From Desulfovibrionaceae bacterium (GTDB taxonomy: Bacteria; Desulfobacterota; Desulfovibrionia; Desulfovibrionales; Desulfovibrionaceae): 39,790 nt of DNA. This document shows positions 1 to 39,790 of this stretch, piece by piece. The notes under the pieces are model-generated. The model had not been told where the DNA came from and made no database searches. It was given only the letters and a program-made list of their open reading frames with translations. Each line of letters opens with the position of its first letter. The stretch's first letter is position 1. Position numbers and translations under genes: made by a program. The stretch spans positions 1 to 39,790 of the forward strand of contig JADFXV010000024.1 in NCBI GenBank assembly GCA_015233395.1. Direction: 5' to 3'.

Positions 1-73
1 GGGGGGGCAGGTCATGGGATCGGTGGTTTTTTCCGGGATCGACGCCGTTTTTAATCAAACCCCGGAAATATGG

Positions 74-295
74 TCACGCGTCAGCGACGCTTCGGTCGAA
101 GACCCCGGCCACGATGTCGTCGCCGGACGGGCTCGGATTGGCAGCCTTGGCCTTGGTCAGGTCGGGATATTCGATCCCGCCGCAAGAAGCCGTGCCGTCC
201 ATGTTCTCGATGATGACCGGCGTTGACAGTGGCCGGACGCGCCTGCCCCGTCGATCCTCGATCCGCCCGATTCTTTTGGTGATGGCGCTGTTCAT
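74..295 (-). CDS. Possible small hypothetical protein (73 aa)
   Basis: An open frame of 73 codons that starts with ATG and has a purine-rich GGGAGGGG stretch about 12-18 bases upstream, farther than ideal for a ribosome binding site. The product has a basic N-terminal third (RIGRIEDRRGRR) and a more acidic C-terminal half, with one Cys (TASCGG), no signal peptide and no membrane segment. I do not recognise a family. In its favour, the composition looks protein-like and no better frame covers the stretch. Against it, the window edge is close and there is no operon partner. It may equally be spurious. Confidence 0.3.
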   Translation of the reverse strand: MNSAITKRIGRIEDRRGRRVRPLSTPVIIENMDGTASCGGIEYPDLTKAKAANPSPSGDDIVAGVFDRSVADA

Positions 296-604
296 GGCTT
301 AGGCGGCCACGCCCCTCCCGCAACCGTCACCCTTGCTCGGTTCCACGCGGGGCCAACTCGCGGCCGTGCTGTCAACAAGGCCGATGGCGCCGGAAACCGG
401 AGGGCCGCTTGCGGCCTGCACATCGCGCGGCGGCGCCCCGGATCAGTCATCCCCGGCGCCGTTATACCGGGAGCGCGAAAACAAAGAAATTTTCCGCTCC
501 CGTCGATATCGTCCTGACGGGTTGCGCCCGGACACGTTTTCCGGCAGGTTTGTATGGACGGATTTTCTGGCCGGCGCCCGCTCACCACCTACCGGGAGGT
601 TCCC
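296..604. other. Intergenic stretch upstream of the DUF305 gene
   Basis: No convincing gene. It holds one hairpin of the dispersed repeat family (468-502) and the ribosome binding site of the next gene (GGGAGG at 592-597). Several open frames cross the stretch on both strands, but none has a good start site or recognisable product. Confidence 0.5.
468..502 (-). repeat. Hairpin A of the composite repeat, single module
   Basis: Imperfect palindrome with CGGGAGCG / CGCTCCCG arms and an inner GAAAA / TTTTC stem, matching the first hairpin of the composite element at 7021, 10577 and 13481. The loop is diverged; its reverse complement contains TTTCTTT, closest to the TCTT loop of other copies, so this copy probably reads on the minus strand. 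Unlike most copies it has no recognisable gene just upstream on its own strand. Confidence 0.65.
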
Positions 605-1051
605 ATGAACTCGATTCTTCGTCATAGCCTGAACGGTCTCGCGCTCGCCTTTGCGATCGTGCTGGCTTGCGGCCCTTGTGCGTCGGCCCTGGCCGGGGAG
701 ACTTCCGCCAAGGCCGCTGAAGCCGATGAAAAGGCCTTCATGGAACAGAACAAGCCGGCCATGGACGCCATGATGCGGGACATGGACGTCAAACCCACCG
801 GAGACGTGGACCGGGATTTCACCGCCATGATGATCCCCCACCACCAGGGCGCCATCGACATGGCCAGGATCTACCTCCGCTACGGACGCGACAAGCAACT
901 CAGACGCCTGTGCCAAAATATCATTGTGGCCCAGGAACGCGAAATCAAGCTCATGCGTTCGATAGCCGGCGACTCCCATCCGTCCGCGACGACGCCCGCC
1001 CCGTCCGTGTCCGCTCCCCGGTCCATGCAGCCCGGGATGAAGATGAACTAG
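605..1051 (+). CDS. DUF305 family exported protein
   Basis: 148-residue exported protein of the DUF305 family, small periplasmic helical proteins that often accompany copper or other metal resistance genes. The first ~30 residues form a signal peptide with a hydrophobic core (LALAFAIVLACG) and likely cleavage after ALA. The mature part carries the family hallmark PHHQGAIDMA near residue 80, followed by a helix rich in charged residues (REIKLMRSIAG). The tail is Pro/Ser/Met-rich and ends PGMKMN. Start chosen at the ATG 7 bases after GGGAGG; the frame runs further upstream but without a ribosome binding site. The His pair and Met residues suggest metal binding, which is an inference. A Met-rich Spy-like gene lies about 640 bases downstream, so the pair may serve metal or envelope stress, although repeats separate them. 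Confidence 0.85.
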   Translation: MNSILRHSLNGLALAFAIVLACGPCASALAGETSAKAAEADEKAFMEQNKPAMDAMMRDMDVKPTGDVDRDFTAMMIPHHQGAIDMARIYLRYGRDKQLRRLCQNIIVAQEREIKLMRSIAGDSHPSATTPAPSVSAPRSMQPGMKMN

Positions 1052-1070
1052 ACGGCCGCTTGCCGGGATA

Positions 1071-1190
1071 TTCATGGGCGCGGAAAATATCTTCATTTTC
1101 CGCTCCCATGAATACGTACGCCCCCGCTCTTGGCGGGGCCAAACGGCGTCCGCCGCCGGGAGCAAAAAGGAAAGTACTTTTGGGGCTGTC
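1071..1190 (+). repeat. Composite four-hairpin repeat, copy 1 (last hairpin decayed)
   Basis: Begins 20 bases after the DUF305 stop codon. Hairpin A spans 1071-1112: TTCATGGG / CCCATGAA outer arms, GCGGAAAAT inner arm, TCTT loop. Hairpin B (CCCCCGC / GCGGGG) is at 1121-1138. Hairpin C (CGGCG / CGCCG) is at 1144-1155. The D hairpin begins at about 1157 with GGGAGCAAAAAG, but its right arm has decayed. Same order and spacing as the better copies at 7021 and 13481. Confidence 0.8.
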
Positions 1191-1213
1191 CGAGCTCCGG
1201 AATTCGCTTTCCG

Positions 1214-1505
1214 TTTTCATGGGGGCGGGGCCGAAGCCCCCTTGGAAAAAAATCAGTGGTTCTGGCTTTCCTCTTCAAAGGGCAGCCGCGTTCAGGCTTG
1301 AAAGCAGAAAACCAAAGAGCCTCTTGCAAAATTCATTTGCACCCATGTCAGGATCGCAACGCGGCTGAGTAACTCACTCAATATGCGGGATTCCAAAGGG
1401 CGCAGCCCTTTGGCCGCCGGAGGCGTTAAAAAACCACCTTTTTGCAAGTCTCTCCAAAACCACTCTTTTTTCCCCAGGGGGCCTGCGGCCCCCGGCCCCC
1501 GCTTG
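1214..1505. repeat. Pair of diverged inverted GC-hairpin repeats
   Basis: Two related sequences face each other. The left one (about 1217-1262) reads GGGCGGGGCCGAAGCCCCC, then an A-run, then GTGGTTCTGG. The right one (about 1443-1505), read on the minus strand, gives GGGGGCCGCAGGCCCCC, an A-run, then GTGGTTTTGG. Perfect local hairpins lie at 1393-1413 (CCAAAGGGC / GCCCTTTGG) and 1477-1493 (GGGGGCC / GGCCCCC). No coding potential is evident. The arrangement resembles a decayed miniature inverted-repeat element of about 290 bases, or two independent copies of one intergenic hairpin sequence. Confidence 0.6.
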
Positions 1506-1587
1506 AAGACCAAACAAAGAATCCACTTCAACAATTTAATAACATTACGAAAAATGTGGATCGTCGCGTGTTGGCCAGGACCGCCCC

Positions 1588-1610
1588 AATACTTTTTGCT
1601 CCCGGCAATA
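1588..1610 (+). repeat. Remnant right arm of composite-repeat hairpin D
   Basis: The sequence AATACTTTTTGCTCCCGGCA matches the 3' arm and trailing bases of hairpin D as seen at 7129-7145 and 13585-13605. No left arm or other module is present. It lies about 85 bases upstream of the Met-rich protein gene, so it is a fragment and not a functional hairpin. Confidence 0.6.
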
Positions 1611-1693
1611 AAAATAAGAGTGAATATTCTGGACGTGAAGCGATTGTCGGCTTAAAGAAAGCAAGATTGAAAAATATCCCAATGGAGGACATC

Positions 1694-2179
1694 ATGAAAC
1701 GATTGCTTATCATCGTGACTATTTTGAGCCTGACGGCGATCGTCGCCCAGGCCCAGACCAAACCCAAAGCCGCCCAACCGGCGAATAGCCCCATGCAGAC
1801 CGGAAGCGAAGCGGGCAAAATGAACAGCGAACAAATCCAGAAATTCATGGACGCCACCGTCCAGCTGCGCCAGGATCTGTTCGGCAAGAACGCGGAATAC
1901 CAGGCCCTGATGCGCCAGCCCAGCCCTGACCCGAAGGCCGCCGGCGCGTTGGCCCGCGACATTTTCGACCTGCGCACCAAGATCGCGGCCGAAGCCGCCA
2001 AGCAAGGCCTTCCCCCGATGCGCATGATGCACATGGGCATGATGGGCATGGGCATGATGGGCATGGATGAGCCCGGCATGGGCGGCTGCGGCATGATGGG
2101 CGGCGGCATGATGGGCGGCATGGACAAGATGGGCGGAATGAAAATGGAAGGCAAAAGTATGCCCCCCGCCGCCAAATAA
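1694..2179 (+). CDS. Spy/CpxP/ZraP-like periplasmic protein with Met-rich tail
   Basis: 161-residue exported protein. Residues 1-20 are a clear signal peptide (MKRLLIIVTILSLTAIVAQA). Residues ~35-105 are amphipathic helices (EQIQKFMDATVQLRQDLF, then RDIFDLRTKIAAEAAKQGL), typical of the Spy/CpxP/ZraP group of periplasmic chaperone or metal-responsive proteins. From ~108 on the sequence is dominated by Met and Gly (repeated GMM and GMGMMG units, one GCGMMGG), like the Met-rich tails of copper- or silver-binding proteins. Start chosen at the second of two in-frame ATGs because GGAGG lies 5 bases before it; the first ATG overlaps that site. Role inferred: binding soft metals or protecting misfolded proteins in the periplasm. 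No two-component regulator is adjacent. Confidence 0.8.
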   Translation: MKRLLIIVTILSLTAIVAQAQTKPKAAQPANSPMQTGSEAGKMNSEQIQKFMDATVQLRQDLFGKNAEYQALMRQPSPDPKAAGALARDIFDLRTKIAAEAAKQGLPPMRMMHMGMMGMGMMGMDEPGMGGCGMMGGGMMGGMDKMGGMKMEGKSMPPAAK

Positions 2180-2656
2180 CGATTTCTCTTTCCTCTCGTC
2201 GCTCCTGAAACGCCTCGGCGACGACGCTCGCTTCTCGGCCAATGTCCGGCGCCGGCGCTGGACATTGGCCACCGCCTCGACCGTTGCAAACTCGTTGGCG
2301 TTATGTCTGGCCATCCCTCCGGCGCTCCCTCCTGCCGGCTTGGAGGCGTCCGGCCGAAATGGGGGCTGCTCCAGGATCGCACGGGCCTGCTCCTCCCCCG
2401 GTCTTAAAACGAGGCTTGCATCGATCCCGCCGCCATACCGTTTCTCGCCCCCGGCAAGGACTATCTCGGCTACCCGCACGGGATCGCCAGGGCGTAAATC
2501 CGTTGACACTGCGCCCCCTCCTGCCTATAATCGGATTAAATTTATCTTATTTGGTGCAGTCCCGGGCTCAAGAAGCGCGCCTGGCAACTGAAAAGTCATT
2601 TCCCGTGGGGCATTACGCGAGACCGATGATGCCTGAACCAATGACTGGAAGGGGCC
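2180..2656. other. Intergenic region carrying the kai operon promoter
   Basis: About 480 bases without a gene I can support. Open frames exist on both strands (plus strand 2265-2591; minus strand down from 2509), but none has a good ribosome binding site or a recognisable product. The right part contains a consensus promoter (2503-2531) and a leader of about 120 bases before the PAS/KaiA-like gene. The inverted words GGCGCCGG are seen around 2240-2260. Confidence 0.5.
2503..2531 (+). promoter_or_regulatory. Perfect sigma70-type promoter for the kai operon
   Basis: TTGACA at 2503-2508 and TATAAT at 2526-2531 with a 17-base spacer: an exact match to the consensus in both hexamers and in spacing. 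Transcription would start near 2538, giving a leader of about 119 bases before the ATG at 2657. The following genes overlap or abut, so it should drive at least the PAS/KaiA-like gene, kaiB and kaiC. Confidence 0.8.
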
Positions 2657-3493
2657 ATGGAAGACAATAGTTTCCAAATCCTGTTTGAAAATCTTCCGCT
2701 TGGGGTGGTTTTTCTTGGCCCGGCCGGGACCGTCGTGGCGGCCAATCCCCGGGTTCTCGACATCCTCGGGTTAAGCAAAGAGCAAATATTGGGCCATACC
2801 ACCTACAACCCCGCACGCCCCCTGGTGCGCGTGGATGGCTCCAATTACCCGCAAGAGGAATACCCGTCCGTGATCGCCTATACGACGGGCAAGCCGGTCG
2901 AAGGCGCGATCATGGGGGTCTTGCGCCCTGAACGCGCAATCTCTTCCTGGCTAAGCGTCAGCGCCATTCCCCTCTTCGCCGAGGACGGGCAAGTCTTACG
3001 GGGGGTGTTGGTTACCTATTTGGACATCACCGAACAACGGGAGGCCATGGAATCTTGCGAGAGGGAAATGCACTCTCTGGAGCAGATGAGCGCGCCGGTC
3101 CCCGCGGGGGTGACCGCCGCATCGCTTGGAATCAAAGGGCTGCGCGAGGCCTCTGCCGAACTCTTCGCCGATTTGACTGAACGCTTCGCGGATTTGTTGG
3201 CCAAGGCCGTTGAAATGCTGGCGATCAAAGTCGATTACAATATCCAAGCGAAGATTGGCGAAATCAGCGAGGCCCTGGGATCTATGCGGGCCGGCCCCCG
3301 TGATGCAACCGAGATTTTCCTGGCCGCGCTCCAGAAAAACTGCATGGGTGTTTCGACCGAGAAATGCAGGGCCTACCGGGAAGAAGGAAGGATCATGCTC
3401 ATTGAACTCATCGGCAAGCTGGCTGTGTACTATCGCAACCATTGCATGGGGACGGCCCCTCAGGCGGCAAAGCCCGCCAATGGGGAGAAATGA
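2657..3493 (+). CDS. PAS protein with KaiA-like C-terminal helical region
   Basis: 278 residues, cytoplasmic, no membrane segment. Residues ~5-128 are a PAS domain (FENLPLGVVFLGPAG near the start, closing with the S-box ending TYLDITEQREA). Residues ~160-262 are all-helical. Their last helices (AYREEGRIMLIELIGKLAVYYRN, 239-261, taken as two blocks) resemble the end of the cyanobacterial KaiA C-terminal domain (pattern LID-x-IA-x-L-x-x-x-YR), part of the KaiA/RsbU helical group. This is a by-eye similarity, not a search result. The gene is first in the operon, follows a consensus promoter, and its stop lies next to the kaiB start. The likely role is a sensor or modulator of KaiC, perhaps a KaiA substitute with a PAS input domain. 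Start at ATG 2657, with GGAAGGGG just upstream. Confidence 0.75.
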   Translation: MEDNSFQILFENLPLGVVFLGPAGTVVAANPRVLDILGLSKEQILGHTTYNPARPLVRVDGSNYPQEEYPSVIAYTTGKPVEGAIMGVLRPERAISSWLSVSAIPLFAEDGQVLRGVLVTYLDITEQREAMESCEREMHSLEQMSAPVPAGVTAASLGIKGLREASAELFADLTERFADLLAKAVEMLAIKVDYNIQAKIGEISEALGSMRAGPRDATEIFLAALQKNCMGVSTEKCRAYREEGRIMLIELIGKLAVYYRNHCMGTAPQAAKPANGEK

Positions 3494-3498
3494 CGCTT

Positions 3499-3771
3499 AT
3501 GAATAATTATCTCTTTACGCTGTACATTGCCGGGCAGACGTCACGTTCGCAACGGGCCGTTTCAAACTTGCGCCAGGCCTGTGAAAACACCGGCGCCGCG
3601 TACGAACTCGTCATCGTCGACATCCTGGAGAGGCCGGAGGCCGCCGAACAGGCCAAGATTCTCGCCATACCCACGCTGGTGAAAGAATCTCCCTTGCCGA
3701 TTCGCAAGGTCATCGGCGATCTGTCCAACCACGAAGTCTTGATCAACGAACTCGATATCAAGCCGGCATAG
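3499..3771 (+). CDS. kaiB: Circadian clock protein KaiB
   Basis: 90-residue KaiB. In cyanobacteria KaiB changes fold to bind phosphorylated KaiC and opposes KaiA. The N-terminus NYLFTLYIAGQTSRSQRAV is the family signature, followed by the thioredoxin-like pattern DILERPEAAEQAKILAIPTL and PLPIRKVIGDL; the family is usually about 85-105 residues. An in-frame ATG at 3490 overlaps the stop of the upstream PAS gene (ATGA). The ATG at 3499 is preferred because the GGGGAG site is too close to 3490 and because other KaiB proteins begin just before the first strand. kaiC starts 14 bases after the stop, so the genes are almost certainly cotranscribed. Confidence 0.93.
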   Translation: MNNYLFTLYIAGQTSRSQRAVSNLRQACENTGAAYELVIVDILERPEAAEQAKILAIPTLVKESPLPIRKVIGDLSNHEVLINELDIKPA

Positions 3772-3785
3772 AGGGGAAATATATC

Positions 3786-5297
3786 ATGAAAGCCGAATTT
3801 GCAGTTGTGAAATTGGCGACCGGTATCGCTGGATTCGATCTGGTGGGCTACGGCGGCCTGCCCAAAGGGCGAACAACGCTCGTCGCCGGGTCGGCGGGCA
3901 GCGGAAAGACCGTGTTCGCGGCTCAGTTTTTGACCGCCGGCATCAAGGACGCCGATGAGCCGGGCGTCTTCGTTACGTTCGAAGAATCCCCCAGGGATAT
4001 CAAAGAAAACTTGCTTTCTCTTGGGTGGGACATCGGCGAATTGGAAAAGCAAAAAAAATGGGCTTTTGTGGACGCCTCGCCGCAGATCGGCGAGCAGACC
4101 GTGGAGGTTGGCGGCTATGACCTAAGCGCCCTTTTGGCCCGTATTGAGGCTGGAATCAAGGCCGTGGGGGCCAAACGGGTTTCCATGGATTCGCTGGGGG
4201 CGATTTTTAGCCGCTTCACCGACCGCTCCGTGATCCGGGGGGAACTTTACCGGATCGCCCAGGCGCTCAAAAGCATGGGAGTGACCTGCGTGATGACCGC
4301 CGAGCGCAATCAGGAATATGGCGACATCTCGCGCACGGGCGTGGAAGAGTTCGTGGCCGACAACGTGATCATCCTGCGCAACGTTCTGGAAGATGAGAAG
4401 CGCCGCCGGACCATCGAGATCCTCAAATTTCGCGGCACCACGCACCAGAAAGGCGAATATCCGTTCACCATCATCCCTGAAGAAGGTTTTGTGGTCATCC
4501 CGCTTTCGGCCATCCAACTCAAGCAAAAGTCCACCAATATCCGGGTGACTTCGGGCAACGCCGATCTGGACACAATGTGCGGCGGCGGTTTCTTCCGCGA
4601 TTCGGTGACGCTCATCTCCGGGGCGACCGGCACCGGCAAGACGCTTTTGGTCACGGAATTTATCGGCGGCGGGGTGAAAAAGGACGAGCGCTGCATGCTG
4701 TTCGCCTTCGAGGAAAGCCGGGAGCAGCTATTCCGCAACGCCACTGGCTGGGGCGTGAACTTTGAGCCCATGGAGAACGAAGGCAAGCTCAAGGTTGTCT
4801 GCGAATATCCGGAGGTGTGCAGCATGGAGGACCGGTTGGTCTCCATGAAAAAAGCCATCATGGAATTCAAGCCCCACCGGGTGGCCGTGGACAGCCTTTC
4901 TGCCCTGGAACGCGTCTCCTCTCTGCGCGGATTCAGAGAATTCATCATGGGGCTGACCTCGTTCATCAAGCACCAGGAATCGACCGGACTTTTCACCTCC
5001 ACGACATCGACCCTGCTCGGCGGGACCTCGATAACCGAGGCGCATATCTCCACCCTGACCGACTCGATCATTCTTTTGCGCTACGTCGAGATGTTCGGTG
5101 AAATGCGCCGGGGCCTGACCGTGCTCAAGATGCGCGGCTCCCAGCACGACAAGAACATCAAGGAGTTCACCATCGACGCGCACGGCCTCCATCTCGGCAA
5201 GCCTTTCAGAAACGTTGGCGGGATATTGGCCGGCAATCCGACGCACATCGATTCAAACGAAATCGAACGATTGAAAGGCATGTTTTCAGATGCATGA
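3786..5297 (+). CDS. kaiC: Circadian clock ATPase/kinase KaiC (two-domain)
   Basis: 503 residues with the duplicated RecA-like CI and CII domains of KaiC. CI has Walker A GSAGSGKT and the catalytic Glu pair in VTFEES; CII has GATGTGKT and AFEESREQL. The autophosphorylation segment near the end of CII reads THE-like ITEAHISTLTDSI, so the Ser-Thr pair equivalent to cyanobacterial S431/T432 is present (S422, T423), as is the accessory Thr (T417). The C-terminal A-loop and tail (FRNVGGILAGNPTHI, then about 15 residues) are kept but slightly shorter than in the 519-residue Synechococcus protein. Known family activity: slow ATPase in CI, autokinase/phosphatase in CII, hexamer. All motifs needed for cycling are present, so it is probably active. 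Start ATG follows GAGGGG by 9 bases. Confidence 0.95.
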   Translation: MKAEFAVVKLATGIAGFDLVGYGGLPKGRTTLVAGSAGSGKTVFAAQFLTAGIKDADEPGVFVTFEESPRDIKENLLSLGWDIGELEKQKKWAFVDASPQIGEQTVEVGGYDLSALLARIEAGIKAVGAKRVSMDSLGAIFSRFTDRSVIRGELYRIAQALKSMGVTCVMTAERNQEYGDISRTGVEEFVADNVIILRNVLEDEKRRRTIEILKFRGTTHQKGEYPFTIIPEEGFVVIPLSAIQLKQKSTNIRVTSGNADLDTMCGGGFFRDSVTLISGATGTGKTLLVTEFIGGGVKKDERCMLFAFEESREQLFRNATGWGVNFEPMENEGKLKVVCEYPEVCSMEDRLVSMKKAIMEFKPHRVAVDSLSALERVSSLRGFREFIMGLTSFIKHQESTGLFTSTTSTLLGGTSITEAHISTLTDSIILLRYVEMFGEMRRGLTVLKMRGSQHDKNIKEFTIDAHGLHLGKPFRNVGGILAGNPTHIDSNEIERLKGMFSDA

Positions 5298-5340
5298 TTC
5301 CGATTGCGGCCGCGGTCACGCGGGAATGCGAATATTACCG

Positions 5341-5405
5341 CAAAGAGCGGGGCCAAGCGGCGTCCGCCGCCGAGAGCAAAAAGTAAAATGCTTTTTGCTC
5401 CCGGT
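5341..5405 (+). repeat. Composite repeat, truncated copy (modules B' to D)
   Basis: Starts 44 bases after the kaiC stop. It has the right arm of hairpin B (GAGCGGGGCC), all of hairpin C (GCGGCG / CGCCGC) and a complete hairpin D (GAGAGCAAAAAGTA / TGCTTTTTGCTCCC, 5372-5403). Hairpin A is missing; in its place is unrelated sequence. It separates kaiC from the histidine kinase gene and could reduce read-through. Confidence 0.75.
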
Positions 5406-5490
5406 AACATGATCGGCAGACATCTTGAGAACTCCAGGCGGCTGATTGTCACCCCCTGTTTTTCGTAATTTCGGGAATCGGAAAGAAGCA

Positions 5491-7023
5491 ATGCCGGACG
5501 AATCGAAGCACACCAAATTCCCAGACGGCTTCGCCGCCGGAGAAAACAATTTCCTGACATTGGTGGAGACCAGCCTTACGGGCATGGTCTTGGTCAATCG
5601 TGAAGGCGTCATACTCTACGCCAATCCGGCGGCGGAAAAGCTATTCGGCAGGCCTCGAGAGGTGTTGACCGGCAGTTCATTCGGTTTCCCCCTGGTCTCC
5701 GGGGATACGACCGAAATTATAATACCGCGCGCCGGATCTTTGGCCATTGCCGCAATGCAGGCAGCCGCAATGCGATGGGGCGGACAGAAGGCTTACCTGG
5801 TCTCATTGTACGACATCACCGAGCGCAAGCGAGTTGAGGAGGCGCTTCTTAACGCCAAAGAACTGGCCGAAACCGCCAATACGCTCAAAAGCGCATTTTT
5901 GGCCAATATGAGCCACGAGATCCGAACCCCGCTCAACGGAGTGATCGGGATGCTCCAACTGTTGGAGCTGGAGGATTTGAGCGCCGACCAAGCCGAATAC
6001 GCCAAGCTCGCCCATGCATCGGCAAAACGACTGCTCCGGCTGCTCAACGATATCTTGGACATATCCCGCATTGATGCGGACAAACTGGTAATGACGCCGG
6101 AACCTTTCGATCCAAACGACTTGGTGTCTGAAGCGATAAACTTGTTTTCCCGTGAAGCCGCTCAAAAAGGAATCTCCCTGGAAAGCGAGATTTCTCCTGA
6201 CGTCCCCGACACGTTGATCGGGGATCAGGCCAGAATCATGCAGATGCTTTTCAACCTGACCGGCAACGCAATCAAATTTACGGACCGTGGCCGGGTCAAA
6301 GTCACCCTCGCTCACATCCCGATTGGCGACGATCCGGACCGAATTATCCTTCTTTTTAGTCTTTCCGACACCGGCCCGGGGATATCCGATGAGCAATTGC
6401 GCCGGCTTTTCCATCCTTTTGCCCAGGCGGACGGTTCTCTAACAAAGAAATACCAAGGCGCGGGCTTGGGGCTGTCCATTGTCAGAAGGCTTGTATCTCT
6501 CATGGGTGGAAGCATATGCGTAGACACCTCGGAAGGAAGAGGGACGACCATATACGTGACGATAAAAGTCGGCCTCTCCACAGAGAAGCATGAAGCGCTC
6601 TATGTTGCTCCTTCGGTTGAACATGAAATCGGCCGGGAATTGCAGATTTTGTTGGCAGAAGATGAAGAAATGAGCCGGAGCTTCGCTCAAAAGATATCGA
6701 AAAAGCTAGGGCACCAGGTCCACTGTGCTCAAGATGGCCAGAAAGTGCTTGATTTACTCGGCAGGAAGTCATTCGATCTGATTCTCATGGACATCCAGAT
6801 GCCCGTCATGGACGGATTGGAAGCCGCCAGGCGCATCAGGGCGTGCGGCGAACCACACGCCGGCATCCCCATCATCGCCATGACCGCGTACGCCATGTCC
6901 GGGGACAGGGGAAAATTTCTGGAGGCCGGAATGGACGATTATATTTCAAAACCAGTGGAGATGGAGGATCTCAAGGAAGCGATCCGCAGGACGAGGAACA
7001 GGGAGACCCGCCATTCATATTAA
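5491..7023 (+). CDS. PAS-containing hybrid sensor histidine kinase
   Basis: 510 residues, no membrane segments, so probably cytoplasmic. Order: PAS domain ~20-112 (ends [10 protein letters not shown]), short coiled coil, HisKA dimerisation helix with phospho-acceptor His in [12 protein letters not shown] (H142), HATPase_c with N box ([12 protein letters not shown]), G1 (DTGPGIS) and G2 (GAGLGLSIV), then a receiver domain (LLAEDEE ... LILMDIQMP) with phospho-acceptor D434 and the conserved KPVE near the end. There is no Hpt domain and no DNA-binding output, so the phosphoryl group must pass elsewhere. The start is the ATG at 5491; an upstream TTG at 5446 lacks support. It follows kaiC by about 190 bases, suggesting an output kinase for the clock-like cluster, by analogy with SasA. 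That role is an inference; there is no KaiB-like sensor domain as in SasA. Confidence 0.9.
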
Positions 7024-7144
7024 TGGGAGCAGAAAATGTCTTCATTTTTGTGCTCCCATTTATAAGTACGGCCCCGCTCTTGGCGGGGCCAAGCGGCGTC
7101 CGCCGCCGGGAGCAAAAAGTAAAATACTTTTTGCTCCCAGTAAT
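7021..7144 (+). repeat. Composite four-hairpin repeat, complete copy
   Basis: The first base overlaps the TAA stop of the hybrid kinase. Hairpin A: ATGGGAGCAGAAAATG, loop TCTT, right arm ending GCTCCCAT (7023-7060). Hairpin B: GGCCCCGC / GCGGGGCC (7070-7090). Hairpin C: GCGGCG / CGCCGC (7093-7106). Hairpin D: GGGAGCAAAAAGTA / TACTTTTTGCTCCC, a perfect 14-base stem (7108-7138). The whole unit starts with GGGAGC and ends with GCTCCC, so it also has short terminal inverted repeats. By eye about 95% identical to the copy at 13481-13604. Confidence 0.9.
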
Positions 7145-7163
7145 AAACTCCCGAGTTCTCACG

Positions 7164-7973
7164 CTACCAATTTGCAGCATTTTTTGTCCAATATCCATAT
7201 GCATTGCATGGCGATCTGACCGGATCGATCATTTCTGGATGCTTCAATTTGACTTTTTCGCAATCATCCGGATGATGAGAAATCAACTTGTAGTCTTGAC
7301 CGTTAGAATTGTAAAGATATTGATTCGATGGGTCAGTGTTGTTTCGTGGATCGCGTGGCAATCGAGCAAGATACCGCGGGACGATTCCTTTAATCCAATC
7401 TTCCCTGGATTCGCCATAATAAGAATAAATCCCATCAAAACCAATACTCTCCGGATATTTATTATTTTTTGCGTAGTAATGTTCCAAGGCGATTTTTATC
7501 GAAGTCAGGTCGGAAACTCTATTATTTAGCAAGGTGTCTTCAAAAAAACAATAGACTATCGACAAAAAAATCATCAATACAATGGCGAGCGACAGAGACA
7601 ATACAAATTTATTATTTAAAATGAAAATCCGTAAATTAAAATCTGCATTATCATTGTAGTCAACTCGTAATTCATCAAGGATATTTTTTATCTCCTCTAG
7701 GATGACATCCCAGGGCATATCAGATGACGCACGCTTGTTATTAATTATAGCGACATATGATTCTTCCAAAAATTTAAATTTTTCTTTAAAGTATGCATGC
7801 CTGCTGGAGAAATATCGCGCCTTGTCTAATAGTATGCCAATATTATTCATCAAAACCGAGAACACGGGCAACGGACTCGCTTCCGCGCCGCCATCACATC
7901 GACCGAGCACCCTCACCAGCTCATTGCTTTCGGAAAAAATTGACGCGACGGAAGTATTGTCGACATATTCCAT
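7164..7973 (-). CDS. Single-TM protein with GspG-like C-terminal domain
   Basis: 269 residues. The N-terminal half is soluble and not recognised. A single hydrophobic segment (FVLSLSLAIVLMIFLSIVYCF, taken in two parts) lies near the middle. The C-terminal ~110 residues match the pattern of the type II secretion pseudopilin GspG: an amphipathic helix (SDLTSIKIALEHYYAKNNKYPES), a run YLARLPRDPRN, then QYLYNSNGQDYKLISHHP and a final YGYWTKNAANW. True GspG has its hydrophobic helix at the very N-terminus after a prepilin cleavage site; here the helix is internal and no cleavage motif is present. Start at ATG 7973, since the longer frame would overlap the neighbouring gene and the hairpin at 8004. 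It follows the membrane protein on the same strand, and both are AT-rich. Function unknown. Confidence 0.6.
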   Translation of the reverse strand: MEYVDNTSVASIFSESNELVRVLGRCDGGAEASPLPVFSVLMNNIGILLDKARYFSSRHAYFKEKFKFLEESYVAIINNKRASSDMPWDVILEEIKNILDELRVDYNDNADFNLRIFILNNKFVLSLSLAIVLMIFLSIVYCFFEDTLLNNRVSDLTSIKIALEHYYAKNNKYPESIGFDGIYSYYGESREDWIKGIVPRYLARLPRDPRNNTDPSNQYLYNSNGQDYKLISHHPDDCEKVKLKHPEMIDPVRSPCNAYGYWTKNAANW

Positions 7974-8003
7974 GGTTATCGCCCGCAAGGTGAAGTTACT
8001 GCT

Positions 8004-8036
8004 GGGAACGCAAAAATGAAGACATTTTCCGTTCCC
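8004..8036 (-). repeat. Hairpin A of the composite repeat, single module
   Basis: GGGAACG / CGTTCCC outer arms with compensatory changes (AACG pairing with CGTT instead of the usual GAGC with GCTC), inner AAAATG / CATTTT, loop TCTT when read on the minus strand. It lies 2 bases beyond the stop codon of the minus-strand membrane protein, in that gene's orientation. The paired change in both arms indicates that the stem, not the sequence, is maintained. Confidence 0.75.
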
Positions 8037-8037
8037 A

Positions 8038-10092
8038 TTAATCTTGTTTGCAAAATGCATCCTCGTAAATAAAAGCGTCGCCAATGCCGCACTTGTCGTT
8101 GTCTTCGACAGGAACAACTTTTAGATATGCAACCTGTCTACTATCATTCGCTTTTTTCACACACAAAAAATGTCTGGCAAGGACGCCGTCCACTCCCTTG
8201 GGGATATTGAGCGCGGCAATTTGACTGTCGTCGACGGCATGAACCGAAATATTGTAGGAACACTCGCCGGAAAGAGATGTTTCAAGCACATTCCCTGCCG
8301 TAGCATGGTCAAAATCGACCACGTACTCAGCGCCCCGAGACAATTTCAAGCCTTTATCCCAAGACGAGCCATCTTCTTTATAGAGCTTCAATCGATTGTT
8401 TTTAGGCTGAGCAAAATCAACCGACCGGTGTAAATATTGGAACAATTTGATCTTTAAAAAATTTCGGAACTTCATGTCGGAATCACGATCATATATGAAA
8501 ACAGCGGTATAATCGTCTAAATTGACCCGTACTCTCGGGGCTCCAAATTTTTCCAGGATTATGTCATCGGACAACCTGTCGCCTGTCACATCGCTCGGGG
8601 ATCTCTCTCCAGGCATGTGAACGGGCAAATTCTCACCGCTCACATCTCCCGGCGTCCTTTTGGCAATTATGAAATTATACTCCGGGTATCCATTATGACC
8701 CTTATCTCTTATAAACCAATCTGCATTGGTCACCCAAAAATCGGGTTCAAAATTCTTATTAAGCTGATTTATAAAAATACTTGTGTGACTTAAAAATGAC
8801 CACGGTTTTGCCGTCCAATAATCCGTAAGGCCATATTTCAAATTATACTTCTGTGAAACTTCATCAAGTGCCGCAACATTCGGATAATAATTCCTGATAA
8901 ATTCATCATTACTGGAAAATTTTAATTCTCCCACATGGGATACGAATAAAATAGAAATAAACATCGTAAAAAACACTCGTATAATGGGATGATATGTCGA
9001 CTTAATCATCGAAATTAGCACAAAAATTGATGCAAGCGGGACAAAATACAGAATAATTCCATGGGCAACCGTGATCGGAAAGGGGCTCGTAAACCGGTGG
9101 GCAAAAATAAAAGCTATTATGGATAAAAATGGAAAGATAATGAGTGCATATTTTGCCTTAAGATCATTCCTGTAGCGATTTAAAAAACTTGACCGTGACC
9201 TTAAAAAATACAATGAAAACACAGTTAACGTCGAAAAAGAAATTATTATGCAAATATTTGCAATATGGGAGCTGTCGAAAAGCGAAAAATAACTATGCGA
9301 AAATTCCCTGAATATATCGGTTATTTCGCGATACTTCAGCCTGCTGTACACCGTAAATATTCCCAATCGAGTCAATATTTTTTGCGATATTATTCCCAAA
9401 AAACTAGCGGCCAGTACGAGTAAACTCATCCTGCCGCCGTCTACAGTCGAAATGAATCTGCATATCCAAGCCAATATCGCGATGACAGCCAGTGGGATAT
9501 AAAATTGCGCCACAACGAGAGGATCGGAAAATGACGATATTATAATATGAAGATAAAGTATTACTTCCAACAACTTCGATTTACTTTTTAATATTTTTAA
9601 GAACAACAAAATTGCAATCAAGCCATTTAAAATTGATCCGCCATGAAATACCGGCATAAGAAGCGACCATAGCAATGTCTGACTATTGTAAAGAATTAAT
9701 ATACATATCAGACTGAATATACTGAAGTTCAGAAAATCATCTATGAATTCCGCCTTGGTGTTCACCTCACGTTTAATTAAAAGAAGCAAAAAAAAATTAG
9801 ACAAGTAAACAATCACCAAATACAACCCGATCGATGTCCCATAGTCAACAAAAGGATAAATGACTAAATAGAGCAACAAATCTGGAAAAAAATACGGTGT
9901 TGTTGAAATTTGCCAATTTGTAATACTAAAACTTGAATTATATAAGTCGTGTGCAAAATAGGGCAGGTACAATATGTCTGGATCGAATATCCAAAATTTC
10001 GCCTTATAGGTGAATACGAGAACGACGACCAACAGGATAACGGCTAAAGACAGGGATATCTTCAGCATCTTTTTAAGGCGGGCATCCATCAT
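8038..10092 (-). CDS. Large polytopic membrane protein (GT-C-like architecture)
   Basis: 684 residues: many hydrophobic segments over the first ~420 (for example LSLAVILLVVVLVFTY, LLYLVIYPF, FLLLLIKRE, LIFPFLSIIAFIF) followed by a soluble C-terminal part of about 250 residues. An acidic motif just after the first membrane helix (FDPDILYLPYF) and the split into a membrane half and a soluble tail recall GT-C polyprenyl-linked glycosyltransferases, but I cannot identify a family with certainty. Codon use is far more AT-rich than in the neighbours, consistent with transfer. The stretch GDVSGENLP ... MPGERSPSDV ... TGDRLSDD contains three similar short units. Starts at a pair of adjacent ATGs with a weak GGTGGTGAT site. 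A GspG-like gene follows. Possibly a cell-surface polysaccharide or O-antigen modification enzyme. Confidence 0.65.
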   Translation of the reverse strand: MMDARLKKMLKISLSLAVILLVVVLVFTYKAKFWIFDPDILYLPYFAHDLYNSSFSITNWQISTTPYFFPDLLLYLVIYPFVDYGTSIGLYLVIVYLSNFFLLLLIKREVNTKAEFIDDFLNFSIFSLICILILYNSQTLLWSLLMPVFHGGSILNGLIAILLFLKILKSKSKLLEVILYLHIIISSFSDPLVVAQFYIPLAVIAILAWICRFISTVDGGRMSLLVLAASFLGIISQKILTRLGIFTVYSRLKYREITDIFREFSHSYFSLFDSSHIANICIIISFSTLTVFSLYFLRSRSSFLNRYRNDLKAKYALIIFPFLSIIAFIFAHRFTSPFPITVAHGIILYFVPLASIFVLISMIKSTYHPIIRVFFTMFISILFVSHVGELKFSSNDEFIRNYYPNVAALDEVSQKYNLKYGLTDYWTAKPWSFLSHTSIFINQLNKNFEPDFWVTNADWFIRDKGHNGYPEYNFIIAKRTPGDVSGENLPVHMPGERSPSDVTGDRLSDDIILEKFGAPRVRVNLDDYTAVFIYDRDSDMKFRNFLKIKLFQYLHRSVDFAQPKNNRLKLYKEDGSSWDKGLKLSRGAEYVVDFDHATAGNVLETSLSGECSYNISVHAVDDSQIAALNIPKGVDGVLARHFLCVKKANDSRQVAYLKVVPVEDNDKCGIGDAFIYEDAFCKQD

Positions 10093-10255
10093 TTATCACC
10101 ACCAACGAAACAATATCGCCGCGCATCGATCCAGCCGGCGGCCTCGTTGTCTTTCCAGATTTTGCGACACTCCGAATCCACCGGGCATTCCAGGCAATAT
10201 CCGCCTGGCTCGCGAGATTATTTCCAAGAAGCGGGAGAAACCTCGCCGGCTCAAT

Positions 10256-10287
10256 GAAAACGCCTCGTCCCATACAGAGACGAGGCG
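10256..10287 (-). terminator. Hairpin, possible terminator or attenuator
   Basis: CGCCTCGTC (10261-10269) pairs perfectly with GACGAGGCG (10279-10287) across a 9-base loop. On the minus strand the stem is followed by TTTTC. It lies about 165 bases upstream of the start of the minus-strand membrane protein, with no identified gene before it, so it could terminate an unseen minus-strand transcript or act as an attenuator in the leader. The T-run is short. Confidence 0.4.
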
Positions 10288-10504
10288 TAGTGAGTAAAGA
10301 CCTTATGTAGCCCCAGACTCATGCGCAGCGCGTGGCGACGGGCGCTCCGTCTGGCTTGTCCGGGCCGTTGGGGTTTATTTTCCCCGGCTCCGAGACCTCG
10401 TGTTTCGCGCTGCTTCCGTCATGCCTACTTCGCACCCGGGCCCATCGGAATTCCCTCCGCTGAGGTTGCTCGAATCAAACCATCGAACACAATGGAATCA
10501 TAAG

Positions 10505-10580
10505 AAGGAGGAGGTCTCTTGTCCAGAAATAATGCGGGACATATTGACCGGTGGCGGAAAATTTCTTGGGTTTATTCATG
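10505..10580 (+). pseudogene. Orphan translation start, possibly a gene broken by the repeat
   Basis: AAGGAGGAGG (10505-10514) is one of the best ribosome binding sequences in the window and lies 4 bases before TTG (10519). The frame reads about 20 codons (SRNNAGHIDRWRKISWVYS) and then runs into the composite repeat, after which the peptide is only repeat translation. This suggests the 5' end of a gene whose body was lost when the repeat arrived, or a chance site. Product not recognised. Confidence 0.25.
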
Positions 10581-10695
10581 GGAGCGGAAAATGTCTTTAT
10601 TTTTGCGCCCCCATTGGCGCCTACTGCCCTGCTTTTGGCGGGGCCAATCGGCGTCCGCCGCCGAGAGCGAAAAGTATGATGCTTTTGAAATTCCG
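10577..10695 (+). repeat. Composite four-hairpin repeat, copy with decayed last hairpin
   Basis: Hairpin A (ATGGGAGCGGAAAATG, loop TCTT, right arm ending GCGCCCCCAT), hairpin B (CCCTGC-type arm / GGCGGGGCC), hairpin C (CGGCG / CGCCG) and a degenerate hairpin D (GAGAGCGAAAAG / CTTTTGAAATTCC). Module order and spacing match the copies at 7021 and 13481, with more substitutions. It lies upstream of the GGDEF protein gene. Confidence 0.75.
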
Positions 10696-10817
10696 TCCGT
10701 CTGTCCGGGCGACGATTGGCGACGGCGGGCGTCGGGCGGCTATGTCCCGGATTGACGGACGCTGGCCCTGCCGGTATTATTCGGCAGGGACGCCATCCTG
10801 CGTCACCGGGAGCGGCC

Positions 10818-12554
10818 ATGCCGGATTGCGAAAAAAACGGGAGGCGGACCGCCGCGGCTTCGCAAGCCGGGCGGGACGGCTGCGGCGAAGCGCGGGAAAA
10901 CGCCGCCCCAGACGGCCACACGCGCCCTGCCTCGCCGCGCTCCTGGATATACGCCCTGCTTCACCTCTCACGCAGGTCGATCGCCGCGATCGCCCTGGCC
11001 TTTGGCGTGGGCGTCATTGTCTCCTGGTATGTTTCCGGCGCGGTCGCAGGCAGCCGGCAAGCGCGCCTGATCGAGCGGGAGCAGCTTGAGGCGGACAGAA
11101 ACGCCGATGTCGCCAGCGCGGTGATCGAACAAAGCCTGTCTCATATCCAGAACGTCGCGATCATCATCGCCAGGCAGCCGGCGACGGCAGCCTGGCTTTC
11201 GCGTTTCGGCCCCACGGCCGCGCCTTCGCCCCTGTCCTACGAAGAGCGCCGCGCGGCCTGGATGAACGATCCGGAACTGCGCGCCGCGAGCGACTCCCTG
11301 TCCCGGATCGCGCAGATCACCGACATCGGCGTCGACGAGTGCTGGCTGATGAACGCCGCCGGGGACGCGGTCGCTTCGGGCGTCCTGGGCGCGGACGCAA
11401 GCGTGACCGGGGCCAACTACGCCGACCGCGAAGACTTCAAGGCCGCCCGGCGCGGTTTCGACAGCCATCAGTTCGCCATCGACAAGGTCAGCGGCGATCC
11501 GGGGCTTTTTTTCGTCTCTCCGATCACCCGGGACAAGGATTTTCTCGGGGCCGTCGGGGTCAGGGCGAACCTGGCGAGCCTGCGCGTGCTCCTTAAAACC
11601 GACGTCTTTCTCGCGGACGAAAACGGCGTGGTCATCGTCTCGTCCAATCCCGACCTGCTGATGGGCGCCGTCGAGGGCGGCAAAGTCTTTCAAATGTCCG
11701 AGAGCGACAGGGTAAAGCGTTACAAGCGCGCCCAGTTCGAGACGCTCGGCGTCACGCCCCCCCGCCTTAAGGCGGGGGAAAATCCGCGCACCTGGCTCGA
11801 CCAACCGTATCCCAGCGTCTTCGCCGTTCGCCACAATCTGGACAACTCCCTGAGCGCCTACAGCTACCGCTATCTCGGCGAGATCGGCGACATCGAACGC
11901 GACCGCATGCTGATGTTCTCCTGGCTGAACCTGATTGTCCTGCTGTCGACGGTGTGCGTGACCGGCGGCGTCGTCTTCGTCAAAAACGACTGGGGGCATC
12001 GCAACACCCTGCTTGGAATCCATGAAAAAATGGACCGGCTCGCCAAGACGGACCCCCTGACCGGTTGCAACAACCGCCGGCATTTCATGGAGGCCCTTTC
12101 CCGGGAAATCCAGCGCAACGCCCGGTACGGCAACCCGTTTTGCATCCTCAATTTGGACATCGATCATTTCCGGCAGCTCGTCGAGCGCTACGGCTCGCAG
12201 AAAAGCGACCAGATTTTGCGGCATTTCGTGGCCGTGGTCGACGAGATCCTGCGTCCCACCGATCTGCTCGCACGCATGGGAACCCAGGAATTCAGCGTCC
12301 TTTTGACGCAAACGGACCCGGGCGCCGCAGCCGTCGTGGCCGAACGCATCCGCTCCACCATCGAGGCCATACCCGTGTTGATCGATCAGATGGTCATCCA
12401 CTTCACCGTCAGCGTCGGCATCGCCCCCTGGCGGTCTGCGGCCGACAGGACCGAGGGAGACGTCCTGGGCCGGGCCGACACCGCCGTGTACGAGGCGAAA
12501 AAAGCCGGGCGCAACACCGTGGTCATGGAAAATCCCTCGCCGGAGACTCTGTGA
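10818..12554 (+). CDS. Membrane GGDEF protein with degenerate active site
   Basis: 578 residues. A transmembrane helix (~54-76) and a second one (~365-388) bracket a periplasmic sensor region of ~285 residues with Cache-like features (for example LFFVSPITRDKDFLGAVGVRANL). The C-terminal domain (~400-570) is a GGDEF domain: TDPLTGCNNRRHF, DIDHF and SVGIAPW are kept. The signature itself reads GTQEF (488-492) instead of GGDEF, so the metal-binding acidic residue is Gln, and the guanine-contacting Asn of the usual HFK-x-x-ND motif is Val. The inhibitory I-site RxxD (R479-D482, five residues before the motif) is intact. Cyclase activity is therefore unlikely and a c-di-GMP receptor role, as for PopA-type proteins, is inferred. 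Start at ATG 10818 after GGGAGCGG. Confidence 0.85.
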   Translation: MPDCEKNGRRTAAASQAGRDGCGEARENAAPDGHTRPASPRSWIYALLHLSRRSIAAIALAFGVGVIVSWYVSGAVAGSRQARLIEREQLEADRNADVASAVIEQSLSHIQNVAIIIARQPATAAWLSRFGPTAAPSPLSYEERRAAWMNDPELRAASDSLSRIAQITDIGVDECWLMNAAGDAVASGVLGADASVTGANYADREDFKAARRGFDSHQFAIDKVSGDPGLFFVSPITRDKDFLGAVGVRANLASLRVLLKTDVFLADENGVVIVSSNPDLLMGAVEGGKVFQMSESDRVKRYKRAQFETLGVTPPRLKAGENPRTWLDQPYPSVFAVRHNLDNSLSAYSYRYLGEIGDIERDRMLMFSWLNLIVLLSTVCVTGGVVFVKNDWGHRNTLLGIHEKMDRLAKTDPLTGCNNRRHFMEALSREIQRNARYGNPFCILNLDIDHFRQLVERYGSQKSDQILRHFVAVVDEILRPTDLLARMGTQEFSVLLTQTDPGAAAVVAERIRSTIEAIPVLIDQMVIHFTVSVGIAPWRSAADRTEGDVLGRADTAVYEAKKAGRNTVVMENPSPETL

Positions 12555-12624
12555 CCGGCCCCGCCCGCCCCGCCGGCGGCTTCCCGCCCGCCCGGGCCGC
12601 GAGGCGGCCCCAAGGAGAATCCTC

Positions 12625-13428
12625 ATGATACGGTGTTTTTTAACTGTCCTGGCTTTGGCGGCGATGCTCGCCTCGGCATGCGGCCCAGCCTCGGCCCAAA
12701 GCGACGCGGGCAAGACGGCCGCCTCTCCCGGGCAACGCGCCGGCGGCGAAGCCGGCGCCCAAAACGCCGACACCGGCGAAGAGCCGGACCCGGGCGTCCG
12801 GGACTATGACAACCAGGGCAAGCAATACTTGAGAAACGGACAGTTCGACGAGGCCGTCTCGGAGTTCGCCAAGGCTCTGGAGGCCAATCCGGCGGACGCG
12901 GACGCCTACCTGGGCCGCGGACGCGCCCGGTACCGAAAAAACGAATACAACCGCGCCCTCGACGACTTTTCCAAGGCCATCGAACTGAACCACAACCTCG
13001 CCGGCGCCTATTTCAGCCGCGGCCTCGCCTGGCGCGCGAAAGGCGAGTTCGAAAAAGCCGTCGCCGATTACACCGAGGCCATCGCGCTGCGGCCGGACTT
13101 CGCCGCCGCCTATCTGCAGCGCGGCGTGGCCTGGGAGGACCTGAAAAGCTACGACCGGGCGCTGACCGACTACACCGCGGCCATCGGGCTCAAGGGCGAT
13201 CTCGCGGACGCCTATTTTTTCCGGGGGCTTGTTTTCCTGAACACCTTAAGCGACGCCGACCGGGCAGCCGGGGATTTTTCCAAGGCCATCGAACTCGATC
13301 CGCGCAACGCCAAGGCGTATTGCGGCCGGTCCTTCGCCTGGGCGGCCATGGGCGACACGGACAAGGCCAAAGCCGACGCCGCCAAGGCCAAGCAGATCGA
13401 CCCCTCGGTCATTGTTCCGAAGTTCTAA
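12625..13428 (+). CDS. Exported TPR-repeat protein
   Basis: 267 residues. An N-terminal signal peptide (MIRCFLTVLALAAMLASACG) probably ends at ASA; the Cys at 19 does not fit a good lipobox, so a lipoprotein is possible but less likely. A low-complexity linker of Ala/Gly/Glu follows to residue ~55. The rest is about six tetratricopeptide units of ~34 residues, with typical repeats such as AYLGRGRARYRKNEYNRAL and AYFSRGLAWRAKGEFEKAV. TPRs bind other proteins; the periplasmic partner is unknown. AAGGAG lies 7 bases before the ATG. It starts 70 bases after the GGDEF protein on the same strand with no terminator between, so the two are probably cotranscribed. Confidence 0.88.
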   Translation: MIRCFLTVLALAAMLASACGPASAQSDAGKTAASPGQRAGGEAGAQNADTGEEPDPGVRDYDNQGKQYLRNGQFDEAVSEFAKALEANPADADAYLGRGRARYRKNEYNRALDDFSKAIELNHNLAGAYFSRGLAWRAKGEFEKAVADYTEAIALRPDFAAAYLQRGVAWEDLKSYDRALTDYTAAIGLKGDLADAYFFRGLVFLNTLSDADRAAGDFSKAIELDPRNAKAYCGRSFAWAAMGDTDKAKADAAKAKQIDPSVIVPKF

Positions 13429-13480
13429 CCGCTTTGGCCGGGCCGGGGCGGACCTCGATGCGGCGCGCCCCGGAAATATA

Positions 13481-13604
13481 AATGGGAGCAGAAAATGTCT
13501 TCATTTTCGCGCCCCCATTGATAAGTACGGCCCCGCTCTTGGCGGGGTCAAGCGGCGTCCGCCGCCGGGAGCAAAAAGTAAAATACTTTTTGCTCCCGGT
13601 AATA
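13481..13604 (+). repeat. Composite four-hairpin repeat, complete copy
   Basis: Starts about 50 bases after the TPR gene stop. Hairpins A (ATGGGAGCAGAAAATG, loop TCTT), B (GGCCCCGC / GCGGGGTC), C (GCGGCG / CGCCGC) and D (GGGAGCAAAAAGTA / TACTTTTTGCTCCC, perfect) in the same order as at 7021-7144, with only a handful of differences over the full length. Followed by GGTAATA, also present after hairpin D at 7139 (as AGTAATA). Confidence 0.9.
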
Positions 13605-13756
13605 TCTTGTAATCCGCCACATTTCACCATTTCTTCACACGATCATCGCCTTTGCGTCACCAATCCGGCGCGCGCCCGGACTACACGTCTTCCAGCACCC
13701 AGGCCGCCAGGCCCAAACAGGAACCGCCGGTCAAACCGGCGCCCGCGGAGCCCGAC

Positions 13757-15583
13757 ATGGACGCACCCACAGAACCCCGCGCCTCGCTTCGTCTGGAAAC
13801 GGCCGGCTTTGCGCCTCTGAAGCGGACCATGGTCCGCGCCGTAGCCGCCCCCCTGGAAAGGCTTTTGTCCCTGGACAAGATCGACAACCTCTATAAATCC
13901 CTGCCGCGCGGCGGCAATCTCCAGGAATTTCTGGCCGCGTCCATCCGGGCCGTCGGCCGGCGTTACGAGATCAGCCCCCAGGCCCTGGAGCGAATTCCGA
14001 AGCAAGGCCCGCTGATCGTGGTCTGCAACCATCCCTTCGGCGGCCTGGAAGGCGTTATCTTGGCGGAAATGCTCCTGCGCGTCCGCCCGGACGTGAAGAT
14101 CATGGCCAACATGATCCTGCGGCGCATCCATGAATTCGCGGATTTATTCATCTTCGTCGATCCCTTCGCCGGCCCCGGAGCGCAGGTGCGCAACATCGCG
14201 CCGCTTCGCCAGTCCCTGCGCTGGCTGCAGGGCGGCGGCGCGCTCGGCGTCTTCCCGGCCGGAGAAGTGGCCAGCTTAAAACTCAGCGAGGGCCGGGTGG
14301 CCGAACCGGTCTGGAATCCGAACATAGCCAGGCTCATCGAAAAAACCGGGGCCACGGTCCTGCCGATCTGCTTCGAGGGCGCCAACGGCCCCCTGTTCCA
14401 GGCCGCCGGGCTCATCCACCCGAGACTGCGCACGGCGCTGCTTCCCCGCGAAATCATGAAAAAACGCAGCAAGCCCGTGATCGTGCGCATCGGCGCGCCG
14501 CTCCAAGCCGGGCGCATCGCGCGCTTTGGCGACTCCCGGGAGGTCATGCGCCACCTGCGCCTGCGCACCCTGATCCTCGGCGCCGGCGACGACCGTCCCA
14601 AAAAAAACAAACTCTTTCCCATCCAGCTCCCCCCGCGCAACGAAACCCTGATCGGAGCCGTCCATCCGGACATCCTGGCCGGCGAAATCGCCAAGCTGCC
14701 CCGGGAGCAGTTCGTGGCCGAGTCCGGCGCATTTTGCGCCGTCATCGCCAGGGCGGCCCAGATTCCCCTGTCCCTGCGCGAGATCGGCCGCCTGCGGGAA
14801 TTGACCTTCCGCAAGGCCGGCGAAGGCACGGGCAAGTCCTGCGACCTGGACCGCTTCGACGAGCATTACCTGCACCTTTTTCTTTGGGACAAGGAAGCGC
14901 TCAAAATCGCCGGCGCCTACCGCCTGGGCCCGACCGACGAAATCCTCGCCCGCGTCGGGGCCAAGGGCCTGTATTGCCAAACCCTGTTCAAATTCGCCCC
15001 GAACTTTTTCAGGCGCATCAGTCCCGCCCTGGAGATGGGCCGGTCGTTCGTGGCCCCGGACTACCAGAAAAGCTACTCAGCCCTCCTGCTCCTGTGGAAG
15101 GGCGTCGCCGCTTACGTCGCCGCCAATCCCCGCTACCGGAACCTGTTTGGCCCGGTGAGCATCCCGGCGCAGTACAAGGACGCCTCCCGGCAGCTGATGG
15201 CCGGATACTTCGGCGCGGCCCACGGCCTGCCGGAATACGCCGGACTGGTGAAACCGCGCACGCCCCTGCGCGGCGATCCCTGGCTGCGCAAGGCGGCCGC
15301 CTCGCTCGTCGAGGACATCGACGACATGGCCGCCCTGCTGGAGGGCATCGAAGCCGACGGCAAGGGCGTGCCGGTGCTCCTGCGTCAATATCTCAAACTC
15401 GGCGGCGGCCTGCTGGGCTTTAACCTGGACCCGGACTTCTCCAATGTCCTGGACGGACTGATCCTGGTCGACCTGCTCAAGACCGAGCCCAGGCAACTCG
15501 AAAAGTTCATGGGCAAAAGCGGCCTGGCCGCCTTCATGGCCCATCACCGGGGCGGCCCGGCGAACATGGGAAAATGCGCCTGA
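13757..15583 (+). CDS. OlsF-like bifunctional acyltransferase (ornithine lipid synthesis)
   Basis: 608 residues. The N-terminal half (to ~260) is a PlsC-type acyltransferase: VVCNHPFGGLEGVILAEML holds the catalytic His block, followed by FIFVDPFAG and GVFPAGEVAS. The C-terminal half (~290-570) is an OlsB/hemolysin-type GNAT acyltransferase (REIGRLRELTFRKAGEGTG, LFLWDKEALKIAGAYRLG). The same fusion occurs in OlsF, which makes ornithine lipids with the C-terminal domain as N-acyltransferase and the N-terminal domain as O-acyltransferase. The product here is inferred; other amino-acid or glycine lipids are possible. Start at ATG 13757, 6 bases after GGAG; a TTG further upstream lacks a ribosome site. 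It heads a plus-strand run with a small protein, a PHP-glycosyltransferase fusion and a radical SAM enzyme, pointing to envelope lipid chemistry. Confidence 0.78.
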   Translation: MDAPTEPRASLRLETAGFAPLKRTMVRAVAAPLERLLSLDKIDNLYKSLPRGGNLQEFLAASIRAVGRRYEISPQALERIPKQGPLIVVCNHPFGGLEGVILAEMLLRVRPDVKIMANMILRRIHEFADLFIFVDPFAGPGAQVRNIAPLRQSLRWLQGGGALGVFPAGEVASLKLSEGRVAEPVWNPNIARLIEKTGATVLPICFEGANGPLFQAAGLIHPRLRTALLPREIMKKRSKPVIVRIGAPLQAGRIARFGDSREVMRHLRLRTLILGAGDDRPKKNKLFPIQLPPRNETLIGAVHPDILAGEIAKLPREQFVAESGAFCAVIARAAQIPLSLREIGRLRELTFRKAGEGTGKSCDLDRFDEHYLHLFLWDKEALKIAGAYRLGPTDEILARVGAKGLYCQTLFKFAPNFFRRISPALEMGRSFVAPDYQKSYSALLLLWKGVAAYVAANPRYRNLFGPVSIPAQYKDASRQLMAGYFGAAHGLPEYAGLVKPRTPLRGDPWLRKAAASLVEDIDDMAALLEGIEADGKGVPVLLRQYLKLGGGLLGFNLDPDFSNVLDGLILVDLLKTEPRQLEKFMGKSGLAAFMAHHRGGPANMGKCA

Positions 15584-15656
15584 TCGATATTCACTCCGGT
15601 CCGGCCGAGCCGGGCCGCAACTCCGGGCCGGACAGCCGCCCCGGCGGGACGGGCGC

Positions 15657-15929
15657 ATGACGCGACTTTTTCAAGGCATCCTCGGGATATTTCTCACCCG
15701 GCCGGCCGCAAAGCCTACAAAGCCCTTGTCCCGGTTTTACGACCCGGGCGGGCTCCTGGCGGACCCGGTCTTTCACTCCCGGTACCGCGACCAGCTGGCC
15801 ATCTTCGAAAGCGCTCTGATCAACGCCGACCTGCCCGCGCTCGACGCCGCCGCCGCCAAGCTCACGCGCATGCAGGACGACTGCCTGGCTCCGGCCGGAC
15901 GCCTCCGGCCTTCCGGGGAGCCCTCGTGA
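15657..15929 (+). CDS. Small hypothetical protein (90 aa)
   Basis: 90 residues, starting at an ATG 74 bases after the acyltransferase stop. The N-terminus is weakly hydrophobic and basic (MTRLFQGILGIFLTRP), then a soluble segment (RFYDPGGLLADPVFHSRYRDQLAIFESAL, taken in parts) with helix-forming pattern. No family recognised. Codon use resembles the neighbours and it lies in line with the flanking plus-strand genes, supporting a real gene. No strong ribosome binding site, so translation may depend on the upstream gene. Confidence 0.5.
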   Translation: MTRLFQGILGIFLTRPAAKPTKPLSRFYDPGGLLADPVFHSRYRDQLAIFESALINADLPALDAAAAKLTRMQDDCLAPAGRLRPSGEPS

Positions 15930-15939
15930 GCGTTTTTTC

Positions 15940-16018
15940 CAAACGCTGCCCGAGGCCCCCCTCCCCCATCCCCAAAGTCCCCCCCCGCCGCCGCCCGCCT
16001 CCCCGGCCGGGCCGGTTT
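15940..16018 (+). promoter_or_regulatory. Long C-rich, G-poor tract upstream of the glycosyltransferase gene
   Basis: About 80 bases on the plus strand dominated by C (runs of 5 to 8 C) with few G until the end. It lies between the small protein and the PHP-glycosyltransferase gene. Unstructured C-rich RNA of this kind is what the Rho factor binds, so it could be a conditional termination site; equally it may be neutral composition. Confidence 0.3.
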
Positions 16019-16119
16019 CGCGCGTCAGGGCGCCCCGTCTTTTCGGGAGCTGGGGGAGCCGGGGGAGCCTGGACGCAAACAATTTCCCTCGCAACAAACG
16101 ACATGGAGGTGATGGCGTC

Positions 16120-18549
16120 ATGAAGATCGATTTACACGTCCACTCGGGACATTCCACCAGGCCCTCGCAATGGATCCTGCAAAAAATCGGCTGCCCCGAG
16201 AGCTTCACCAAGCCGCAATTCATTTACGACCGGGCCAGGGAACTCGGCATGGACCTGGTGACCATCACCGACCACAACACCATCGACGGCGCCCTGTCCA
16301 TCGCCCATCTGCCCGGGGCCTTCGTCAGCGTCGAGATCACCACCTATTTCCCCGAAGACGGCTGCAAGGCGCACGTCCTGGCCCTGAACATCGACGAAGA
16401 AACCTTCGCCGAGATCCAAAAGATCCGCGAGAACATCTACGACCTGGCCGCCTTCCTCAAGCGGGAAAAGGTCATCCACGTCAGCGCCCATCCGCTCTAT
16501 GGGGTCAACGGCAAACTCACTCCGGAACATGTCGGCAAGCTGCTTTTGCTGTTTAGCCATTTCGAGCTCAACGGCGCGCGCGAAGGCGCGGCCAACAGCG
16601 CGCTTGAGCGGATCACGGCCAATCTCACCCCGGAAATCATCGAGCGCCTGGCCAATCGCCACGGCATCGAACCGGCCGCGGGCGAACCCTGGAAAAAGCA
16701 CCTGACCGGCGGCAGCGACGATCACAGCGGCCTGCACATCGCCCGCCGCCACACCGAGGCCCCGTTCACCGCAAGTCTGCCCGAATTCCTCGAAGCCCTG
16801 GCGGCCGGACGCATCCTGCCCAGAGGCCGCGACGCCAAACCCGAAAACATGGCCCACACCCTGTACTCCATCGGCTACCAGTTCTACGACTCCAAGCTTT
16901 CGCTCGGGAAATACGCCGGGAAGGACGTGTGCATCAATTTTCTCGACAACGCGCTGCGCCCCGGACTTCCGCGCGAGCAGACCATGCTCGGCCGGGTGCA
17001 GACCTATTTCAGCGCCAAACGCTACGGACGGCGCTGCGACGCCGCCGACTCGGGCAAAAGCCGCGTCAACGAACCCAAAGAAATGATTTTCCGCGAAGCG
17101 GCCCGGATCATCCTCGGCGACCCCGATTTGCGCCGGGTGTCGCTTGGCGAGCGTTCCGCCAGCCAGGGCAGAAGCAAGGACTGGTTCCGTTTCGTGAGCC
17201 AGGCGACCAACAGGGTGCTCAGCGTCTTTGCCGGCCAGTTCTTCGACAACGTCTCGGGACTCAACGTCTTTGACATCTTCAAGACCATCGGTTCGGCCGG
17301 GGCGCTCTACACCGTGACCGCGCCCTTTTTCGCGGCTTACTCCATGTTCAACGAGGACCGCATCGCCGCCGTCGGCATCGAGAATTACATCCTCGGAGGC
17401 GCGGCCAAGCCCACCGGAAACATCGCGGTCGCCCACTTCACCGACACCCTCGGCGAGGTCAACGGCGTGGCCAGGACGTTGCGCAACAGCCAGGACACGG
17501 CCATGCGCCTGGGCAAGAAAATGTCGCTTCTGGCCTGCGACCCGGATCTGCCCGAGGGCGAGCCCGGCATCCGCAACTTCACGCCCATCGGCGTCTTCGA
17601 GCTGCCGGAATACCCGGAGCAGAAAATCTTCTACCCGCCGCTGCTCGACATCATCCGCCACGTTTTCGAGTGCAAATACACCCATATCCATTCCTCGACC
17701 CCCGGCCCCATGGGCCTGGCCGCGCTGCTCGCCTCCCGGATACTCAAGCTGCCCATCCACGGCACCTATCACACCCAAATACCCCAGTACGCCAAGCAGC
17801 TCACCGGCGACGACCAGATGGAGGAACTCGTCTGGAAATACACCATCTGGTATTACAACCAGATGGACACTGTCTTCGCGCCCTCGCAAGCCACGGCCGA
17901 CGAACTGGCCGCCAAGGGCGTGAGCAGGGACAAGATCACGGTCTACCCGCGCGGCGTGGACACCGCCCTGTACCACCCGTCCAAGAAGAACGGCTTCCTC
18001 AAGAGCCGGGGCGTCTTCGACGGAGTGAATCTGCTTTACGCAGGCCGGCTCTCCAAGGAAAAAAACCTGGACATGCTGGTGGACGCCTTCAAACTGCTTT
18101 CCCGCAAGGACGACCGCTTCAACCTGATCCTGGCCGGAGACGGCCCCATGGTCGGCGACCTCAAGAAGTCCCTGCACGGCGAACGGGCCGTGTTCACGGG
18201 GTTTCTTTCCTGCGATGAACTGGCCAATTGTTACTCCTCGTGCGACCTGTTCGTCTTTCCGAGCCTGACCGACACCTTCGGCAACGTGGTCATGGAGGCC
18301 CAGGCCTCGGGCCTGCCGGTGATCGTCGGCAACGCCGGGGGACCGCGCGAAAACGTGATCCACGGCGAAACCGGTCTGGTCCTGGACAGCGTCGATCCGC
18401 TCGTCTGGGCCAACACCATCGGCGACCTGCTCAGCGACGACGGACGCCTGAAAAACATGGGCCGGGCGGCCAGGGCCATGATGGAAAACCGCACCTTCGA
18501 GGACGCCTTCAAGAGGACCTGGGAGCTTTACGAGGCGGCCCGCCTGTGA
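16120..18549 (+). CDS. PHP phosphoesterase - GT4 glycosyltransferase fusion
   Basis: 809 residues, cytoplasmic. The N-terminal part is a PHP-type metal-dependent phosphoesterase: KIDLHVHSGHST (residues 2-13), ITDHNTIDG, VEITTYF, SAHPLYG and GGSDDHSG supply the usual His/Asp/Glu ligands. The middle (~270-430) is not recognised. The C-terminal ~370 residues are a GT4 (group 1) glycosyltransferase: HFTDTLGEVNGVARTL at its start, GTYHTQIPQYA, LLYAGRLSKEKNLDMLVDAF, LAGDGPMVG and the nucleotide-sugar end FPSLTDTFGNVVMEA with GLPVIVGNAGG. The combination suggests a glycosyltransferase acting on a lipid or nucleotide sugar coupled to a phosphatase. The start ATG has GGAGGTGA about 8 bases upstream. 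The stop overlaps the next gene's GTG (GTGA), so the radical SAM enzyme is translationally coupled. Confidence 0.9.
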   Translation: MKIDLHVHSGHSTRPSQWILQKIGCPESFTKPQFIYDRARELGMDLVTITDHNTIDGALSIAHLPGAFVSVEITTYFPEDGCKAHVLALNIDEETFAEIQKIRENIYDLAAFLKREKVIHVSAHPLYGVNGKLTPEHVGKLLLLFSHFELNGAREGAANSALERITANLTPEIIERLANRHGIEPAAGEPWKKHLTGGSDDHSGLHIARRHTEAPFTASLPEFLEALAAGRILPRGRDAKPENMAHTLYSIGYQFYDSKLSLGKYAGKDVCINFLDNALRPGLPREQTMLGRVQTYFSAKRYGRRCDAADSGKSRVNEPKEMIFREAARIILGDPDLRRVSLGERSASQGRSKDWFRFVSQATNRVLSVFAGQFFDNVSGLNVFDIFKTIGSAGALYTVTAPFFAAYSMFNEDRIAAVGIENYILGGAAKPTGNIAVAHFTDTLGEVNGVARTLRNSQDTAMRLGKKMSLLACDPDLPEGEPGIRNFTPIGVFELPEYPEQKIFYPPLLDIIRHVFECKYTHIHSSTPGPMGLAALLASRILKLPIHGTYHTQIPQYAKQLTGDDQMEELVWKYTIWYYNQMDTVFAPSQATADELAAKGVSRDKITVYPRGVDTALYHPSKKNGFLKSRGVFDGVNLLYAGRLSKEKNLDMLVDAFKLLSRKDDRFNLILAGDGPMVGDLKKSLHGERAVFTGFLSCDELANCYSSCDLFVFPSLTDTFGNVVMEAQASGLPVIVGNAGGPRENVIHGETGLVLDSVDPLVWANTIGDLLSDDGRLKNMGRAARAMMENRTFEDAFKRTWELYEAARL

Positions 18550-19847
18550 GCCGCGTCTGCGCCGTCAGCCTTCCCTGGCTCTCCCTGGCCGGCGACATCC
18601 TGCGCGGCCGGGCCCCGGGCCAGGCGGTCATCCAGTACACCGACCGCTGCAACGCCTCCTGCGTCCAGTGCGGCATGCGGCGGCAAAATCCGGAGCCGCG
18701 CTCGCGCCTCGGCGTCGAGCGCGCCGGGGCGCTGATCGAAAGGCTGGCCTCCCGGGGCGTGCGCGCCATATCCCTGACCGGCGGCGAACCCCTGCTCTAC
18801 CTGGGCGACGTCGCCGCGCTCGCCCGGCTCGCCCGCCGCGCGGGCGTGGCCTCGGTGCGCACCGGCACCAACGGGTTTATCTTCCAGGAACACGCCAAAC
18901 CAGGATTTTCAGGCAAAATAGCCGCCGCCGCCGGACTTTTGCGTCAAAACGGGGTCAACGCCTTCTGGATCAGTTTAGACAGCCCGGAGCCCTCGGTCCA
19001 CGAACGCAACCGGGGCCTGCCCGGAGTGGTCGACGGCATCCGCGCCGGGTTGCCCGTGTTTCACGCCCAGGGGCTCTACCCGGCCGTCAACCTGGGGCTC
19101 AGCCGCCTGGTGGGCGGGACGCAGCCGCTTGCCGCGCGCGACGGGGAGGAGCCGGCTGCCTTCACCGCGCGCTGCGAAGAAGCCTTGTCGCGATTTTTCT
19201 CCTTCGCCCTGGAACTCGGCTTCACCACGGCCAACGTCTGCTATCCCATGCACGAGTCCGGGCCTGCCGGCTACGCGCCGGTCTACGCCGCCGCCGACAG
19301 CGGGGCGATCATGGATTTCACCGCCTTGGAAACCGCCGCCCTGCTCACGGCGCTCGACCGGACCATCGCCGCCTATCGCGGCCGCCTACGCATCTTTGCG
19401 CCCAGAAGCTCCATCCTGGCCCTGCTTTCGCGCCATGCCCACGGCTTGCGGCGGGGCCACGGCTGCCTGGGCGGACGCGATTTCGTCTTCATCGACGCCA
19501 AGGACATGCGCATGTATCCCTGCGGCTACCGGGGGAACGAGCCCATGGAGGATTTCCCGGCCGGCGGCGCGCGCCGGCGCGGCCGGGAGAAAAAATGCGA
19601 GTTGTGCGACTGGGAATGCTTCCGCGACCCGTCGAACCTGCTTGGGCCGCTGCTCGAACTGCGCCGTTCGCCCGCGCGCGGCCTGCGCCGCCTGCTCGCC
19701 GATAAGGAATGGGCCGGGGTCTGGCTTGAGGATCTGGCGTACTTTCGCGCCTGCGGCTGGTTTGACGCCACGCGCGCGCCCGAACCGAGCCGCATGGCCA
19801 AGTTCGAGCGGCGGCGAGAAAACGCGCCGGCGGCCGAGGCCGTTTGA
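18546..19847 (+). CDS. Radical SAM enzyme with SPASM-like C-terminal Cys cluster
   Basis: 433 residues. The [4Fe-4S]/SAM motif CNASCVQC lies near residue 36, followed by SLTGGEPLLY (SAM binding) and WISLDSPEP. The C-terminal third has more Cys: GHGCLGGRDFVFIDAKD, MYPCGY, then CELCDWEC, resembling the auxiliary cluster of SPASM/twitch proteins. Substrate not identifiable. The GTG start at 18546 overlaps the stop of the glycosyltransferase; the frame continues upstream, but that part lies inside the glycosyltransferase gene in another frame and is not protein-like. Coupling suggests the two enzymes act on one pathway, perhaps modification of a glycolipid or peptide. A strong hairpin at 19865 ends the operon. 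Confidence 0.88.
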   Translation: MSRVCAVSLPWLSLAGDILRGRAPGQAVIQYTDRCNASCVQCGMRRQNPEPRSRLGVERAGALIERLASRGVRAISLTGGEPLLYLGDVAALARLARRAGVASVRTGTNGFIFQEHAKPGFSGKIAAAAGLLRQNGVNAFWISLDSPEPSVHERNRGLPGVVDGIRAGLPVFHAQGLYPAVNLGLSRLVGGTQPLAARDGEEPAAFTARCEEALSRFFSFALELGFTTANVCYPMHESGPAGYAPVYAAADSGAIMDFTALETAALLTALDRTIAAYRGRLRIFAPRSSILALLSRHAHGLRRGHGCLGGRDFVFIDAKDMRMYPCGYRGNEPMEDFPAGGARRRGREKKCELCDWECFRDPSNLLGPLLELRRSPARGLRRLLADKEWAGVWLEDLAYFRACGWFDATRAPEPSRMAKFERRRENAPAAEAV

Positions 19848-19864
19848 CGGGGCGGGTATTCTTA

Positions 19865-19905
19865 CGCCTGGGTCCGCCGCGAGCGCGGCGGGCCCAGGCG
19901 TTGAT
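19865..19905. terminator. Bidirectional terminator between radical SAM and DksA genes
   Basis: CGCCTGGGTCCGCCGC (19865-19880) pairs with GCGGCGGGCCCAGGCG (19885-19900) around a GAGC loop, with one mismatch-type T-G pair. It lies 17 bases after the plus-strand radical SAM stop and 10 bases before the end of the converging minus-strand DksA gene. The trailing T-runs are short on both sides (TTGATCTTTC on the plus strand). Confidence 0.75.
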
Positions 19906-19909
19906 CTTT

Positions 19910-20335
19910 CTAGACCGTTTCCAGGATGCGGCCGGACACTTCCCGGCCAAACGAATGGATCATCTCTTCGGGGACGTCGCGTTCGCGATTTCGTTCGCGC
20001 TCAAGGCCCGTCATGCAGGTCACGCACAAATCGACCATGGGCCGGGCGCGCAGGCGGCGCACGTCGATGTCCTCGCCGCATTCGCGGCAGGCGCCGTATT
20101 CCCCGATCAGGATGCGCGAAAGCGCCTCGCGGATCTCCCGGACTTCGGCCAGGTCGCGTTCGCGCATGAGCAACTCCAGATGGCGCTGCGTCTCCATGGC
20201 CGCCCGGTCCACGGCGTCGGCCGGGGACGAGGCCGCCTGGGACATGGTCTCCATGGCCGTGCGCGACTTGTTCAAGCGCAATTCCAGCATCGATTCCAAC
20301 TTCGCTCGCAATAAGGCCAATTCCTCTCGGTCCAT
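19910..20335 (-). CDS. DksA/TraR-type zinc-finger transcription regulator
   Basis: 141 residues. An N-terminal coiled coil (MDREELALLRAKLESML then long charged helices ETQRHLELLMRERDLAEV) and a C-terminal zinc finger with CRECGEDI and DLCVTCMTG, a C-x2-C / C-x2-C pair 17 residues apart. DksA family members insert the coiled coil into the RNA polymerase secondary channel and cooperate with ppGpp; the acidic residues at the coil tip need an alignment to judge. The frame is open further upstream, but the start is placed at the ATG with GGAGG 5 bases before it. Single gene, convergent with the radical SAM gene and divergent from the Mg2+ transporter. Confidence 0.9.
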   Translation of the reverse strand: MDREELALLRAKLESMLELRLNKSRTAMETMSQAASSPADAVDRAAMETQRHLELLMRERDLAEVREIREALSRILIGEYGACRECGEDIDVRRLRARPMVDLCVTCMTGLERERNRERDVPEEMIHSFGREVSGRILETV

Positions 20336-20605
20336 GCGACCTCCACTGTGTTCGGCGTATTGAAACGTCTTGCGGGCTGGATTCTCCCGTTGAACAACGA
20401 TGCCAAGCAGCAGTGAAGACGCCGTGACGCCCATGTCAAGAATGCGTGACGCACGGACTTGCCGCGGCGCCGGGTCGTCGCGCAATCGCCGCATCGCCGT
20501 CGCCGGCCGCGCGCCTTTGACATTTACCCCCGGCAATGGTTTTGATATCCGCCGGCCCGGCCGGGCCGATCAAAACCTCGCGGGACATCCCCTCGGAGCC
20601 TTACC
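20336..20605. other. Divergent intergenic region between dksA-like and mgtA-like genes
   Basis: 270 bases without a gene. It contains the dksA ribosome site at the left, a candidate promoter for the transporter at 20517-20546, and a GC-rich palindrome GGCCCGGCCGGGCC near 20554. With a predicted start of transcription near 20553 the transporter leader would be only ~50 bases, so there is no room for a long Mg2+-sensing leader as in enterobacterial mgtA. Confidence 0.5.
20517..20546 (+). promoter_or_regulatory. Candidate sigma70 promoter of the Mg2+ transporter gene
   Basis: TTGACA at 20517-20522 and TTTGAT at 20541-20546 with an 18-base spacer. The -35 box is perfect, the -10 box has 4 of 6 matches. 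The predicted transcript begins about 50 bases before the start codon at 20606. Confidence 0.5.
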
Positions 20606-23410
20606 ATGACCGACCAGACACAGCTGCGGGAAGCGGAGCAGACCGCCCCTCAGCCCCAGGAACACCCCCTCGAAACCGGCTTGCCGGGACTGGCCCCGAG
20701 CGAGGAGTTCTCCCGCAGGCTTGAGCATTTCGCCCAGAAGGCCCACGTGCTCGCCGGCCTGACCAGCAGCGGCAAAGTTCGTCCCTTCGACGCCTTCTCC
20801 CATCTGCGCGCGATGTGGGAGCCGCTCGCCAGCGAGGGCGAGAAACTCATCGAGTCCCCGGCCGAGGAAAAACCGGCCATGGTGGGCCTGAGCGCGGCGG
20901 AGGCGGCCGAGCGATTGCGCCGGTACGGCCTCAACCAGGCCGTGGTCGAAAAAAGGATCGGTTTCGGCCTGCGGCTCTTTTTGGCCGTGAGAAATCCGCT
21001 CGTGCTGCTGCTTGTGGCGCTCGGCGCGATCTCGTATCTGACCGACGACGTCACTTCGGCCTTGATCATCGTCTCCATGGCGGTCCTGGCCGTGACCCTC
21101 AAGGTCGTCCAGGAAGCCAAGGCCGACAAGGCTGCGGCGCAGCTCAAGCGGATGGTCCACACCACGGCCACCGTGTTGCGCGACGGCGCCAAGCGCGAGA
21201 TTCCCCTGGCCGGACTGGTTCCGGGCGACGTCGTCCTGCTCGCGGCCGGCGACATGATCCCGGCCGACATCCAACTGCTCAAGTCCAAAGACCTCCATGT
21301 CAGCCAGGCCATGCTCACGGGCGAGGCCCTGCCGGTGGAAAAGCAGGCTCCCCACGAGGCGGCGGACTCCCCCCGGGCCAAGGCGCTCGACGATCCGGGC
21401 CTGTGCTTCATGGGCGCCAACGTGATCTCCGGCACGGCCTTGGCCCTGGTCGTGTCCACCGGAAGCGCGACCTATCTCGGCGGCATCTCCGCCAAATTGT
21501 CCGAAAAACGCCCGCCCAGCGACTTCGACAAGGGCCTGAAGAAGTTCACCGCGCTGATGCTGTATTTCATGATGTTCATGGTGCCCTTCGTCTTTTTCGC
21601 CAACGGCGCCTTCAAGGGGAGCTGGAGCGAGGCCTTCATGTTCGCCCTGGCCGTGGCCGTGGGCCTGACCCCGGAAATGCTGCCCATGGTGGTCACGGTC
21701 TGCCTGTCCAAGGGCGCCCTGGCCATGTCGCGCCGCAAGGTCATCGTCAAGCGTCTGGAAGCCATCCAGAATTTCGGGGCCATCGACATCTTGTGCACGG
21801 ACAAGACCGGCACCCTCACCCAGGACAAGATCATCCTGGAGAAATACCTCGACGTGTACGGCGCGCAGGACAATTCCGTCCTGGAATACGCGGGCGTCAA
21901 CAGCCTGTTCCAGACCGGCCTGAAAAGCGCCATCGACGTCGCGGTCATCGACTCCGCGACCAAGAACCGCGATCGCGTCGACACGTCGAAATACGGCAAG
22001 CTCGACGAAATTCCCTTCGATTTCATGCGCCGGCGCATGAGCGTCGTGGTCAAGGACAAAAGCTCGGACAAGAGCCTGCTCATCTGCAAAGGCGCGGCCG
22101 AAGAGGTCTTCAAATGCTGCACCCGCTGCATGCAAAAGGGCAACCTCGTCGCGCTCGGCCCGGAGCACCGCGAAACCATGGAGCGCGTAGTGCGCGATCT
22201 GAACGAGGACGGCTTCCGGGTGGTGGCCCTGGCATACAAGGAAGTGGACGGGAGCCGGACCGATTTCGCCGTGGCCGACGAAAGCGGCCTGATCCTGATG
22301 GGCTACCTGGCCTTTCTCGACCCGCCCAAGGAAAGCGCCGCCGAGGCGCTCAGAGCCATGATCGCCCACGGCATCACCCCAAAGATCCTGACCGGCGACA
22401 ACGCCGTGATCACCGCCAACATCTGCCGCCAGGTCGGGCTTAATCCCGCGGGCCCGATTGTCACCGGCGAGATGGTCGCCGCCATGGACGAGCACGAACT
22501 GGCCGCCATCGTCGAGGAGCGCCACGTTTTCGCCAAGCTCGACCCGATGCAGAAGAGCACGATCGTCGCCGCCCTGCGGCGCGGCGGACACGTGGTCGGC
22601 TTCATGGGCGACGGCATCAACGACGCCCCGGCGCTCAAGGCCGCCGACGTGGGCATCTCCGTGGACAGCGCCGTGGACGTGGCCAAGGAATCGGCGGACA
22701 TCATCCTGCTGGAAAAAAGCCTGGCCGTCCTGGAAAGCGGCGTCATGGAAGGGCGCAAGGTCTTCTCCAACATCACCAAGTACATCCGCATGGGGGCCAG
22801 TTCCAATTTCGGCAACATGTTCAGCGTGCTCGGCGCCAGCATCTTTTTGCCCTTCTTGCCCATGCTGCCGATCCAGATCCTGGTCAACAACCTGCTCTAC
22901 GACTTCTCCCAGGCGGCCATTCCCACCGACAACGTGGACGAGGAGTTCCTCGCCCGCCCCAGGCGCTGGCGCATCGACGACATCAAGCGCTACATCCTGT
23001 ATCTCGGCCCGGTGAGTTCGCTCTTCGACTACGCCACCTTTTTCGTCATGCTTTCGCTGTTTCACGCCTGGAACAATCCAACCTTGTTCCAGACCGGCTG
23101 GTTCGTCGAGTCCCTGCTCTCGCAGACGCTGATCGTGCATGTCATCCGTACGGACAAGATCCCTTTCCTGCAAAGCCGCGCCAGCCTGCTTTTGACCCTG
23201 ACCACGTTTTCGATCTGCGCTTTCGGGTTGTGGCTGCCCTATTCGCCCCTTGCCGGGTTCCTCGGCCTGGTCGCCCTGCCGGGCGACTATTTCTGGCTTT
23301 TGGCGCTGATCCTGTTCGTCTACATGTGCCTGACCCAGGTGGTGAAATCCTGGCTCGCCAGGCGCTTAAACCAGCCGGCCCCCGGCCTGCCCGGCCCGGC
23401 CGCCGCATGA
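20606..23410 (+). CDS. mgtA: Magnesium-translocating P-type ATPase
   Basis: 934 residues, inner membrane. Features of P-type ATPases in order: TGEALPVEK (dephosphorylation loop), LTPEMLPMVVTVCLSKGA in a membrane helix, phosphorylation motif DKTGTLTQD (D399), KGAAEEVF (nucleotide binding), ILTGDNAVI, and GDGINDAPALKAADVGIS. The PEMLPM helix and SRRKVIVKRLEAIQNFGA are typical of the P3B MgtA/MgtB group, which import Mg2+ down its gradient. The N-terminal ~100 residues are hydrophilic and slightly longer than usual. ATG with GGAG 8 bases upstream. The stop overlaps the start of an exported NTF2-like protein (ATGA), so the two are coupled. Ca2+ transport cannot be excluded from sequence, but the membrane motifs favour Mg2+. 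Confidence 0.92.
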   Translation: MTDQTQLREAEQTAPQPQEHPLETGLPGLAPSEEFSRRLEHFAQKAHVLAGLTSSGKVRPFDAFSHLRAMWEPLASEGEKLIESPAEEKPAMVGLSAAEAAERLRRYGLNQAVVEKRIGFGLRLFLAVRNPLVLLLVALGAISYLTDDVTSALIIVSMAVLAVTLKVVQEAKADKAAAQLKRMVHTTATVLRDGAKREIPLAGLVPGDVVLLAAGDMIPADIQLLKSKDLHVSQAMLTGEALPVEKQAPHEAADSPRAKALDDPGLCFMGANVISGTALALVVSTGSATYLGGISAKLSEKRPPSDFDKGLKKFTALMLYFMMFMVPFVFFANGAFKGSWSEAFMFALAVAVGLTPEMLPMVVTVCLSKGALAMSRRKVIVKRLEAIQNFGAIDILCTDKTGTLTQDKIILEKYLDVYGAQDNSVLEYAGVNSLFQTGLKSAIDVAVIDSATKNRDRVDTSKYGKLDEIPFDFMRRRMSVVVKDKSSDKSLLICKGAAEEVFKCCTRCMQKGNLVALGPEHRETMERVVRDLNEDGFRVVALAYKEVDGSRTDFAVADESGLILMGYLAFLDPPKESAAEALRAMIAHGITPKILTGDNAVITANICRQVGLNPAGPIVTGEMVAAMDEHELAAIVEERHVFAKLDPMQKSTIVAALRRGGHVVGFMGDGINDAPALKAADVGISVDSAVDVAKESADIILLEKSLAVLESGVMEGRKVFSNITKYIRMGASSNFGNMFSVLGASIFLPFLPMLPIQILVNNLLYDFSQAAIPTDNVDEEFLARPRRWRIDDIKRYILYLGPVSSLFDYATFFVMLSLFHAWNNPTLFQTGWFVESLLSQTLIVHVIRTDKIPFLQSRASLLLTLTTFSICAFGLWLPYSPLAGFLGLVALPGDYFWLLALILFVYMCLTQVVKSWLARRLNQPAPGLPGPAAA

Positions 23411-23982
23411 TGCGCCGGGACGCAGCGCTCTCGGCGTGCGCGGATGCGCTGCGCAAGGGGACGATCGCGACGCTTTTGGCGGCGGCGCTGCTGAGCTGCG
23501 CCGCCGGGACGCCGGCCCTGGCCGGGGAATGCGCCGAATCTTCCGGACTGGCCGGTCCCGAGGCCACGGCGCCGGAAGCGCCGCAAATCGCGGACGCCGC
23601 GGAGACGGCCGGGACCGATGACGCGGCGCAGATCAAGACGACCCTCGATCGGTACGCCAAGGCGGTCAACGAGCGCGACCTGCCGGGCCTGCTTGCGGTC
23701 TACGCCCAAGAGGCCAGCGTCAACGCCACCATCGGCGGGGTAAAGCGCTTTTATTCCCTGGACGATTACGCCCGGGCCCTGCCTGTGAAATTCAAGGAAT
23801 GGGAGGCGGTCGGCGCCCGCATCGATGCGTTCGAGGTGGTGAGCTTGCGCATCCAAGGCGATACCGCAAGCGTCGTCGTCAAGGCCAAAGGCCGCCGGTA
23901 TTTCCTGAGCGGAACCCTGGAGGGCGGCGCCACCCTGGTCAAGAGCCGTCACGACTGGAAGATCCTCAAAGACGACCTCTAG
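23407..23982 (+). CDS. Exported NTF2/SnoaL-like protein
   Basis: 191 residues. A signal peptide spans ~17-38 (TIATLLAAALLSCAAGTPALA), cut probably after ALA; a Cys in LLSCAAG makes a lipoprotein conceivable. An Ala/Glu-rich linker follows. Residues ~75-190 look like a cone-shaped NTF2/SnoaL fold: ALA-type first helix QIKTTLDRYAKAVNERDLPGLL, then YAQEASVN, a strand pattern DTASVVVKAKGRR and a C-terminal HDWKILKDDL. This fold in bacteria holds enzymes and binding proteins; nothing here fixes the activity. The ATG overlaps the transporter stop (ATGA), and a second ATG follows at once, so the start may be 3 bases later. Translation coupled to the Mg2+ transporter suggests a periplasmic accessory role, which is an inference. 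Confidence 0.8.
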   Translation: MMRRDAALSACADALRKGTIATLLAAALLSCAAGTPALAGECAESSGLAGPEATAPEAPQIADAAETAGTDDAAQIKTTLDRYAKAVNERDLPGLLAVYAQEASVNATIGGVKRFYSLDDYARALPVKFKEWEAVGARIDAFEVVSLRIQGDTASVVVKAKGRRYFLSGTLEGGATLVKSRHDWKILKDDL

Positions 23983-24010
23983 CCCAGGCCCGGCGGCTTG
24001 CGGCGCGTCC

Positions 24011-24109
24011 TCACGAGACCGCGATCAGGACCAGGTAGATGACCGCCTGGACCGCCGTGGCCGCCATGACGATGGTGAAATCCGACAGCAAAAATACGCT
24101 CGTTTTCAT
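24011..24109 (-). CDS. 32-residue membrane microprotein
   Basis: Very short open frame with an ideal ribosome site (GGGGAGG, 7 bases before ATG) and a clean hydrophobic product: MKTSVFLLSDF, then TIVMAATAVQAVIYLVLIAVS, a single helix long enough to span the membrane, then stop. No Cys, one Lys and one Asp near the N-terminus. Small proteins of this kind often bind and adjust a transporter or sensor kinase. It is the last minus-strand gene of the GAK side and converges on the Mg2+ transporter/NTF2 pair. Similarity to MgtS or KdpF-type peptides is only in size and hydrophobicity. Confidence 0.6.
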   Translation of the reverse strand: MKTSVFLLSDFTIVMAATAVQAVIYLVLIAVS

Positions 24110-24264
24110 GACCCGCCTCCCCGTGGTGTAGGCCGGGAGTCTGAGCCGCCCGGGTGGCGGCAACGGGTCGGGCGAATGAAATTTTCACGACGTTCGGGCG
24201 TGGGACCGGCAGAGTTTTCGAGCTCACGCCCTGTCTGGTCCCCGGACCCCGGCCAGGCGGCGCG

Positions 24265-24771
24265 TCAGATGATCCGCAGCTTCTTGAGCAGATGATGGGT
24301 CTTGGTGGAGATCACGTAGCCTTCGTTCTTCTTGCCGCCCGGCGACCTGGTCTTGACCTTGTAGACATAGCCGTTATTGAGCAGATCCTCCAGGTCGGAG
24401 GCTTCGTACTGCCGGGCTTTTTTCTCCGGCATCAGGCCGCGATAGCGGCCGATGCGGGAAAAATGGTGGATGTCTTCCATGATCTCCACAAGCTCGACGG
24501 GGATGTCCTGATTGCCGTCCCTGATGACCGGCGCCTCTTCCTCGTTGATCAGCTTTGCGCCGGCGCGGCCCAGGCGCAGCCCGGGGTAGTCGGTGTTGCT
24601 CGGGGTGGATAAAACGACCCGCTCCAGGTAGTCAGCGGCGATCAGCCGGCCAAGGTCGTCGTTTTCGTACAACAGCAGATATTTGGCCGGCATCATGCCG
24701 CCGTAGCGATGCATTCTGCTGAAAAACCGGACATTTTTGAGAATCTGCCTCTCGCGCTCAGACAAGCTCAT
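24265..24771 (-). CDS. Small protein with internal duplication, end of GAK locus
   Basis: 168 residues, soluble. It contains two copies of one module: residues ~14-55 (RFFSRMHRYGGMMPAKYLLLYE, taken in parts, then DLGRLIAADYLERV) and ~105-150 (HHFSRIGRYRGLMPEKKARQYE, in parts, then DLEDLLNNGYVYKV). The shared pattern is FSR-x-x-RY-x-G-x-MP-x-K, YE, DL, LL, Y-x-x-x-V, which looks like a winged-helix or similar small fold. Each copy is followed by a strand-like segment with Gly/Lys. I do not recognise a family. ATG 24771 has GGAGG 5 bases upstream; a GTG further up would overlap that site. It lies downstream of the CofD-like gene on the same strand, separated by a hairpin repeat. Confidence 0.75.
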   Translation of the reverse strand: MSLSERERQILKNVRFFSRMHRYGGMMPAKYLLLYENDDLGRLIAADYLERVVLSTPSNTDYPGLRLGRAGAKLINEEEAPVIRDGNQDIPVELVEIMEDIHHFSRIGRYRGLMPEKKARQYEASDLEDLLNNGYVYKVKTRSPGGKKNEGYVISTKTHHLLKKLRII

Positions 24772-24881
24772 GATCGCCTCCGCCACGGCCGCCAGGCCGC
24801 CGTCCCGCCGGACGCTTTCGCCGGCGCCGCCTGGGCCGTGCGCCCCGGCCCGTCCGGCTCGTTGTTCATGTCCCTGTGTCG

Positions 24882-24918
24882 CCGGGAGCGCGAAAATGAA
24901 GACATCTTCCGCTCCCGG
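24882..24918 (-). repeat. Hairpin A of the composite repeat, single module
   Basis: CCGGGAGCG / CGCTCCCGG arms and an inner GAAAATG / CATCTTC stem; loop TCTT when read on the minus strand. It lies 5 bases beyond the stop codon of the minus-strand CofD-like gene, in the same orientation. It could act as a transcript-end or processing hairpin before the downstream small gene. Confidence 0.75.
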
Positions 24919-24923
24919 TGGCG

Positions 24924-26111
24924 TCAGGTCAGCGAGGCCAGCGCCTGGGCCAAAAGCCCGGGGTCCAGAAGCGGGGCGCTTTGCTTGGTGACCAGCGGAC
25001 AGTCGATGACCGCGACCCCGAGTTTGCGCAGCGCCAAGGCCTCAAGGCCGCCCGGATAGACGCCGTTTTTGGCGTCCACCAGGACAAACCCCAGAACCCG
25101 GCCCGGCTCGATCCGGTCGTGGTCGGCGTTGAGATACCCCATCAAGACCCGCACCTGGTCCGTGAGCGAAAGTCCGACCAGTTCCGGATCGCTCCCGGTG
25201 TTGGGGACGTAGACTTTGGGGCAGGGGTTGGCGGCCACGGCCCGGCCCACGCCCGAAGGAAGCAGGTTGGCGACCAGGCTGGAATAGAAGCTGCCGATCG
25301 GGTAGCAGATCAGATCGGCCTCCGCGATGCGCTGCGCGATCTTGGGGCGCACCGTCGCCGTGACCGGCTCGGGATCGCTGAGATCGCGAGTCAGCCAGAG
25401 CTTTTCGATGCGCTGCGTCAGGACGGGAGCTTCCTTGCCGGTCAGGAGGTGCTGGCCGATGACGACCTCGCCGCCGGCAAGCCGCGCGGCCAGGTGCAGG
25501 TTCTTGTTGACCACCGGGCGCACCACGCCCTGCGCCCCGACCAGCTTGGAGAACAGATAGATCACCGTGTCGAATTGGCGGCGGCTGTCCAGATATCCGG
25601 CCGTGAGCACCAGGTTGCCGACGCTCGCCCCCCGCAGGTTGAAACCGGCCGGCATCAGGCCCATGAACGCGCGGCAATGGTTGCGTAAAATCTTGCGCAT
25701 GGGGTCGGGCACGCGCCGGATCAGGTGGTGGCGCCCCAGGGCCAGGCTTTTAAGCTCCAGGTCCAGTTCGCCGGCGCTGGCTTTTTTGTCCAGGCGATGG
25801 GCGAACAGGTCGTAGATTTCGGGGTTGCCCGTGAGCGACTGGTCGGCCAGGGCCATGAGCCGGTTGCGGAAGTCGCCCACGGCGGGCATGGCGAAGGCCT
25901 GGCGCAGGATGGCCGAACTGCCGCCGGAATCGAACGGGGTGATGATGTGGATGGAATTGTGGCTGAAGGCCACCAGTTCCCGGCAGGCGTCTTTCAGGGC
26001 GCTGCCGCCGCTGAAGAACAGGATCTTCGGCCCGAACTCCGGCGCGCGGCGCAGGCGTTCGAGCTTGACCGGATCGGGGATCGCGACTTCGCGAGTGATG
26101 GACAGGCGCAT
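24924..26111 (-). CDS. GAK-system CofD/YvcK-like protein
   Basis: 395 residues. The N-terminal third carries CofD/YvcK signatures: ILFFSGGSALKDA (nucleotide-type loop), then IITPFDSGGSSAILRQAF and GDFRNRLMALAD, which match the YvcK pattern DDGGSS-x-x-LR and GD-x-RN. CofD transfers a phospholactyl unit in F420 synthesis; YvcK binds UDP-sugars and affects gluconeogenesis and cell shape. Named GAK-system members of this family have no known reaction. No F420 genes are in the window. Start at ATG 26111, 7 bases after the HprK-like stop, with only a weak ribosome site (GGATGATC), so translation is probably coupled. A hairpin follows its stop codon. Confidence 0.88.
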   Translation of the reverse strand: MRLSITREVAIPDPVKLERLRRAPEFGPKILFFSGGSALKDACRELVAFSHNSIHIITPFDSGGSSAILRQAFAMPAVGDFRNRLMALADQSLTGNPEIYDLFAHRLDKKASAGELDLELKSLALGRHHLIRRVPDPMRKILRNHCRAFMGLMPAGFNLRGASVGNLVLTAGYLDSRRQFDTVIYLFSKLVGAQGVVRPVVNKNLHLAARLAGGEVVIGQHLLTGKEAPVLTQRIEKLWLTRDLSDPEPVTATVRPKIAQRIAEADLICYPIGSFYSSLVANLLPSGVGRAVAANPCPKVYVPNTGSDPELVGLSLTDQVRVLMGYLNADHDRIEPGRVLGFVLVDAKNGVYPGGLEALALRKLGVAVIDCPLVTKQSAPLLDPGLLAQALASLT

Positions 26112-26118
26112 ACCGGGA

Positions 26119-27228
26119 TCATCCGCCGGCGCTTATGCGTCCGGTTTCGAGATAGTCCCTGCACACGGCCGCGGCGCGGTCGAAATCCACGCCCCCGGCG
26201 ATTTCGATCACGTCCGCGGCGCTCAAGAGTGCTGCGTAGGCCGCAGGCGAGCGGTCAAAGCCCACCCCCGGGCCCTCGGCGCGGTAGAACAGGCCGGTGC
26301 TTTTCATGAAGGCGGCCAAAAGCTCGGGGCGTTCGCTCAAGGACACCGCGCGGACCAGGACCGGACCGCCGTCGCGGCGCCAATTGAGAATGACCAGGCC
26401 GTTCATGCGCGCCGTAAGGACGAATTTTCCCGGGCCGAAGCTGTCCACGATCAGGGCGTCGTATTTTTGCTCCAGCCGCCACAGGGAATCGGCCGGCAGA
26501 GCCAAAAGCTCCCGGCGCTTTTCCGGGTCGATGATCCAGGCCAGGTCTTCGTTGTTGAGCAGGGTTCCGGGGTTGACCCGAGGCTGCTTGGGCACCCCGC
26601 GCATGCAGACGCCGCCCGCGCCCCGCGAAGCGAGGATCCGGTCGTTGCTCACGAAGTCCGCGCCCAGGCTCATCAGGCGCATGGCCAGGGTGGACTTGCC
26701 CATGCCGGAAAAACCGGCCAGCGCCAGCCCGCGCCCGCAAAGCCGCACTCCGGCGGCGTGGCCGAGCTGGCAGCCCTGGTTGAGCATGCGTTCGATGAAG
26801 CGATTGTTGACGAAATTGACGACCTGGTTGGCGTTCTCCCGGCACGGACCAAGCACCAGGTTGTCCCCGCCGCCGAAAATAAACACCATCCCGGTGAGCC
26901 GCTTGCGCACCACCCGGCCGTCGGCGAGTTCGCAAAATTCCTCTTTGATCTTGGTCTTGCCCGGGTCCGGCGCCTTGGCCGCATAGGGCAGGTCAAGCGT
27001 CACGGGCGCCGATTCCAGGGCGGTGATGACGATCTCGCTTTCGCCCCCGGGGCTCAAGAATTCCTGGAAATAATGCGTGAGCTCCTTGGCCAGGGCGTCG
27101 TCGCCGGTGCGCACCGCGATGACGCAGCCGCCCAGGTCGACGCGGACTTCCAGGGGGGTTTTCGCTGCGTTAAGAAACGGGGCCGTAAGTTCGCGCCTGC
27201 TTGGCAGGCCGGGCGAGACGGCGCTCAC
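26119..27228 (-). CDS. HprK-related kinase (GAK system, type B)
   Basis: 369 residues. A P-loop GFSGMGKSTLAMRLMSLGADF lies at about residue 175 (quoted here in part: GFSGMGKST), followed by SNDRIL, as in the C-terminal domain of HPr kinase/phosphorylase. The N-terminal ~160 residues (VRVDLGGCVIAVRT, GGGDNLVLGP) are specific to the HprK-like proteins of GAK loci. No HPr gene is in the window, so the substrate is unknown; another locus protein or a small molecule is possible. The GTG start at 27228 overlaps the ATP-grasp stop (GTGA). The frame continues upstream antisense-like over the ATP-grasp gene, but that part is not protein-like and is rejected. Confidence 0.88.
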   Translation of the reverse strand: MSAVSPGLPSRRELTAPFLNAAKTPLEVRVDLGGCVIAVRTGDDALAKELTHYFQEFLSPGGESEIVITALESAPVTLDLPYAAKAPDPGKTKIKEEFCELADGRVVRKRLTGMVFIFGGGDNLVLGPCRENANQVVNFVNNRFIERMLNQGCQLGHAAGVRLCGRGLALAGFSGMGKSTLAMRLMSLGADFVSNDRILASRGAGGVCMRGVPKQPRVNPGTLLNNEDLAWIIDPEKRRELLALPADSLWRLEQKYDALIVDSFGPGKFVLTARMNGLVILNWRRDGGPVLVRAVSLSERPELLAAFMKSTGLFYRAEGPGVGFDRSPAAYAALLSAADVIEIAGGVDFDRAAAVCRDYLETGRISAGG

Positions 27229-28097
27229 CGGCCCACCTTGTCCAGGACGTAATCGGCGACCAGCGCGGCGGCGTCGATGCCGCGCGCCTGGAACAGCCCC
27301 CTGAAGCCGCCGAAGGCCGAAACCTCGAAGACGTACGGGCCGTCCTTGGTCAGGGCCACGTCCACGGTGGTGAAATCGAGCCCGAACAGGCCGGCGGCTT
27401 TGCGCGCCAATTCGACGATCTCCGCCGGCGGATCGGCGGGCTTGTACTTGCCGCCGGAGGCCGTGGTCGTGTTCCAGGCCTCGTTGGTTTTGCAGCGGGC
27501 GTAGGTGGTCAGGTACTCGCCGCCGAGGAAGGCCAGCCCCAGGTCGGAGTCGCCGAGCTCGATGGCCTTTTGGATGTACATGACCCGGTTTTCCGCGTGG
27601 TAGGCGGCGATGACTTCCGCCGCGCCGGGTTCGTCGCTGATCAGCGTCATGCCCCGGGCCTTGGAGGTGTACAGCGGCTTGAACACGGCCAGGCCGTATT
27701 CGCGGACCGTTTCCAGGGCGAGCGCCGGGTCCTCGGTGACGGTGGTCGGCGGCATGGGGATGCCGCCCAGGCGCAGGGTCACGGTGCAGGCCAGCCGGTT
27801 GAGCACGCGCAGGATGGCCAGGGGGGAACTGAAAATCCTCACCCCGCGCTCGGCCACGAAGCGCAGCGATTCCAAGCGGTCGAGCATGTCCGGCGAATAG
27901 CTGGTTCCGATCTTCTTGATCATGAGGGCGTCCAGTTCGCACAGGTCGCAGCCCTCGAACATGGCCCGGCCGGTCTGAAGATCGAACTTGACCGCCTTGA
28001 TGTCGATGAGCAGACGAACCCCGGTCCTGACCGCGACCGCGTCGGCCAGGCTTTCCGAGGACCAGCCCCCCGGAATTCCGATGACGCCAATCTTCAT
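27225..28097 (-). CDS. GAK-system ATP-grasp enzyme
   Basis: 290 residues, RimK-like ATP-grasp fold. An N-terminal Rossmann-like part (MKIGVIGIPGGWSSESL), then the ATP-grasp lid and base: GLAVFKPLYTSKARGM (ATP-binding Lys and loop), VMYIQKAIELGDSDLGLAF (partly quoted), and metal-binding acid residues near YVFEVSAFGGFRGL. RimK-like enzymes form amide or related bonds using an acyl phosphate. In this family the acceptor is unknown; a locus protein with a C-terminal tail (such as the XXXCH protein) is a reasonable candidate, by analogy with RimK, which tails a ribosomal protein. ATG after AAGGGG; 12 bases follow the upstream stop. Its own stop overlaps the HprK-like gene. Confidence 0.9.
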   Translation of the reverse strand: MKIGVIGIPGGWSSESLADAVAVRTGVRLLIDIKAVKFDLQTGRAMFEGCDLCELDALMIKKIGTSYSPDMLDRLESLRFVAERGVRIFSSPLAILRVLNRLACTVTLRLGGIPMPPTTVTEDPALALETVREYGLAVFKPLYTSKARGMTLISDEPGAAEVIAAYHAENRVMYIQKAIELGDSDLGLAFLGGEYLTTYARCKTNEAWNTTTASGGKYKPADPPAEIVELARKAAGLFGLDFTTVDVALTKDGPYVFEVSAFGGFRGLFQARGIDAAALVADYVLDKVGR

Positions 28098-28109
28098 GAG
28101 GCAAACCCC

Positions 28110-29762
28110 TTATAAATACAGGATGTCTTTGGGCAAAACGAACGCTTCCCAGTTCCCGCCTCCGTGGGCCGCGATCGTCTCCAACAGATACATCGAGCGG
28201 TGGTACATTTCCCTGGCGAATTTGTAGTGCAGTTCGAAGCGGGTGGAAGTGTAAAAGGAGCGGGCAAGCGCGAAGGCCAGCCTGGCCTCGAAGGTGGCGT
28301 CCCCGTGCTCGGCGGCGAAGGTTGCGGCAAAAAGGTAAAACTGGCCGATGACCTTGTCGATCCGTTCGCGCACGCCGTCGAAGACCGGGGTGCGGAAATT
28401 CGAGACCAGAAAGGTCGAGACGTCCTGCAGATAATCGTAATCGCGGGACCGGTAGAGATCGATGTAGTGGACCTGCTGGGTCTCGTGGTTGTAGACGATA
28501 TTGTTGATGTTGAAGTCGCCGTGGGTGAAAACCGAAAACGGCGCCGGAAGCGTCGTTTCAAGCGCCTGGCACTGGGTCAGCAGTTGCTCCGAAGACCGCG
28601 CTGCGGCGCTTCCGAGCGTCAGGCCGGGACGCCAGAATTGGGGATGCACCTGGCGCACGGATTCGCTGCGCGAGCGCAGCTGGCCGATGTAGTCGGTCTT
28701 GACCGGCGCTGCAACCATGGTGGAACCCCAGGTGTGCCGGACGGTCTGTTCCAGGACGAACAGGGCGTTGCCGAGGACGTCCTCGGCCGCCGACAAAACC
28801 ACCTCGTCGAGGGTGCAGCCGGACAGGAACTCGACCAGAATCGAGCCCTTGCCCTCGGCCTCGTCCTCGTTGTAGCCGAAGATTTCGGAGACCAGGCCGG
28901 GAAAAAGCGACTGCCAGCGGGCGATGTTTTCGCGCTCCTTGACGATTTTCTCCAGGGCGCCTTCCTTGTAGATGCTGCTCTGCCGGTCCTTGGCCGCGCT
29001 CTTGGGCAGATGCCGCTCCACCTTGCCGATGCGGCAGCCGCTTCTCGTCCCCCAGATCCCCTTGAAATCGATCCCGGCCAGCGAGTCCCCGAAGCCGGAC
29101 ATCATCAGCGTGCGCTTGAGCGCGTCGAATTGTTCGATTTTGATGCGCTCGCCGATGATCGAAAAAATGATCGCCTCGCCGACGTTGAGCAGGGAATCGC
29201 CGATACGCTCGAAATAGCGGAATATGAACAGGACCGTGACCAGGTTCTGCGCCTGCCGGCCGGTGGAAAGCTCCTTCATGATGGCGTCGAAGGCCTCTTT
29301 GTAGAGCCGGTCGATGTCGTATTCGGACTTGCAGATGGACAGGGCCTTGGCCATGTCGCCGCGCTCGATGGCGGGCAGGATCTGGGCCAGGCACTGCTCG
29401 ATGATGTCGAAGGTCACCTGCCAGTCGAACTTATGGATGAAGGCCTGGTCTTCGAGGAAGCCCATCTGGCGCACGACGTTGACCAGAAAGTCGGCGATGC
29501 GCTCCAGGTTGACGGTGATGATCTGGACCGCCCGGATCTTGTTGAGCTGATCCTGGTCGAGCGTCTTGTCGGAATTGATCGTGGTGAAGCATTTGTTTTC
29601 GATGATGGTCTTGAGGTTGTCGATGTAGTCGTCCCGGGAGACGATTTTCTCGTACAGCGACCTTTCCGGCTCCATGAGGAACTGGCGGGTCGTGCTGGCC
29701 TGGGCCTCGACGTCCAGAACGATGAACTTGAAATTTTCTTCCAGTCCTTCGAAGGTGATCAT
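28110..29762 (-). CDS. PhoU domain - aminoglycoside phosphotransferase-like kinase fusion
   Basis: 550 residues. The N-terminal ~225 form a PhoU-type helical bundle, two copies of a three-helix unit (for example NLERIADFLVNVVRQMGF and FRYFERIGDSLLNVGEAI), the E/D-x-x-x-D pattern of PhoU metal sites. The C-terminal ~300 are an APH/choline-kinase fold: catalytic loop THGDFNINNIVY (HGD-x-x-x-x-N) and the metal-binding IDLYRSRDYDYLQDVS. A fusion of a phosphate-signalling regulator to a small-molecule kinase is unusual; it suggests that phosphate state controls phosphorylation of a small metabolite. Starts 1 base after the amphi-Trp stop (TGATATG), so coupled. ATG context otherwise has no good ribosome site. 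Substrate unknown. Confidence 0.88.
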   Translation of the reverse strand: MITFEGLEENFKFIVLDVEAQASTTRQFLMEPERSLYEKIVSRDDYIDNLKTIIENKCFTTINSDKTLDQDQLNKIRAVQIITVNLERIADFLVNVVRQMGFLEDQAFIHKFDWQVTFDIIEQCLAQILPAIERGDMAKALSICKSEYDIDRLYKEAFDAIMKELSTGRQAQNLVTVLFIFRYFERIGDSLLNVGEAIIFSIIGERIKIEQFDALKRTLMMSGFGDSLAGIDFKGIWGTRSGCRIGKVERHLPKSAAKDRQSSIYKEGALEKIVKERENIARWQSLFPGLVSEIFGYNEDEAEGKGSILVEFLSGCTLDEVVLSAAEDVLGNALFVLEQTVRHTWGSTMVAAPVKTDYIGQLRSRSESVRQVHPQFWRPGLTLGSAAARSSEQLLTQCQALETTLPAPFSVFTHGDFNINNIVYNHETQQVHYIDLYRSRDYDYLQDVSTFLVSNFRTPVFDGVRERIDKVIGQFYLFAATFAAEHGDATFEARLAFALARSFYTSTRFELHYKFAREMYHRSMYLLETIAAHGGGNWEAFVLPKDILYL

Positions 29763-29763
29763 A

Positions 29764-30036
29764 TCAGTTTTCGATCCTGATCGGCGTGCCGGGCGCGCAG
29801 GAGATACCGTCCCCGCGATCCTTCCAGGCGATCCTGAGGGTTATTTTGCTCTCGTCGTTCTTTTTCTTGGCCTTGACCGAAAAGTTGAGCAGGCCCTTGG
29901 GGGTGAGCAGGATCTCTTCCTCGCCCGAGGAAAGCGCGATCCGGCCGTTTTCAAAACCGAGTTTCAGGGCTTCGATGAATTCGCCGATGGTCTTTGCGTC
30001 CTGCAGCGAATCGAAGACGAATTTTTCTTCAGGCAT
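29764..30036 (-). CDS. amphi-Trp domain protein
   Basis: 90 residues. Small beta-rich protein of the amphi-Trp type, seen in GAK loci: SLQDAKTIGEFIEALKLGF, EEILLTPKGLLNFSVKAKKK, ITLRIAWKD with the conserved Trp near the end. The function of the domain is unknown. Start placed at the second of two in-frame ATGs because GGAG lies 9 bases before it; the first ATG (30051) would have a ribosome site touching the start. It lies between the PHP-like and PhoU-kinase genes and ends 1 base before the latter's start. Confidence 0.82.
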   Translation of the reverse strand: MPEEKFVFDSLQDAKTIGEFIEALKLGFENGRIALSSGEEEILLTPKGLLNFSVKAKKKNDESKITLRIAWKDRGDGISCAPGTPIRIEN

Positions 30037-30061
30037 GCTCTTTTTCTCCATCCCTCGCCCG

Positions 30062-31258
30062 CTATCCCGCGAGCCGTTCCTTGTATTGCGCGATGATCGT
30101 TCGGCGGCTTACGTTTTGCATGATGAGTTTCTTTTGCAGATCCAGATCGTCCCAGGCCGGCTGCAAGCCGATCTCGCGGCCGGATTTTTCCGGATCCTGC
30201 GCGGCCCTGGGTTTGGTCTTCTCACCCATGTGGCAGTCGTCGCCCATGAAGATGAGCATGGCGCGCTCGCCCGTGCGCCGCTGGCGGTTCTTGCGGCCCA
30301 CCACCGAGATGAGAAACTCCGTGTATTCGCGCGATTGCGGATTCCAGACCTCGATGCCGTCCACGTCGTAGTCGGCCAGCAGAATCGGCCAGAATTGCTC
30401 GGGATGGGGGATGACCACCCCGCCTCCGAGGCCGCGGGTCTCCTCGATCACTTCGCTGGCGCGGTAGAAGTATTTCAGAGAAAACCGCGCCTTGACCCGT
30501 TTCTTGACCGCGTTGAGGTAGAACTGAATGCGCCCGGCCATGGCGTCCCCGATCTCGGGACGCAGGGCGTCGAACCAGTCGCGCAGGAGCTTGTTCTTGA
30601 GCGGGCGTTGCGAAAACGAGGACCAGCCCGCGTCGATGAGCCGCTCGATCTTCAGGACGTTGACCCGGGTGAACTCGATCAGGTCTTCGGCGGCCCCGGT
30701 TTCCCGGGCGGCGGCGTCGACGATGTCCAGGGCCGGCCGGGTGACGGCGTGCATGAATTCGAAGAGTTGGGAAGACCGGTATTTGAAGGTGTGGTGCAGG
30801 ATCGACTTGAGCGTGGCCGCGCCGGTGACTTTCGCTGCGGGAAAATGCAGGAGCAGTTGCACCTTGCGGTTGAATCCCTTGGAGTAGCAATCGATCTCCG
30901 CCCCGGTAAATCCCCGGTAGGACACGAACTCGTTGTGCTGCGTGGGGATGACCAGTTCTTCGCCGCTGCCGGGGAACATGGCCTTGAGCCGCTTTTCGAT
31001 CAGCGCAAGCGGCACGAATTCCGGATGCCAATGCACGGCCAGCACGGCCTCCTGGCGGGGAAAGACGCTTACCGGCTCCAGGATCTGCCGCTGCTGCCAA
31101 TCGGCGAGCTTTTCGGACACGATGCCCTCGAAGCGTTCCTGGTCGGCGGCCGTGATCTCCTCACCGAGCTCTCCCAGGGCCTTTTCCCAGAGTTCCTGCT
31201 GGCCCGCGGGACGTTTGATGATCTGCACCGGCGCCCCGGTTCGCGGCAGGTTAGTCAT
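30062..31258 (-). CDS. PHP-like protein of the GAK locus
   Basis: 398 residues, soluble. Three patches fit a PHP-type metal site: AVHWHPEFVPLA (~75), VVIPHPEQFWPIL then YDVDGIEVWNP (~285-305), and FMGDDCHMGEKT (~340). Between them is a helical region unique to this family. It is shorter and less canonical than the PHP domain of the glycosyltransferase fusion upstream in the window, so I call it PHP-like and not a proven phosphoesterase. The ATG at 31258 overlaps the XXXCH stop (ATGACTAA); an ATG three codons upstream (31267) is possible. Placement among GAK genes suggests it hydrolyses the phosphate that one of the kinases adds, which is an inference. Confidence 0.78.
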   Translation of the reverse strand: MTNLPRTGAPVQIIKRPAGQQELWEKALGELGEEITAADQERFEGIVSEKLADWQQRQILEPVSVFPRQEAVLAVHWHPEFVPLALIEKRLKAMFPGSGEELVIPTQHNEFVSYRGFTGAEIDCYSKGFNRKVQLLLHFPAAKVTGAATLKSILHHTFKYRSSQLFEFMHAVTRPALDIVDAAARETGAAEDLIEFTRVNVLKIERLIDAGWSSFSQRPLKNKLLRDWFDALRPEIGDAMAGRIQFYLNAVKKRVKARFSLKYFYRASEVIEETRGLGGGVVIPHPEQFWPILLADYDVDGIEVWNPQSREYTEFLISVVGRKNRQRRTGERAMLIFMGDDCHMGEKTKPRAAQDPEKSGREIGLQPAWDDLDLQKKLIMQNVSRRTIIAQYKERLAG

Positions 31259-31790
31259 AGATGGCATGGCAACGGGCTTTCTGGTGGGCCAGGGCTTCGG
31301 CCATGGCGCCCATGGCCAGCCGGTCCCCGGCGGCGAAGGCGGCGGCGAATTCCTCGACGGCGTGGCTGAAATCGTCGTAAAATTCCTCGCCCTTGCCGGG
31401 AAAGGTGACCATGAGCCTGGCGTCGGCCACGAAGCGTTCCACGACCTCCCCGGGGGGCAGTCCGCCCTCGTGCAGGGACTTGACGATGAGCCTGAAGTCG
31501 CCCTTCATCCGCTTTTTCATGTCCTTGTAGCGCGGCTTGGCAAAGGGCTTCTCCCCCTCGGCGGCCGGCGTTTCGTCCTCGCCCAGGGCCTCGCCCCACT
31601 GGGACTTGATCTTGATCTTGACGCTCAGATGTCCGAATTCGTCCTTGGCGCTGATCTTGAACTTGCTTGAGCGCGAAAGCCCGGACAAGGGGCTTTCGCC
31701 GCCTTGTTCCAAGGCGTCGGCGAGTTCCCGGAAAAACGCCGGCAACTCGCTTCGCTGCATCGTCCGTTCGATTTTACGTTCTTCTTCCAT
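31251..31790 (-). CDS. GAK-system XXXCH protein
   Basis: 179 residues. The N-terminal part resembles an amphi-Trp module (LPAFFRELADALEQGG, then KFKISAKDEFGHLSVKIKIK ending SQW). The C-terminal half is helical with the GAK-linked tail MAEALAHQKARCHAIYD, carrying the adjacent Cys-His that gives the XXXCH family its name. The function of the Cys-His tail is unknown; it might be a modification site for the ATP-grasp or kinase partners. ATG at 31790 has AGGGGG 6 bases upstream; longer frames upstream are rejected for lack of a site. The stop overlaps the PHP-like start. It is the first gene after a candidate promoter at 31898. Confidence 0.85.
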   Translation of the reverse strand: MEEERKIERTMQRSELPAFFRELADALEQGGESPLSGLSRSSKFKISAKDEFGHLSVKIKIKSQWGEALGEDETPAAEGEKPFAKPRYKDMKKRMKGDFRLIVKSLHEGGLPPGEVVERFVADARLMVTFPGKGEEFYDDFSHAVEEFAAAFAAGDRLAMGAMAEALAHQKARCHAIYD

Positions 31791-31897
31791 GACGGCCCCC
31801 TGTTTTCCCGATTCCTGGTTCGCGGCCCCGGCTCTCGTCGCCGGCGCCTGGCGAACGCGGCGATTTTTTCGCGGCGGCGCTTGCTTCACGCCAAGCG

Positions 31898-31926
31898 AAG
31901 GTATTCCCGGGCCGCCCTCCGGTCAA
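31898..31926 (-). promoter_or_regulatory. Candidate promoter for the XXXCH-to-CofD genes
   Basis: Read on the minus strand: TTGACC (31921-31926), a 17-base spacer and TACCTT (31898-31903). The -35 box has 5 of 6 matches but the -10 box only 3, so support is modest. It would give a leader of about 100 bases before the XXXCH start at 31790. Confidence 0.3.
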
Positions 31927-31995
31927 TAATCTTAGAGCAGAGAAGCCGCGATTTGTCGAGACCTTGCGCGCAATTCGTTCCCCGCCGCCTCGGCC

Positions 31996-32030
31996 CCCCC
32001 GCGCGCGCGGGGGCAATCGGAGGGGATTGC
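31996..32030 (-). terminator. GC-rich hairpins after the first amphi-Trp gene
   Basis: On the minus strand, GGCAATC / GATTGCC (32011-32030) is followed by CCCCCGCG / CGCGGGGG (31996-32012). Both lie within 50 bases of the amphi-Trp stop. There is no T-run, so they would be weak intrinsic terminators or transcript-stabilising hairpins. Confidence 0.35.
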
Positions 32031-32042
32031 CGGCAAGGATTT

Positions 32043-32267
32043 TCAGGGGACTATTTTCCAGGAAATTTCCAGGCTGATTTTTTCCTTGTCCTTTTTCTGT
32101 CCGGCCTTGAATTCCACTGCCACCACCCGCGCGGGGTGCAAAACAAGGGTTTCCTTGTCGTCGGCAAGTTTCACTTCCCCGGCCTTCATGCCCTCGCTCA
32201 TGGCCTCGATGCGCGCGATCGCCTCGCGCAGCTCCATGACCCCTTCCAGCTTGACCTTGCTTCCCAT
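32043..32267 (-). CDS. amphi-Trp domain protein (first GAK gene)
   Basis: 74 residues, the minimal form of the amphi-Trp module: MGSKVKLEGVMELREAIARI, VVAVEFKAGQKKDKE and the closing ISLEISWKIVP. It is similar to the amphi-Trp protein at 29764 and to the N-terminal part of the XXXCH protein, so the locus has three related modules. ATG with AAGGAG 6 bases upstream is a strong start. It is separated from the XXXCH gene by ~250 bases that contain GC-rich hairpins (31996-32030) and a possible promoter, so the two may be transcribed separately. Confidence 0.82.
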   Translation of the reverse strand: MGSKVKLEGVMELREAIARIEAMSEGMKAGEVKLADDKETLVLHPARVVAVEFKAGQKKDKEKISLEISWKIVP

Positions 32268-32322
32268 GCGGCTCTCTCCTTGTGCGGCGACTGGTTGCGA
32301 CGGCCCGCGCCCTTGGCGTTCT

Positions 32323-32462
32323 GTTGAAAAACGCCATCCTGGCGTTTTTCAACTTCGGGCTGGCGAAAGTAATTTCGCCAACCCTCTCGGCTTGCGGGCA
32401 AAAAAGTTTGCCCGCAAGCCGGCGCGCCATCCCTGGCGCGCCGCATCCCGTTTTTCAACGGG
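32323..32462. repeat. Array of five perfect hairpins after the chemoreceptor gene
   Basis: Five perfect inverted repeats in a row: GTTGAAAAACGCC / GGCGTTTTTCAAC (32323-32353); TGGCGAAA / TTTCGCCA (32361-32380); CGGCTTGCGGGCAAA / TTTGCCCGCAAGCCG (32388-32421); GGCGCGCC / GGCGCGCC (32421-32442); CCCGTT / AACGGG (32447-32462). The last ends 3 bases before the stop codon region of the minus-strand chemoreceptor. The sequences differ from the composite repeat but the plan (4-5 hairpins in tandem just 3' of a gene) is the same. Confidence 0.85.
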
Positions 32463-32465
32463 GTG

Positions 32466-34868
32466 TTAGGCGGTCATCGTCTGGATGAGCTGTTTGAGGC
32501 CTTCGGCCTGCTGCGTCAGCGAAACGATGGACGCGGCCGAGGAGCGCATGCCCTCGGCGGTGTCCCGGGCGACTTTGCCGACTTCCTCGACAGCCGCGGC
32601 GACGCGCTGCTGGGACTGGCTTTGTTCGCGCACGGCGCCGGCGATCCCCAGCGACTGCGCGGCCGCCTCGGAGGATAGGCCCACGATGGCCGCGAGCGCC
32701 CGGCCCGAAAGATCGACCTTGGAGCCTGCCTCCTCGATGGCGGCGAAGGCCGCGTCCGTGTCCCGGATATTGGCCGTGACCAGTTCCTGGATCAGGCCTA
32801 CGCTGGCGGTGACGTTCTTGGTCGCGGCCATGGTTTTTTCGGCCAGTTTGCGCACCTCGTCGGCGACCACGGCGAACCCGCGCCCGGCCTCGCCGGCGCG
32901 GGCGGCCTCGATGGCGGCGTTGAGCGCCAGCAGATTGGTCTGGTCGGCGATGTCGCCGATGACGCCGATGATCTGGTCGATGTCCTCGGCCCGCTCGCCG
33001 AGCCGGTGCATGCCCTGGCTCAGCTCGCTCGAAATGCCGCGCACCCGCTTCAGGGCCGCCACCGACTGCTCGGCCACCTGGACTCCTTCGCGGGCTTTTT
33101 CCATGACCGCCTCGGCCCCGGCCGCCGCCTGGGTGGCCTCGCCGGCCATCTGGCCCAGGCTCAGCGTGATCGCGGCGATGGATTCGCCGGTGGCGCAAAT
33201 GCTCTGGCTTTGCCTGACCGCGCCCTGGCTGGCCAGTTCGACCGCGGCCGCGAGTTCGAACGCGTCGCGCGACACCTCGTGCGAAATGTGGTCGGCCTCG
33301 GTCGCGGCCTTGGCGATGAGATCGCGCTGGGAGCGGATGGCGTTCTCGCTTTGCGTCAGCGGCGTGAGATCGACGAACAGGTTGAAAACCCCGATCGCCT
33401 CGCCGTCTAGGTCGTACAGCGGCGCCGCGTCCATGCGGACGTGGAAGGGCGTTCCCTTGCGGCCCGCGCCCGAGACGTGCCGGTCGCGCGCCACCATACC
33501 CCGGTGGAAACACTCGGCGTTGACGCGCTCGCCCCGGCCAGGCCCGTAAAAGAGATCCTCGGCGTCTTGGCCCAGGTAATTCTCCGGCTCCCCGCCGAGT
33601 TCCAAAAGCCGCAGCAGGGCGCCGTTGACGAAGGTCGTCAGGTTGTCCTTGTCCGCGACCAGGCAGGGCACGGTCACGGCCTTGAGGATGCTCGAACTGA
33701 ACCCGAGCTTGTTCTTGAGTTCGACGACCATGCCGCACAATCCTTCGGCCAGGTCGTACAGTTCGGCCTTGAAGCCGCCCCTGACCGTCGTTTCCAGGCC
33801 GCCCTCGCGCACCTTGCGCAAATGCCCCCGGATGTCGCCGAGCGGCGTAAATATCTGCCGGCGCAAAAAGGCCACCGAAGACCAGACGACCACCAGGGCG
33901 GTGGCGGCCACGGCGACGCCCGCCGCCCGCTTCAGCCCCGCGACCGGGGCCAGGGCTTCGCGCGCGCCGACCTGGGCCACCAGAGCCCAGGTGGCGTCCC
34001 CGAACCGAAGCGGGGCAAAAGCGGCCAGCGCCTTTTCGCCCTGCGGCGAGCCGGCCTCGCCGGCGCCGGTTTTGCCCGCCAAAGCCTCGCGCGCGGCCGG
34101 CGAATCCAGGATGCGCGCCGTCCCCTCGGGACCACCGCGCTCCTTCAAATCCGGGCCGATGAGATAGCCTGCCCCGGATGCGCCCGCCCCGGTTGCGTCC
34201 AGACCGCCGCGGCTATTCATGAGCGCGGCCAGTTCGGCCCTGGGCAATTTGAGCAGGGCCACGCCCTCGGGCCGCCCCACATGGTCGAAAACCGGCGCGG
34301 CCGCATAGGCCGAGGGGACGTCGCCCGGCGAGGCCAGGGGCGCGAAATCGATCAGGACCGTTTTTTTGGACTTGAGCGCCTCGCGCCAGCCGCGCGCCAG
34401 GTGGGAGTCGCGAAGACTCCCCTTGTCCAGATCCTGGCCCGCTTCCGGGCCATTCGCGGCGCTGAAGACCACCTTGCCGTAATCGTCGACCAGCAGGGCG
34501 TCCTCGTAGCCCAGAACCTTCACGAAGGATGTAAAGGCCGGGGCCACGAAATCGTGCAAATCCTTGTAGTCCGGTTTGGAGACGTCGATGGGCTGGCCGG
34601 GTTTGACCTCCCCGGTGTAATAATCGCGCAGCATCCCGAGAGCGCTGTAGACTTCCTTGACCTGGGCGAAAATGGCCGCCTCTTTGGACCACTTCTCAAA
34701 CAAGGCCTGGGCGGCGCCGATCTTCATGTCCCGGACCGACTCCAGATTGTCGAAGGCCTGGGCCGCCAGCCCGTCGGCCCCGGTCTTCACCGCGTAGCCG
34801 CAGATGAAGACCAACGGGGCCAGGCCGGTCAGCAGACAAAAGGCGATCAATCTCGTGCGTAGGGTCAT
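32466..34868 (-). CDS. Methyl-accepting chemotaxis protein with Cache and PAS domains
   Basis: 800 residues. N-terminal membrane helix ([22 protein letters not shown], in part), a long periplasmic Cache-type sensor to ~300, a second helix ([17 protein letters not shown]) and a HAMP-like region. A cytoplasmic PAS domain follows (~375-490: [20 protein letters not shown]), then the signalling domain, whose hairpin tip includes [23 protein letters not shown], quoted in part as [15 protein letters not shown], and [13 protein letters not shown]. This is a complete transmembrane chemoreceptor with both an external and an internal sensor. No CheA/CheW genes are nearby. It ends beside the hairpin array and lies upstream of the GAK locus on the same strand, with about 200 bases between. 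Confidence 0.93.
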
Positions 34869-35023
34869 GGCGCCGCCCGCCGGAGGAAAAAATTGGGGAA
34901 GACGTCTCCGGGGAGACTCAGTACGACAGGCTCGCGAGAATTTGGCCGCGCCGTGGCGACATTTGGGTTACGATTGGGCGCCCGGGTGACGAGCCGGCGG
35001 CGGGGCGAAGTCCGCTTTGGCCT
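34869..35023. other. Short intergenic region between phosphatase and chemoreceptor genes
   Basis: 155 bases with no gene. A small hairpin GTCTCC / GGAGAC lies near 34901. No clear promoter for the minus-strand chemoreceptor is seen, so it may be transcribed with the upstream phosphatase gene or from a promoter that departs from consensus. Confidence 0.4.
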
Positions 35024-35836
35024 TCAACCGCCCGCGTACCGGGCGTAAAATTCCCGGATGCATTGCGCGCGTTGCCGGTAAAACGGTTGCTTGTAGCCCG
35101 CCGCCGGATGGTTGAAGAGATCCACCCCGCCCACGAGGTGTTGGCGCAGGACCAGATCGTCGAGGCTCAGATCGCGTCCGTTGCGCAGGATGTCGCACAG
35201 GAGCATGAACGTCGTGGTCCGGCCCTCTCCCCCGTGACAATGGATATGAAACCAGGCGTCCGCCGGACTGGCGTTGAAAAAATCGACGAACCGGGCGGCT
35301 TCCTCTTGGCTGGGAGCGCGGTGATCGGGGACCGCGAAGCGCACGTAGGCGAGACCGGCGCGCGCCGCCGCCTCGCGCTCGGTCGCTACCGCCTCCACTG
35401 TGAGTTCGTCCGTTCTGCGTTGATCGATCCGCCCCTGCGCGTCCTTGGTCACGGCCCGGGTCACGGCGATGGTTTTTCCGGGCAGGGCCGCAAGCCTCGC
35501 CTCTTCGTCGCCCATGGAGCGCGCCGCGTCAAAACCCAGATTGGCCCAGTTCTTCTGGCCGTACCAGCTCACCGGAATGTCGTTTATAAACCCGTGCGAC
35601 TCCTGGCGCAGGTCGACCAGAATGATTTTTTGCGCCAGCGGCCGGACGTTCTCGATGAGGTCGCGGACCGAGGGCTGTTCGCTGCCCGAAACAAAGAGCG
35701 TGTCCAGGCCCTTGCGCGACGGCGGCGACGGATGCTCGAAAGCGTACGGGCGGGTGCAGACCCGGAAATGGCAGGGAAGCGTTTCCCCCTCGTGCTGGTC
35801 GTAGATGATCGTCAAGGGACTACCGCCGCTGTCCAT
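35024..35836 (-). CDS. PTP-like phytase/inositol-phosphate phosphatase family protein
   Basis: 270 residues. The P-loop HCHGGEGRT (catalytic C200, R206) is the C-x5-R signature of cysteine phosphatases; the likely general acid lies in VPDHRAP (D171). The segment VDLRQESHGFINDIPVSWYG, quoted in part as DLRQESHGFIND, is typical of the PTP-like phytases that remove phosphates from inositol hexakisphosphate. There is no signal peptide, so it would act inside the cell, unlike most secreted phytases. This favours an intracellular phosphate ester or inositol phosphate as substrate, which is an inference. ATG with GGAGG 7 bases upstream. Same strand as, and upstream of, the chemoreceptor and GAK genes. 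Confidence 0.82.
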   Translation of the reverse strand: MDSGGSPLTIIYDQHEGETLPCHFRVCTRPYAFEHPSPPSRKGLDTLFVSGSEQPSVRDLIENVRPLAQKIILVDLRQESHGFINDIPVSWYGQKNWANLGFDAARSMGDEEARLAALPGKTIAVTRAVTKDAQGRIDQRRTDELTVEAVATEREAAARAGLAYVRFAVPDHRAPSQEEAARFVDFFNASPADAWFHIHCHGGEGRTTTFMLLCDILRNGRDLSLDDLVLRQHLVGGVDLFNHPAAGYKQPFYRQRAQCIREFYARYAGG

Positions 35837-36058
35837 GTCCGCGCCTCCGTCTTCGGCCGCTTACGCCCCAAGGCTTTGCCTGACCCGTCCATACTCCCGG
35901 AGCGCTTCGGGGTCCATGGGATTATCGGACTTGAGTCCGGCCGGGCGGCCTCTTGACCCTGGACCGGGAAAACGAGATTGTGCGCCGAGCCATGGGACTT
36001 CGCCGCCGCCTTGCCGGCGGCGCGCGCCAACACGCAACCGGAAAAAGGGGCCGCGCAT
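35837..36058. other. Divergent promoter region between phosphatase and malate dehydrogenase genes
   Basis: 222 bases. It contains the phosphatase ribosome site and a weak plus-strand promoter candidate (TTGACC at 35953 and GATTGT at 35976, 17-base spacer) ahead of the malate dehydrogenase gene. No coding feature that I can support; a short minus-strand frame ending at 35861 has no ribosome site. Confidence 0.35.
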
Positions 36059-36991
36059 ATGAACGGGAAAATCACCGTTTTCGGAGCGGGCAACGTCGGC
36101 GGGGCCGTGACCCGCAGGCTCATCGAGCGCAAATTGTGCAAGACGGTCGTGCTCGTGGACCGTTCGCCGGAAAAGGCCCAGGGCGTGGCCCTGGACATCC
36201 TGGAGGCCAGCCCGGTGGACCTGCTCGAACCGGTGTGCGTCTCGGGCGAGGACATCGAACAGACCCGCGATTCCGAGATCGTGATCATCACCGCCGGGGC
36301 CACCCGCAAGGAAGGCATGAGCCGCGACGAACTGCTCAAGATCAACGCCGCCATCGTCGCCGAGTGCGTGTCGAAATCGTCCAAATACAGTCCCTACGCC
36401 TTCTACATCGTGGTCAGCAATCCGCTGAACGTCATGTGCCACGTGGCCATGCGCGCCGGGCAACTGCCCCGGACCCGGGTCGCCGGCATGGCCGGAATCC
36501 TCGATTCCTGCCGCTTCCAGTATTTCATCTCCAAGGAACTCGGCGTCAGCGTGGAGAACGTGCAGGCCATGGTGCTCGGCGAGCACGGCGAGGACATGGT
36601 GCCCGTGCCGCGCTATTCCACCGTGGCCGGGATCCCGGTCACCGAACTGCTCGACGAGCAAAAGCTCGCCGGGCTGATCGGCCGCACCCGCGACGGCGGG
36701 GCGGAAATCATCCGCCTGATGCACACCAGCGCCTACTACGCCCCGGCCTCGGCCGTGGTCCAGATGGTCGCGGCCGTGGTCATGAACAAGAAAAAGATCC
36801 TGCCCTGCGCCTCCTATCTCTCCGGCGAATACGGCATTTGCGGCGCCTTCGTCGGCGTGCCGGTCAAGCTCGGGGCCAACGGCGTCGAAGAGGTCGTGGA
36901 GATTTCCCTGACCGACGGCGAACGCCAGGCGCTGCACGCAAGCGCCGACAAGATCAAGGCCCAGCTGGCCCTGCTCGGCGAAACCTGCTGA
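36059..36991 (+). CDS. mdh: Malate dehydrogenase (lactate/malate family)
   Basis: 310 residues. NAD-binding GAGNVGG near the start with an Asp (VLVDRSPEKAQG) at the end of strand 2, favouring NAD over NADP. TRKEGMSRDELL contains the Arg in the substrate loop that marks malate rather than lactate dehydrogenases; VSNPLNVM and LGEHGEDMVPV carry the active-site Asn and catalytic His. Reaction: malate to oxaloacetate, reversible. Start at the ATG with AAAGGGG upstream (10 bases); an earlier frame exists without a site. First of four plus-strand genes with fumarase/tartrate dehydratase and a decarboxylating dehydrogenase, so it should belong to a C4-dicarboxylate pathway (malate-fumarate-oxaloacetate or tartrate breakdown). 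Confidence 0.92.
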   Translation: MNGKITVFGAGNVGGAVTRRLIERKLCKTVVLVDRSPEKAQGVALDILEASPVDLLEPVCVSGEDIEQTRDSEIVIITAGATRKEGMSRDELLKINAAIVAECVSKSSKYSPYAFYIVVSNPLNVMCHVAMRAGQLPRTRVAGMAGILDSCRFQYFISKELGVSVENVQAMVLGEHGEDMVPVPRYSTVAGIPVTELLDEQKLAGLIGRTRDGGAEIIRLMHTSAYYAPASAVVQMVAAVVMNKKKILPCASYLSGEYGICGAFVGVPVKLGANGVEEVVEISLTDGERQALHASADKIKAQLALLGETC

Positions 36992-37009
36992 GCGCAAGGA
37001 CACCTGCCC

Positions 37010-37921
37010 ATGGACACGCGCCTTGCTCGAAACAAACTGACGGACCTCATGGCCGCCTTCACCGGCTACGTGGGCAAACACCTGCCCACGGACGTGCTCG
37101 ATAAGCTCGCCGAACTCCGGGCCGGTGAAACCAGCCCCCTGGCCGCGGCGGTCTACGACTCCATGTTTGAGAACCTCGCGGCCGCCGCCAGGCTGGACCG
37201 CCCCTGCTGCCAGGACACCGGCGCGATCCAGTTTTTCGTGCGCGCGGGCGCGCGCTTCCCGCTGCTTGGCGACCTGGCCGGGATTCTTACGGACGCCGTG
37301 CGCCGGGCCACCATCGAGGCGCCGCTGCGCCACAACGCGGTCGAAACCTTTGTCGAAAAAAACACCGGCGACAACACCGGTTCGCGCGCGCCCTGGATCG
37401 AATGGGAGATCGCCGGCAGCGGCGATCCGGGCCAGGACGAGGCCGTGATCGAGGTCTACATGGCCGGCGGCGGTTGCAGCCTGCCCGGCCAAGCCAAGGT
37501 GCTCATGCCGGCGGCCGGGTACGAGGGCGTCGCCGCCTTCGTCTTCGACGTGGTCGCCTCCTACGGCGTGAACGCCTGCCCGCCCCTGCTCGTGGGCGTC
37601 GGCGTCTCCACCTCTGTGGAAACGGCGGCCATGCTCTCCAAGCGCGCCATTCTGCGCCCGCTCGGCAGCCGCCACCCGAATCCGGACGCGGCCAGGATGG
37701 AGCTGCTCCTGGAAAACGGCCTCAACCGCCTGGGCCTGGGCCCCCAGGGCATAACGGGCAACGCCACGGTGCTCGGGGTGCACCTCGAATCCTCGGCCAG
37801 GCATCCCTCGACCATCGGCGTGGGCGTGTCCGTGGGCTGCTGGGCGCACCGGCGCGGGACCATCCGCATCGGCGCGGACCTGTCCCACGAAGTCCTCTCC
37901 CACAAGGAGGCCTCGCTGTGA
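37010..37921 (+). CDS. Class I fumarate hydratase / tartrate dehydratase alpha subunit
   Basis: 303 residues. The alpha subunit of the two-subunit oxygen-sensitive Fe-S hydro-lyases. Three conserved Cys for the [4Fe-4S] cluster lie in [24 protein letters not shown] and [11 protein letters not shown]. Other family segments: [14 protein letters not shown] and [15 protein letters not shown]. It may act on fumarate/malate or on L-tartrate; sequence by eye does not separate them. It starts 18 bases after the malate dehydrogenase stop, and its stop overlaps the GTG of the beta subunit (GTGA), so the two are coupled. A 4Fe-4S enzyme of this class suits an anaerobe. Confidence 0.9.
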
Positions 37922-38523
37922 AACGGATTTTGACCACGCCGATCCGGGATGACGATATCGAAGACTTGCGGGTGGGCGACGTGGTCTATTTAAACGGCCG
38001 CATCGTCACCTGCCGCGACGTCGGCCACCGCCGGCTGATCGAACTCGGCCGCGCCCTGCCCGTGGACCTGCGCGGCCTGGCCATCTTCCACGCCGGTCCG
38101 ATCGTGGCGGGGGACGGGGACCGGTGGCGCATGATCAGCGTCGGCCCGACCACCAGCATGCGCATGGAGGCCTACGAAGACCGCTTCATCGCGCAAACCG
38201 GGGTCAAACTCATCGTGGGCAAGGGCGGCATGGGGGAGAAAACCGCCGCGGCCTGCGCCCGCCACAAGGCGCTGCACGCGGTCTTTCCCGGCGGCTGCGC
38301 GGTGCTGGCCGCGACCGAGGTGCAGGACATCGAAAGCGTCCACTGGGAGGACCTGGGCATGCCCGAAGCCCTGTGGGTCTGCCGGGTCAAGGAATTCGGG
38401 CCGCTGATCGTGTCCATCGACGCCACGGGCGCGAACCTGTTCGCGGCCAACCGCGCCCGGTTCGAGGAAAAAAAAGCGCCGCTGGTCGAGGAGATCGGCC
38501 GCCAGGTGCGCTTCATCAAATAA
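37918..38523 (+). CDS. Class I fumarate hydratase / tartrate dehydratase beta subunit
   Basis: 201 residues, matching the C-terminal domain of FumA and the separate beta subunit. Hallmarks: [21 protein letters not shown], quoted in part as [11 protein letters not shown], then [18 protein letters not shown] and [14 protein letters not shown] start at 37918 overlaps the alpha stop, with AAGGAGG 8 bases before it. The frame is open upstream but that part lies antisense-like in the alpha gene and is not used. It completes the hydro-lyase heterodimer. Confidence 0.9.
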
Positions 38524-38568
38524 CGGCCGCCCCGGCCCTTGCAATCTTGTCCCGAAAAGGAGAACGCC

Positions 38569-39642
38569 ATGCGCACGTATAGGATCGCGGTCATTCCCGG
38601 CGACGGCGTCGGCAAGGAGCTGGCCCCCGAGGGCGTGCGGGCGCTCGACGCCGCCGCCGCGCGCTGCGGCTCGTTTCGGCTCGCCTGCGAATATTTCCCC
38701 TGGGGCTGCGACTACTACGTCGAGCACGGAACCATGATGCCGGCCGACGGGCTGGACGTCCTCAAAGCCTTCGACGCCATCTATTTCGGCGCGGTGGGCT
38801 ACCCCGCGCTCGTGCCCGACGACGTCTCGCTGCACGGACTCCTGCTCAAGATCCGCCTGGGTTTCGACCAGTACGTCTGCCTGCGCCCGAGCTCTCTCTT
38901 GCCCGGCGTGGCCAGCCCGCTGGCCGGAGTCGCGCCCGGCGACATCGACTTCGTGGTCGTGCGCGAGAACACCGAGGGCGAATACGCCGGCGCGGGCGGC
39001 CGCGTCCACCCGGGCCAGCCCCTCGAACTGGCGCTTGAAACCTCGGTCTTCACCCGCGCGGGCGTCAGCCGCGTGATCCGCTACGCCTTCGAACTGGCCC
39101 GGAGCCGGCCGCGCAAACTGCTCGCCAGCGTCACCAAGTCCAACGCCCAAAAACACACCCTCACCTTCTGGGACGAGATCTTCGAGGAGATCGCCAGGGA
39201 CTATCCGGACGTGAAAACCGAACGCGTCCTGGTCGACGCCATGGCCGCCCGCTTCGTGCTGCGGCCGCGCTCGCTCGACGTGGTCGTGGCCTCCAACCTC
39301 TTCGCGGACATCCTGACCGACATCGGCGGGGCGATCACCGGGAGCCTGGGCCTTGCGGCCAGCGCCAACATCAATCCCGAACGGCTCTACCCGTCCATGT
39401 TCGAACCGGTGCACGGCTCGGCCCCGGACATTTACGGCAAGGGCATCGCCAACCCCATCGCCATGGCCGCCAGCGGCGCGATGATGCTCGATTTTCTGGG
39501 CGAAAAACACGCCGCGGCCCTGATCGACGCGGCGATACGATCCGTCACCGCCGCGGGCGAAACCCTCACCCCGGACCTGGGCGGCGCGGCCACCACCACC
39601 CAAACGGCCGACGCGCTGATCGAGAAGATCAACGCCGCTTAA
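38569..39642 (+). CDS. Tartrate/D-malate-type decarboxylating dehydrogenase (TtuC/DmlA-like)
   Basis: 357 residues of the isocitrate/isopropylmalate dehydrogenase superfamily. VIPGDGVGKEL at the N-terminus, LRPSSLLPGVASPL, RENTEGEYAGAGGR, VTKSNAQKHT, DAMAARFVLRP, VASNLFADILTDIGGA and FEPVHGSAPDI. The combination with LLPGVASPL and the SNLF block is closest to TtuC/DmlA, which act on tartrate or D-malate, more than to isocitrate dehydrogenase. Product inferred: oxidative decarboxylation of a C4 hydroxy acid. ATG with AAAAGGAG 7 bases upstream. Last of the four-gene operon with mdh and the hydro-lyase subunits; 45 bases after the beta stop. Confidence 0.85.
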   Translation: MRTYRIAVIPGDGVGKELAPEGVRALDAAAARCGSFRLACEYFPWGCDYYVEHGTMMPADGLDVLKAFDAIYFGAVGYPALVPDDVSLHGLLLKIRLGFDQYVCLRPSSLLPGVASPLAGVAPGDIDFVVVRENTEGEYAGAGGRVHPGQPLELALETSVFTRAGVSRVIRYAFELARSRPRKLLASVTKSNAQKHTLTFWDEIFEEIARDYPDVKTERVLVDAMAARFVLRPRSLDVVVASNLFADILTDIGGAITGSLGLAASANINPERLYPSMFEPVHGSAPDIYGKGIANPIAMAASGAMMLDFLGEKHAAALIDAAIRSVTAAGETLTPDLGGAATTTQTADALIEKINAA

Positions 39643-39790
39643 AGCTATTTGGATAGTGGAGCATCGGGGGAGCAACCCCCACCTCCGAAAAACTTTGTAG
39701 GGTTTTGGCTGGAGTCGCTCCCTTTGGCTTGCGGCGGGTTCGTCCCCCCTGTCAAAATTTTTGAGGGGGAGCGCGAGGGGGAACTTTTTT
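39643..39790. other. Terminal intergenic stretch with GC hairpins
   Basis: Runs to the window edge. It has GGGGG-agcaa-CCCCC (39666-39680) and a CCCCC / GGGGG stem with TCAAAA / TTTTGA (about 39745-39769), then a T-run at the end. It is probably the operon terminator plus one of the G/C-rich intergenic hairpins of this genome. No gene. Confidence 0.45.

Follow-up and report, generated by a model that had tools for sequence, protein, structure and literature searches.

What do the proteins of the GAK locus do together, and on what do they act? The locus lies in a 39,790-nucleotide stretch of DNA, which is referred to below as the window (the whole stretch and not the GAK locus alone). The initial annotation had placed a full GAK locus at positions 24011–32267, and had suggested that a phosphorylated or nucleotide-linked tag is put on a Cys-His tail protein and removed again by a PHP-like protein.

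Organization of the GAK locus

Profile searches and structure prediction yielded eight minus-strand genes at positions 24924–32267, encoding two amphi-Trp proteins, an XXXCH protein, a hydrolase with a PHP fold, a PhoU-APH kinase, an ATP-grasp enzyme, an HprK-like kinase and a CofD/YvcK-like protein. The gene for amphi-Trp protein 2 (74 aa, 32043–32267; TIGR04354, 63 bits, cut-off 31) is set apart, 252 bases upstream of the XXXCH gene, and a gap of 198 bases, rich in hairpins, separates it from an upstream chemoreceptor gene. From XXXCH to CofD, seven genes follow one another closely. The XXXCH protein (179 aa from the ATG at 31790, 31251–31790; TIGR04358, 98 bits, cut-off 40) is followed, with an overlap of 17 bases, by the PHP-superfamily phosphoesterase (401 aa, 30062–31267; assigned by predicted structure and invariant residues) and, after a gap of 10 bases, by amphi-Trp protein 1 (95 aa, 29764–30051; TIGR04354, 64 bits, cut-off 31). 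A single base separates the latter from a PhoU domain fused to an APH-type kinase (550 aa, 28110–29762; PF01895 and PF01636), and 12 bases separate this gene from that of the ATP-grasp enzyme (290 aa, 27225–28097; TIGR04356, 446 bits, cut-off 300). The gene for HprK-related kinase B (369 aa, 26119–27228; TIGR04355, 495 bits, cut-off 200) starts with a GTG at 27228, within a 4-base overlap (GTGA), and lies 7 bases from the gene for the CofD/YvcK-like protein (395 aa, 24924–26111; TIGR04357, 529 bits, cut-off 340). Coupling by overlaps or 1-base gaps, as originally described, is thus found at three of the six XXXCH–CofD junctions, the other three having gaps of 7–12 bases.

All five NCBIfam models of the GAK system (TIGR04354–TIGR04358) were matched above cut-off in this one locus, which confirms the presence of the complete GAK system; the PhoU-APH kinase and the PHP hydrolase drew no match from the NCBIfam GAK models. 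The names of the GAK models carry no function. The gene set proposed initially is real, but the last open reading frame ends at 24265 and not at 24011. This frame (173 aa, 24265–24786, minus strand), 137 bases beyond CofD, belongs to no family, had no relative elsewhere among the 106 stretches searched and is a doubtful member of the locus.

Conservation of the gene set

Relatives of the ATP-grasp enzyme are encoded in 499 stretches, and the best 80 of the 499, being those most like one ATP-grasp profile, were read as named loci. Gene content was counted in 72 GAK loci with good flanks and trees were built from 77 loci, short-flank loci having been left out in both cases. Two copies (L190 of L129 and L101 of L037) and three non-GAK rows (L033–L035) were dropped; the trees also omit L114 (broken frame), and a 100-locus tree and the adjacency counts omit L042 as well. 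Loci do not equal separate genomes, as the 72 include at least five same-genome pairs (window/L036, L052/L053, L077/L132, L088/L135 and L089/L093).

The PhoU-kinase and the HprK-like kinase were each found in 68 of the 72 loci, amphi-Trp in 67, CofD and PHP in 55 each, and XXXCH in 42. The ATP-grasp gene adjoins that of the PhoU-kinase in 95 of 99 loci with both, and that of HprK in 97 of 99. One stretch of 13.8 kb (L201) encodes an ATP-grasp protein above cut-off, yet no other GAK gene. Because a near-identical gene order is repeated in loci labelled as several phyla, the conservation of the set is far beyond chance, and both content and order agree with the earlier proposal that the products are needed together. 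An anti-phage defence system was also considered and rejected, since a PADLOC search at E 0.01 gave 0 matches for the nine proteins.

Relation of the GAK enzymes to known families

The GAK ATP-grasp enzyme resembles RimK, MptN and LysX over most of its length, and its nearest solved chains are alpha-L-glutamate ligases and proteins of the LysX type. It meets the Pfam RimK domain (40.7 versus a cut-off of 21) but stays below every equivalog cut-off, including those of MptN (135 versus 350 bits) and of the S6 ligase RimK (47 versus 331 bits). The EVN of the nearest solved ligase is replaced by EVS in all GAK ATP-grasps aligned (n = 15; n = 101). In the HprK-like kinase the P-loop GxxGxGKS and the preceding His align with those of HPr kinase/phosphorylase, whereas the score is below the cut-off of that family (27 versus 240 bits) and the DDR stretch reads NDR in 27/27 aligned GAK kinases. 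The solved structures nearest to the CofD-like protein are of the YvcK/UPF0052 type (E 8e-36); it meets the superfamily model Pfam CofD (124 versus 30 bits) but not the YvcK model (108 bits, cut-off 196). The PhoU-APH kinase has conserved kinase motifs, ERIGD..N..E and HGDFNxNN...D.

The hydrolases and the two locus types

No Pfam or NCBIfam model matched the PHP protein at E 0.1. Its predicted model (pLDDT 90) gave Z-scores of 16.4 to 3o0f and 15.4 to RNase AM (9etk); the first ten entries ranged from 9.0 to 16.4, and the next row scored 4.9. These ten are metal-dependent phosphoesterases, RNase AM, an amidohydrolase with AMP and phosphate, polymerase III alpha and EndoQ, which we take to be PHP members. 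The PHP motif residues HxH, H, H, HPE and DxH are invariant in the 52 sequences aligned (H75, H77, E79, H107, H137, H284, D340 and H342 in the numbering of the 397-aa form), and the conserved His and Asp residues are presumably metal ligands. With this predicted fold and these candidate ligands, the protein first listed as a PHP-like candidate hydrolase is identified as a PHP phosphoesterase.

Comparison of the loci revealed two types of GAK, split by their hydrolase, a new observation: type 1 has PHP, and type 2 has a metallophosphoesterase, a histidine phosphatase and often a DIPP-like Nudix protein (PDB match, E 9e-14). PHP and the other hydrolases are mutually exclusive in the 72 loci (Fisher P 5e-9), although such Fisher values overstate the case, here because the PHP-to-metallophosphoesterase swap is one event and, for the CHAD and PPK neighbours discussed below, because few lineages contribute. 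A two-state count on the tree gave one change (71 of 77 loci labelled; 90 of 100 on the second tree), so that a single swap of hydrolases accounts for the pattern, apart from L110, where a PHP locus has gained a Nudix gene. Any phosphohydrolase (PHP, metallophosphoesterase, histidine phosphatase or Nudix) is encoded in 67/72 loci and none of these in 5/72, which fits the notion of a product made by kinases and removed by a hydrolase.

The XXXCH and amphi-Trp proteins

The XXXCH protein has an amphi-Trp-like N-terminal half (a weak match, 22.5 bits) and a C-terminal four-helix bundle, and ends in CHAIYD. C174, H175, K92 and M127 are present in 35/35 aligned sequences and M95 in 32/35. The CH occupies the position of the haem ligand in class II cytochromes c and b562, and the four-helix bundle with a C-terminal CHxxYK is common to the XXXCH domain and cytochrome c'/cytochrome b562. 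A structure comparison supports a four-helix bundle with a C-terminal His in XXXCH, at Z-scores of 11–12, but helical bundles reach high scores easily and designed bundles score alike. Unlike class II cytochromes c, XXXCH lacks a strongly hydrophobic start and the first Cys of CXXCH; the latter was not found in the window's protein, which does not have the haem attachment motif. The C-terminal His may serve as an axial ligand, and because the domain resembles a cytochrome c'/b562-type bundle, the predicted structure suggests that the Cys-His is probably a haem-type site rather than a tagged tail.

XXXCH was not found in 30/72 loci, including all 12 type-2 loci of that set, nor in the whole genomes of 11 of the loci tested, and therefore it is not an obligatory substrate. 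Together with the cytochrome-like position of the CH, this argues against the tag on the Cys-His tail that had been proposed. The amphi-Trp protein (67/72 loci) is a better candidate partner than XXXCH. Some amphi-Trp proteins carry lysine-alanine-proline tails like those of the granule protein AlgP, and one ParA family adjoins amphi-Trp genes in L059, L063 and L096 and CHAD in L103, L129, L186 and L193.

Phosphate-related neighbours and polyphosphate kinases

Genes of the pst system lie within about 10 kb of 10 of the 77 tree loci, with 8 changes on the tree. PstB/PhoU is near 5/77 tree loci, with about 0.35 expected (P 3e-5; the count includes L051, with a cut-off PstB end plus PhoU). In L075 pstSCAB-phoU runs directly into GAK, as does pstB-phoU in L092. 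Thus, pst-phoU genes are recurrent neighbours of GAK, an association new to this analysis. In Pseudomonadota, the 10-kb surroundings include CHAD (L103, L129 and L193; also beside a lone HprK in L186), CYTH (L193), PPK1 (L129 and L103, in the latter cut by the end of the stretch) and PPK2 (L189); outside Pseudomonadota, PPK2 was found in L089. The CHAD and PPK neighbours stem from few lineages. Overall, these neighbourhoods, pst-phoU in several lineages and CHAD/CYTH/PPK in Pseudomonadota, bear out the supposed link to phosphate. A scan for the Pho box CTGTCAT-N4-CTGTCAT upstream of 91 operons gave a best match of 11/14 for 8 of them (8.8%) versus 2.7% of random stretches, a control that was not matched for intergenic composition. 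In Streptomyces, genes for polyphosphate kinase, CHAD and Nudix cluster and respond to phosphate (PMC8003754), and this operon resembles the surroundings of some type-2 loci; the available text mentions no ATP-grasp, HprK-like, CofD-like or amphi-Trp gene in it.

Neither PPK1 nor PPK2 was found in 28 of 38 GAK genomes, that of the window included, and one or the other is present in 10; because of this, GAK is not simply a servant of PPK-made polyphosphate. A PPK is encoded in 8/8 genomes when the locus has a Nudix gene versus 2/30 otherwise, a link that comes almost entirely from Pseudomonadota, with one further case; L089, which is not among the 38, has PPK2 and no Nudix gene in its stretch. 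In a sample of the phylum, PPK1 was present in 0/20 GAK genomes versus 33/276 others (P 0.14, not significant). In the window's family the figures were 0/5 versus 6/8 GAK-less genomes (P 0.02), with few genera sampled and all eight GAK-less genomes from one genus; the five GAK genomes had neither PPK1 nor PPK2.

Proposed function of the GAK system

We propose, at a probability of roughly 0.5, that GAK is a phosphate-status module that matches a phosphate store to supply. The gene set, the folds, the conserved active-site residues, the two hydrolase types and the neighbourhoods form the basis; from these we infer which reactions run on which substrates, in what order, and what the amphi-Trp proteins do. 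The PhoU-type sensor, with its fused kinase, would read phosphate. A compound that is phosphorylated and probably carries an amide link would be built by the ATP-grasp, HprK-like and CofD/YvcK-like proteins; it could be a small molecule or else a group attached to the amphi-Trp protein, and the dedicated phosphohydrolase would break it down again. The purpose would be to fit the store of phosphate, which would be polyphosphate in cells with a polyphosphate kinase, to the phosphate supply, with the amphi-Trp proteins as store- or nucleoid-bound effectors. The phosphate link of the initial annotation is strengthened by this analysis; its tag on the Cys-His tail is not.

In line with the initial tagging scheme, the kinases and the ATP-grasp enzyme could instead put a phosphorylated or amino-acid tag on the amphi-Trp and XXXCH proteins, to be removed by the hydrolase. 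Proteins are the substrates of HprK homologues, and RimK and LysX, which are closely related to the GAK ATP-grasp enzyme, ligate amino acids to proteins; an amphi-Trp gene is present in 67/72 loci. However, XXXCH is missing in 30/72 loci and resembles a haem-type bundle, and the GAK enzyme scores higher against MptN, which acts on a small molecule, than against RimK (135 versus 47 bits); we consider such tagging unlikely. The MptN-like ligase, together with a member of the CofD superfamily, would also suit the synthesis of a coenzyme tail of the F420 or methanopterin kind, made up of a phosphoester and amino acids, the phosphate neighbours then reflecting only the cost or regulation of the coenzyme. 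L033 and L034, the loci with the nearest non-GAK ATP-grasps, appear by sequence to resemble a methanopterin-type cluster. The CofD-like protein is nevertheless closest to YvcK types among solved structures, and a PhoU-sensor kinase (68/72 loci) and hydrolases are, to our knowledge, not part of known coenzyme routes, which makes this explanation quite doubtful.

A regulation of Mg2+ transport rather than of a phosphate store is suggested by a magnesium P-type ATPase (TIGR01524, 1068–1112 bits) near both ATP-grasp/HprK loci of the window's genome and after CofD in L070, and by CNNM/CorC-type genes near L103, L129 and L186. The full-length ATPase occurs at three stretches only of those searched (two genomes, two paralogous copies), and we regard this as very improbable. 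A further idea, in our estimate a long shot, is that GAK produces a phosphate polymer, or governs its production, with no polyphosphate kinase involved; the amphi-Trp proteins, some with AlgP-like tails and beside a ParA ATPase, would then organise granules. Polyphosphate granules have been reported in the Desulfovibrio species D. gigas and D. alaskensis G20, yet the five GAK genomes sampled from the window's family lack both PPKs, whereas PPK1 is present in six of the eight GAK-less ones.

Relation to published work and significance

The literature searched contained no mention of "GAK system", "HprK-related kinase" or "amphi-Trp", and "XXXCH domain" appears in one phage paper, where a table uses it to label a gene. 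In their available text, studies of phosphate limitation in D. alaskensis G20 (PMC5193443), of PhoB targets in D. vulgaris (PMC3333781) and of the D. vulgaris interaction network (PMC3125180) name no GAK gene. A nitrate-resistance cluster of Desulfovibrio, for which an ATP-grasp fold is mentioned, was set aside as distinct from GAK because the table in the accessible part of that paper lists TauE-, PtxB- and PEP-synthase-like genes (PMC4001038).

GAK is widespread and highly conserved, and has been named without being assigned a function. The link to phosphate status narrows this function to a short list of experiments. If true, the production of a polymer without PPK would bear on the polyphosphate granules of sulphate reducers that lack this enzyme.

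Organization and conservation of the GAK locus

The initial annotation had described a full GAK locus in the window, and this was borne out: all five NCBIfam GAK-associated models (TIGR04354–TIGR04358) scored above their curated cut-offs. From position 32267 down to 24924 on the minus strand the genes run in the order amphi-Trp 2, XXXCH, PHP hydrolase, amphi-Trp 1, PhoU-APH kinase (PhoU-kinase), ATP-grasp, HprK-related kinase B (HprK) and CofD-like (CofD). XXXCH and PHP overlap by 17 bases and ATP-grasp and HprK by 4 (HprK starts at the GTG at 27228); gaps of 10, 1, 12 and 7 bases separate PHP from amphi-Trp 1, amphi-Trp 1 from PhoU-kinase, PhoU-kinase from ATP-grasp, and HprK from CofD, respectively. 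Amphi-Trp 2 lies upstream, 252 bases from XXXCH, and is separated from a chemoreceptor gene by 198 bases rich in hairpins. A 173-residue ORF after CofD matched no Pfam or NCBIfam profile above cut-off and had no relatives in the 105 other stretches searched, and was therefore left out of the GAK set.

Elsewhere in the window we noted a PTP-like inositol phosphatase of the phytase fold (35027–35836, minus strand; PF14566) some 3 kb away from the GAK genes, a glycosyltransferase whose N-terminal part is long (16120–18549, plus strand; its cluster spans 13 of the stretches compared) and an acyltransferase-GNAT protein (13652–15583, plus strand; cluster spanning 9).

Of the 72 loci whose flanks exceed 5.5 kb on each side of ATP-grasp (some genomes contribute two), 68 contained PhoU-kinase, 68 HprK, 67 amphi-Trp, 55 CofD, 55 PHP and 42 XXXCH. 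Direct neighbour pairs are kept. In loci containing both partners, PHP adjoins amphi-Trp in 65/70, amphi-Trp adjoins PhoU-kinase in 71/92, PhoU-kinase adjoins ATP-grasp in 95/99, ATP-grasp adjoins HprK in 97/99 and HprK adjoins CofD in 58/73, with ORFs called mechanically on contigs of which many are short, and families assigned with profiles built from the window's proteins and gene clusters of the same loci. The PHP gene tracks the GAK system: it was found in 9 of 28 whole genomes examined, all nine of them GAK genomes, and whole-genome searches detected it in none of eight GAK-less genomes of the window's family and none of 11 genomes with the second hydrolase type (see below).

In the window's phylum, 20 of the 296 genomes sampled carried an ATP-grasp above cut-off; the HprK model found 6 of 229 genomes from the class of the gammaproteobacterium G306 (contig stretch L129). 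Positives numbered 2/289 in the class of G302 (L118, Tritonibacter), 2/140 in the phylum of G304 (L124, titled deltaproteobacterium) and 5/246 in the phylum of G307 (L130, Phycisphaerae), each of these four samples including the genome at its centre. A scan of a bacterial and archaeal species collection detected 499 stretches with ATP-grasp relatives; the best 80 of the 499, a choice biased towards query-like sequences, were examined. The open-access papers searched contained no mention of 'GAK system', 'HprK-related kinase' or 'amphi-Trp', and 'XXXCH domain' once, as a label on a phage tail-fibre gene.

Properties of the individual proteins

The model of PHP (pLDDT 90) matched metal-dependent phosphoesterases at Z-scores of 14.8–16.4, including RNase AM and an enzyme with bound AMP and phosphate; beyond the tenth entry in the match list Z drops from 9.0 to 4.9. 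The putative metal ligands were invariant in 52 sequences. The PhoU-kinase consensus retains the ERI.D core in both PhoU repeats and, in the kinase half, HGDFNxNN and a later Asp; its solved relatives are PhoU and, weakly, aminoglycoside kinase. HprK retains the P-loop of HPr kinase, but the DDR stretch of the latter is NDR in every aligned GAK HprK. ATP-grasp is nearest to glutamate and lysine-biosynthesis ligases, whose EVN is replaced by EVS, and the CofD-like protein is nearest to YvcK types.

The C-terminal domain of XXXCH is a four-helix bundle, and the N-terminal start is not strongly hydrophobic. The CH is found in 35/35 members, always four residues from the C-terminal end, and M95 in 32/35. 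Against Pfam, 14 of the 35 weakly matched cytochrome c' (best E 0.003) and 9 cytochrome b562 (best E 5e-5); the window's own XXXCH matched neither. A profile search of the PDB returned mostly cytochrome c' (E about 1e-3), with a designed bundle on top, and the fold scored Z 11–12 against cytochrome c', b562 and designed bundles, values that common helical bundles can also reach. We infer that XXXCH carries a putative haem-type site, working or relic. XXXCH proteins of about 100 residues lacking the amphi-Trp half stand alone in L152 (7266–7556) and L151 (6813–7157); an epimerase-like gene precedes each of them, and in L152 a ParA-like gene comes next.

Among 155 amphi-Trp ORFs, 48 had tails of at least 30 residues. 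The likeness to AlgP, described as a polyphosphate-granule protein with an H1-like tail (PMC9239181), is only partial, since some tails are Lys/Ala/Pro-rich and others acidic.

Two types of hydrolase

Twelve of the 72 loci form a second type, which lacks PHP and XXXCH and has other hydrolases; ten of these are alpha- or gammaproteobacterial by title or class, the others being L124 and L188. Among the 12, ten encode a metallophosphoesterase, ten a histidine phosphatase, ten a small Nudix protein and eight a SixA-Nudix fusion. L184, L185, L187 and L193, from further genomes, resemble them; in L185 all parts are present in a changed order, which argues that they belong together. Within the phylum of G307 a metallophosphoesterase was found in three loci (L202, L203 and L205), with a histidine phosphatase in L202 as well, and L189 has no PHP, metallophosphoesterase, histidine phosphatase or Nudix gene in its locus. 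A single change separates the two types on both the ATP-grasp tree (77 loci) and the PhoU-kinase tree (100 loci), so the strong Fisher value for the split reflects one evolutionary event, not many. In L110, of the PHP type, a SixA-Nudix gene was independently gained between PhoU-kinase and ATP-grasp. The nearest solved relatives of the Nudix half are diphosphoinositol polyphosphate phosphohydrolases (E 9e-14), a class whose yeast member DDP1 is described as acting on diphosphoinositides, dinucleotides and polyphosphates (PMC8064635). The second-type metallophosphoesterase profile matched ApaH weakly (E 0.0045).

Split and second loci

ATP-grasp and HprK occur without PhoU-kinase in L036, L049 and L050, which group apart from the other loci on the ATP-grasp tree. 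L036, from the window's own genome, carries a second pair (7053–9028) on a stretch lacking PhoU-kinase, PHP and CofD; PhoU-kinase sits elsewhere in the genomes of L049 and L050. In these two related genomes the set is split (about 9300–16860): in L049, ATP-grasp and HprK are followed by genes that, by their sequence, resemble those for peroxiredoxin, pta and ackA, and then CofD, while XXXCH, PHP, amphi-Trp, PhoU-kinase and a second HprK are located on L150 and L153. ATP-grasp stands alone in L201, with no other GAK gene within 13.8 kb. In L186 a lone HprK-related kinase B neighbours CNNM-type, CHAD and ParA genes (the region 1721–6534), on a different contig from the main GAK genes of that genome (L187). 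In L042 the frames of CofD, PhoU-kinase and PHP are each in pieces, by sequencing errors or decay. L033 and L034 hold non-GAK ATP-grasp relatives (153 and 144 bits) in a cluster resembling methanopterin-type C1 metabolism.

Each ATP-grasp/HprK locus of the window's genome has a magnesium P-type ATPase (TIGR01524) nearby, and the two ATPases are paralogues: one is at 20606–23410 of the window (plus strand), the other at 9181–11976 of L036 (minus strand), immediately upstream of the pair and on the same strand. In L070 such a gene follows CofD.

Association with phosphate uptake and polyphosphate

Genes of the pst system occur within about 10 kb in 10 of the 77 loci placed on the tree, a pattern requiring 8 changes, and also in L109, outside that set. 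Five of the 77 have PstB/PhoU nearby (5 changes; the PstB of L051 is truncated at the end of its stretch), where about 0.35 would be expected (P 3e-5) if genes were placed at random, each locus covered 20 kb and the 32 GAK genomes, which contain 29 above-cut-off PstB genes, each measured 4 Mb. The GAK genes directly continue pstSCAB-phoU in L075 and pstB-phoU in L092. PhoH-like genes, named from sequence, are near eight loci.

Genes for CHAD proteins, described as polyphosphate-binding modules (PMC6537752), were found within 10 kb of GAK genes in L103, L129 and L193, and next to the lone HprK gene of L186; within the same distance were CYTH in L193, PPK1 in L129 and L103 (truncated at the stretch end in the latter), and PPK2 in L189 and L089. 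A ParA-type ATPase family adjoins CHAD in L103, L129, L186 and L193, and amphi-Trp genes in L059, L063 and L096. According to PMC8003754, phosphate controls a Streptomyces operon composed of ppk and of CHAD and Nudix genes, and elsewhere ppk is commonly followed by genes for Nudix proteins and histidine phosphatases.

A survey of polyphosphate kinases in 38 GAK genomes cuts both ways. PPK1 was present in 8 and PPK2 in 10, together in 10 genomes (both in Desulfogranum japonicum, G299, the source of L110), and the 20 GAK genomes in the phylum sample all lacked both; GAK is thus not dependent on PPK-made polyphosphate. Where the GAK locus has a Nudix gene, the genome has a PPK in 8/8 cases, against 2/30 without Nudix (P 9e-7), seven of the eight Nudix cases being Pseudomonadota. 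Comparing PPK1 only, it was found in 6/8 GAK-less genomes of the window's family, all of one genus, versus 0/5 GAK genomes (P 0.02), and in 33/276 versus 0/20 in the phylum sample (P 0.14). Polyphosphate granules have been reported in D. gigas and D. alaskensis G20 (PMC5134017, after older work; PMC5193443).

A possible phosphate-status module

The GAK parts suggest a cycle in which PhoU-kinase would sense phosphate, HprK, ATP-grasp and the CofD-like protein would build a phosphorylated, probably amide-linked compound, and PHP or the second-type hydrolases would destroy it. The amphi-Trp proteins may be partners in this cycle, and the compound could act as a small signal, modify amphi-Trp or belong to a phosphate store. 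We give this reading of GAK as a phosphate-status module a probability of 0.5. The looser proposal of a link between GAK and phosphate homeostasis is very probably correct.
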